In this document: in pieces, positions 1 through 41,484 of the stretch | Position numbering within the stretch: the first letter of the stretch is position 1 | Layout: each line of letters opens with the position of its first letter | DNA from: Bacteroidales bacterium | GTDB taxonomy: Bacteria > Bacteroidota > Bacteroidia > Bacteroidales > F082 | DNA length: 41,484 nucleotides | Direction of reading: 5' to 3' | Assembly (NCBI GenBank): GCA_024400305.1 | Contig: JAKSMX010000025.1 | Location: forward strand, 1-41,484 | Program-made: the position numbers and the translations under genes | The notes under the pieces: model-generated | Databases searched by the model: none | What the model was told of the DNA's origin: nothing | Seen by the model: only the letters and a program-made list of their open reading frames with translations

Positions 1-5
1 AAAGA

Positions 6-50
6 TAAAAAAAAATAATGCCAGACTTTTATTAATCCGACATTATTTTT
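6..50 (-). terminator. Intrinsic terminator of the exported repeat-protein gene
   Basis: A perfect 10-bp inverted repeat (11-20 with 41-50) lies just past the stop codon at 68. Read on the minus strand, the hairpin runs straight into a T tract. This is the form of a rho-independent terminator ending the sigma-factor operon. Confidence 0.65.
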
Positions 51-67
51 CAAGGTATGAAAAATGA

Positions 68-1108
68 CTATTCAATTCTGAAATCGCCGTATTCGAGCTC
101 GGCCTTGATGCTTCCAGCGCCGCCGTCACCGTGTTTCCCGGCGATGCGTCCTTCCGAAATCTTGCCGGCGTTTGTACCCATGACATCACCGCAGATGATG
201 TCGCCGTAAGTCGCCCTGACATCATATTTGAACACCGAACCCTCATTGACATTCAACTTGACATCCGAATACCGACCCTTGATGTAAACGTCAGGCTTCT
301 TCGCGCTGACGGTGGCTGTGAGCGGGGAATACTTTGCGTCAACATTCAATTTCTGTGTCATATTGGCGATTTTCATATCTGAATATCTGTTCTTCGCTTT
401 GACATCATTGGCATTCTCAATCCTGATGTCTGAATATTCGTTTTCAAAGACACCTTTTACAACCTCTGTTGAGGTGAAATCGCTGTATTCGATGTCGGCA
501 TCGACCGACTCGGCCTTGTTGATCTTGGCGTTGCCGTACTTCATTTCAAGTTTGAGACTTTTAGCGTAGGTGACGTTTATGTCGCTGTACTTGGCATCTA
601 TCTCATTGTCTGCCATCAGGTTGTTGGCTGTGATGCTGCCATATCTGACATCGGCCTTGAAATCCTTCTCGACGTTGTCAACGACGATGGCGCCGTATTT
701 CGTCTCCAAGTCCATCTTCACGTCGGCCGGCACGCTGATGTGGAATTTCACCGAGACAGAGCCGTCGAACTTGCTGCTGGCGTGTTTGTCGGTGGTCTTG
801 ACAATGACTTTGTTACCTTCTTGTTTGAACTCAACGGAAATTGAATTGAATTTCTGCAACATCTGTTTTTCCTTGTTGCTTCTCACCGAAACTTTAACCT
901 CGAAAGATATCTGCGGCTGATCCCATGTCGTGATGATGTAATCGCTGTAAACGCCTTCCATCTCAAGCTCGCAATTCGGCTGGACATCATAGGCCTTGTC
1001 GATTTTTCTTTCTTGACTGTACTTGTAATTCTTGTCATCGCCTCCGTAATTCGCGAGACACCATGTTGCTGTAAAACAACACATTAATGCTAAAAATAAT
1101 TTTTTCAT
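68..1108 (-). CDS. Exported DUF4097-like repeat protein
   Basis: A 346-residue protein starting at the MKK methionine (1108); an in-frame ATG two codons upstream is possible. Residues 1 to about 20 form a signal peptide with a hydrophobic core ending near W-C-L-A. The rest is a regular solenoid-like series: a Tyr-Ser-Asp or Tyr-Gly-(Asp/Ala/Ser) motif returns about every 20 residues, roughly a dozen times (YSDY, YGAI, YGSI, YSDI, YGNA, YSDF, YSDI, YSDM, YSPL, YSDV, YGDI, YGDF), alternating with short hydrophobic strands. This fits the DUF4097 / head-GIN-like beta-solenoid families common in Bacteroidota. It lies downstream of an ECF sigma factor and a single-pass membrane protein, a frequent Bacteroidota arrangement, so it is probably the envelope output of that unit. 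Its biochemical role is unknown. Confidence 0.75.
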   Translation of the reverse strand: MKKLFLALMCCFTATWCLANYGGDDKNYKYSQERKIDKAYDVQPNCELEMEGVYSDYIITTWDQPQISFEVKVSVRSNKEKQMLQKFNSISVEFKQEGNKVIVKTTDKHASSKFDGSVSVKFHISVPADVKMDLETKYGAIVVDNVEKDFKADVRYGSITANNLMADNEIDAKYSDINVTYAKSLKLEMKYGNAKINKAESVDADIEYSDFTSTEVVKGVFENEYSDIRIENANDVKAKNRYSDMKIANMTQKLNVDAKYSPLTATVSAKKPDVYIKGRYSDVKLNVNEGSVFKYDVRATYGDIICGDVMGTNAGKISEGRIAGKHGDGGAGSIKAELEYGDFRIE

Positions 1109-1143
1109 ATACATAATTGTTAAAAATTAATTTCAATTCATTT

Positions 1144-1204
1144 TTCTACGGATATGGAACCGCTACGCTTCTACGGATATGGAACCGCTACGCGGTTCTC
1201 TCAT
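1144..1204. repeat. Short hairpin repeat, two units
   Basis: Two adjacent copies of a 25-bp unit (1144-1168 and 1169-1193). The second continues into a perfect 7-bp stem with a 3-base loop (GAACCGC-TAC-GCGGTTC, 1182-1198). It lies between the single-pass membrane protein gene and the exported repeat-protein gene. The same element returns at 1764-1799, which makes it a small dispersed palindromic repeat. Confidence 0.7.
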
Positions 1205-1207
1205 CTT

Positions 1208-1732
1208 TTATCTCTTCACGTTCTCCGAAATCCTTTCTATCGTTTTAATGCGGTTGTCGTAGATTTGTTCAACAATCGCCATTTGTTTTTCCTCCGGCAA
1301 CGGGGCTATTTCCGTGAAGACATCCCCCATATCAACCAGATTGTCAATCACCTTTGTGATTTTCACGCGCGTTGTATCATCGACGTCAGCCATCACATCT
1401 TCAAGACTTTCTATCGCCTCGTCAACTTTCCGGTCGTAGAAATGTCTCAATTCAACGACCTGGCTGCCTGCCATCTTAGGAATCATTTCCGTGACGTTTT
1501 TCCCGAAACCGAATCCCGAGATGACAACGGCGATGGTGACAACCGCAGCTGCCGCCACCGAATACCATATCGTCAACAGCGACTCCGTCCTGCCGGAACG
1601 TTCACGATATTCGTTTTCCATGACAATGCCTGAATTTCGCAACATTCTCAAAAACCGCTCGCGATGACCTTCCGGCAACGCATTGCCGCAAAAATCCAAT
1701 CTGTTTTCATTTATAAAATCTTCAATGTTCAT
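1208..1732 (-). CDS. Single-pass membrane protein, putative anti-sigma factor
   Basis: A 174-residue protein with a soluble N-terminal part (about 1-50, containing ENRLDFCG and GHRERFLRML), one strong transmembrane helix near residues 53-75 (WYSVAAAAVVTIAVVISG), and a charged, helical C-terminal part about 100 residues long. It starts about 60 bases after the ECF sigma-factor stop on the same strand. That position and topology suggest an anti-sigma or co-regulated envelope sensor. I see no zinc-finger anti-sigma motif or FecR domain, so this role rests on context. The gene is bracketed on both sides by the same hairpin repeat. Confidence 0.6.
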   Translation of the reverse strand: MNIEDFINENRLDFCGNALPEGHRERFLRMLRNSGIVMENEYRERSGRTESLLTIWYSVAAAAVVTIAVVISGFGFGKNVTEMIPKMAGSQVVELRHFYDRKVDEAIESLEDVMADVDDTTRVKITKVIDNLVDMGDVFTEIAPLPEEKQMAIVEQIYDNRIKTIERISENVKR

Positions 1733-1763
1733 AAAACATTCATAATATTCATAACATTTTCTT

Positions 1764-1799
1764 TTCTACGGATGTGGAACCGCTACGCGGTTCTCTCAT
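1764..1799. repeat. Third copy of the hairpin repeat, overlapping the sigma-factor stop
   Basis: The sequence matches the 1169-1204 copy except for one base (gatgtgg against gatatgg). It includes the same 7-bp stem (1777-1783 with 1787-1793). The right end of the repeat, shared with the first site, supplies the TGA stop codon of the sigma-factor gene (1796-1798). Confidence 0.7.
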
Positions 1800-2329
1800 T
1801 CATAGACCTTCAACTCCGATTTCAGCTTCGCGATTCCCCTTGCGTATTGCGACCTAACCGACGACTCGTTGATTCCAAGCACTCTTGCAATCTCCTCGTA
1901 TTCCATATCCTCCAGAAGACGAAGCGTTATCACTATCCTGTAACCTTCCGGCAGACTTTCGATGACCTTTTTGATCTGCTCGACGGAATACAACTCGTCA
2001 TCGTCGTATTTCACAAATTCGATTTCCTTAAATTCCTCGACATCAATGCGCGACGGCATCCTGCTCTCCCTGCGGTATCTGTCGATGCTTTTGTTGACCG
2101 CAATCTTCTTCACCCACGCGATAAAACTCGCCTCCGTCCCTTCAAAGCTGCCGAGCAGCGAAAACGCCGTCATAATGGCATCTTGCATGATTTCCTCCGC
2201 GTCATTCCTGTCCGACACTATATTGTAACTTGCGTTGAAAGCGGCTTTGCAGCAGATGTCGTAGAGCCTCATCAGAGCCTGTTCGTTCCACTTTCGCGCA
2301 CTTTCCAATATCGTGTCAAACATCGTCAT
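1796..2329 (-). CDS. ECF-type RNA polymerase sigma factor
   Basis: A 177-residue sigma-70 family protein of extracytoplasmic-function size. Region 2 spans about residues 20-90, with the DAEEIMQDAIMTAF core helix typical of region 2.2 and the following W-V-K-K-I-A-V-N-K-S-I-D promoter-melting segment. Region 4 spans about 115-172, with LPEGYR and the helix-turn-helix EIARVLGINESSVRSQ ending in a KLK tail. It directs RNA polymerase to an alternative promoter set. The downstream membrane protein and exported repeat protein are likely its partners or targets. An alternative start is the Met two codons in. No TAnnTTTG box was found just upstream, so it may be autoregulated. The last codons lie in a dispersed hairpin repeat. 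Confidence 0.9.
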   Translation of the reverse strand: MTMFDTILESARKWNEQALMRLYDICCKAAFNASYNIVSDRNDAEEIMQDAIMTAFSLLGSFEGTEASFIAWVKKIAVNKSIDRYRRESRMPSRIDVEEFKEIEFVKYDDDELYSVEQIKKVIESLPEGYRIVITLRLLEDMEYEEIARVLGINESSVRSQYARGIAKLKSELKVYE

Positions 2330-2389
2330 TCTTTATATTTCAAATCGTTTAAACGTATCAAAAGACGATTTGCTGCACGGAAATGAAAA

Positions 2390-3067
2390 TTATTCGTTTT
2401 CACGTGCGAACAACGCCGACCTGTTCAGGAAAGAGTTGAAGTCGTAACACGAGCGGAACTCCTCCAAAACCCACTCAATCAAGTTGTTAGAATATAAAAT
2501 ATCGACGGGGATGGGCTGCGACAGGCAATAATCCTTCAGCTTCAAAAATCTCCCGTAAGGATGGTCCGCGGGGAAGTCCTTCGGCACGTTTTTCAACGAC
2601 TTCGACTCGTCGAGCGTGAAATTCTTCGCTTTTTTCAGAGCCTTTTCAAAATCAGCACCATATATATTAATGTCTTCGCGTACGCTTTTCGTGACGGCCG
2701 GCTCGCACTGATACATGCCCGGATAAAGCCCGTGCTGGCCGAGATATTCCGCGCCGCGGCCCTCAACATGGAAATAATAACCCGCGAGACCTGATTTCTT
2801 ACCCTGCGGACAGACGAAAACGCCGAAATGACGCTTGTAAGGGCTTTTGTCGGGCGAGAAACGCGTGTCACGGTAGAAACGGTAGGTGCAGTCTTTCAAA
2901 GTCAGGCCTTTGGTCAAGTCGTCGAATTTCTGGATGCCGAGGATGATCTGTTCGGCGATCTCATTGAATTTCGCCTGAACGTCAAGATATTGCTGTTTGT
3001 GTTCCATGAACCACGGACGGTTGTTGTTGACCACTATCTGATTTAGGAACTCAATTATTTCTTCCAT
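2390..3067 (-). CDS. DUF2461 / TIGR02453 family protein
   Basis: A 225-residue protein matching the DUF2461 family along its length. It has an N-terminal N-N-R-x-W-F motif (about 15-20), a helical middle, the conserved Y-R-x-x-R-D-x-R-F-S-x-D-K-x-P-Y-K segment (about 62-78), and the G-Y-Y-F-H-V block followed by G-x-Y near 97-118. Members are conserved cytoplasmic proteins whose biochemical role is unknown. The start is 22 bases from a TAATTTTG box on the minus strand (3089-3096), and the gene is divergent from the membrane phosphotransferase gene. It seems to be a single-gene unit. Confidence 0.85.
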   Translation of the reverse strand: MEEIIEFLNQIVVNNNRPWFMEHKQQYLDVQAKFNEIAEQIILGIQKFDDLTKGLTLKDCTYRFYRDTRFSPDKSPYKRHFGVFVCPQGKKSGLAGYYFHVEGRGAEYLGQHGLYPGMYQCEPAVTKSVREDINIYGADFEKALKKAKNFTLDESKSLKNVPKDFPADHPYGRFLKLKDYCLSQPIPVDILYSNNLIEWVLEEFRSCYDFNSFLNRSALFARENE

Positions 3068-3088
3068 TTTACAAATTTTTAATCAGTG

Positions 3089-3096
3089 CAAAATTA
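3089..3096 (-). promoter_or_regulatory. -7 box of the DUF2461 gene
   Basis: TAATTTTG on the minus strand matches the Bacteroidetes TAnnTTTG element. The expected transcript start near 3082 leaves a leader of about 15 bases before the start at 3067. No clear -33 element was seen. Confidence 0.5.
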
Positions 3097-3105
3097 TAAA
3101 AAATG

Positions 3106-3113
3106 TAACTTTG
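3106..3113 (+). promoter_or_regulatory. -7 box of the membrane phosphotransferase gene
   Basis: TAACTTTG matches the TAnnTTTG element. The expected transcript start near 3120 places the first usable start codon at 3128 and excludes the upstream in-frame ATG at 3086, which would lie before the promoter. Confidence 0.6.
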
Positions 3114-3127
3114 CAAAAATTTTTAAA

Positions 3128-5068
3128 ATGAAAAAATTACCGGTACACGTCAGACTGACGATCAGACTTTATCTGCTGCTCCTCGTGATATATTTTTGTT
3201 TCAGGCTGACCTTGTTCTTTTTGAATATCAGCCGTTTAGGTGACGGAACATTTTCGGAGACAATCCAGGCGTTCATAATGGGCGTCCGTTTCGATGTCGC
3301 CACAATCGGTTTCGCCATCGCCATCCCGACCGTCGCGCTGTCGGTTTTCGCATTTTTAGGCAGGAAAAGCCGCCTTTTTGAAAAGACATACACGATTATC
3401 CTGACCGTGATTTTCACGCTCACCTTCTTCACCTGCTCGGCCGACATCCCCTATTTCAACCAGTTTTTCGACAGGTTCAACTACGGCGCGTTCGAGTGGA
3501 TCAACACCGGCGACGCGGGCTTTGTCTTCAAGATGATTTTTCAGGAGCCGACCTATTTCCTCATGCTGATTCCAGTGGCGGCGGCGGGTTTCGTGTTCTA
3601 TTATTTCACAAACAGAATGTTCAAGAACTCAACAGGCTGGGAATCAAGGAAATATGCCCCGTATTCGATTTACACGATTCTGCTTTGGGGATTGATTTTC
3701 ATCGGGATGAGAGGCCGTCTCAACGAGAAATCGCCGATGATGGTGGGCACGGCGTATTTCTGCAACAACGCGCTGCTCAACCAGTTAGGGCTGAACCCGA
3801 ACTACACTCTCGCCCGGAGCTGGCTCGACACCTTGGACGAAGACAACAAGTCGGTGAGATTCATGCCCGACGAAGAAGCGATTTCAAACGTGAGCGAAGA
3901 CCTTGACTTGAAAAACGAGATTGAAGGCTACCCGTTGGCGAGAGAAGTCGTAACAGACGGAGAACCAAACAATTACAATGTCATTATCGTCATCATGGAA
4001 GGCATGAGCATCAACAAGACCGCTCACGGCGGCAACACCATGAACCTTACCCCTTTCCTCGACTCGCTGGCCGACAAGTCGCTGTTTTTCAGCAACCATT
4101 ACACTTCCGGAACCCACACCTACTGCGGAATCTACAGCACTTTGATGTCGTACCCTGTCGTCTTCAGGCAGCTTCCGTTCAAGCACACGCCGATTCTGCA
4201 ATACGACGGGATCGCCTCCGTCTTGCAGAAAAACGGATATTCCACGACATATTTCACCACACACGACAGCGAGTTTGACAACATCGGCGGTTTTCTCACC
4301 GAGAACGGCTTTGAGCGCATCGTCTCGCAGTCCGACTACCCGGCGCACGAGGTGAAGACGACGCTCGGCGTCCCCGATGACTTCATGTTCCGTTTCTCCA
4401 TCCCGATTATCAATGAGCTGGCCGGGCGCGGGAAACCGTTTTTCGTCACCATGCTCACCGCCTCCGATCACAGCCCGTTCTATCTTCCGGATTACTTCAC
4501 GCCGAGGAGCAGCGAGCTGAAATACCAGATGACCGAATACGCCGACTACTCGCTTGAGACGTTCATCACTATGGCGGCGCAGCAGAGCTGGTTCGACAAC
4601 ACACTCTTCGTCTTCGTCGCCGACCACGGCTCCGTCTTCGACTCGGAATATTCAATCGCGCTGAGCTACCTGCACGCACCGCTTCTGTTCTTCATGCCGT
4701 CGGAAATCCAACCTGAGACAAACGACGCCATCGCAAGCCAGATGGACATCTTCCCGACAATAATGGGCAGGCTGAACATCCCTTACACCAACAACACCTT
4801 CGGCATCGACCTTTTGAAAGAAAGCCGCGACTTCGCATATTTCATGGTTGACGACAAATACGGCATCATAAACGACGACTGGCTTTTTATCAACAAGCCT
4901 GCGGACGAACAAAAAGGATTGTTCAAATATCGGGGAAAAAACACCAAAAACTATATCCAAGAGTTTCCGGAACAAGCCGAAATGATGCAAAAATACGGCG
5001 AATCCAATTGGCAACTGTCTGATTATCTGTTAAATAAGAAAAAAACAAAAATTTTGCTTGACAAATAA
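3128..5068 (+). CDS. LTA-synthase/sulfatase-type membrane phosphotransferase
   Basis: A 646-residue protein of the alkaline-phosphatase superfamily, LTA synthase-like branch. The N-terminal part (about 1-210) holds five hydrophobic helices. The C-terminal part is an extracytoplasmic catalytic domain with VIIVIMEGMS near 290 (metal-ligand Glu), S-G-T-H-T-Y-C-G near 328 (likely Thr nucleophile), SDHSPF near 450, and VADHGSVFD near 500 (Asp/His metal ligands). Such enzymes move phosphoglycerol or phosphoethanolamine groups onto envelope lipids or glycans; Bacteroidota versions are often labelled sulfatases. The substrate cannot be read from sequence. The start at 3128 rather than 3086 was chosen because the -7 box lies between them. 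It is followed after 33 bases by tRNA-Gln, which has its own promoter. Confidence 0.85.
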   Translation: MKKLPVHVRLTIRLYLLLLVIYFCFRLTLFFLNISRLGDGTFSETIQAFIMGVRFDVATIGFAIAIPTVALSVFAFLGRKSRLFEKTYTIILTVIFTLTFFTCSADIPYFNQFFDRFNYGAFEWINTGDAGFVFKMIFQEPTYFLMLIPVAAAGFVFYYFTNRMFKNSTGWESRKYAPYSIYTILLWGLIFIGMRGRLNEKSPMMVGTAYFCNNALLNQLGLNPNYTLARSWLDTLDEDNKSVRFMPDEEAISNVSEDLDLKNEIEGYPLAREVVTDGEPNNYNVIIVIMEGMSINKTAHGGNTMNLTPFLDSLADKSLFFSNHYTSGTHTYCGIYSTLMSYPVVFRQLPFKHTPILQYDGIASVLQKNGYSTTYFTTHDSEFDNIGGFLTENGFERIVSQSDYPAHEVKTTLGVPDDFMFRFSIPIINELAGRGKPFFVTMLTASDHSPFYLPDYFTPRSSELKYQMTEYADYSLETFITMAAQQSWFDNTLFVFVADHGSVFDSEYSIALSYLHAPLLFFMPSEIQPETNDAIASQMDIFPTIMGRLNIPYTNNTFGIDLLKESRDFAYFMVDDKYGIINDDWLFINKPADEQKGLFKYRGKNTKNYIQEFPEQAEMMQKYGESNWQLSDYLLNKKKTKILLDK

Positions 5069-5078
5069 AAAAAAGTTG

Positions 5079-5086
5079 TACCTTTG
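5079..5086 (+). promoter_or_regulatory. -7 box of tRNA-Gln
   Basis: TACCTTTG fits TAnnTTTG and is the same variant found before tRNA-Asn. A CTTG about 18 bases upstream could serve as the -33 element. It lies between the phosphotransferase stop and the tRNA. Confidence 0.6.
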
Positions 5087-5101
5087 CAGCCGTAAAAACG
5101 A

Positions 5102-5174
5102 TGCCTAATGGTGTAATTGGCAACACGACTGACTCTGGATCAGTAAAGTCCAGGTTCGAACCCTGGTTAGGCAA
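5102..5174 (+). tRNA. tRNA-Gln (anticodon CTG)
   Basis: A full cloverleaf can be drawn: a 7-bp acceptor stem (TGCCTAA with TTAGGCA), D arm GTGT/ACAC, anticodon stem ACTGA/TCAGT around loop CTCTGGA with anticodon CTG, and T arm CCAGG-TTCGAAC-CCTGG. The U1-A72 first pair is a known glutamine tRNA trait. The discriminator is A, and CCA is not encoded. Confidence 0.95.
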
Positions 5175-5250
5175 CAAATTACGGCGAGTACCGGCTTGAC
5201 ATATAATCAGCCGGTATTTTTTATGTCCTTATGGCATTGGATTGAAAAAT

Positions 5251-6381
5251 TCATTTCCACTTCACCTTCAAGAAAATTCCGGAAAAGGCGGTGAAAACCA
5301 CATAAAACGGATAGACGAACTCCAATGGAAAGGCCCATTTCATGAGTTCCCGCCGGTTCATGAAATCGGTGATTTTCCTTAAAATCGGATAATCGACCAT
5401 GAATTTCATCAGCACGAAAAGCGCATAGACAAGGAAGAACGCCGGATGGAAGAAACCACCGGCGAAAAGTCCGAAGACGCTGAAGTTGAACATCAATACG
5501 ACAAGTGCCGTGACGATGATTTTCCAGCTTGTATAGACCTTTGTCTTTGATACCCAACGTCTCCGCTGACGGAAAAACGATTTCAGATCCGGCATTGATT
5601 GTGTTTTCACAATGGCGTCTTCATCCATCAGGAATTTTATGGAGCGGCTGCCGTAATGTTTTGAAAACCGCTCCATCAGGAAGATGTCGTCGCCGGAAGC
5701 GATGTTCATGTCGGTTCTGTATTGCTCAACTTCAAGTGCTGATTTTCGGTCGTAAGCCATGTTCGCGCCGTTGCACATCACCGGCATCCTGATGGCCGCC
5801 GCGCCTGCTGTAGATGCGATAAGACTCAGATGTTCAAGCACTTGTATCTTCTCGAAAAACGTCCCGCATGGCGAGAGAAGCACTGGCCCCAAAACCATCT
5901 TCAAATCGTTGGCGGTCATGAAGCCGACGGTTTTTTCAATCCATCTTGGCGGAAGCTCGCAGTCGGCGTCAGTGACCATGATAACTTCGTTTTCGGCGAG
6001 GTGCAACGCCTGCGCAACCGCCTGTTTCTTGCCGCAGCCTTCGGCTTTTACAAGTCGGATCCTCAAATCGGGATGGCGTTTTATAAATTCCAAAACGACT
6101 TCAAAAGTCAGGTCTGTTGAGTTGTCATCAACGATAATAATTTCAAAATTGTTTTTATCAAACGATTGATTTACAAGCGATTGGAGTGATTTTGAAATAC
6201 TTTTTTCTTCGTTTTTGGCGGCAATCAATATGGAAACTTTTTTGTCGGTTTTATCATTTCGGATGTTTTCATTTGAAGAAATATTGTAAATCCCGAAGGT
6301 GAACGCGCCGATGCACAGGATGTACAATCCGGAAAATATCAGGATGATGTTCATCAGAATATCTAATGTTTCTGGATTCAT
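5251..6381 (-). CDS. Membrane-bound family 2 glycosyltransferase
   Basis: A 376-residue GT2 enzyme. It has an N-terminal transmembrane helix (about 8-30), then a GT-A fold with VSILIAAKNE, the VDDNSTD nucleotide-binding motif (about 84-90), the T-D-A-D metal-binding motif near 140 followed by C-E-L-P-P-R-W, DDIFLMERF near 220-230, and the Q-R-R-R-W motif near 270. It ends with about three C-terminal helices. The layout resembles processive or membrane GT2 enzymes that use polyprenyl or sugar-nucleotide substrates; donor and acceptor are unknown. The start at 6381 is preferred to the in-frame ATG at 6453 because the -7 box (6406-6413) lies between them. It stands alone, outside the main polysaccharide operon. 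Confidence 0.85.
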   Translation of the reverse strand: MNPETLDILMNIILIFSGLYILCIGAFTFGIYNISSNENIRNDKTDKKVSILIAAKNEEKSISKSLQSLVNQSFDKNNFEIIIVDDNSTDLTFEVVLEFIKRHPDLRIRLVKAEGCGKKQAVAQALHLAENEVIMVTDADCELPPRWIEKTVGFMTANDLKMVLGPVLLSPCGTFFEKIQVLEHLSLIASTAGAAAIRMPVMCNGANMAYDRKSALEVEQYRTDMNIASGDDIFLMERFSKHYGSRSIKFLMDEDAIVKTQSMPDLKSFFRQRRRWVSKTKVYTSWKIIVTALVVLMFNFSVFGLFAGGFFHPAFFLVYALFVLMKFMVDYPILRKITDFMNRRELMKWAFPLEFVYPFYVVFTAFSGIFLKVKWK

Positions 6382-6405
6382 GATTTCTTTTTTAGATTTT
6401 TTTTG

Positions 6406-6413
6406 CAAAAATA
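6406..6413 (-). promoter_or_regulatory. -7 box of the GT2 gene
   Basis: TATTTTTG on the minus strand, with an expected transcript start near 6399, 18 bases before the chosen start codon at 6381. Confidence 0.55.
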
Positions 6414-6464
6414 TTAAAATTTCAAAAACGGATAAAAAATTTACGAACATCAAAAAAAGAATGT

Positions 6465-6472
6465 TACCTTTG
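6465..6472 (+). promoter_or_regulatory. -7 box of the lipoprotein gene
   Basis: TACCTTTG on the plus strand, with an expected transcript start near 6479 and a leader of about 45 bases before the ATG at 6524. It lies back to back with the GT2 promoter. Confidence 0.55.
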
Positions 6473-6523
6473 CAAATTGTTTGAAATCGAAAAAATTCTA
6501 ATAATCAAATAAAATTTACAAAA

Positions 6524-7051
6524 ATGAAGAAGTATTTATTTATCATTCTCGGCATTGCATTGGCGATTGTGTCATGCAAAAAGAATTCAGATGATCCGAC
6601 CTCGCAGCCGATTGACAATTGGGTCGGCAGTTATGACGGCGTTGTTGATGCAAAAGGCACCATTTCCAGCGAACCTATCAGTTTCATCTCAGACACGCTT
6701 TTTGACAGGACAATCGACGTGCCAATGACAGTCAGGAAGTTGTCATCTCAAAGGGCTCTTGTGACGATGAAATACGGCTTGGTGCCGATTCCGTTTAATG
6801 CTGTCATTGACGGCAACACGGCCAGCCTCGATGACTACGAACTCGTCCCGACCATCGACATTCCGATTGTTGTCGGCGGCATAGTATGCAACATCAATGG
6901 CATCAAATTCAGCAAGATGATACTCAATTATGACAACGGTGTCGTCACCGGCAACGGAAAAGCAGTCGTCACGGCGGAGTCAACGCTGCTTGGAGGTCTG
7001 GCAAAGGTCAATCTGACTTTGGATCTTACTCCGAATTTCACAAAGAAATAA
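6524..7051 (+). CDS. Small lipoprotein of unknown function
   Basis: A 175-residue protein with a type II signal peptide: MKK, a hydrophobic core, and a lipobox-like A-I-V-S-C with the acylated Cys at residue 18. The mature part begins K-K-N-S-D-D. An acidic cluster just after the Cys is reminiscent of the surface-export signal of Bacteroidota lipoproteins (inference). The remainder (about 35-175) is rich in beta strand with alternating hydrophobic residues, compatible with a small beta-barrel or calycin-like fold, but I recognise no family. The gene is monocistronic, with its own promoter and a strong terminator. Confidence 0.75.
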   Translation: MKKYLFIILGIALAIVSCKKNSDDPTSQPIDNWVGSYDGVVDAKGTISSEPISFISDTLFDRTIDVPMTVRKLSSQRALVTMKYGLVPIPFNAVIDGNTASLDDYELVPTIDIPIVVGGIVCNINGIKFSKMILNYDNGVVTGNGKAVVTAESTLLGGLAKVNLTLDLTPNFTKK

Positions 7052-7071
7052 AGAACCTAATTGATTGTAAA

Positions 7072-8118
7072 TCAAGATTGAGCGCAGGATTCGGAAGTGT
7101 CCTGCGCTTTTTTGTCTTCCGGGTTATAGCTTCTTCTCAAAAATTTCAGTTTGTTGATGAAAAACAATCCGATGATGGCAGGGATGGCAAGGTTGTAAAG
7201 CCATAAAACCGTGCTTGCCGAGAAGACCATCATGCTCCATGAACTGCTTATCGCATTGATTGCCAGCCATTTCTCGAAGACGACGACGCAAACCGAGCCT
7301 CTTACTGCGATTTCGGTGATTGTGATGAACGGTATCACTGTCATCACGAGATATGTCATCATGATTGGAATCATCGCGCTGGAGTAGGAGAGAGGCACGC
7401 CGAACGCCCGGATGAGAATGACGAACTGAAACGAATATACCAGATATTTCGCAATGGCGAGCAATAGGATGATTAACAGTTCTTTACGTGAGAATCTTTC
7501 AAATACATACATGTAACTTTCTGTTTTGTTTCGCCATTTTTCCGGGACGAAAACCTGAAGGTATTTGAATATCTTGATGTTGAAGAACAAAAACAGCAGA
7601 AATGCCGTCATCGCAATTGCGCCGAGAAAGACGAGCCATTTGAGTTTTCCGGCGAAAAACACGCAGGCGAAACATCCGAGGCTCACGGTGACAATCATTT
7701 GCGCGATGTTGCCGGCGAAGGTGAGCATCGCCGCCTTGACACGGTTGCCTTTCTCCATGATGAAAATGCGTCCGAGGAAGTCGCCGGTTCTGTTCGGGAA
7801 GAACATTCCGGCGGTGATGCCGGTGAAAATCGCCGTGAACGCTTTCCTGAACGGCACGTCTTCGACAGGTAGGACGGATCTCTTCCACTTTAATGCTTCA
7901 AACGCAATGTTTACCGGAAGCAAAAACAAAGCAACCGTCATTAGAAAAATCGTTTTCAACGACGAAAGTGAATCTTTGATGCCGCGCCACATCTCCGCAA
8001 TGTCTTGATTTTCAATGATTTTGATGTATAAAATCCAACATCCGGCAATCACGATGATAATTTTGATTGCCGTTTCAGCAATTTTAAGTAATTTTGCCCT
8101 GTCGAATTTTTCACTCAT
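7072..8118 (-). CDS. Flippase-like integral membrane protein (LPG synthase TM/UPF0104 type)
   Basis: A 348-residue polytopic protein with about eight hydrophobic segments. It fits the lysylphosphatidylglycerol synthetase transmembrane / AglD-like / UPF0104 family: an early F-E-A-L-K-W motif after the second helix, the conserved G-x-F-F-P-N-R-x-G-D-x-x-G-R segment (about residues 100-115), and a late T-x-x-P-x-x-x-x-T-E-I-A-x-R-G pattern typical of the family. Members are implicated in lipid or lipid-linked sugar flipping; the substrate is unknown. The start at 8118 is preferred to the ORF start at 8184, which would run through the ruvC start region. The last dozen codons contain the terminator of the convergent lipoprotein gene. 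Confidence 0.8.
   Translation of the reverse strand: MSEKFDRAKLLKIAETAIKIIIVIAGCWILYIKIIENQDIAEMWRGIKDSLSSLKTIFLMTVALFLLPVNIAFEALKWKRSVLPVEDVPFRKAFTAIFTGITAGMFFPNRTGDFLGRIFIMEKGNRVKAAMLTFAGNIAQMIVTVSLGCFACVFFAGKLKWLVFLGAIAMTAFLLFLFFNIKIFKYLQVFVPEKWRNKTESYMYVFERFSRKELLIILLLAIAKYLVYSFQFVILIRAFGVPLSYSSAMIPIMMTYLVMTVIPFITITEIAVRGSVCVVVFEKWLAINAISSSWSMMVFSASTVLWLYNLAIPAIIGLFFINKLKFLRRSYNPEDKKAQDTSESCAQS
7081..7113 (+). terminator. Intrinsic terminator of the lipoprotein gene, inside the convergent gene
   Basis: A 9-bp stem (7081-7089 with 7100-7108), a 10-base loop and six T residues on the plus strand. The hairpin lies wholly inside the 3' coding end of the flippase-like gene, whose stop is at 7072, so its last codons (K-A-Q-D-T-S-E-S-C-A-Q-S) double as the terminator. 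Confidence 0.8.
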
Positions 8119-8124
8119 AATCTG

Positions 8125-8132
8125 CAAAAATA
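8125..8132 (-). promoter_or_regulatory. -7 box of the flippase-like gene
   Basis: TATTTTTG on the minus strand, only 7 bases before the start codon at 8118. If active, the transcript would be leaderless or nearly so. The box also lies within 10 bases of the divergent ruvC start. Confidence 0.4.
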
Positions 8133-8140
8133 AATAAATT

Positions 8141-8743
8141 TTGAAAACTGAGAAAATAATATTGGGTATCGACCCTGGCACCATGCTGATGGGTTATGGT
8201 CTGGTTCTTCAGAAAGGGAAGGAGCTGAACATGATTTGCATGGGTGTCATTAAACTTAAAAAGCTTGACAACCAAGCACTTAAGCTGAAAAAAATCTTTG
8301 AGCGTGTGCTTGAATTGGTCGATGAGTATCATCCCGATGAGTTGGCGATTGAGGCGCCTTTTTTTGGGAAAAATGTCCAGTCGATGTTGAAGCTCGGTCG
8401 TGCGCAGGGTGTGGCGATGGCGGCGGCGTTGTACCGCGACATCCCGATTTTCGAGTATTCTCCGAGGAAGATAAAACAGTCGATAACCGGCAACGGAGCC
8501 GCTTCAAAGGAACAGGTCGCGGCGATGGTGCAGAAACTGTGCAATTTCACCGAACATCCTGATTATCTTGATGCTACGGATGCCATGGCTGCGGCCGTCT
8601 GTCATAGCTTTCAGAATAAATTGAATATTGTTGACGGGGAGAACGAGTCGAACCTGCCGAAGATTCCGAAAGGGAAGAAATCCGTGAGCGGCTGGGCCGA
8701 CTTCTTGGCGAAGAACCCCGAGAAAAACGTCACGCAGAAATGA
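8141..8743 (+). CDS. ruvC: Holliday junction endonuclease RuvC
   Basis: A 200-residue RuvC, slightly longer than the usual 160-190 owing to a C-terminal tail of about 35 residues. It resolves Holliday junctions at the RuvAB branch-migration complex. The four catalytic acidic residues are present: Asp in I-L-G-I-D-P-G (about 11), Glu in A-I-E-A-P-F-F (about 67), and two Asp in L-D-A-T-D-A near 145-148. The start is TTG: no ATG precedes the catalytic IDPG block, and an in-frame TAA lies at 8135-8137. It is head to head with the flippase-like gene and convergent with the EF-G2-like gene. Confidence 0.93.
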
Positions 8744-8744
8744 G

Positions 8745-8776
8745 AAAAGGCAACCGCTCCGGCTGCCTTTTCATTT
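8745..8776. terminator. Bidirectional terminator between ruvC and the EF-G2-like gene
   Basis: An 8-bp inverted repeat AAAAGGCA/TGCCTTTT (8745-8752 with 8764-8771), flanked by A's on the left and T's on the right, between convergent genes. It begins one base after the ruvC stop and ends about 20 bases before the other gene's stop. Confidence 0.65.
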
Positions 8777-8794
8777 TTAATATCAAGATCCGAA

Positions 8795-10930
8795 TTAATC
8801 TTCGTCTTTCTTTGATTCCTCGTAAGCCTTGAGGAGTTTGGTCTGGACATCGGCCGGAACCTGTGCGTATTCTGCATATTCCATTGTGAATGAACCACGA
8901 CCCGAGGTGAGTGAGCTCAATGATGTTGAGTAACGGTCCATCTCCGCGAGCGGAACCCTTGCCTTGATAATCTGGTAGTGACGGTCTGAATCCATGCCCA
9001 TGATGATGGCGCGGCGACCCTGAAGGTCGGTGTTGACGGCACCCATCATGTCTTCCGGCATACGGACTGTGAGGTCATATATAGGTTCCATGATCTTCGG
9101 GCCTGCGTTCTTGAATGCTGCCGAGAATGCCATACGACCTGCGATCTTGAATGCCATTTCATTTGAATCGACCGGGTGCATCTTGCCATCATAGACATAG
9201 ACGATGATGTCGCGTGCGTATGAACCTGTGAGCGGGCCTTCTTCGAGACGCTCGTTGATACCTTTGAGGATAGCCGGCATGAAGCGGGCATCGATGGCAC
9301 CACCGACAACGCAGTTCTTGAAGATGAGTTTGCCGCCCCACTGGAGGTCATATTCTTGAGTGTCACGGACCTGGAGGTCTGTCGGGTCGGTGTAGCCTTC
9401 ATAATATGGAGCAAGTCTCAAATGCACTTCACCGAACTGACCTGAACCGCCTGACTGTTTCTTGTGACGGTAGTCGGCGTTGGCTGACTTGGTGATTGTC
9501 TCACGGTACGGAATCTTTGGTGATGCGAACTCGACTGCAATCTTGTGGACGTTGTCGAGATACCACTTGATTGTGTTGAGGTGATATTCACCTTGGCACT
9601 GGAGGATGTTCTGTTTCAGCTCACGTGACATTGCGGTGAGGATGGTCGGGTCGGTCTTGTGCATGTCGTTGAGGATGCCGCCGAGTTTTTCATCTTCCTG
9701 TGAGTTGACAGCCTTGATTGCGATAGAGAAGATTGGTGTCGGGAACTTGATTGCCGGGAATGCTGTGTCTGCCGCCTTTGCATCGACGAGTGAATCGTTG
9801 ACGCGTACGTCTTTCAACTTGATTGTTGAGATGATGTCGCCGGCGCATGCTTTCTCAACGCGTTCACGTGTCTTGCCGTTTGAAATGAGAATCTGTGAGA
9901 TACGTTCCTTGTTGCCGGTACGTGGGTTGATAAGGTCTTGAGCTTCAACGATTGAGCCGCCGTAGATACGTGCCATCGCGACGTCGCCGACGTTCTGCTC
10001 GTTGGAAACCTTGAAGAAGAACATTGCGGTTGGCTCTTCAACGCTGTTGTGGAATTCTTTCCCGTTCTCGGCTACGGCAGGGGCGACGTGTTCCGGTGAC
10101 GGGCAGGCGTTGATGATGAATTCGAGGAGACGTGTCACGCCGATACCGGCTTTCGCTGCGCCGCAGATGACAGGGAAAAGTTCGCGTTTCGCGATGCCCA
10201 TGCGGATGCCTGCTTCCATGTCTTCTTCTGAAAGTGTGCCTTCGTCGAAGAATTTCTCCATGAGAGCGTCATCTCCTTCTGCTGCATGCTCGATGAGCTC
10301 GTTGTGAAGTTCTTCCGCCTTGTCAGCGAGGTTCGCAGGGATGTCCTGAATCTCAGGAGCGCCGTTGCCATTCTTGAAGACAAGCATCTTCTTCATGATG
10401 AGGTCGATGACTGCGTTGAAGCCCTCGCCTGTGTTCACCGGGAACTGTACAGGAGCGACTCTATCGCCGAAATACTCCTTCAACTGATGGATGGCATCGT
10501 CGAAATTGGCGTTGTTGTGGTCGAGCTGGTTCATGAAGAACACGACCGGTTTGTTTGTGTTCGCAGCGTGTTTCCATGCGTTTTCTGATGTGGCCTCAAC
10601 ACCCGACTGCGCGTTGACGGTGAATACCGCTGTGTCGGCAGCACTCAGACAAGCGACGATATCGCCGGAGAAATCGCTAAAGCCAGGAGTGTCTAAAATA
10701 TTGATTTTCTTGTCATTATAGATTGTATATAACAAGCTGGCGTTTACAGAGATACCGCGTTCCATTTCGATTGGACGGTAGTCTGACACTGTGTTTTTGC
10801 TTTCAGTGGCGCCTTTTCTGTTGATGAGCTTGCCTTCGAAAACCATGTTTTCAGCAAGCGTAGTCTTTCCGGATTTAGCAGCTCCGATGAGAGCGATGTT
10901 CCGAATTTCGTCTGTCTGGAATACCTTCAT
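8795..10930 (-). CDS. EF-G2-type translation elongation factor paralog
   Basis: A 711-residue EF-G-like protein with full domain order: GTP-binding domain (1 to about 270), domain II (about 290-380), and domains III-V (about 390-690, with domain IV near 470-600). It opens like Bacteroidota EF-G2 (M-K-V-F-Q-T-D-E-I-R-N-I-A-L). The P-loop is G-A-A-K-S-G-K-T (16-23) and switch I retains M-E-R-G-I. G3 reads D-T-P-G-F, so Phe84 sits where EF-G has its catalytic His (DTPGH), and G4 is N-Q-L-D instead of N-K-M-D. Published work on Bacteroides describes EF-G2 as a paralog without GTPase activity that supports translation under carbon limitation; the Phe substitution fits that. This is not the canonical fusA, which usually sits with rpsL/rpsG. 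The promoter box at 10977-10984 predicts a leader of about 40 bases. Confidence 0.88.
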   Translation of the reverse strand: MKVFQTDEIRNIALIGAAKSGKTTLAENMVFEGKLINRKGATESKNTVSDYRPIEMERGISVNASLLYTIYNDKKINILDTPGFSDFSGDIVACLSAADTAVFTVNAQSGVEATSENAWKHAANTNKPVVFFMNQLDHNNANFDDAIHQLKEYFGDRVAPVQFPVNTGEGFNAVIDLIMKKMLVFKNGNGAPEIQDIPANLADKAEELHNELIEHAAEGDDALMEKFFDEGTLSEEDMEAGIRMGIAKRELFPVICGAAKAGIGVTRLLEFIINACPSPEHVAPAVAENGKEFHNSVEEPTAMFFFKVSNEQNVGDVAMARIYGGSIVEAQDLINPRTGNKERISQILISNGKTRERVEKACAGDIISTIKLKDVRVNDSLVDAKAADTAFPAIKFPTPIFSIAIKAVNSQEDEKLGGILNDMHKTDPTILTAMSRELKQNILQCQGEYHLNTIKWYLDNVHKIAVEFASPKIPYRETITKSANADYRHKKQSGGSGQFGEVHLRLAPYYEGYTDPTDLQVRDTQEYDLQWGGKLIFKNCVVGGAIDARFMPAILKGINERLEEGPLTGSYARDIIVYVYDGKMHPVDSNEMAFKIAGRMAFSAAFKNAGPKIMEPIYDLTVRMPEDMMGAVNTDLQGRRAIIMGMDSDRHYQIIKARVPLAEMDRYSTSLSSLTSGRGSFTMEYAEYAQVPADVQTKLLKAYEESKKDED

Positions 10931-10976
10931 TTTCTATTTTTATTGTCTGATTATTATTATTTTTAAAATTTGGGTG

Positions 10977-10984
10977 CAAAAATA
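10977..10984 (-). promoter_or_regulatory. -7 box of the EF-G2-like gene
   Basis: TATTTTTG on the minus strand, with an expected transcript start near 10970, about 40 bases before the ATG at 10930. Confidence 0.5.
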
Positions 10985-11062
10985 CATAAAATAATCGAAA
11001 GTTTTCAATTAATTACGATTATTTTTAATGTTTTCGTGGAACTTGACAAATGAAACGACAAA

Positions 11063-12037
11063 CTAAATCATCGGGAACTGCCTTTTGATTTGATTCCATC
11101 TGCCTTCGCCCATCTTTGCCCCGATGACCTGTATGATGTTTTCTGCGAGGCAATTGCCGAGTTCGCCGCATTTCTCCAAATTTAATCCGTTGATGAGACC
11201 GGCGAGGAAGCCCGCCGCATACATGTCGCCGGCGCCCGTTGTGTCAATGACGTTGACCTTGTTGCAGCCGATCTGCACTTTTTCGTTGCCTCTCTTGATG
11301 AGCGAGCCGCGTTTTCCGATTTTCACGACGGCGATCTCGCAATTTTTGGCGATAAACTCAAGAGATTCTTCCGGAGTGCTGTCTGTCAAGCTCTTGGCTT
11401 CTTCCTCGTTGGCGAAGACGATGTCAATCTGCGGCAGTATTTCGAGCAGGAAATCGCGGTTCGCCTCAACCACATTGTATGATGCCAGATCTATGGCGAC
11501 TTTACAACCGGCTTGCTTGGCCAATTCGATGGTTCTTCTGACAAGTTGCTGGTTAGTAATAAGATAACCTTCAATGTAGCAATAATCCCAACCTTCGAAA
11601 AGTTCTTTTTTCAAAAGTTCCGCCGACAGTTCGACGGCCGCTCCGAGATGCGTCGCGAAAGTGCGTTCTCCGTCGGGAGAGATGATTGCGCGTGCCGTGC
11701 CTGATGGCGTATCGCTGTGAAAAACAATTGGTTTCACTCCGACTTCCTTCATGGCGTCTTCGAAAAACCTTCCGATTTCGTCGTTTCCGGTTGAAAATAT
11801 GAAACCTGTCGTGATTCCGCATTTTGCGAGGCCGTGGATTGTGTTGGCCGCCGAACCGCCCGGCGACATCGAATTTTCAAACTGCCCGACAGCCTTCCCG
11901 ATTTTCGCCGATGTGGCGGCATCTACAAGCTGCATGGAACCTTTTGGAAGATCTAACTCATTGAGAATATTGTCGTTATCGACTTTAGTGAGGATGTCAA
12001 CGAGGGCATTGCCAATGCCAAGTACTGATTTTTTCAT
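11063..12037 (-). CDS. PfkB-family carbohydrate/nucleoside kinase (adenosine kinase-like)
   Basis: A 324-residue ribokinase-fold kinase. The N-terminal signature has G-I-G-N-A-L-V-D-I, and P-G-G-S-A-A-N near residues 59-65 (substrate-binding glycines). The C-terminal signature is D-T-T-G-A-G-D at 265-271, with Asp271 as the catalytic base and the GAG anion hole, followed by the usual A-A-G-F-L-A-G helix. The GNALVD start and F-x-x-S-x-S-P-G-G-S-A-A-N block place it with the adenosine kinase-like PfkB proteins common in Bacteroidota. The actual substrate (adenosine, ribose or another sugar) cannot be fixed by eye. It is a single-gene unit with its own promoter and no clear terminator. Confidence 0.85.
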   Translation of the reverse strand: MKKSVLGIGNALVDILTKVDNDNILNELDLPKGSMQLVDAATSAKIGKAVGQFENSMSPGGSAANTIHGLAKCGITTGFIFSTGNDEIGRFFEDAMKEVGVKPIVFHSDTPSGTARAIISPDGERTFATHLGAAVELSAELLKKELFEGWDYCYIEGYLITNQQLVRRTIELAKQAGCKVAIDLASYNVVEANRDFLLEILPQIDIVFANEEEAKSLTDSTPEESLEFIAKNCEIAVVKIGKRGSLIKRGNEKVQIGCNKVNVIDTTGAGDMYAAGFLAGLINGLNLEKCGELGNCLAENIIQVIGAKMGEGRWNQIKRQFPMI

Positions 12038-12057
12038 TGTGTTTGATTTTGAACCCG

Positions 12058-12065
12058 CAAAAATA
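12058..12065 (-). promoter_or_regulatory. -7 box of the PfkB kinase gene
   Basis: TATTTTTG on the minus strand, with an expected transcript start near 12051 and a leader of about 14 bases before the ATG at 12037. Confidence 0.5.
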
Positions 12066-12245
12066 ATAAATTTATCAACAGGATTTTAAGATTTTATCAG
12101 ACAGGTTGTACAAGGTACAAAAGATAATCCATGAAACGTGAAAGGGTAATCTTGCCAAAAACAAACTTGCCGAAAATGTTATCATAAAAAACAAAAGAAT
12201 GAACACCGAGTGGTATCCATTCCTTCAATTAATAACATGAAACAT
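12066..12245. other. Intergenic stretch with no recognised gene
   Basis: About 180 bases of A/T-rich sequence between the PfkB promoter and the tRNA-Asn terminator. I see no credible reading frame, RNA fold or repeat here beyond an imperfect inverted repeat around 12199-12223. Confidence 0.5.
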
Positions 12246-12265
12246 AAAAAATTACACTTTGTAAT
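12246..12265 (-). terminator. Weak terminator after tRNA-Asn
   Basis: On the minus strand, ATTAC-AAAGT-GTAAT (stem in 12251-12265) followed by a T tract, about 10 bases past the tRNA 3' end. The stem is short and A/T-rich. Confidence 0.4.
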
Positions 12266-12274
12266 CTCTCTCCG

Positions 12275-12348
12275 CGCCCCCTTCAGGACTTGAACCTGAG
12301 ACCCCCTGATTAACAGTCAGATGCTCTAACCAACTGAGCTAAGGAGGC
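12275..12348 (-). tRNA. tRNA-Asn (anticodon GTT)
   Basis: Read on the minus strand: acceptor stem GCCTCCT with AGGGGGC (one G-T pair), D arm with AGCTCAGTTGGTTAGAGC, anticodon stem CTGAC/ATCAG region around a loop with anticodon GTT, and T arm CAGGTTCAAGTCCTG. The discriminator is G, as expected for Asn, and CCA is not encoded. It lies just past the 3' end of the polysaccharide operon. Confidence 0.95.
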
Positions 12349-12385
12349 GTTTCAACAGCTTGTTTCTTTCCTCTGTTTGCGTGTG

Positions 12386-12393
12386 CAAAGGTA
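12386..12393 (-). promoter_or_regulatory. -7 box of tRNA-Asn
   Basis: TACCTTTG on the minus strand, about 38 bases before the mature 5' end; the same variant as at tRNA-Gln. Confidence 0.55.
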
Positions 12394-12435
12394 CAACGTT
12401 TTCCAATATGCGCAACAAAAATTTAATATTTTTTT

Positions 12436-12472
12436 AAAAAATTTTTATTGGTTGTAAATCAATAATTTACAA
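12436..12472 (-). terminator. Candidate terminator of the polysaccharide operon
   Basis: A perfect 8-bp inverted repeat TTGTAAAT/ATTTACAA (12452-12459 with 12465-12472), 22 bases past the last operon stop, followed on the minus strand by an A/T tract with six T's. The stem is A/T-rich, so its strength is uncertain. Confidence 0.45.
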
Positions 12473-12493
12473 ATCAAAATGCTGATATTTTTA

Positions 12494-13075
12494 TTAGAAA
12501 AACGTCTTCCAGAGAATTTTTATGTCAAGAAAAACACTCCAATTGTCCAAATATTCAAGATTAATTTTCACTTTGTCAGGATAAATGACTTCGTCATTAT
12601 AACGTTTCGGATCTTTTTGTTGGGATAAAATCCTGTCTTCGTGCCGATATTTCAACGAAGCGGGTCCTGTGATTCCCGGTCTTAAATTTAAAATCCTCCT
12701 GTCATCGCCTTCAAGCCTGTCGGCGTAACCCGGCACGTCAGGTCGCGGCCCGACGAAGCTCATGTCACCTATTAATATATTGATGATTTCAAAAAGCGTG
12801 TCAATTTTTGTTTCACGAAGCCATTTCCCGAAAGGCATAATTCTCGGGTCATCAAAAGTTGTTACTGAAATTCCTTTATCCGAGCCTGCTTTCATTGTCC
12901 GTATTTTGATGATTCTGAATGGTTTGGCATCTTTCCCGATTCTCGTTTGAAGGAAAAGGAAAGGTCCTTTGTCCATTTTTACCTTGTGCAGAATGAAAAG
13001 GACAAGCAAAAACGGCGACAAAAAAATCAGGGCGAGGAATGAAAAGATCCTGTCAAAAAGCCATTTGATTATCAT
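12494..13075 (-). CDS. Small PglC-like initiating sugar transferase with altered DE motif
   Basis: A 193-residue monotopic phosphoglycosyltransferase of PglC/EpsL size. It has an N-terminal re-entrant hydrophobic helix (about 10-30), then G-P-F-L-F-L-Q-T-R-I-G, I-I-K-I-R-T-M (about 55-61), G-D-M-S-F-V-G-P-R-P (about 103-112) and R-P-G-I-T-G near 132. The family moves a sugar-1-phosphate from a nucleotide sugar to undecaprenyl phosphate. In PglC the catalytic pair is Asp-Glu in L-D-E-L-P-Q; here the segment reads K-I-D-T-L-F-E, so Asp92 is kept but Glu is Thr93 (codon at 12797-12799). A second, canonical transferase sits in the same operon. This one may be inactive, altered or of different specificity. 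It is the last gene of the operon. Confidence 0.85.
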   Translation of the reverse strand: MIIKWLFDRIFSFLALIFLSPFLLVLFILHKVKMDKGPFLFLQTRIGKDAKPFRIIKIRTMKAGSDKGISVTTFDDPRIMPFGKWLRETKIDTLFEIINILIGDMSFVGPRPDVPGYADRLEGDDRRILNLRPGITGPASLKYRHEDRILSQQKDPKRYNDEVIYPDKVKINLEYLDNWSVFLDIKILWKTFF

Positions 13076-13099
13076 AAAACAATTGATAGGGGAATGAAT

Positions 13100-13897
13100 T
13101 CAGTTGTTCAGAAAAAGTTCGTGCATTTTCAGGACAGCCTTCACGCTTTTGTTAGGGATGATATTTCTGAAAGGAAAAAGAATTTTCACGATGATTCCGA
13201 ACCACCATTTATAATGGATCTTCAGTTTGCAATAGGCTTTTCGGAATTTGAAATTCTGTATCAGAAACGGTTGAATATTAGAGTGTTCCGTAATGCTCCG
13301 CGAGCCGTCAGTGACATATTTGAACTTTTTTTCGCCAAGATAATATTCGTTCAATTTATAAAAAAAACCGTAATACGGATAAGTTGCATTGTGTTTGTAT
13401 TCGGGAAGTACAGTCACCAAATCATAAAAGCACGCATTGTCATAAAGTTGAATCACGGCAAAGCCAACAAAATTATTGTTTTTAATGTCAAATGCTCCCC
13501 AAAAATCATGATTTTTTTCGTTCCAAGAAGCAAGAAGCCCGTTAAAGACATTTTTGTTCATGATTCTGTCTTGCTTCACATAACTTTTATAAACTTTATC
13601 TGTGATTTTAAAACCTTGTTGCTCAATAAGTTCCTTGTCAATTTGCTGAAAATGAAAACTTTTGTTGGCACGGCGGATTTTATTTTTTTCGTTTGAAGAA
13701 TGTTCATCAAATCCACCGAATGAATCTTTGATGATGTACCAAAAATCCGATTCCTCCTTTTGGTCAAAATCGTAAGTGTTTCTGACCATCCAACCGCCTT
13801 CTTTAAGAAGATTTCTGCATTCATTATCAGACAGTTGTCTGTCGAAATGAGGTGCTGAAATCCAGGCGTGGCGATAAAGAGAGAAATCGTTCATCAT
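13100..13897 (-). CDS. GNAT/FemAB-like protein of the polysaccharide operon
   Basis: About 265 residues, starting at the ATG whose A is the last base of the preceding stop (TGATG at 13899-13895), which suggests translational coupling to the mutarotase gene. A longer frame to 13933 exists but would overlap that gene. The sequence has the N-R-x-x-I-R-R-A-N-K basic block and a central acetyltransferase-like core (FWGAFDIKNNNFVGFAVIQL, then Y-D-L-V-T-V-L-P-E-Y). It resembles GNAT/FemAB-like proteins often annotated in Bacteroidota capsule loci. A role in acylating or otherwise modifying a sugar of the polysaccharide is inferred from context. No acyl-CoA P-loop could be fixed with confidence. Confidence 0.6.
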   Translation of the reverse strand: MMNDFSLYRHAWISAPHFDRQLSDNECRNLLKEGGWMVRNTYDFDQKEESDFWYIIKDSFGGFDEHSSNEKNKIRRANKSFHFQQIDKELIEQQGFKITDKVYKSYVKQDRIMNKNVFNGLLASWNEKNHDFWGAFDIKNNNFVGFAVIQLYDNACFYDLVTVLPEYKHNATYPYYGFFYKLNEYYLGEKKFKYVTDGSRSITEHSNIQPFLIQNFKFRKAYCKLKIHYKWWFGIIVKILFPFRNIIPNKSVKAVLKMHELFLNN

Positions 13898-14283
13898 CAA
13901 TAAAGGTAGAACATCCTTTCCATCATCTGCCATTTCTCATCGGATGTGGCGTTGGCGGAAGTGTCTTGTAATTCAGACATATAGGCTTCCCATTCGGCCT
14001 GGCGCGGCAGTGTGGCGAGCTTGTTCATTGCGGCGTCGAGGTCAAGGTCGGCGGGTGTCTCGACAATCATGAAAAGACGTGTCCCGAGTATGTAAATCTC
14101 CATCTCAAGGATTCCGACCTGCCTGATGCCGTCGATGATCTCCTGCCAGACGTTGCCTTTCTCATGCCGTCGACGGTATTCTTTTATCAGTTCCGGGTTG
14201 TTCCGCAATTCCAAAGTGCGGCAGTAATGAACCGTAGGGAAATCATAACGTTTTGATTTATAACCTTTCATATTTTTTAACAC
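13897..14283 (-). CDS. L-rhamnose/L-fucose mutarotase-family protein
   Basis: A 128-residue protein of the RhaM/YiiL family (usually about 105 residues); the N-terminal 15 residues are extra, and Met5 at 14271 is an alternative start. Family features: E-Y-R-R-R-H near 35-40 (catalytic His), W-Q-E-I, a central beta-strand I-Y-I-L-G-T-R-L-F-M-I-V-E, W near 97, and the terminal E-R-M-F-Y-L-Y block. It interconverts alpha and beta anomers of a 6-deoxy sugar. Next to fkp it most likely supplies the anomer used by fucokinase, so L-fucose is the preferred substrate (inference; family members are usually named for rhamnose). The stop overlaps the next start by one base. Confidence 0.82.
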   Translation of the reverse strand: MLKNMKGYKSKRYDFPTVHYCRTLELRNNPELIKEYRRRHEKGNVWQEIIDGIRQVGILEMEIYILGTRLFMIVETPADLDLDAAMNKLATLPRQAEWEAYMSELQDTSANATSDEKWQMMERMFYLY

Positions 14284-14293
14284 AAGTTTAATT

Positions 14294-14357
14294 TAACACG
14301 AGTTTCACAAGTTGGTAACACGAGTTTCACAAGTTGGTAACACGAGTTTCACAAGTT
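14294..14357. repeat. Three tandem copies of a 22-bp repeat
   Basis: Unit taacacgagtttcacaagtt plus gg, at 14294-14315, 14316-14337 and 14338-14357 (the last lacks the final GG). The copies are identical where complete. They lie in the 138-base gap between fkp and the mutarotase gene, the only long gap inside this operon. Confidence 0.85.
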
Positions 14358-14363
14358 TTTTTT

Positions 14364-14409
14364 ATTTGCCTGTTCACTTATTTATCTTATCACCTATTTG
14401 CCTGTTCAC
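14364..14409. repeat. Direct repeat of 14 bp next to the 22-bp array
   Basis: The 14-base string atttgcctgttcac occurs at 14364-14377 and 14396-14409, with shorter related pieces (cacctatt, cacctaatcacc) around it. Together with the neighbouring 22-bp array this fills almost the whole gap. Confidence 0.65.
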
Positions 14410-14421
14410 CTAATCACCTTT

Positions 14422-17157
14422 TTAACTTCTCGTGACCTGCAGTCCTGTTTCGGAAAGCGACATCTCGACAAACCGCGCCTTGTTGTTTGCGGGGTTTTCA
14501 GTCAGAATCCTCTTGATTTGCGCTGCCGCGAAGTTGTCTTTCGCCACCATGTAGATGAAACCGCCGCCGCCGGCTCCTGGGAGTTTGAAGCCGAGGCAGA
14601 AATCATCGATTTTCTTCAAAATTTCTTCAACTTCGGCCGGGTTGGTGCCGCTGTCGAGACGTTTGTTTTGCTCCCAAGTCTTGGCTATCATCTTGCCATA
14701 GTTCTGATAATCATTGCGTTGAATTGTCTCGAACATTGCGTTGGCGTGTTGCTTCATGTCGGCGAGGAGTGCCAGGTGTCCGGTTTCGTTGAGGAACATT
14801 TTCCTGACGATTTCCGAGAGTATGTTTTTTGCCGTGCGCGTGATTCCGGTATAATATAAAAGGTGGCACGGTTTGTATTCGGGTTTTGTGAAAAGGTAGT
14901 CGGGCAGCCATTTTATGACAGGTGTCTGCTCGAAGCCGGGTTTTGTCTCAAGGAGTTTCACTCCGTGGAAAACGCCGCCGTATTGGTCTTGCCAGCCGCC
15001 GCCTGTCGTCAGTAACTGCTCTAATATCAATGTCTTGTTGCAGATGACGGTTTTGTCCCAGCCGAGTTTGCAGAAATCGGAGATGGCGGCGAGTACTGTT
15101 GACGAGAGTACCGATGAGGTGCCGAGGCCGCTTCCGGCGGGGATTGCCGACAGCAACGTGATCTCCATTCCGCAGCCGAAGTCTTTGAGCTGCTGTTCAA
15201 GAGTGGCATATTTCTTTTGACAGAAACGTGGCACGAAACCTGCCAGTGCCAATGCCGCCTTCGGTATGCTGAAAGGCGATCCGACTTTCTTGAAATCACA
15301 GACGTCTTCAAATGTCCTGACCTCCTCGTGGGCACCCAAGTCGATGGATCTCAATATTATGTGAAATTCGTTCGAGGGTTTTACGTAAACCTGAATCGGC
15401 TGCTGGCCGTTGAGTTCGATGGCGATGTTCACCACGGAGCCGCCTTCCATGAGGCAATACGGAGGCGTGTCGGTCCAGCCGCCGGCGAGGTCGATGCGCA
15501 CCGGCGAGCGGCTCCACACAATCTGGTCGGAATAGACATCGCACTGCGGCATCTGCAGGTCACCGTAGGCCGAAGCTGTAAGGCCTTCCTGAAGAAGATG
15601 AAAAGCCTCCGATTCCTCCGCCATGAAGTTCAAACCTTTATACTGGTTGATCCTGGCACGAAGGCTGCTGTTATGGATTCTCTTCATAACATCTTCATTT
15701 TCTGTGAGTTCAGCTGGTGACTCAATGCCGAATCTCACATATTTTGATGCGATGTCATCTAAATCGACGTTATAGAAAACGCTTCTGCTGTGATTCGCTT
15801 CGAGAAGCGGAAGGTTCTTCTGCATGAACATTTCACGTTGTGTGAAAAGCCGTTTCAGGTCGGCCTTGTTCAAAATCTCCTCGGCGGAAATGTATTCAGT
15901 GTGAAGTTTTGAGAGTGAAGAGTGAAGTTTTGGGTTTTCGTCAAAAACGCTCTTCACGTACTGCCCCATTTCCTCGATGTCGTCGAAGACAGGGAACGCC
16001 GCCGTCTTGAATGGGTCGGCGTTTTCAGCCGCGTTGACAAATTTGAAAGGCTCGTTGAAATTGTAGGGACGTGCCACGAATGACTTCTCGCCAATCGGGA
16101 TGATGTCGAGGCAGTCGCCGGGGTTCAGTGTCACATCCCATTGATTTTCAGGCACGCCGGTGATGATGTTTTGTCTCGTGACGTTCCAGTTTCTCCCGAC
16201 GTGGCTGTTTTCGATCCAGATGTCGGAGTTTTCAGAAGTGAAGTGAATCTCCGTGACGCAGTTCTGTGTGAAAATCGCGGGATGCGGCTTCACTTTATGA
16301 TGGAAGATTTTGTTCTGGTCGTTGACGAGGTTCTGCACGGCGAGTGTCGAAGAGACGAGTTCGCGGCTTGTGCCGTAATGGTAGAACTCGCCGCCGTCCA
16401 ACGGCATTATCTTGACTGTCAGTTTGTTGAGTTCGATGTCTTCGAGTTCGGGGTTGTTTCCGAGGCAGCGTCCGAAGTCGGAGTAAAGGTCGTAATATTT
16501 TATGTTTCCGTTTTCGTCTTTCGAACGTTTTTCGAGCATCTCCACCGCCTTGTCGCTCAACAGCCACAGCCCGATGTCCATCATATAGACGTGTGTTTTA
16601 ACGAGTTCGTCGATTTGTTCGAGAGTGGGTTTCTGGAGCATCTTGTCGAGTTCGGCGGGGTTGTTGCGCCGCATCGCGAACACTCCGTGGTTCTTTGCTA
16701 TCGAAGAATTAACCCAGACCCCGTAACAAATCACGTCAGCTTCCGGGACTTCGCGCAGCTGTTCGTCGGTGCGGATGAACACGTCGCCGCTGGCAATCAG
16801 AGTGTTGACCGTGACTGGTGTCTTCTCCATAATCTTCTTGTACAGAGGCAGTTGCAGTGACAACAGATCCTGCCCGATTTTCTGTCCGCGAGCCCATCTG
16901 AACACCGGAATAGGGGTGAGGATCTTGCCTGAAGTGGAATATGAAGGCAGCCGCCTTGACTCGCCGCCGGCGTGGATGAGGATTTTCTTGTCGTATGAAG
17001 GGAATTTTTCAAGCAGCCACGTGGAGCCGCCGCCAGAGCCGATGCGGTGGCCTATCGGGTCGGAGGTGCAGAAATATTCGTCTTCTGGCAATCCCGTTAT
17101 ATCATGAAAAGAATTGACCAAATTCGGCGGAAGTGAGAGTAAAATCTTCATAATCAA
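14422..17157 (-). CDS. fkp: Bifunctional L-fucokinase / GDP-L-fucose pyrophosphorylase Fkp
   Basis: A 911-residue protein closely matching Bacteroides Fkp (949 residues) along its length. It phosphorylates L-fucose and then forms GDP-L-fucose from fucose-1-phosphate and GTP, allowing host or dietary fucose to enter surface glycans. The N-terminal pyrophosphorylase domain (1 to about 480) carries C-T-S-D-P and H-A-G-G-E-S-R-R-L-P near 55-75, with S-G-K-I-L-T-P. The C-terminal GHMP kinase domain (about 560-911) has S-P-V-R-I-D-L-A-G-G-W-T-D-T-P-P, the ATP loop I-P-A-G-S-G-L-G-T-S-S near 690, G-G-G-W-Q-D-Q-Y-G-G, and L-P-G-A-G-G-G-G. A copy of the dispersed 7-bp-based repeat is in frame near residue 410-419, in the linker. 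No gmd/fcl genes are nearby, which points to salvage. Confidence 0.95.
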   Translation of the reverse strand: MIMKILLSLPPNLVNSFHDITGLPEDEYFCTSDPIGHRIGSGGGSTWLLEKFPSYDKKILIHAGGESRRLPSYSTSGKILTPIPVFRWARGQKIGQDLLSLQLPLYKKIMEKTPVTVNTLIASGDVFIRTDEQLREVPEADVICYGVWVNSSIAKNHGVFAMRRNNPAELDKMLQKPTLEQIDELVKTHVYMMDIGLWLLSDKAVEMLEKRSKDENGNIKYYDLYSDFGRCLGNNPELEDIELNKLTVKIMPLDGGEFYHYGTSRELVSSTLAVQNLVNDQNKIFHHKVKPHPAIFTQNCVTEIHFTSENSDIWIENSHVGRNWNVTRQNIITGVPENQWDVTLNPGDCLDIIPIGEKSFVARPYNFNEPFKFVNAAENADPFKTAAFPVFDDIEEMGQYVKSVFDENPKLHSSLSKLHTEYISAEEILNKADLKRLFTQREMFMQKNLPLLEANHSRSVFYNVDLDDIASKYVRFGIESPAELTENEDVMKRIHNSSLRARINQYKGLNFMAEESEAFHLLQEGLTASAYGDLQMPQCDVYSDQIVWSRSPVRIDLAGGWTDTPPYCLMEGGSVVNIAIELNGQQPIQVYVKPSNEFHIILRSIDLGAHEEVRTFEDVCDFKKVGSPFSIPKAALALAGFVPRFCQKKYATLEQQLKDFGCGMEITLLSAIPAGSGLGTSSVLSSTVLAAISDFCKLGWDKTVICNKTLILEQLLTTGGGWQDQYGGVFHGVKLLETKPGFEQTPVIKWLPDYLFTKPEYKPCHLLYYTGITRTAKNILSEIVRKMFLNETGHLALLADMKQHANAMFETIQRNDYQNYGKMIAKTWEQNKRLDSGTNPAEVEEILKKIDDFCLGFKLPGAGGGGFIYMVAKDNFAAAQIKRILTENPANNKARFVEMSLSETGLQVTRS
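15901..15932. repeat. In-frame copy of the dispersed 7/14/21-bp repeat inside fkp
   Basis: A 32-base stretch matches the array after tdk (35305-35440) except for G-to-A changes, giving gtgaag in place of gtggag. On the coding strand it encodes K-L-H-S-S-L-S-K-L-H, the same peptide pattern that the array encodes in antisense. The frame stays open. Confidence 0.65.
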
Positions 17158-17164
17158 TGTTTTG

Positions 17165-18550
17165 TTATTTTGTTGCTATTGTTTTGCCTTCTTCGAGACC
17201 TTCGGTGCTTTCTTTCTGGAAAATCACCTTCAAAGTAAGAAGAATCAATTGAATATCAAGGAGAATAGAGGCGTTCCCGACATAAATCATGTCGAGCTTC
17301 AGTTTGTCAACGAAAGTGGTGTTGTATTTTCCGTAAACCTGTGCGTAGCCTGTCAAGCCGGCTTTCACGTAGAGTCTGTATCTGAATTCGGGCAGCTGCT
17401 TGCAGTATTCATCGGCGATTTCCGGGCGTTCCGGGCGCGGTCCGACGATGCTCATGTCGCCTTTCAGGATGTTGAAGAACTGCGGCAGCTCGTCAATCCT
17501 GCAAGCGCGGATGAAACGTCCCACAGGTGTGATGCGGTCGTCGTTTTCAGAGGCGAGACGCGCCTTGCCGTCGCTTTCGGCATTTTGGATCATGCTGCGG
17601 AACTTGATGATTTTGAATATCTTGCCGCCCTGTGTGTAACGCGTCTGCTTGTAAAAGACGGGACCTCTGTCGTATGAATATATCGCGGCGGCGATGGCAA
17701 TCATTACCGGCGAAGTGATGATGATTCCAATAGTAGAAATGAAAATGTCGCCGATTCGTTTCACTATTTTTTCAAAAACAGACATGGAATTGTTTTTGTA
17801 AAAATACAAAGGTGTGTCAAGCAGATGCGAATATTTCGAGTTTTTGTTTATTATGTCAGTGATTGATGGCACGAAATAAATCTTCTTTTCCTTTGAATAA
17901 CAAATGTTCTGGATAATCTCTCGCTTGTCGGTCGGGATGTCGTCAATCATCACGAGGTCGAAGTTGTCGATGTGGCTGATGATGTTCTCCATAGTGTCAA
18001 AACAGCTGACCTTGTCTTTTATCACATAGTTAAGATGCTGATTCATAAAGCGTTTTGAAATGTTGTCATTCTCATCTGCATAGATGTGAAGCAGTTCGTA
18101 AGGGTTGAAAAGTTTGTGGTAGATGGTCATCGCGACCATTGTGAATAAAAAGACAAATACGATTTGCACGACATACATCTTGAAGAAACTCAACAAGATA
18201 GCCGGTATCAGAATCACTCTGCCTATGAGCATTATCACGAACAGAATCTGCATGAACGATGCGCACAGAAGCGCGATTGACTGCGAGATGATGATGTTCG
18301 TACGGGTATAGATTCCGAGCTTGAAACCGCCGAATACGCTCATGAAAAGCAGCACGAAAAACATGTAGATGCCTATGACGAGGAAATTTCCTTTCAGGAG
18401 AAAGCTCGTGTAAAGTAACGGGTTGAGACTTTTGTACCAAATGTATGCAAAAGAAAACATCACGAATAACGCCGTGATGACGTTGCAAATGCCGCGGAAT
18501 GGATATTTCAGTGATTTGTTTGCTGGTCTTGACATGACAATTTGTTTCAA
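17165..18550 (-). CDS. Polyprenyl-phosphate sugar-1-phosphate transferase (WcaJ/WbaP-like)
   Basis: A 461-residue initiating transferase of the large type. Four hydrophobic helices occupy about residues 15-150, a CoA-binding-like Rossmann segment about 150-250, and the C-terminal bacterial sugar transferase domain about 262-461. The catalytic segment is intact: R-I-D-E-L-P-Q with Asp353-Glu354, then K-G-D-M-S-I-V-G-P-R-P and K-A-G-L-T-G-Y-A-Q-V. It starts repeat-unit assembly by attaching the first sugar-1-phosphate to undecaprenyl phosphate at the inner face of the membrane. Only 7 bases separate its stop from the fkp start. As the only initiating enzyme here with an intact DE pair, it is the likely main priming enzyme of the operon. 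Confidence 0.9.
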   Translation of the reverse strand: MKQIVMSRPANKSLKYPFRGICNVITALFVMFSFAYIWYKSLNPLLYTSFLLKGNFLVIGIYMFFVLLFMSVFGGFKLGIYTRTNIIISQSIALLCASFMQILFVIMLIGRVILIPAILLSFFKMYVVQIVFVFLFTMVAMTIYHKLFNPYELLHIYADENDNISKRFMNQHLNYVIKDKVSCFDTMENIISHIDNFDLVMIDDIPTDKREIIQNICYSKEKKIYFVPSITDIINKNSKYSHLLDTPLYFYKNNSMSVFEKIVKRIGDIFISTIGIIITSPVMIAIAAAIYSYDRGPVFYKQTRYTQGGKIFKIIKFRSMIQNAESDGKARLASENDDRITPVGRFIRACRIDELPQFFNILKGDMSIVGPRPERPEIADEYCKQLPEFRYRLYVKAGLTGYAQVYGKYNTTFVDKLKLDMIYVGNASILLDIQLILLTLKVIFQKESTEGLEEGKTIATK

Positions 18551-18553
18551 AAA

Positions 18554-19747
18554 TTATTCTTTTATAAAATTTGCGAAATGTATCATTTGCTTTTTGAAAG
18601 AAAAAGCGTCGCTTGAAGCGGAGATGCAGTTCTTGATATATTTATTGTATTCGTTATCAGGCATTTCTGCGAATGTCCGAATGTTTTGTTCAAGTGTTTT
18701 GTAGTCGGCTGGTTTTGATGTCAGTCCGATTCCGAAATCATTCACGATGTCGGCACCTTCTCTGTCGCCGCTGAACAGCACCGGGATGCCGTGCGGCAGG
18801 ATGTCGAAAATCTTTGACGGCACCGCGCCTTTGATTGATGTCATCAGCGGGATTATTGACACGTCATATTTCTTCAGTTCGGCGACGAGCTCGTTTTTTT
18901 GAAGATAACCGTGATAGAAAATATTTTTCTCGCCGTCGCCGATGTATTTCAAGATCTCGTCAAGTTGGTTGCCACCGCCGTAAAGATGAAACTCAACGTT
19001 AAGTTGTTTAAAATCAATGTTTTTGATTAGCGATAACAAATCCTGCGCCACGCCAAACAGACCGGCATAAACGATTTTAAGTCCGTTTTTTCTTCTGCCG
19101 CCGAAATCCTGCTGTGTCGGATCGCCGTTTTCCTGAAGGTTTCTGTATAGGAAAGTCTTCTTTTCAGGAAACATTTCGAGAACGTGGTCGATGATTTCCT
19201 GCGACTGTCCCATCACCACGTCGGCGTTCTTGTAGATGAAACGCTCGTGCCTGAGCATGAAACGGTGCGACCTGCCGCCTTCCTTCATGACACCGAGTTC
19301 GACCGCCGAAATCGGCCATAGGTCGGAGACGTTGAGGATGACGTTTTTTCTCTTTATCTTTTTGAAAAGAAACATCGCCGATGAAGCTACAAGAAGCGGC
19401 GGCGACTGTATTATGACTCTGTCGTAACTTTTTATGAGGCGGAATCTGAAGGCGAAAAACCACATCGTGAAGGCGAAAGAAAGCATCGCAATCACTCTCT
19501 TTACCGGATTCTTGCTGTTGCAGGCGTAAGTCCAATAACGGTAAACATCTATTCCGTCAATGTTTTCTTTCATTGAGAATCTGTGTCTGTATCCTTCGAA
19601 AATCCTGCCTTTTGGGTAATTAGGCATACAAGTCAGGACATCGACATCAACGCCGTTGTCTTTGAGGCCGCAGGCTAAGTTTGTGATGCGTGACGGCGCG
19701 GCTCCGACTTCGGGCATATAATAAAACGAAACAACAAGTGTTTTCAT
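18554..19747 (-). CDS. Family 4 glycosyltransferase (WbuB-like)
   Basis: A 397-residue GT-B glycosyltransferase. The N-terminal domain shows P-E-x-G-A-A-P-S-R-I near 12-20 (glycine-rich acceptor loop), then C-M-P-N-Y-P-K-G and the H-R-F/R-Y-W-T pattern of WbuB-type GT4 enzymes. The C-terminal domain begins near 215 with K-I-V-Y-A-G-L-F-G and contains L-Y-G-G-G, H-G-Y-L, and a short G-A-V-P-S-K-I-F-D / L-F-S-G-D-R-E-G-A-D donor-binding segment near 300-335. It transfers a sugar to the growing lipid-linked repeat unit; donor unknown. Genes on both sides are within 4 bases, so the genes are co-transcribed. Confidence 0.88.
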   Translation of the reverse strand: MKTLVVSFYYMPEVGAAPSRITNLACGLKDNGVDVDVLTCMPNYPKGRIFEGYRHRFSMKENIDGIDVYRYWTYACNSKNPVKRVIAMLSFAFTMWFFAFRFRLIKSYDRVIIQSPPLLVASSAMFLFKKIKRKNVILNVSDLWPISAVELGVMKEGGRSHRFMLRHERFIYKNADVVMGQSQEIIDHVLEMFPEKKTFLYRNLQENGDPTQQDFGGRRKNGLKIVYAGLFGVAQDLLSLIKNIDFKQLNVEFHLYGGGNQLDEILKYIGDGEKNIFYHGYLQKNELVAELKKYDVSIIPLMTSIKGAVPSKIFDILPHGIPVLFSGDREGADIVNDFGIGLTSKPADYKTLEQNIRTFAEMPDNEYNKYIKNCISASSDAFSFKKQMIHFANFIKE

Positions 19748-19750
19748 GAA

Positions 19751-20563
19751 TCAAAAAATGTTCTTTATTGTCCCGGCGATGCGCGTCAGAAACAATATGA
19801 AATTGTATCTGAAAGGATGCCCGAAATAAATTTTGTTGTATTGCAAAATCAACTTCAAGCCGCTGATAATCTTTGTCTTACGTGAACGATGCGATGTCAG
19901 GGCGGAGCTTTCCCTTATTCTTCTGTAGTATATTGCATCCTCGTCCGAGCATTCCATCGCCTTGATGTCTTTCGACAAGGTGAACATGAACACGCAGTCT
20001 TCGGCTATTTTGAAGTTTGTGTTGAAACGGGTGTCGCTAATTAATTCCTTCGGTATGAGTTTGCCCCAGCAGACCGAAAGATGCGACCTTGCCTGAACGA
20101 TTGACGATTTGCCTTTGCCGTAGAGTTTGTTGAACATGTTTGTAACATAATACGGTTGCACCGAGTTTTCTTCATCAAGGAAAGAAATGACATTTGACAT
20201 CGGAATGACATTTTCTTCAGCTATCGGCAGCATCTTTTCCAAAAAACACTCTGAAATGTAATCATCGTCGTCAACAAAAGTAATGTAACGTCCTTTTGCG
20301 TTGTCGATGCCGATGTTACGGGCGTTTGATACACCAGCGACATCGGTCTGCAACACCTTTATTATATAGCCTTCAAAATTCTTGTTTGCAAAATTGATGA
20401 TTTCTGAATAATATGGTTCTTTGCATCCGTTGAGAATCAGTATTATTTCAAATCTGTCTTTCTCGAACGTTTGGTTTTTCAAGGAAGTCAGACACTGCCA
20501 TATATAACTTTTTGGTTTGTATGAAGGTATGACTATTGAGATGTCGATTCCGTTGTCTTTCAT
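19751..20563 (-). CDS. Family 2 glycosyltransferase
   Basis: A 270-residue GT-A enzyme. It has the N-terminal D-I-S-I-V-I-P-S-Y strand-loop (about 5-13), F-E-I-I-L-I-L-N-G with G-C, the G-V-S-N-A-R-N-I-G-I-D motif (about 80-90), and V-D-D-D-D-Y-I-S (about 99-106) as the metal-binding DxD. The C-terminal third (about 160-250) holds the acceptor region, including A-E-D-C-V-F near 188. It adds one sugar to the repeat unit on the cytoplasmic side; donor and linkage are unknown. It is only 2-3 bases from its neighbours. Confidence 0.88.
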   Translation of the reverse strand: MKDNGIDISIVIPSYKPKSYIWQCLTSLKNQTFEKDRFEIILILNGCKEPYYSEIINFANKNFEGYIIKVLQTDVAGVSNARNIGIDNAKGRYITFVDDDDYISECFLEKMLPIAEENVIPMSNVISFLDEENSVQPYYVTNMFNKLYGKGKSSIVQARSHLSVCWGKLIPKELISDTRFNTNFKIAEDCVFMFTLSKDIKAMECSDEDAIYYRRIRESSALTSHRSRKTKIISGLKLILQYNKIYFGHPFRYNFILFLTRIAGTIKNIF

Positions 20564-20565
20564 TC

Positions 20566-21738
20566 TTATCCAAGCAGTTCGTCGTGTAGTGCATCGAGGA
20601 ATCCGTGACCGTATTTTAGGTCTGGTTCGACATAGTTGCCTTCACCCCATTCATTCCACGAACGGAGGAAAAGGATTTTGTGTTCTTCAGGTTTGTCGGC
20701 AATCAAGTTGATGGCGTCGTTCAGGTGTTTGCGGAAGTTCTCCGGCGTGGCATTGACGTAAACGTCGTCGCATGTCCCCACGCGCGGGCTTTTGTCCCAT
20801 TGAGGTAAAACTGTCGGGAAAATGTTGTCCCATCTGTCTTCCGGAGCAAAGAAATATTTAATGCTTTTCTCATAATTGAAGACATCAGGCTTCATAAAAG
20901 GGAAGAACTCCCTCAGTTTCTTCTGCGCCAAACGGCGGTATTTTCCTGTGTATATCATTTCCGAACGCCGCTTACCGTATGAGTTTATCGCATCAAATCC
21001 GACGGAAAATATGTTTTCATAGACATCCTTACTGCTCTTGAGGTTGGGCATAATGTTTTTTTCAAGTGTGCCGTCCTCTTTCAAGCGTATGGTGCTGGTA
21101 TTGTTCGCAAGTGCCACGAAATAAATACCTTTCAGTCCGTTGTCTTTTGCAAGTTTTCGCCAAAGTTCTATGAAATGTCTTACGTCTTTGAATTTGTACG
21201 GGTCGAAAATTGTGAATATCGGCTTCCCGTCAACGGTGATGTAACGTTTGTCCTTGAACGCCTTCAGCACGTAGTTGAAATGATTGATGTAATCCTCGTC
21301 GCCTGGATATGTCTGTTCGGCAATCATCGTGACTGTCGTTTTTCTGTCGGCCTGCTGCCATGTTTTTGTTGTCCAGTCGTGGTTCGCCCAGCAGAGGCAG
21401 AATGGAAAATCTGGCTTGCCGCTGTTCAGCACTTCGTCGAATGGGCGGTCGAGCAGCCGTTTCCCGTTGCCGAACCAATAATGCCAGTAGCAGAAGCCTT
21501 CGATGCCCGCCTCTCTCGCCAATTCCGCCTGCGCCTCGCGCACTTCGGGGAGACGAAGGTCGTAGAAACCGAGGTCTGCCGGCACTCTCGGCTGGTTGTG
21601 GTTTCTGAAAAGCGGTTTCGCCTTCGCCACGTTGGTCCATTCGGTGAAACCCTTTCCCCAGAATTTGTCGTTTTCCGGAATCGGGTAGAACTGCGGGAGA
21701 TAATATGCGATCACCCGCGCTTTTGCGCTGTTATTCAT
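20566..21738 (-). CDS. WbsX-like / GH99-like protein
   Basis: A 390-residue protein with the WbsX (glycosyltransferase WbsX, GH99-like) signature: an N-terminal A-Y-Y-L-P-Q-F-Y-P-I-P-E-N-D (about 11-24), W-G-K-G-F-T-E-W (about 27-34), L-G-F-Y-D-L-R near 56, G-F-C-Y-W-H-Y-W-F near 81-89, W-A-N-H-D-W near 118, and S-W-N-E-W-G-E-G-N-Y-V-E-P-D near 360-373, all typical of this TIM-barrel group. WbsX proteins are found in many O-antigen and capsule loci. Whether they act as transferases or endo-hydrolases is unsettled. Its place between glycosyltransferase and polymerase genes suggests trimming or modification of the polysaccharide. Confidence 0.88.
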   Translation of the reverse strand: MNNSAKARVIAYYLPQFYPIPENDKFWGKGFTEWTNVAKAKPLFRNHNQPRVPADLGFYDLRLPEVREAQAELAREAGIEGFCYWHYWFGNGKRLLDRPFDEVLNSGKPDFPFCLCWANHDWTTKTWQQADRKTTVTMIAEQTYPGDEDYINHFNYVLKAFKDKRYITVDGKPIFTIFDPYKFKDVRHFIELWRKLAKDNGLKGIYFVALANNTSTIRLKEDGTLEKNIMPNLKSSKDVYENIFSVGFDAINSYGKRRSEMIYTGKYRRLAQKKLREFFPFMKPDVFNYEKSIKYFFAPEDRWDNIFPTVLPQWDKSPRVGTCDDVYVNATPENFRKHLNDAINLIADKPEEHKILFLRSWNEWGEGNYVEPDLKYGHGFLDALHDELLG

Positions 21739-21745
21739 AATAATA

Positions 21746-24616
21746 TTAAAATGCCCTGATTGCCCTTACCTTAGCGATATAGAATTTTTCCTGTGCGATG
21801 ATTTTCCCATTCATGACAAACCATGCTTCTTCTGAATTTCTTTCAGTGCTTGTCCAGTATTCTTTTCTTGAAATGATGTCGCCGCCGTTTTTATACAGTG
21901 TGGCACTGATAGGGCCTATTTCTCCGAGGTTTTTGTTTGCCGTGGAGAGAAGCCTCGACAATTCACCGATACTTGGAAGATACCATTCGGCTCCGTTTTC
22001 CCTGCACACCGAAGCCGCCGTGTGTTCGCCCGACAGATTCGCCGTGATGATATCGGTTTCTTTGGCGCCGCGTTCAAACTCCAACCCTCGTGCAAGGATG
22101 ACATTCCCGAATGTTATCACGAAACCGTCTTCTGCTTCATCGTCGCGAACCTTTATTTCGTCGCCGGGTTCGTTGACTAATTCTTCAATATCTGATACCG
22201 AAGTGCTCCAGTATGCCGTGGTCTCGGTCATGCTCACCACAAGACCGTGGCCGTTTCCGTCGTCGTAGAAGACAACGCCTTCGGAGCCGTCGTCGAATTT
22301 CATGAGCGTGCCTATCATAGAATTGTCTTTGTTGTCGATGTGATCTTCGTAGTTGTAAACAGGAATGCCTTTGAAAGAGTTGTTCTCGAGATTCACTTTC
22401 TCTGTGACATGTGTCGAATAAACGGCGAAACACTCGTTGTCGTATTCTTCGTTGACGGCTGTGAAAGTGTTATCTTCCAGAATCAGGTCAGTCAGGCCGG
22501 CGATGTATATTCCGTCATTTCTGTAGTAACTCTTGTCGATGAAGAAATCGGAGGACAGGATAATGGCTTTTTGGCAATCTTTCAGTTCTATTCCGATGTT
22601 GTTGTCTTTAAAGATGGCGTTGAAAATCTTCGGCTCGTTTATTTTGTTGAAGTTGATGGTGTTAGCCGCGATTCCGCGGTGGAAGCCGCTGAAGACAGTT
22701 CTGGTTCTCTTTCCGTCACGACTGCTGCCTACAGTGAAGTCGCTGTCGTTGGCTTCGATGCCGACGGAGAACTCGGAAATTTTATCGTTTTTCACGGTTT
22801 GCAGGAACTGGCATCCGTAGAATTTCAGGCCTCTTACCTCGTACAAATCAACGTGTTTATAGAACATTTCTGTCCCGATGAAATCTTCATTTATTTCAAA
22901 GACGCAGTTGTCGAACCATGCGTTGTAGTCGGTGGGCCTGAAAGTGTTCGGATCGACATTTTTATAATTTTCGGCGTGTATCGCCCTCGTATTGTTGATG
23001 AAACGGGAGTTTTCGGCATGTATTATTCCGCCTTTTTTGAACCAGTCTTCCGCATCGCCGAGGTCAACGCCGATAATGGCGTTCTTAATCTCCGCATTAT
23101 GAAGCTCGATATAACCCTGCTGATAAACGCCGTTGATTTTATATTGGTGCAACGAGTTCTTACCGTAAACCTGTATCCCTTGCCATTGTCTGACTCCATT
23201 TGTCATGTCGGCGTCGATGGTGGCGTTTTCGACGACAAGCACGCCGCCTCTGTGAACAATAATCCGGCAGTCAGGATTGACATAAACGTTACAATCTTTG
23301 ATAGTCAGCTTGCAGCCGTTCTCGATGATGCATGAATCCGAGAGGATTGTGTCGTTGATCCATACTATTTCGGACGTTATTGTGTAGTCCTCAAATTCGA
23401 GTGTCACACGTTCGTCCTTGACTGTTGTCAACGAGTTGTCATATTGAGAGTCAACGATGATTTCACGTTTCACATGCTTCTGCTCGTTGAACACCGACCT
23501 GTATGGGAGGTATCTGTCGTAGATGTGTGCGCCTTCGCACAGAGAATATTGGTTTCTGCAATATTTTATCGTCACCACGCCGAAGAACGAGATCACCGTG
23601 AGTACTGCCAAAGTAAGACTGTATTTGTTTTTTGCGATGTCGTCTCTGTTGTCGAGCAAGGTGTTTGCCATATAGACGAGGATGAAAGGAATCAGGTAGT
23701 CGTTGAAACGCCCTATCACGTTGTGGAAAAGACTTCCGAACTGGACAATCACCATCATCATCGCGGCAACGCCGAAACGACGGTCGTTATCATATCCGAA
23801 GATACGTCTCATAAGCATGACTCCCAAGACAGGGATGCATATCGTCAACTGGTCGAAGAGGTAATATTTCGACAGTTGTGGCATTCCATTGGCGTATGAG
23901 TCGAGCCTCGACATCAGGTAATACCTGAATCCAGTGGTTGTCTCTATGTTGACTGATTCTATTATTGACTTCACATTGATGAAAAAGGCCGTTACAAGAA
24001 TGATGGCGCATGTTACTATGCAGGCGGTAAAGTTTTCTTTCTTGACAAACCGAAACAGAGGTATGATGAAAAGGAACGCTGCGGATATGTGGAATCCCAC
24101 CGCAATCAGCGAAAGCAGGAAATACCAGTGATATTTTTTCTTTTCGAGGAAAGGATAGGCTTCGAGGAACAATGCGACGCACAATGCCGAGCGGAGGATT
24201 TCCGTGTTGTAAAACAGATAATACCCGACGAAATAAAGAAGCACTACCGAGAAGAAATGCTTTGAGTAACGTTTGAAAAATCTGAAAAAGGCGACGTTTA
24301 CGAGAAACGCTTGCACAATCTGGAAGACATAGAAGCTGTTGCCCAAAGATTTGAAGATGGAATTATAGACGTACCACAACGGCATGAAATAAGCCGCCTC
24401 GAAATTGAATTTAAAAATTCTGGCAATGTCGGGATATGTCTGGAAATGAACCATATAGCCGAGAGTGTCGCCTCCGACCCTGTAACGAAGACCGGCGATG
24501 AGAGTCAACGCCGACAGGCAGATGTAATACCAGAGCTTCTCGTTTCCTTCTTTTTTGAGGATGTCAAATCTGATGAATGGAATTAAAATGAGTATTAATG
24601 CAAATAAGTAAACCAT
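21746..24616 (-). CDS. EpsG-like polymerase fused to beta-helix and Lcl/DUF1566-like domains
   Basis: A single uninterrupted 956-residue protein in three parts. Residues 1 to about 375 form a polytopic EpsG/Wzy-type membrane domain with about ten hydrophobic helices, the early R-Y-R-V-G-G-D-T-L-G-Y motif (44-54) and a G-F-H-I-S-A-A segment (174-180). EpsG proteins normally end near here. Residues about 400-760 look like a right-handed beta-helix: strand-turn repeats, I-I-V-H-R-G-G-V-L-V-V-E-N-A-T, W-Q-G-I-Q-V-Y-G, and many N/D-rich turns, as in Bacteroidota secreted surface proteins. Residues about 765-956 resemble the Lcl C-terminal/DUF1566 domain (W-Y-L-P-S-I-G-E-L, Y-W-T-S-T-E, V-R-A-I-R-A-F). 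It probably polymerises the repeat unit and presents a periplasmic or surface glycan-binding part. The start is 11 bases from the upstream stop. The fusion is unknown to me. Confidence 0.85.
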   Translation of the reverse strand: MVYLFALILILIPFIRFDILKKEGNEKLWYYICLSALTLIAGLRYRVGGDTLGYMVHFQTYPDIARIFKFNFEAAYFMPLWYVYNSIFKSLGNSFYVFQIVQAFLVNVAFFRFFKRYSKHFFSVVLLYFVGYYLFYNTEILRSALCVALFLEAYPFLEKKKYHWYFLLSLIAVGFHISAAFLFIIPLFRFVKKENFTACIVTCAIILVTAFFINVKSIIESVNIETTTGFRYYLMSRLDSYANGMPQLSKYYLFDQLTICIPVLGVMLMRRIFGYDNDRRFGVAAMMMVIVQFGSLFHNVIGRFNDYLIPFILVYMANTLLDNRDDIAKNKYSLTLAVLTVISFFGVVTIKYCRNQYSLCEGAHIYDRYLPYRSVFNEQKHVKREIIVDSQYDNSLTTVKDERVTLEFEDYTITSEIVWINDTILSDSCIIENGCKLTIKDCNVYVNPDCRIIVHRGGVLVVENATIDADMTNGVRQWQGIQVYGKNSLHQYKINGVYQQGYIELHNAEIKNAIIGVDLGDAEDWFKKGGIIHAENSRFINNTRAIHAENYKNVDPNTFRPTDYNAWFDNCVFEINEDFIGTEMFYKHVDLYEVRGLKFYGCQFLQTVKNDKISEFSVGIEANDSDFTVGSSRDGKRTRTVFSGFHRGIAANTINFNKINEPKIFNAIFKDNNIGIELKDCQKAIILSSDFFIDKSYYRNDGIYIAGLTDLILEDNTFTAVNEEYDNECFAVYSTHVTEKVNLENNSFKGIPVYNYEDHIDNKDNSMIGTLMKFDDGSEGVVFYDDGNGHGLVVSMTETTAYWSTSVSDIEELVNEPGDEIKVRDDEAEDGFVITFGNVILARGLEFERGAKETDIITANLSGEHTAASVCRENGAEWYLPSIGELSRLLSTANKNLGEIGPISATLYKNGGDIISRKEYWTSTERNSEEAWFVMNGKIIAQEKFYIAKVRAIRAF

Positions 24617-24627
24617 AACGTAATGTG

Positions 24628-25797
24628 CTAAATCTCGTTTTTTATATCTTTGTAAAATTCATATACGTGTGCTGTGTTTTGCTCGATGGTATAAAGCGAG
24701 GTCACGGTTTCCTGTGCTTTCTTTATCATCGGGAGATAGAATTCGGGTCCGTTGTCCATCACTTCGCACATCAGACGGGCGAGCTGTGCGCTGTCGGAAT
24801 AACGCAGCCCGATTTCATTGCCGGTGAGTTCCAAGCCGTTGTCGAATTGTTCTTTCGTGCCGGCGATGTCTTTTCCGATTACTAAGCAGCCAGCAAACAT
24901 GGCCTCGGTGGTGACCCTGCCGAAGGCTTCCGAGCGTGACGGTACTATCAATGCTGACGCTTTCGACATCAACTTAAATATGTCATCACGGTTTCCGAGG
25001 AATTTAACCTTGTCGGCGATGCCAAGTGAAGCCGCCATTTCGTGTAACATATCGCCGTATTCCTTTTTGACTGGTTCTCCGGCGACCAACAATGGAAAAG
25101 CATCTTTCCTTTCGCAGTATAATTTTCCGTATGCTTCAATGAGGTTAGTGATGCCTTTCGATTCTTCAAGTCGGCCTGCAAAAAGGAAATAATCTTCTTT
25201 CTGCGGGTCAATAATTACATCTGAGGCATGAAGTATTCCGTTATAAATGATTCTTGAATTTATATGATTATCAAGATTATAATACTTTGAAATATCTTTT
25301 GTTATGCAAATTGTATATGATTTTTCCGCGCTGAAATTTTTAAAATAGATGCTTTTTGACGGGAAGACGTGCATGTTGAAATCCTTGTCGCCGTATTCCC
25401 TGATGTGTGTGACGTGCGGGATGCCGAGTCGTCTCGCGGCTTTCATCCCGATGTTTATGACGCTGACGTTAGTGTGTATGAAATCGGCTTCGAAGTCTTT
25501 GGCTTCCTTGCAAAGTTTCCGCGCAGCCACGTTGTTGACAAATATCCTTGCGATGAGTTTCGGTATGAAAAGCGCGACTTCCTTGAGATTCCTCAATGGC
25601 GGATACGTCGCCGGACGATAGTTGAGGATCAGCGTTCTTATCCCTTCATTTTGCAACGTCTTGCAGAAGTCATCGCCGTCAGGCAAGACAACTAACGGTT
25701 CTATGCCGTTGGCTATCAATCCGTCAAGCATGTTGCGGAACGATTTCGTGGCTCCACTCGCACCTGTCGTGCAATGCAGTACATATACTACCTTCAT
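24628..25797 (-). CDS. Family 4 glycosyltransferase
   Basis: A 389-residue GT-B enzyme. The N-terminal domain begins K-V-V-Y-V-L-H-C-T-T-G-A-S-G-A-T-K-S with the glycine-rich loop of GT4 enzymes, followed by I-H-T-N-V-S-V near 105 and T-H-I-R-E-Y-G near 128. The C-terminal domain has L-F-A-G-R-L-E-E-S-K-G-I near 203-214 (donor-phosphate binding), L-G-N-R-D-D, and the E-x7-E motif in P-S-R-S-E-A-F-G-R-V-T-T-E-A near 288-301. A retaining transferase adding one sugar to the repeat unit; substrate unknown. It is separated from its neighbours by 3 and 11 bases. Confidence 0.9.
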   Translation of the reverse strand: MKVVYVLHCTTGASGATKSFRNMLDGLIANGIEPLVVLPDGDDFCKTLQNEGIRTLILNYRPATYPPLRNLKEVALFIPKLIARIFVNNVAARKLCKEAKDFEADFIHTNVSVINIGMKAARRLGIPHVTHIREYGDKDFNMHVFPSKSIYFKNFSAEKSYTICITKDISKYYNLDNHINSRIIYNGILHASDVIIDPQKEDYFLFAGRLEESKGITNLIEAYGKLYCERKDAFPLLVAGEPVKKEYGDMLHEMAASLGIADKVKFLGNRDDIFKLMSKASALIVPSRSEAFGRVTTEAMFAGCLVIGKDIAGTKEQFDNGLELTGNEIGLRYSDSAQLARLMCEVMDNGPEFYLPMIKKAQETVTSLYTIEQNTAHVYEFYKDIKNEI

Positions 25798-25800
25798 AAC

Positions 25801-26691
25801 TTAACAGCCGTTTATCTCCTTGAACGTCTCTTTGACCGTTTTTTTCTGTTCGCGGAATCTTTCAATTGCTTCTCTAATCCTCGAAGGATGCCCGATGCAC
25901 AACGCCAAAGCCTTGAAAATCACCTGATTCATCTCGTTCCTGTACAGCGATTTCATCGGCATTTGGTTTTTCTTGTAGAAATAAGCCGCCGACCTCATCG
26001 AATGCCGGTATTCTTTGTTTTTGTCGCGCTCGTTGGCGGACGGATGTATGTACCTCAGCTCCTTTAGGAAAACCATTTTTTTCTCAGGAAACATTTCTTT
26101 CAGGCGGAAATGGATGTCGTTCTCCTCACCGTAAAGGAAGATATTCTCGTCAAACATCCCGATTTTCTCGAAAATGTCTTTCCTCATTGCGAAGCACGCT
26201 CCTGATAAAAACATTCTTTTGTATTGAAAATCATCTGTCTGCAGCTTCTTGCGGAGAAATACCTTTCGGAACGCGCTTGTCGTGTGAGTGTAGTAAAACG
26301 AATTGTTTCTTTGATTTTCGTTTTCCATCGACGTGAATCCGCAGAGTGCGATGTCTTCGTTGTCCAACGTGTCGGCTACTTTTGCGAACATCGGCATGAC
26401 AATCCTCACATCAGGGTTCATTATCAGGAACTTGTCTGATGACGAAAGCCGTATTCCGACGTTGTTGCCTTGCCCGTAGCCGCCGTTGCTGGCGTTGCGC
26501 ACGACAATGACGTTGTCGCCGTAAATGCCTTTGATTTCGTCACGCATCGCCTCGAAGCCCGCGCTGGCGTTGTCAACGACAATCACTTCCAATCCGCCGC
26601 CGAGGTCGTTGTGCCTGAAAACGGCTTTCAGACAGTCGAAAATGTCTTTCTCCGAGTTGTAGGTGACAATGATTATTGAAAGTCTTTTCAT
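25801..26691 (-). CDS. Family 2 glycosyltransferase, rhamnosyltransferase-like
   Basis: A 296-residue GT-A enzyme: L-S-I-I-I-V-T-Y-N-S-E at 4-14, V-I-V-V-D-N-A-S (about 34-41), G-G-Y-G-Q-G-N-N-V-G-I (about 69-79), N-P-D-V (93-96) as the metal-binding motif, and D-E-N-I-F-L-Y-G-E-E-N-D near 178-189 for acceptor binding. This arrangement is typical of the rhamnosyltransferase/Wbb-like GT2 group, though the sugar is not proven. It lies 3 bases before the next gene and 6 bases after wzx-like. Confidence 0.9.
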   Translation of the reverse strand: MKRLSIIIVTYNSEKDIFDCLKAVFRHNDLGGGLEVIVVDNASAGFEAMRDEIKGIYGDNVIVVRNASNGGYGQGNNVGIRLSSSDKFLIMNPDVRIVMPMFAKVADTLDNEDIALCGFTSMENENQRNNSFYYTHTTSAFRKVFLRKKLQTDDFQYKRMFLSGACFAMRKDIFEKIGMFDENIFLYGEENDIHFRLKEMFPEKKMVFLKELRYIHPSANERDKNKEYRHSMRSAAYFYKKNQMPMKSLYRNEMNQVIFKALALCIGHPSRIREAIERFREQKKTVKETFKEINGC

Positions 26692-26697
26692 TGAAAA

Positions 26698-28032
26698 TCA
26701 GGATTTTAGCAATGATTTGATTTTGAAGATGTCTTTCCACCCAAGCAGCAACGCCTTCGACTGCATCCTGAAAAGATGACGGTATTGCGGAATGAAAAGG
26801 TCGGCGATGTAACCTGCCGACAGATTTGAAAGTATCGCGACGACGGCTGCTCCTTCAGTGCCGAATCGTGGAATCAGCAACAAGTTGAAAACCACGCAGA
26901 TAACACAGCCGAAGCCGTCGCGCAGGATGGCGTATTTCTGCAAGCCTTCGATGATGAGCAGCTGCCCGGCGGTGTTCGACAGGGCGACGCTCACGGCTTT
27001 GAACGAAAGAATCTGCAGGATTGCGACTGCCGGGAGATATTTCTCGCCGAAAGTCAGGATGACGAGATAGTACGAAACCAGGCTCGTGACCACCGCCATG
27101 AAAACGCTTCCCCAAATAGTGACGTTCATGAAAACCTGCGATTTCTTCTTGTATTCGTCATAGTCTTTCTCTCTTGTCCGTATCAGAATCGGTGCGACGG
27201 TCTGCGCAATGATTGTCGGGACGAAGATAAGCACCTCGACGAATTTGCTCGCCACCGAGAACTGCCCGACTGAAGCCGAGTCGATCATCTTCCCAATCAT
27301 CACCTGATCGATGCGCTGGTAAATCATCACCGCCGCGCCCGTCAGCATCAGCGGAAACGACTGTGCCACAAGGTATTTCGCCCATTTGATGTCGAACCGC
27401 CACAGCTTCATCCTGCCGATTTTCAGTCGGTATGACGTGCAATAGCCGCTCGCAAGCAATACGAAATCGAAGGTGTAAACGGCGATGAACCAGCCGAGAC
27501 CCGCCTTCGCGAACAGCAGCCCGATCTTGATCAATGCGCCGATGACAGTCCTGGAGATCTCGGTCTTCACGACGTATTCGTTCCACACCAGCGACGTGAA
27601 ATGGTTCCTGATGACATTCAGGCTGTTGAGTACGATTGAAACCGAATAAAGCATTATCATCCATCTCGTGAACGAGTCGGTTTCGGTTATCGTCACCGAG
27701 ACCGCCACAGCCGCCAGTGTTATTGCCGCCAAGATGATTTTTATCGTGAACGCCGTCCCGATGATCACGTCTCTTTCTTCAGGATGCCTCGACTCCTCGC
27801 GGATTTCGATGCTGTCGAGGCCGAATGTCGCAAACACCTGAAAGATACAGACATAGCTGATGACGTAGTTCATCAGGCCGTATTGCTCCGGGCCGAGGTA
27901 ACGCGCCACGAGTATGCCGACGAGAAGGCCGCCGAGAAGACTCACCGTCTTGCCGGCGACCGCCCAGCCGATGTTTTTCGTCACCTTGACGGCGTTTTCC
28001 GAGAGATTAAACCTGCTTGAAATATTCATCAA
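26698..28032 (-). CDS. Wzx-type oligosaccharide flippase
   Basis: A 444-residue polytopic protein of the MOP/Wzx superfamily with about 12-14 hydrophobic helices. Family traits: N-terminal N-I-G-W-A-V-A-G-K-T-V-S-L-L-G-G, A-R-Y-L-G-P-E-Q-Y-G-L-M-N-Y near 43-56, and Y-Q-R-I-D-Q-V-M-I-G-K near 245, which are typical of capsule flippases. It moves the lipid-linked repeat unit across the inner membrane for polymerisation. The second Met (28029) is an equally good start. It overlaps nothing and is 35 bases downstream of the ligase-like gene. Confidence 0.9.
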   Translation of the reverse strand: MMNISSRFNLSENAVKVTKNIGWAVAGKTVSLLGGLLVGILVARYLGPEQYGLMNYVISYVCIFQVFATFGLDSIEIREESRHPEERDVIIGTAFTIKIILAAITLAAVAVSVTITETDSFTRWMIMLYSVSIVLNSLNVIRNHFTSLVWNEYVVKTEISRTVIGALIKIGLLFAKAGLGWFIAVYTFDFVLLASGYCTSYRLKIGRMKLWRFDIKWAKYLVAQSFPLMLTGAAVMIYQRIDQVMIGKMIDSASVGQFSVASKFVEVLIFVPTIIAQTVAPILIRTREKDYDEYKKKSQVFMNVTIWGSVFMAVVTSLVSYYLVILTFGEKYLPAVAILQILSFKAVSVALSNTAGQLLIIEGLQKYAILRDGFGCVICVVFNLLLIPRFGTEGAAVVAILSNLSAGYIADLFIPQYRHLFRMQSKALLLGWKDIFKIKSLLKS

Positions 28033-28067
28033 AACGGTGGCTTTTCATGCCGTGATTCGCCATGTAT

Positions 28068-29573
28068 CTAAACTGACACCCCGAGCTTCTTGTTTTCCGT
28101 AGCTTTGGCTGAAGAGTTGATGCCGGTCAGCAGACAGTTGAGCAGCAACATGTTAAAGAAATTGAAGAAGATAATTCCGCATTGCCTCTCAAAAATCGCC
28201 TCGAAAAATGCGTTGAAGCTGATTATCAGAATGAAAATCAGGTATATGATGGAGAATCTCTTGTTTTTTATCATGATGAAAATCGGGACGATGAAATATC
28301 CCAACAATAATACCAAGCCGATGACACCAAGGCTGATTATTGTTTCAAAGTATTGATTGTGAGAATTTAATGTGTTCGTGATGGCATCGGAAATATAAAT
28401 GTAATTGACATATATTCTGCTTACAGACTCCGGCGTGCAACATCTTCTTTCCGCATCGGTCATGATGTAGTTTTTAGTGAAGTCGTTCGGTACATGCCAG
28501 TTTTCGTCATCCGGCTGTCTGGTGAATGTCATGATTTCCTGGAGAAGAATGTCTCTGTTGTGTTCAAATGTCTGTCTGTCAACGCCTTGCACTGGTGCAA
28601 TTGATGAAACCAGTTTGTTCCTGTATGATTCGTATGATTTTACAATTTCGTCATATTTGTCGCCTGTACCTACACCAAACAACCAGTTTTCCTTCAGAAC
28701 TTGTTTGTAACCAATGAATTGCACAAGTCTTCTGTCGTTCGTGTTTTTTGAAGTGATGATTTTCATCGTTTCAGTGATTCTTGAGATGCTTTCCGGCAAC
28801 AGTTTGATTGTGCCTCCGGCGGCGGCCAGTATTATCGCACATGTGACAATCCCTGCTTTTGTTTCTTTTTTGGAGAATAATGTCCACGCTAAAAGGATGA
28901 TTATCTCAATGAGCAGAATGACGATTCCGGCGCGTGAGTTGCACAAGATTATGAAAACAGCCAGCATCACCGCGGCGATGATGTATGATGCCCTGACTTT
29001 CCTTTGATTGAAAAGCTCGACATAGCAGAAAGCCAGGGCCAGCGTCGCATACATCGACATGTACGAATGATGGACGTAATAAAGTTTCATGAGTTCCTTG
29101 TCGAAGAAACGTGACGTGTCATATCCGTTGAATATCACGTCGATGGCGGCCCAGATGATATTCGTCAGGAAGAAAACCAAAATGCCGGTTGTCATGCTGC
29201 AAAACACCGCGCGGATCCTGTCTTTCGTGAGGTATGACATGTCCGACAAAAGAAAGACGAGCGGGAAGAAAAAGAACCCGAGCTTCTTTATCACCGCCAT
29301 CCAGCCTTCCTTGGCGTCTTGGGTGTAAATCATCCCGCAAAGGGTGGCCAGCCATGTCAGCATGAAGATGATATATGCCCATTTCCAACGCAGTTGGGTG
29401 CTGTTGAACTGAAATTTTTGGTGGACGATGATCTTGAGGATGGCGCATGTCACAAGTGCTATCTCAAGAATCTGCGCCACATACCAGTAAAACGGTATGG
29501 AAAATGCCAAGATTAACATTAATGCGAACTCGGTTTTCTGAAAAGGTGTCAATTTGGCGAACAAATTTTTCAC
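28068..29573 (-). CDS. O-antigen ligase / polymerase family membrane protein
   Basis: A 501-residue polytopic protein with about ten or more hydrophobic helices and a large extracytoplasmic loop (about 285-400). That loop region ends in S-H-N-Q-Y-F-E-T (near 415), the conserved H-N-x-x-x-E signature of the Wzy_C/O-antigen ligase superfamily, followed by two helices. A second motif, W-L-F-G-V-G-T-G-D, lies near 312. It could be the ligase or the block polymerase. The EpsG-like protein in the same operon is the other candidate, so roles cannot be assigned by sequence. It is the first gene of the polysaccharide operon, about 100 bases after a -7 box and a possible attenuator. Confidence 0.85.
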   Translation of the reverse strand: MKNLFAKLTPFQKTEFALMLILAFSIPFYWYVAQILEIALVTCAILKIIVHQKFQFNSTQLRWKWAYIIFMLTWLATLCGMIYTQDAKEGWMAVIKKLGFFFFPLVFLLSDMSYLTKDRIRAVFCSMTTGILVFFLTNIIWAAIDVIFNGYDTSRFFDKELMKLYYVHHSYMSMYATLALAFCYVELFNQRKVRASYIIAAVMLAVFIILCNSRAGIVILLIEIIILLAWTLFSKKETKAGIVTCAIILAAAGGTIKLLPESISRITETMKIITSKNTNDRRLVQFIGYKQVLKENWLFGVGTGDKYDEIVKSYESYRNKLVSSIAPVQGVDRQTFEHNRDILLQEIMTFTRQPDDENWHVPNDFTKNYIMTDAERRCCTPESVSRIYVNYIYISDAITNTLNSHNQYFETIISLGVIGLVLLLGYFIVPIFIMIKNKRFSIIYLIFILIISFNAFFEAIFERQCGIIFFNFFNMLLLNCLLTGINSSAKATENKKLGVSV

Positions 29574-29593
29574 GGATATAATATATTGATTAT

Positions 29594-29665
29594 AAAAAAG
29601 TTACTGAATAATAAACACAGCTTCGCCCTTTCAGCCACATTTTCGGCGGCGTACAAGCGTAACTT
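29594..29665 (-). promoter_or_regulatory. Possible attenuator in the polysaccharide operon leader
   Basis: On the minus strand a 7-bp stem (29659-29665 with 29598-29604) closes a structure whose inside can also pair: AAGC/GCTT (29655-29658 with 29620-29623), CGCC/GGCG (29648-29651 with 29624-29627), and GCC/GGC (29645-29647 with 29634-29636). The 3' arm runs into six T's. It lies between the promoter and the first gene. It looks like a terminator-type leader hairpin; no function is shown. Confidence 0.45.
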
Positions 29666-29679
29666 ATCCTAAATTTTTG

Positions 29680-29687
29680 CAAAAATA
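29680..29687 (-). promoter_or_regulatory. -7 box of the polysaccharide operon
   Basis: TATTTTTG on the minus strand, with an expected transcript start near 29673 and a leader of about 100 bases before the ATG at 29573. This is longer than the 10-45 base leaders predicted for most other genes here. Confidence 0.55.
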
Positions 29688-29726
29688 GGACAAATTTCTT
29701 TATAAAAAATAATATTAAAAAGGTTT

Positions 29727-31010
29727 TTACGGAATTTTTATGTCGTTAAACTCCTTCCTGAGCCCTTTGCTGAATATCCAGCGGACATCCGACATCCATT
29801 TCCTGACATATTGGCAGTAGTCGTAGAAGAACATGTAGCTGTAATACAGGAAAACGCTTCCGACAACGGCGACCGGCCATTTCACGAGGCAGAAAAGCAG
29901 GGTGATTCCGACGGCCATCACGAGCGGATGCATCAGAAGCTCGACCACGAAATTGACGGAGTTGCTGAAGGCCTTGTCTTTCAATCCGTGGATGACGGAG
30001 ACGGCTGTCACCCATATCGGGCTTGATACCACGGCGGCGACCAAGAACAACGGCGACCCGACGGCAATCAGGAAAGTCTTCCACAACGTGCGCCAGAACG
30101 GCCTCTTCTTTGCGACGGACGTGACCGAAACGCCTTGCTCCTTGCGGTGCTTGGTGAACGCTCTGATCTTCTCGAAAAGCACCGTCGCTTTTTCGGGTTC
30201 CTTCTTTGAGAAGTTGACCATCTTCGAGATGTATCTCTTGTTCCTGTCACGTCTTCTCTTCAGCGACACAGGTGGAAGTCCCGACTTGATTTTTACCAAC
30301 TCCCAGATTGCGTCATAGTCTTCATTGTCAGGGATGTATGAAATCAATTCGGCTAATCTCTCGGTGAGGATTTTCTTCAGCTCGACCAATTTCTCCGGCT
30401 CGGTTTTCTCGGTGTTGTTTTTAAGATATTCGGTGATGTTTATCGGTTTGCCGAAGCTCACGAGTGCTGTCGAGCGGAAACGGAAATAGTCGCCGTATTC
30501 GATGCCGACCGGCACGATATAGACCGGTTTTTTGTCGCCGTATTTTTCATTCGCCTGAAAAGCTATATGGAAAATGCCTTTCGACAGCGGCCTGAGCGAG
30601 TGCATGGCGCGGTGTGTGGCTTCAGGGAAGATATGCAGCGGCACGCCGTCGTATATTGAGTCGATGGCCTCGTCGATGACGGCGGCGTTCTTGTCCCTGA
30701 CGGCATCTAAACCGTCGCGCATCCTGTAGATCGGAAGCATCTTCAGGCGACGCAAGAATGTGCCGGCGAGTTTGTTTTGAAATATGTCGGCGCGCGCCAT
30801 AAACAGTTGATAACCACGGCTCGACAGAATCATCGCCAAGGCGTCGGTCAGGGCGTTGCTGTGGTTGATTCCAAAAATGCAAGCCCCGTCATCAGGGATG
30901 TTCTCCCTCCCGATGACATGATAACGCTTGAAGCTGCGGCGTATGTGACGGCACACGAAAAATTTCAACGTCTTGTAAAACCAGTCTTGTTCCTGTATCT
31001 TTTTCAGCAT
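29727..31010 (-). CDS. PlsC-like glycerol-phosphate acyltransferase with C-terminal membrane segment
   Basis: A 427-residue LPLAT-superfamily protein. The acyltransferase block is N-terminal: G-I-N-H-S-N-A-L-T-D-A near 46-57 (catalytic His, then Asp; the spacing is one residue longer than classic HX4D, as in several Bacteroidota homologs), A-R-A-D-I-F near 73, and F-P-E-A-T-H-R near 128-134 in place of FPEGTRS. A basic linker (about 240-300) precedes three hydrophobic helices (about 310-400). It likely acylates glycerol-3-phosphate or lysophosphatidate in membrane lipid synthesis. The gene has its own promoter and is separate from the polysaccharide operon. Confidence 0.85.
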   Translation of the reverse strand: MLKKIQEQDWFYKTLKFFVCRHIRRSFKRYHVIGRENIPDDGACIFGINHSNALTDALAMILSSRGYQLFMARADIFQNKLAGTFLRRLKMLPIYRMRDGLDAVRDKNAAVIDEAIDSIYDGVPLHIFPEATHRAMHSLRPLSKGIFHIAFQANEKYGDKKPVYIVPVGIEYGDYFRFRSTALVSFGKPINITEYLKNNTEKTEPEKLVELKKILTERLAELISYIPDNEDYDAIWELVKIKSGLPPVSLKRRRDRNKRYISKMVNFSKKEPEKATVLFEKIRAFTKHRKEQGVSVTSVAKKRPFWRTLWKTFLIAVGSPLFLVAAVVSSPIWVTAVSVIHGLKDKAFSNSVNFVVELLMHPLVMAVGITLLFCLVKWPVAVVGSVFLYYSYMFFYDYCQYVRKWMSDVRWIFSKGLRKEFNDIKIP

Positions 31011-31031
31011 ATTTCAAATGTTTTGAAGCCG

Positions 31032-31039
31032 CAAATTTA
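31032..31039 (-). promoter_or_regulatory. -7 box of the PlsC-like gene
   Basis: TAAATTTG on the minus strand, with an expected transcript start near 31025, 15 bases before the ATG at 31010. Confidence 0.45.
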
Positions 31040-31071
31040 CGTAAAATAAAAGAACGGAGTGGAATTTTTTA

Positions 31072-31079
31072 TAATTTTG
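31072..31079 (+). promoter_or_regulatory. -7 box of the FMN-binding protein gene
   Basis: TAATTTTG on the plus strand, with an expected transcript start near 31086, 25 bases before the ATG at 31111. Confidence 0.5.
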
Positions 31080-31110
31080 CAGCGTTTTTTGTAAAATTTC
31101 AAGATTTGTT

Positions 31111-31620
31111 ATGAAGACATTAAGAATTTTAAGCTGCGTGGCGGCTTTGGCATTGGGGTTTTTCGCCGTGATGTTCGCCATCGAAAACATGGGGAAGAAA
31201 ACGGTGAAACCATTAGCGTTGGAAGAGATTTATACGCAACCGCTGTGCAGCGGGATCGTCGGCTACAACGACATCGTGCCGCTGAAGATAACGATGGCGG
31301 ACGGAAAGATTTCAAACGTCGAAATCCTCGACAACCGTGAGACGCCGAGGTACATGAAACGTGTCGTCGAAGGCGGTCTTGTGGAGAAATTCCATGGCCT
31401 GACACCGTCGGAGGCCGTCGGTCTTGACGTGGATGCGGTCAGCGGCGCCACTTTCACTTCAAACGCCATCATAAAATCAGTCCGCGCCACGATGAATGAT
31501 TATGCCGAAAGCCATAACCCCGGCATCTGGGGCTGGCAGCTCCTCGGCGTGATACTGAGCGCGGCGTCGGTCGTCGTTTTCAGTGCTGCCATGGCAAGGA
31601 TCAGAAAAAACATCAAATAA
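31111..31620 (+). CDS. Membrane-anchored FMN-binding domain protein
   Basis: A 169-residue protein with an N-terminal hydrophobic anchor (about 5-25), an FMN-binding domain (about 45-135) and a second C-terminal transmembrane helix (about 142-162). The D-A-V-S-G-A-T-F-T-S motif (108-117) is the covalent flavin-attachment signature of the RnfG/NqrC-like family, with Thr114 as the expected FMN-linked residue placed by ApbE. I-T-M-A-D-G-K-I-S-N-V is the usual strand before it. It probably takes part in electron transfer on the outer face of the inner membrane. No Rnf, Nqr or apbE gene lies in the window, so its partner is unknown. Confidence 0.85.
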   Translation: MKTLRILSCVAALALGFFAVMFAIENMGKKTVKPLALEEIYTQPLCSGIVGYNDIVPLKITMADGKISNVEILDNRETPRYMKRVVEGGLVEKFHGLTPSEAVGLDVDAVSGATFTSNAIIKSVRATMNDYAESHNPGIWGWQLLGVILSAASVVVFSAAMARIRKNIK

Positions 31621-31638
31621 CCTGAAAAATTTGAATAT

Positions 31639-31711
31639 AAAACGGTAGAGACGCCACATTGTAGAGACGCCACATTGTAGAGACGCCACATTGTGACGTC
31701 TCTACCGTTTT
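31639..31711. repeat. 16-bp tandem repeat inside a long hairpin
   Basis: Three copies of gtagagacgccacatt (31645-31660, 31661-31676, 31677-31692), followed by an inverted partial copy. Arms 31639-31653 and 31697-31711 pair perfectly over 15 bp. It lies between the convergent FMN-binding and Omp85-like genes, so it could end transcription from both sides. The plus side ends in TTTT. Confidence 0.8.
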
Positions 31712-31729
31712 GACGCAAATATCTGAAAA

Positions 31730-33115
31730 TCAGAAAATATAGTTGAATCCGATATATGATGCCATTCCGGCTCCGTCGAGTTTGTCGAACGGCTTCGCGA
31801 ACTCGGCTGAAATAACGAGGTTTTTGTTCATGATGAGCTTCACGCCGAGACCGCCTGCCCAGTGCGGGACTTCTTCCTTGTCGCTGTAAATGAGGTCGGT
31901 GCCGTATGGGATGAACTGCTCCAGTTCTTTCTGTTCGTCAAGACGGAAGGTCTGTGTCACCATGCCGGCATCGACGAACGGATTTAGCACCACGCACCAG
32001 TTCTGGTTTATGAGCTTGAAATTGACCATTCTCCAGCGGATGTCGAGGTTCAGCCAGGCGAAACCTTTGCCGATGACACGGTTTCTGTTGATACCGCGCA
32101 CTGTTGAAGCTCCGCCTAAAGCGTCAGTGTACATCTTCTTGAAAAACAAAGTGTTGGTATTCAGCATCGCATAAAAAGGAATGTCGCCTGCGAGGACGTT
32201 CTGCGCACCGATGCGGTAAGCGAAAGTGAGGTGTTCTTTATACAACGGGACATACTGCTGGAAGACTCCGGTGAATGTCAGGTGCGAGTAATCGTTGCCG
32301 TCAATCATGTCGGGTGCCGCGGTGATGACACCCTCGGCGTAAATGCCGCGTGTCGGGTCGTTCTCGTAGTCTTTCGTGTCGTATATCAGACCTGCTTTGA
32401 ACTGCGTGACGTTGCCGCCGTCTTTCTCGTCGTCACGGATCAGGCCTGTCAAGCAATACAGGTCATAAAGTGTTGTCTGGCCGTCGTATGTGCTGAGTTT
32501 CAATCTATCGGTTTTGTTGTTGAAATATGCGATGCCGGCTCCATAGTAAAATCCTTTTATGTCGCCGATCTGCTGCTGCATGCTCGCCACGAAACGGAAC
32601 TGGTTCCGGCTGAAGCCGTAGAAGCCGCTGTCTTTCATGCCGTAATCCGGGTTAGGCAGGTTGTTCACGATGGCAAAGTCTTTTTTGTACGGAGCGGCAT
32701 AGCCGTTGAAGCCGTAGAAGTCGAACTTCTTGTCGATGAAATATGAAACGTCAACGAAAAGCTTGCCTTTAGGGATGATGTTGTTCCAATAGCTGTAGAA
32801 GCGGAACACACTCGATCCTTTGGTGTAGGTCGAGATCTCGAAGTTCAATTTGAAGTTGTAGCCCGGATATTTTGAGCCGTCGCCGTAGTTGAAAACGTCC
32901 ATGCAGACTCCGTACTGGAATCCCATGTCGGAGCGGTAGCCCACCACAGGAAGCGGACCGAAGTTCCAGCCTTTCTTGATGATCTCGCCTTTCTCGTTGT
33001 AAATCTTCTCCTTCTTGGCTTTCTTCTCTTTCTTTGGTTTTGTCGTCTCTGTCGTCTGCGCCGCAAGTCCGAATGAGATCAGAAGCAGCATTGTAAAAGT
33101 CAATAGTTTTTTCAT
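31730..33115 (-). CDS. BamA/TamA (Omp85) family outer-membrane barrel without POTRA domains
   Basis: A 461-residue outer-membrane protein. The signal peptide (1 to about 19, ending G-L-A-A before Q-T) is followed by a Lys/Glu-rich linker (about 25-37) and then alternating amphipathic strands through to a C-terminal Phe, typical of beta-barrels. T-V-R-G-I-N-R-N-R near 340 is the VRGY-like motif of the Omp85 lid loop; L-N-L-D-I-R-W-R and V-V-L-N-P-F-V-D-A-G are typical final-strand patterns. There is no room for POTRA domains. Such short members are common in Bacteroidota and their cargo is unknown. 22 bases separate it from rsmI upstream, so the two may be co-transcribed. Confidence 0.85.
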   Translation of the reverse strand: MKKLLTFTMLLLISFGLAAQTTETTKPKKEKKAKKEKIYNEKGEIIKKGWNFGPLPVVGYRSDMGFQYGVCMDVFNYGDGSKYPGYNFKLNFEISTYTKGSSVFRFYSYWNNIIPKGKLFVDVSYFIDKKFDFYGFNGYAAPYKKDFAIVNNLPNPDYGMKDSGFYGFSRNQFRFVASMQQQIGDIKGFYYGAGIAYFNNKTDRLKLSTYDGQTTLYDLYCLTGLIRDDEKDGGNVTQFKAGLIYDTKDYENDPTRGIYAEGVITAAPDMIDGNDYSHLTFTGVFQQYVPLYKEHLTFAYRIGAQNVLAGDIPFYAMLNTNTLFFKKMYTDALGGASTVRGINRNRVIGKGFAWLNLDIRWRMVNFKLINQNWCVVLNPFVDAGMVTQTFRLDEQKELEQFIPYGTDLIYSDKEEVPHWAGGLGVKLIMNKNLVISAEFAKPFDKLDGAGMASYIGFNYIF

Positions 33116-33137
33116 TGTTGATATTTTTATGGTTTAT

Positions 33138-33842
33138 CTATTCGTTTTCGTCTTGGCTTGTGTTTTGGTTGTGGTTTTTTCCTTCGATGACAATCACTAT
33201 TTCGCCTTTCACTTCTTTTTTTGAAAAATAGTCGGTGACTTCGGCGAGTGTGCCGCGGACGTTCTCTTCAAAGACTTTTGTCAGCTCGCGGGCGACTGAC
33301 ACGCGACGTTCCGGGCCGGCGGCTTCGGCGAGTTGCCCGAGTGTCTTGACAAGCCGGAACGGTGACTCGTAAAGTATCGTGGTATATTCGTTTTCAACGA
33401 TTTGCTTAATCTTTGTCTGACGTCCTTTCTTATGCGGGAGGAATCCCTCGAAGATGAAATGGTCGGCGGCCAAACCGGAGTTGACGAGGGCGGGGACGAA
33501 CGCCGTCGCGCCAGGAAGGCATTCCACCGGCACTCCGATGCGGAGACATTCGCGCACCAGCATGAAACCCGGGTCGGAGATGGCGGGAGTGCCTGCGTCT
33601 GTGACCAAAGCCATGCGCTCACCGCCGGCGATGCGCTGCGCGATACGTTCCACCACAACGTGCTCGTTGTTGAGATGAAACGCCACCATCGGCTTGCTTA
33701 TATCATAGTGTTTCAATAAGTTACCGCTTGTGCGTGTGTCTTCGGCAAGAATGACATCGACCTCCTCGCGAAGTATGCGCAAGGCCCGCAATGTGATGTC
33801 TTCGAGGTTGCCGATGGGTGTCGGGACAAGATATAACTTCAT
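33138..33842 (-). CDS. rsmI: 16S rRNA (cytidine-1402-2'-O)-methyltransferase RsmI
   Basis: A 234-residue enzyme of the tetrapyrrole-methylase fold that methylates the 2'-O of C1402 in the ribosomal decoding centre. Family features: N-terminal L-Y-L-V-P-T-P-I-G-N-L-E-D-I-T (3-17), A-E-D-T-R-T-S-G-N-L-L (34-44), H-L-N-N-E-H near 57, V-T-D-A-G-T-P-A-I-S-D-P-G (81-93), L-P-G-A-T-A near 111, and F-E-G-F-L-P near 131. The protein is shorter than the E. coli enzyme (about 286) because the C-terminal extension is absent, as is usual in Bacteroidota. It follows the acidic hypothetical gene after 40 bases, and the Omp85-like gene comes next. Confidence 0.93.
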   Translation of the reverse strand: MKLYLVPTPIGNLEDITLRALRILREEVDVILAEDTRTSGNLLKHYDISKPMVAFHLNNEHVVVERIAQRIAGGERMALVTDAGTPAISDPGFMLVRECLRIGVPVECLPGATAFVPALVNSGLAADHFIFEGFLPHKKGRQTKIKQIVENEYTTILYESPFRLVKTLGQLAEAAGPERRVSVARELTKVFEENVRGTLAEVTDYFSKKEVKGEIVIVIEGKNHNQNTSQDENE

Positions 33843-33882
33843 TTTAAATTTGAAAGTTTATGAAATTTATAAAGTTTGAAAG

Positions 33883-34662
33883 TTAAAGGAAACGGCGTTC
33901 GACAAGTTCCTGAAGTTTCGTGTAAGCCTCCGACTCCACGTCCCACTGAAGCTCGACGCGCAGCTCGCTGAGATATACTATCGCGCCTCCGACTGTCGGG
34001 AACTCGTTCAGCACGTCGATGGTCTTGCTGTAACGTTCTTCCGAGCCTTTGAACAGGTCGTGAATCATCATGATGCGGTCGTTGAGCGTCACCGCTGATT
34101 TGATGTCGGAGATCGGGCGGCGTTGCAGACGCGCGGCGAGGCTGTTGTCTTCGGGAATGTTGTCCGTGGCGGGATTTACGGGATTTACTGAATCTGTTTC
34201 CTCATATTTCTCTCCGTCTTCTTCGTCATCTGTGTTTTCCTCTTCATCATCATCGGAATTGACAGGCTCGACAGAGAACGTCACGTCTTCTTCATCCTCC
34301 CAGTCTTCATCGTCGGAATCGTCGTCATCGTCTTTTTCTCCGGCAGGATTTTCCTCATTATCTGGAACCGGCTTCTCGGCGTGATTTTCGTTGCCGCCCG
34401 GCATCTCGATTTCAAACTCAACATCGTCGTTCATCGGCTCGTCGTCAGAATCTTGATTCAAGTTTTGGCTGATGTCTTGGTTAAATTCTTGTGAATCAAT
34501 GAGAAGCTCGTAAAATTCACGTGTCCTGTCCATCAGTATGTCGTAGTCGAACTGTTCGAGGTTTCGGCCGTTTCTGTAAAGGAAATCGACCTGAACCATC
34601 ATTTTGCCGAGATGTCTCTTCAATTTGAGGATGATATTTTCGTCATTTTTTTGTGTTTCCAT
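33883..34662 (-). CDS. Acidic hypothetical protein between tdk and rsmI
   Basis: 259 residues from the Met at 34662; an in-frame ATG at 34695 lies before the transcript start predicted from the box at 34693-34700 and is therefore rejected. It has three parts: an N-terminal helical segment (about 1-70), a strongly acidic low-complexity middle (about 75-160; runs of D/E such as D-D-D-D-S-D-D-E), and a C-terminal conserved-looking helical segment with [15 protein letters not shown] (about 180-194) and F-K-G-S-E-E-R-Y. A similar arrangement beside tdk and rsmI is seen in other Bacteroidota genomes, but I do not know a function. The acidic middle may be a flexible linker. Confidence 0.75.
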
Positions 34663-34676
34663 AGCAATAATTTTTC

Positions 34677-34684
34677 TAATTTTG
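34677..34684 (+). promoter_or_regulatory. -7 box of tdk
   Basis: TAATTTTG on the plus strand, with an expected transcript start near 34691 and a leader of about 33 bases before the ATG at 34724. Only 8 bases separate it from the divergent box at 34693-34700. Confidence 0.55.
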
Positions 34685-34692
34685 CGAGCTAA

Positions 34693-34700
34693 CAAAAATA
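34693..34700 (-). promoter_or_regulatory. -7 box of the acidic hypothetical gene
   Basis: TATTTTTG on the minus strand, with an expected transcript start near 34686 and a leader of about 24 bases before the ATG at 34662. The two divergent promoters overlap, so polymerase binding at one should hinder the other. Confidence 0.5.
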
Positions 34701-34723
34701 GGTTTTTTTTTAATACGACGACT

Positions 34724-35308
34724 ATGTTTCTTGAAAAAGATTATCACAACAAGACTCAGGGCTGGATTGAGGTGGTGTGCGGCTCAATGTTTTCCGGCAA
34801 GACCGAGGAGCTGATACGCCGCCTGAACCGCGCTCGGATCGCGAAATTGAAGGTTGAGATCTTCAAACCGGGCATCGACACACGCTACAGCGAAGAAGAT
34901 GTCGTTTCGCATAACGCCAATGCTGTCAATTCGATACCGGTCGAGAACGCGCAGCAGATCCTGTTTTACGCCAACGACGTTGACGTTGTCGGCATCGACG
35001 AGGCGCAGTTTTTCGGCAGCGAACTCGTTGACGTCTGCCAGCAACTTGCAAATCAAGGCATCAGAGTCATCGTCGCGGGCCTCGACATGGACTTCCTCGG
35101 AAAACCCTTCGGCCCGATGCCGGACCTCATGGCGATTGCCGAAGATGTCACCAAGGTCCATGCGATATGCATGAGATGCGGCAGCCTGGCGCAATACTCG
35201 TACCGCACCATAGCCGGCGACAAACTTGTGGTGCTCGGCGAGACCGAAAGCTACGAGCCGCTTTGCCGCAGCTGCTACCTGAAGGCGATGAAAGAAAGAG
35301 AAGGTTGA
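34724..35308 (+). CDS. tdk: Thymidine kinase
   Basis: 194 residues, type II (TK1-like) thymidine kinase, which phosphorylates thymidine in the salvage pathway. The P-loop G-S-M-F-S-G-K-T lies at 20-27, the Walker B-like G-I-D-E-A-Q-F-F near 87-94 (catalytic Glu), the lasso region follows residue 150, and the structural zinc is held by C-M-R-C and C-R-S-C pairs. The start at 34724 was chosen over upstream in-frame ATGs because the promoter box lies at 34677-34684 and homologs begin here. The stop codon TGA (35306-35308) is made by the first bases of the repeat array that follows. Confidence 0.95.
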
Positions 35309-35440
35309 GAGTGGAGTTTTGAGAGTGGAGAGTGGAGTTTTGAGAGTGGAGTTTTGAGAGTGGAGTTTTGAGAGTTGAGAGTGGAGTTTTGAGAGTGGAG
35401 AGTGGAGTTTTGAGAGTGGAGTTTTGAGAGTGGAGAGTGA
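35305..35440. repeat. Array of a 7/14-bp repeat after tdk
   Basis: About 136 bases composed almost only of the units gagagtggagtttt (14 bp) and gagagtg (7 bp), with occasional gagagtt variants. The array starts within the tdk stop codon and ends about 85 bases before the alpha-2-macroglobulin-like gene. Related copies lie inside that gene (39316-39390) and inside fkp (15901-15932). Confidence 0.85.
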
Positions 35441-35526
35441 ATTATGCGATATGAAATTTTAGACGGCTCAAACTTTTTTGAGACATCTGACGTTAATGAC
35501 AAAGTAATGAATAAAATTGTAACATT

Positions 35527-38500
35527 ATGAAAATTAGACAATTATTATTGACAGCAATTACATTGCTTCTTATGACAAATTGCACAAACGCACAATCGAC
35601 GTTCGACAGCCAATGGAAAGAATTTGACGAGAACATTTCAAAACGGCTTCCCGAATCGGCGGGGAAAGTTCTTGATCAGATTGAGGCATTGTCAGCTGCG
35701 GAGAAAAACGACGTCCAGCTGCTGAAAGTCGCCGTCAAACGAAGCGAGGTCTTCCAACTCAACAGCGAAAATGTCATCGACACGACCATAAATTACTGCA
35801 AGGCTTTTCTGCCGAAACTGTCTGATGTCTCGCAGGCAATATTGAAAATTGAAATTGCAAAAATGTATAATGAATATTCATATAAATTCAAATACAATTC
35901 TGACGAAATCGAAGGCCAATATTTGTCCGCTTTCGAAAATGTCAGGGCGTTGAAAAAAACGTCAATGTCAACATACAAACCGCTCTTTGAAAATGAAAAC
36001 GCCAGGTTTGACGTGGATTTCGAACCGACCGCATACGACTACATCGCGCATTGCGTCCTCGATTTCTATGATGATGATTTGGATGAATATCTTGAGAAAT
36101 ACAATGATCTGTATGCGCAGCTTATTGGTTTTGACAATGATAAAAAATACTCAAAAGCATCTGCGTATAACAAGATAAATCAAATAGAAAGTCTTGTGGA
36201 TTATTATCATGACAAAGAGCATGACACTTTATATTTCAACGAACTGAATAATGTATTGAAAGGTTGTAAGGACAACGTGACCATTGCGCGGATCAAATCT
36301 TCGCAGGCTAATATCATGATGCGTGAGGAGAATTACGTGGAAGCATTGAGATTGTGCGATGAAGTCATTGCAATGGATTCAATATCAGATGATTACAGCA
36401 AATGCGTTGATTGCAGAAGAAGCATTTTGGACAACTCCGTTTCCATTGAAATGCAGAATGTCCAGGTTCCGGGGAAGCCGATTCCGGCCGGATTTTCGTA
36501 TAGAAACACAACAAATCCTTCGTACAGGATTTATAAAGTCGATGCCAAAGACATCACCAATAACAGAAATTCAAACTTGGAGGAAATTCTTAAATTGTTG
36601 ACTTTCAAGGAAATCGTAGCTGAAGAAACATTGAAGATTCCAGCCGAAACCGATTATAAAACGCATTCGTCGCTCATTGCGCTTCCGGCTCTCGAAGTCG
36701 GCTCGTATATCATGCTCGTGTCGGCAAACGATGACTTTGATAACACAGACAAATTGATTTTCAATGTGTTCCAGGTCAGCAATCTTACTTACGTCGTTCA
36801 TAACTTCGACGGGAAAAATGAAATATACACTTTGAACCGCGAGACGGGTTCACCAATCGGAGGCGTGAAAGCCGAGTTTTTCAAGGAGGAATATGATTAC
36901 AAAAAAGGTGAATACATCCAAAAATCAAAGGGCAGCGTGACGACAGATTCCGAGGGTTACGCCGTGATGCCGGATATTTCCACAGGCTTCATAATCAATC
37001 TGTTTTCAGGCGATGACATCTTGCTTTCGCATGATTTGATTTGGAATAATAATGCAAAACAAGGCAATTTCAGAAAGCAAGTCCGTCTTTTCACCGACCG
37101 TCAGATTTACCGTCCGGGTCAGACGGTGCAGTTCAAAGGCATCTGTACGCGCGGAAACGGAAAGACAAACGAGCTGCTCGTCAACGAGAAAATCGATGTC
37201 AAATTGCTTGATGCAAATTATCAAACAGTTGAAAAACAATCGTTTGTGACCGATGACTTCGGTGCTTTTTCGGGAAGTTTCGTTCTGCCGTCTGATGCTT
37301 TGAATGGAGATTTCCGTATTACGACCAACGATGGAAGTGTTTATTTCAAAGTTGAAGAATACAAACGTCCGACTTTTGAAGTCACATTCAACAAACCCGA
37401 AAAAGAATACTCAATTGGTGATAATGTGAGAGTTACGGGCAATGTCATGGCGTTTTCGGGCTTCGGCATCGACAATGCGAAATACGAATACACAATCATG
37501 CGCCAGACCACTTTCCCGTTCAGATGCTGGTGGTGGATTTTCAGAAACATCGAAGACGAACAGATCGCTTCAGGCGATGGAATTACCGAGGCTGGCGGCT
37601 TGTTTGACATTGATTTTCAATTGATTCCGGACAACAGCGTTAAGGCTCGCGAACTTCCGATGTTCACCTATATAATTAATGTGAAGGTCACGGACGCGCA
37701 AGGCGAGACGCATGAGGATTCGTATTCAATCAACGCCTCGTACAACAAATTTAACATCGCTCTCAAGACAAATCCGGAACTCTCAAGTAATTCCGGAAAC
37801 GTCTTGACATCCGATGACTTGAATGATTGCAAGATTGTCGTGTCGAACATCAGCGGGAATCCAGCATCGACAAATGTCAAATGCAAGATTTATAAAATCA
37901 TTGACAATGAAAGATTTACTTGCAATTTAGGAAGTTTCGACAGACATCTTCTGAAAGATGAAGAACTGAAAAGCCTCTTCCCGGAATTCGATTTTTACAA
38001 TGACGGAAACTTCGATTTGAAAAACTGCGAGGTCGTTTATGAAAACGTTCTGAAAGTCGATGGCGAGGCTGACTTATTTAAGAAAAACACAAAGCTATCC
38101 GCCGGGAATTACGTCATCGAGCTGAAATCCGTTGACGACACCTTGTCGGAATACTCTGAAAAATTCGTGTTTTACGAACCGAGGTCAAAGAAGATGCCTT
38201 TCAAAAATCTGTGCTGGTCGGCGATTGACAGCGAGACCGCACAGCCCGGCGATGAAGTGAATCTGTACATCGGCTCGTCAGCCGACAACGTGATGGCGAT
38301 CGTTTACGTCATGAACAATGAAAATATTCGTTACACGGAACGTATCATGTTGAATGACAACGTGAAAAGAATTTCATTTAATGTAAAGGAGGAAGACCGC
38401 GGAAATCTTGTCTTTGATGCGGTTTTTGTAAAACACAATCAGAAACAAGAGGTCAGCTATAACGTTGCGGTTCCGTTCGACAATCTGAAACTCGGCGTTG

Positions 38501-41325
38501 AACTCAATGCGGAGCGCACAAATCTCCTGCCCGGAGCGGAAGAGAGATGGAGCGTGACCATTCGCGACTATAAGAAAAATCCTGTTTTCGCATCGTTGCT
38601 GGCCGGAATGTACGACTCTTCACTCGACGCAATCGTTCCGAGTTATTATGGAAACAGTTGGCGTTTTAACATGACCCCAACTTACAGAAAATCAGGTGAT
38701 TTCAAATTTGACGGCGGATTCGGCAGCAATCATGCGTCGTTGTATTCTTACTATTACAGTTTCTTCTTCAGTCCGGCCGCTTTGTACTCGGATGTGGCTC
38801 TCATTCAAATGTTTGGCAGTCCGAAACGCAACATCATGTATAAAGGGGTGCAAAATGCCGCGCCGACGGCCGGAATGGCTGACGGAATGGTTTATGATTT
38901 CGCTGTCGAAGAGGAGGCGGCCGAGGCCGAGGCGCCTTCGGCTGCGGTTCAGGATGATGCAGATGGCGATGGGAATCAAATTGAAAAAGAAAACACGCCG
39001 TTTATGCAGGTCCGCTCGAACTTCAACGAGACGGCGTTCTTCTACCCGAACCTCAAAACCGATGAAAACGGCGACGCGACGTTCACATTCACGATGCCCG
39101 ACGCATTGACGCGCTGGAAACTGAGGATGTTCGCCTACACGAAAGACCTGAAGGTCGGGACGCTCGAAGAGACATTCGTCACGCAGAAGCCCGTGATGAT
39201 CATGGCCGACATGCCGCGGTTCTGCTACGACGAAGACACGCTGTGGCTCGTCGCTAATGTGGTAAATCTCTCTGATGAGACGATTTCGCCGGTCGCGATG
39301 TTGGAAGTTTTTGATGAGAGTGGAGTTTTGAGAGTTGAGAGTGAAGTGTTGAGAGTGGAGAGTGAAGTGTTGAGAGTTGAGAGTGGAGTTGTTCTTTCTG
39401 AAAAAGAAGTCAAAATTGAAGAGATTCCGGCGGGAAGAAGCCAGAGCGTGAGGTGGAAAGTGGCGATGAAAAAAGACGTCAACCTGCTGACTTTCAGGTT
39501 CTCCGCCACCGCCGGCAACTTCAGCGACGCCGAACAGCACATTATGCCGGTGCTGAGCACGGAGGTCTTCATGACGCAGACATTCCCGCTCATCGCAAAA
39601 GGCAACGAGAAGAAAAATTACAACTTTAATTTTGAAAATGAAGGCGAGAGAAATCATGCCATCACGTTGAATATCAGCAAGAACCCGACGTGGTACGCGG
39701 TTCAGGCACTGCCGTATCTCGAAAACGGAAACGAGAGATACGCCGAGACCGCCTTCCACAGATATTTCACAAATTCTGTCGCGAAATATGTCGCGTCGAG
39801 CCTGAAAGACTCGCCGGAGATGAAGAGGCTGCTCGAATCTTTGGAAAACGATTCTGCAAACACCGCGATGTCGGAACTTGAGAAAAACCAAGAGCTGAAG
39901 GAGATTCTTCTCAACGAAACGCCTTGGGTTTTGGATGCCAAAAACGAAGCCGAACAACGCGCTAACATCTCTAAACTATTTGATACAAAAGCAATTGACA
40001 AAAATATCAAGTCGGCCTTGAATGTTTTGAAGAAGAAACAGAAACCGAGCGGAGGCTGGCCGTGGGTCGAGGGAATGCCGGAAAGCGCTTTGGTGACGCA
40101 ATACATATTAGGCGGCTTGGGACGGCTTGAGAGCCTTACAAAAAACAAGAACGCTGATGCCATTGCCGAAAAAGCGTTCCATTTTATTGAAAATGATGTT
40201 GTTAAGAGATTCAGCGATTTGAAGGAATCCGACAGGAAAGACTATCATTGCAGCGTGATGATTGTGAGGGAGCTTTTCGTGATGAGTTACTTCCCGAAGT
40301 TCAAGACAAACGAGAAATTCAATGAGGCGAGGGCGTTTTATATCGGGAAACTCAAGAACGACTGGACGGATTTCAACTTTGAGGCGCAGGCAGGCATCGC
40401 GTTGATTCTCAACAGAAACGGCGACAAAGCCGAGGCGATGGCAATCTTGAAGTCATTGCGCGAATGCGCCCAGAAGAACGAACTCGGAATGTATTGGGTT
40501 GGCATCGGCGTTGAAGATGAAGCCCGCATTCTTGAGGCGTTCAACGAAATCGATCCGGAAAACGAGGAGATTGACGCGATGCGCTTCTGGATTCTCGGAC
40601 AGAAACGTACCAATATGTGGGACAACGACCGCGCCACCGCCGAGGCGGTTTACGCCATCGTGAACCGCGGGACCGACTGGGTCAACGACAACGGCGAAGT
40701 CACGATAACGATTTCGGGCGAGAAAGTTGATTTGCACGACGGTGAAGCTGGTGCCGGTTTTGTCAAAAAAACACTCCCTGTTGACGGCGATTATTCAAAC
40801 GTTTCAATTGATAATCAGACGAATCACCAGGTGTGGGGCGGGATGTTCCGACAGTATTTCGTGCCGATTGACAAGGTGCGGAAATCAAACGAAGACATGA
40901 AGGTGAGACGCGAGCTTTTCGTTGAGAGAACCGAAGGCGACAAGACGGATTATGTGCCGGTTTCCGGAGAAAACATCAAAGTCGGCGACAAGATCAAAAT
41001 CGTGCTTCATATTGAAAACCAGCAGGATATGGAGTTTGTGTATCTGAAAGACCTTCGCGGCGCGTGCTTCGAGCCGACGGAGCAGATCTCACGTTATCAT
41101 CACAGCGACGGTCTCTGGTATTACCAAAGCACGAGTGACGTGGCGATGGAATTCTTCTTCGACAACATGCCGAAGGGCAGGCACGAGCTCTCGCACACGG
41201 TTTATGTCACGAAAGAAGGCTCATTCAGTGCGGGTTACGCCGTGATACAGTGCCAATACGCACCGGAGTTCGGGGCTTACTCGAAAGGAAGCAGGATTGA
41301 GATTCAGGACGGCGGCAATCATTAG
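35527..41325 (+). CDS. Alpha-2-macroglobulin-family secreted protein lacking the thioester
   Basis: A 1932-residue exported protein. The signal peptide (1 to about 23) ends T-N-A before Q-S; the Cys at 19 makes a poor lipobox. An N-terminal helical region (about 25-300) precedes macroglobulin-like domains. The MG2/A2M_N domain (about 517-625) has F-T-D-R-Q-I-Y-R-P-G-Q-T-V-Q-F-K-G, and the A2M core (about 1165-1210) has F-Y-P-N-L-K-T-D-E-N-G and R-W-K-L-R-M-F-A-Y-T. An alpha/alpha TED-like domain follows (about 1390-1680, with G-G-W-P-W-V-E-G-M). Where related proteins have the thioester C-x-E-Q, this one reads Y-A-E-T (1405-1408). Bacterial members are thought to trap proteases. Without the thioester it may act by conformational trapping or as a scaffold. 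A repeat insertion lies at 1264-1288. No pbpC gene follows within the window. Confidence 0.9.
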   Translation: MKIRQLLLTAITLLLMTNCTNAQSTFDSQWKEFDENISKRLPESAGKVLDQIEALSAAEKNDVQLLKVAVKRSEVFQLNSENVIDTTINYCKAFLPKLSDVSQAILKIEIAKMYNEYSYKFKYNSDEIEGQYLSAFENVRALKKTSMSTYKPLFENENARFDVDFEPTAYDYIAHCVLDFYDDDLDEYLEKYNDLYAQLIGFDNDKKYSKASAYNKINQIESLVDYYHDKEHDTLYFNELNNVLKGCKDNVTIARIKSSQANIMMREENYVEALRLCDEVIAMDSISDDYSKCVDCRRSILDNSVSIEMQNVQVPGKPIPAGFSYRNTTNPSYRIYKVDAKDITNNRNSNLEEILKLLTFKEIVAEETLKIPAETDYKTHSSLIALPALEVGSYIMLVSANDDFDNTDKLIFNVFQVSNLTYVVHNFDGKNEIYTLNRETGSPIGGVKAEFFKEEYDYKKGEYIQKSKGSVTTDSEGYAVMPDISTGFIINLFSGDDILLSHDLIWNNNAKQGNFRKQVRLFTDRQIYRPGQTVQFKGICTRGNGKTNELLVNEKIDVKLLDANYQTVEKQSFVTDDFGAFSGSFVLPSDALNGDFRITTNDGSVYFKVEEYKRPTFEVTFNKPEKEYSIGDNVRVTGNVMAFSGFGIDNAKYEYTIMRQTTFPFRCWWWIFRNIEDEQIASGDGITEAGGLFDIDFQLIPDNSVKARELPMFTYIINVKVTDAQGETHEDSYSINASYNKFNIALKTNPELSSNSGNVLTSDDLNDCKIVVSNISGNPASTNVKCKIYKIIDNERFTCNLGSFDRHLLKDEELKSLFPEFDFYNDGNFDLKNCEVVYENVLKVDGEADLFKKNTKLSAGNYVIELKSVDDTLSEYSEKFVFYEPRSKKMPFKNLCWSAIDSETAQPGDEVNLYIGSSADNVMAIVYVMNNENIRYTERIMLNDNVKRISFNVKEEDRGNLVFDAVFVKHNQKQEVSYNVAVPFDNLKLGVELNAERTNLLPGAEERWSVTIRDYKKNPVFASLLAGMYDSSLDAIVPSYYGNSWRFNMTPTYRKSGDFKFDGGFGSNHASLYSYYYSFFFSPAALYSDVALIQMFGSPKRNIMYKGVQNAAPTAGMADGMVYDFAVEEEAAEAEAPSAAVQDDADGDGNQIEKENTPFMQVRSNFNETAFFYPNLKTDENGDATFTFTMPDALTRWKLRMFAYTKDLKVGTLEETFVTQKPVMIMADMPRFCYDEDTLWLVANVVNLSDETISPVAMLEVFDESGVLRVESEVLRVESEVLRVESGVVLSEKEVKIEEIPAGRSQSVRWKVAMKKDVNLLTFRFSATAGNFSDAEQHIMPVLSTEVFMTQTFPLIAKGNEKKNYNFNFENEGERNHAITLNISKNPTWYAVQALPYLENGNERYAETAFHRYFTNSVAKYVASSLKDSPEMKRLLESLENDSANTAMSELEKNQELKEILLNETPWVLDAKNEAEQRANISKLFDTKAIDKNIKSALNVLKKKQKPSGGWPWVEGMPESALVTQYILGGLGRLESLTKNKNADAIAEKAFHFIENDVVKRFSDLKESDRKDYHCSVMIVRELFVMSYFPKFKTNEKFNEARAFYIGKLKNDWTDFNFEAQAGIALILNRNGDKAEAMAILKSLRECAQKNELGMYWVGIGVEDEARILEAFNEIDPENEEIDAMRFWILGQKRTNMWDNDRATAEAVYAIVNRGTDWVNDNGEVTITISGEKVDLHDGEAGAGFVKKTLPVDGDYSNVSIDNQTNHQVWGGMFRQYFVPIDKVRKSNEDMKVRRELFVERTEGDKTDYVPVSGENIKVGDKIKIVLHIENQQDMEFVYLKDLRGACFEPTEQISRYHHSDGLWYYQSTSDVAMEFFFDNMPKGRHELSHTVYVTKEGSFSAGYAVIQCQYAPEFGAYSKGSRIEIQDGGNH
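39316..39390. repeat. In-frame copy of the 7/21-bp repeat inside the alpha-2-macroglobulin-like gene
   Basis: 75 bases built from the same units as the array after tdk (gagagtggagttttgagagt, gagagtgaagtgtt). It encodes a 7-residue repeat V-L-R-V-E-S-E/G, three times, at residues 1264-1288, between the strand M-L-E-V-F-D-E and V-V-L-S-E-K-E. The length is exactly 25 codons and the frame is kept. Confidence 0.8.
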
Positions 41326-41329
41326 GATT

Positions 41330-41376
41330 GCCACGGCAGCGGCCGGAGATGCCGTTAGTCTGACGTGCCGTTTTTC
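41330..41376 (+). terminator. Candidate terminator of the alpha-2-macroglobulin-like gene
   Basis: ACGGCA (41333-41338) can pair with TGCCGT at 41350-41355 or at 41366-41371; the second copy runs into TTTTT. It begins a few bases after the stop codon. Confidence 0.4.
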
Positions 41377-41484
41377 CCGTTTCCCGTTTCTCTTTGTTTT
41401 TGTAAAAATTACTGATTTATTTGTATTATTCGGTGTAATGGACAAATTTTAGGCTGTTTTTGAGACGTTGCTCTCAAGTGGACA
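41377..41484. other. Non-coding right edge
   Basis: About 110 bases after the last gene with no reading frame I can support. It contains a 6-bp hairpin (TTGAGA 41460-41465 with TCTCAA 41472-41477) and the string tggaca twice, on either side of that hairpin. This could be the edge of a repeat or mobile element, but the window ends here. Confidence 0.3.

Follow-up and report, generated by a model that had tools for sequence, protein, structure and literature searches.

A single reading frame in a Bacteroidales genome encodes an EpsG/Wzy-type polymerase (residues 1 to about 390) followed by a beta-helix (about 409-735) and an Lcl_C/DUF1566-like domain (about 763-956), a fusion that is real, conserved and limited to a small group among the genomes sampled. 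The fused gene runs from 24616 down to 21746 on the minus strand, as 956 codons plus a stop (P0001), in a window of 41,484 nucleotides, the whole stretch of DNA analysed, which is the entire contig of genome G000. Each of the domains is known; their combination is a genuine and novel domain arrangement within an established enzyme family. An earlier note on this DNA had placed a 956-codon frame at 21746..24616, without stating its strand, and had read in it an EpsG-like polymerase, a beta-helix and a DUF1566-like domain. The coordinates proved exact, the plus strand being interrupted by stops in the same frame, and Pfam profiles, AlphaFold2, Foldseek and the motif marks WYLPS, YWTSTE and VRAIRAF in the translated frame bear out all three parts. 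The earlier note was aware of no published case, and in the open-access literature searched we likewise found none, either as a paper on EpsG together with a beta-helix and a polymerase or in titles and the openings of abstracts.

The polymerase domain, its conserved tail included (residues 1 to about 389, with 12 predicted membrane helices; 23450..24616, minus strand), is assigned from Pfam, conserved residues, an AlphaFold2 model and loop charges, and matches EpsG (PF14897) over residues 28-352 at E 8.3e-34 with 117.6 bits, over the cut-off of 30.1. It is followed by a linker (residues about 390-408; 23393..23449, minus strand), by the beta-helix module, assigned from Pfam, relatives, AlphaFold2 and Foldseek (residues about 409-762, confident over 411-735; 22331..23392, minus strand), and by the Lcl_C/DUF1566-like C-terminal domain, assigned from Pfam and Foldseek (residues 763-956; 21749..22330, minus strand). 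The Beta_helix profile (PF13229) matches residues 606-758 with 24.8 bits, slightly under its cut-off of 25.9; it scores 23.8 bits in the protein of G069 and gave no match at E <=0.01 in the fused proteins of G085, G152 and G154. Lcl_C (PF07603) matches residues 874-953 at E 7.1e-5 with 23.5 bits, clearly under the cut-off of 34.9, and all four fused proteins with this domain score below that value (20.0-27.4 bits, E 4e-6 to 9e-4). AlphaFold2 modelling of the whole chain gave regular strands between about residues 411 and 735, a confident beta-helix as the earlier note had expected, with a mean pLDDT of at least 90 in 24 of the 32 ten-residue blocks of residues 411-730 and of 78-89 in the other 8. 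Of the membrane part, only the first half is well modelled, and the Lcl part is poor; the linker region has low confidence in the AlphaFold2 models. The underlying alignment (A2) represents most bare EpsG proteins by their N-terminal halves, retains small misplaced ends, and is shallow over the C-terminal half of EpsG, where the model is poor; EpsG was therefore modelled separately from a second alignment (A3).

When the full-protein model was compared with solved structures by Foldseek, the top match was the alginate epimerase AlgG (4ozy; E 1e-3, TM 0.22 by query length), the two best-scoring AlgG entries having E of about 1e-3 and TM of 0.22-0.24 by query length, and no match was counted at E <=0.001. 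Among the best 50 of 185 matches, those below AlgG include polysaccharide lyases, polygalacturonases and phage tailspikes, and from their fold names we take the best-ranked matches to be mostly beta-helix proteins, with no handedness implied. The C-terminal domain of Legionella Lcl (8q4e), which has a C-type-lectin-like fold, ranks 18th, with probability 1.00, E 1.2e-2 and TMt 0.52, over a low-confidence part of the model. Sequence searches of the PDB gave nothing significant with either the helix (best E 0.29) or the Lcl part (best E 0.13). The AlgG and 8q4e matches are best regarded as fold-level hints, and the weak likeness of the model to glycan-active helices may simply reflect a shared beta-helix.

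A chance origin of the fused frame is excluded, because the full frame recurs with the same domain order in G069 (956 aa, 88% identical), G152 and G154 (950 aa each), and without its last domain in G085, where a frame of 758 aa holds EpsG and the helix and ends directly after the helix. Searched against 149 genomes, the whole protein aligned end to end with a protein of G069 and over residues 1-760 with one of G085, and an EpsG family search of 99 genomes of the genus added G152 and G154; the latter two are nearly identical, leaving four distinct fused versions. The genus is, by inference, Candidatus Limimorpha. A frameshift near codon 385, which would have split the fusion, is rejected: the EpsG-helix join is open and gap-free in all five genomes, four of which carry the Lcl-like domain, the frames contain no stops or frameshifts, and an assembly artefact is likewise ruled out. 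As to a separate start for the helix, no ATG occurs in codons 345-470, the first past the membrane part being codon 471, within the helix. GTG or TTG codons, as candidate starts, lie at 347, 348, 375, 382, 396, 404 and 459, and by inspection a product started there would lack a signal peptide.

EpsG frames of more than 700 aa that include the helix were found in these five genomes only, all in the genus. Matches over the cut-off numbered 20 in the 99 genus genomes (five fused, the others 342-474 aa), 21 in 173 family genomes (including the same five), 52, by count of the rows listed, in 295 order genomes, and 69 in 395 phylum genomes, these four genome sets being overlapping. In the order and phylum searches the only such frame above 600 aa was that of the window, the next being 576 aa, a weak match, and 448 aa, respectively. 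The order, phylum and family searches also gave 16 long frames (608-1048 aa) with sub-threshold EpsG matches; of the five that were scanned, none with a helix match, three are Wzy_C proteins that carry TPR repeats, one is a cytochrome c assembly protein and one is TMEM260-like. The EpsG-helix-Lcl combination therefore stands alone in the sampled genomes, but a Wzy-type domain with a soluble tail does not, and the earlier remark that EpsG/Wzy proteins usually end with their membrane part is true of the EpsG family in our samples, the three Wzy_C proteins, with C-terminal TPR repeats, being exceptions.

The fused gene lies within a Wzx/Wzy-type polysaccharide locus, as is evident from its neighbours, all on the minus strand: a Wzy_C gene of the O-antigen ligase/polymerase family (28068..29573), a Wzx-type flippase (Polysacc_synt; 26698..28032), a family 2 glycosyltransferase (25801..26691) and a group 1 glycosyltransferase (24628..25797), the last being the immediate upstream neighbour at a distance of 11 bases. 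A WbsX glycosyltransferase (20566..21738) begins 7 bases downstream, followed by a family 2 glycosyltransferase (19751..20563), a group 1 glycosyltransferase (18554..19747), an initiating sugar transferase (Bac_transf; 17165..18550) and a Fkp-like fucose pyrophosphorylase/GHMP kinase (14422..17157), so that four same-strand glycosyltransferases besides WbsX surround the gene. A WbsX-like gene also adjoins the fused gene in G069, G152 and G154, and in G085 WbsX, identified by similarity, starts 57 bases after the EpsG-helix gene. In G006 a bare EpsG, 39% identical over residues 1-413, likewise stands just before a WbsX gene. Matches to the Wzz family were present in 97 of the 99 genus genomes, in G000 at two places on other contigs, and the idea that the fusion substitutes for a missing Wzz is accordingly unsupported.

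The nearly invariant residues of EpsG are intact in the fused protein, a predicted polymerase. In an alignment of 49 EpsG proteins (A3; the 5 fused, 12 bare EpsG and 32 of 40 further EpsG loci, 8 having been left out by eye), H176, in the numbering of this protein, is invariant, and R44, G48, D50, Y54, R142, Y241, R303 and Y372 are each present in at least 90% of sequences; all are kept here. A plain hydropathy scan counted 8-12 segments and was insufficient to settle the side on which the appendage lies. The AlphaFold2 model of residues 1-405 from the A3 alignment (pLDDT 88.9, pTM 0.89) has 12 helices that we read as membrane-crossing, including two short paired ones that come together at H176, and lysine and arginine make up 0.202 per residue of the loops after odd-numbered helices versus 0.063 after even-numbered ones, a bias in the same direction in 49/49 aligned sequences. 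By the positive-inside rule the basic odd-helix loops are cytoplasmic and the C-terminus is periplasmic. It is thus predicted from the 12 helices and their loop charges that both ends of the protein, and with them the whole appendage after helix 12, are in the periplasm, in keeping with the earlier suggestion of a module on the outer side of the inner membrane. The same rule would place R44-Y54, H176 and Y241 on the periplasmic side too, and the conserved Y372 is located past the last membrane helix. A periplasmic location also agrees with the occurrence of the helix module in secreted T9SS proteins.

Every part of the fused protein is under purifying selection. By pairwise simple counting, dN/dS is 0.07-0.14 for EpsG, 0.11-0.17 for the linker, 0.06-0.12 for the helix and 0.14-0.16 for the Lcl part; the 27 rows leave out the rest of the G152-G154 comparison and the pairs G152-G085 and G154-G085, and the ranges exclude G152-G154 and two helix rows with saturated dS (G000-G152 and G000-G154). 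Of the 26 rows that compare distinct versions, 23 have a dS above 0.8 or at saturation; the three others all come from the G000-G069 pair (linker 0.30, helix 0.797, Lcl part 0.47). The appendage is unlikely to be non-functional, because useless sequence would have decayed at such dS. That it is a neutral passenger, a chance fusion tolerated without function, could be argued from G085, which retains the polymerase without the Lcl part, but the intact frames of all five genomes and, strongly, a dN/dS of 0.06-0.17 over all parts despite far-diverged synonymous sites make this highly improbable. In a tree of 17 EpsG sequences the fused proteins form one group (95/96), with the bare EpsG of G006 next (98/98), and they again form one group (100/100) in a tree of 30 helix modules. 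The two trees disagree on G085. In the EpsG tree it branches off before the remaining four (97/98), as expected if the helix was gained first and the Lcl domain later; in the helix tree it groups, with weak support, with G152 and G154 (91/75), as expected if the Lcl domain was lost. The Lcl part may have been lost in G085 or gained after its lineage had branched off.

The nearest relatives retrieved by sequence for the helix are 33-41% identical in the 24 used, and the four that were scanned are all T9SS-secreted proteases with a C1, C25 or M43 domain and a Por_Secre_tail, one of them encoded by the window's own genome. In these proteases the helix is flanked by the protease domain on one side and the sorting tail on the other, a position that would suit a scaffold or anchor, in which the helix and Lcl-like domain bind Wzz, export or envelope proteins, or peptidoglycan, and position the polymerase without handling any glycan. 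Also consistent with such a role are the acidity of both modules (net charge -15 to -23 for the helix in the fused proteins and -11 to -14 for the Lcl-like domain in four, the latter a net charge rather than a surface map) and the occurrence of Lcl-like domains across the genus in frames of widely varying length, three of which on inspection were small secreted-looking proteins of other kinds, as if this were a general adhesion module. The Wzy_C proteins with C-terminal TPR repeats in related genomes point the same way, TPR repeats usually being protein-binding. The binding partner is however purely putative, and we consider the scaffold unlikely, though second among the proposed roles. Secretion of the helix relatives, together with a linker of low model confidence that could be cleavable, might instead suggest that the appendage is cut off after export to act on its own in the periplasm or at the surface, with the fusion serving for delivery alone; given that none of the five fused proteins matches the Por_Secre_tail of T9SS, and that the linker is gap-free and under selection about as strong as elsewhere, we regard this as quite improbable. 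DUF1566 domains are reported to be frequent targets of diversity-generating retroelements (PMC6642488, PMC8143477). No template repeat was found in the window's own genome for the last 285 bases of the gene, which gave the self-match and three short chance-level matches (E 0.38), and a role as such a target is unsupported here.

The ranking of AlgG first by Foldseek, with lyases, polygalacturonases and tailspikes among the best 50 of 185 matches, raises the possibility that the helix is a built-in tailoring enzyme, such as an epimerase or lyase, that would modify the fresh chain in the periplasm by analogy with AlgG on alginate. The DPHD motif, catalytic in AlgG and AlgE (PMC4444821), is absent from all five fused proteins. 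The four scanned helix relatives sit in proteases, and the helix of the window protein lacks the GHG and NTD patterns, which we take to be pectinase-type; an enzymatic role is therefore placed third, as improbable. Handling of the chain is placed first. Among the points in its favour, the nearest solved folds are glycan-active, with the periplasmic AlgG at their head, and the gene lies between glycosyltransferase genes. Several observations count against it: the likeness to glycan-active helices is weak, the acidic Lcl-like domain and helix are ill-suited to binding acidic glycans as in Legionella Lcl, the helix module is found in proteases rather than glycan enzymes among the four scanned relatives, a length regulator is not missing from a genome with Wzz elsewhere, and one of the five fused proteins has no Lcl-like domain. 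In Wzz, according to a review (PMC12004945), the possible site of chain growth is a surface that likewise carries negative charge, and acidity alone is thus no bar to chain handling. Of the glycan-binding, chain-length or anchoring module suggested in the earlier note, it is the simplest version, modelled on Legionella Lcl, that the acidic charge counts against.

The best explanation is, in our view, an EpsG-family Wzy polymerase with its own periplasmic chain-handling appendage, to which we give somewhat less than an even chance. The fused protein would polymerise a surface polysaccharide made by a Wzx/Wzy route, its 12 helices holding it in the inner membrane with both ends in the periplasm. 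The ancestor of a small Limimorpha group may have gained a C-terminal beta-helix of a type known from secreted proteins of the genus, with the Lcl/DUF1566-like domain also added, and absent or lost in one lineage. The resulting appendage of about 570 residues would lie beside the active site, where we infer that it most likely contacts the growing lipid-linked chain or hands the chain to the export machinery. Such a polymerase would carry a module for holding, length-setting or hand-over of the chain beside the Wzz proteins of the genome. A more specific form, in which the beta-helix is a rail with a lectin-like end, forming a built-in chain-handling or chain-length module that works beside a separate Wzz or replaces it for one polysaccharide, is possible but rather doubtful. 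How Wzy handles the growing chain, and its interplay with the length-setting Wzz, are described as unsettled in that review (PMC12004945), one reason being that Wzy proteins express poorly and are strongly hydrophobic. A naturally occurring polymerase whose active site has a sizeable soluble domain fixed next to it in the periplasm would offer a handle on this question, as the domain could be swapped or removed and chain length read out. The fusion further gives a clear example of modules from secreted proteins being taken up by an inner-membrane enzyme; the bare, helix-only and helix-plus-lectin-like states are each represented at one gene position.

Compared with known systems, the fused protein shares with the EpsG family (PF14897) a score over the cut-off, conserved residues, topology and glycosyltransferase and flippase neighbours, and differs in length: across the genomes searched (99 of the genus, 295 of the order and 395 of the phylum) its other members over the cut-off have frames of 192-576 aa, in contrast to more than 700 aa with the helix in the five fused proteins. 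Like AlgG, the periplasmic alginate C5-epimerase, it combines a beta-helix, a predicted periplasmic location and an exopolysaccharide route, and AlgG is its first Foldseek match; AlgG is a separate protein, and its DPHD motif is missing here. The C-terminal domain of Legionella Lcl (8q4e) is alike in its weak sequence match, Foldseek probability of 1.00 and C-terminal position, and unlike in that the domain here is acidic and carried on an inner-membrane enzyme. Legionella Lcl is a surface adhesin that forms trimers, contains collagen-like repeats and has a strongly basic binding face (PMC11162425); this glycosaminoglycan-binding face of the L. pneumophila protein, which does not define the family, is not matched by a net charge of -11 to -14. 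The T9SS proteases with a mid-protein beta-helix provide the closest sequence relatives of the helix module, yet have a protease domain and a Por_Secre_tail, neither of which was found in the fused protein, and by inspection a signal-like stretch at the N-terminus. Alike in general plan are the Wzy_C proteins with TPR repeats, three of 732-743 aa in related genomes, in which a Wzy-type membrane domain is followed by a soluble C-terminal domain, though the membrane family is another and TPR repeats take the place of the beta-helix and Lcl-like domain. Among the best 50 matches listed for the EpsG model, the oligosaccharyltransferase PglB has the top TM by query length (0.39-0.41), a match that is not significant (E 0.43-1.3), the likeness being one of models; in PglB/STT3 enzymes a membrane sugar-transfer domain is likewise followed by a C-terminal periplasmic domain.

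C-terminal TPR repeats were observed on three Wzy_C proteins of 732-743 amino acids from related genomes, encoded at positions 1202-3400, 1015-3216 and 1451-3682 of the loci L151, L152 and L153, respectively. These proteins are another route to a soluble tail on a Wzy-type membrane protein. A secreted-looking protein of 559-574 amino acids, without a match in a Pfam scan, is encoded between the Wzy_C-type and flippase-type genes in all five of five related loci (L067:2782-4506, L068:2922-4646, L033:1520-3229, L034:5133-6812 and L032:14107-15816), these neighbours having been named by inspection. Its gene is absent from the window, where it would be expected near 28032-28068 and where only 35 bases separate the Wzy_C gene from the flippase gene.

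Lcl-like domains also occur in other proteins. Single long frames of 2041-2164 amino acids have at least four Lcl/DUF1566-like domain matches each (genomes and contigs G021:C26, G047:C32 and G049:C9), and two secreted-looking proteins are fused to Lcl-like domains. One of these (L042:3163-4254) has likeness to CsgG/LpoB, with scores under their cut-offs, and several look-alike genes, as judged by inspection, adjoin the other (L045:3902-4987).

Elsewhere, the window encodes an alpha-2-macroglobulin-type bacterial protein of 1932 residues (35527-41325) and two tRNA genes, one at 5102-5174 (+) and the other at 12275-12348 (-), flanked by the second sugar-transferase gene and a PfkB gene.

In the AF2 model of the EpsG part (ma35fb60ab655), the nearly invariant D50 lies directly after a membrane helix and ahead of interfacial helices, a placement reminiscent of GT-C enzymes. 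Among the 50 PDB matches listed for this model, the top TM-scores by query length were to PglB oligosaccharyltransferase, at a non-significant 0.39-0.41.
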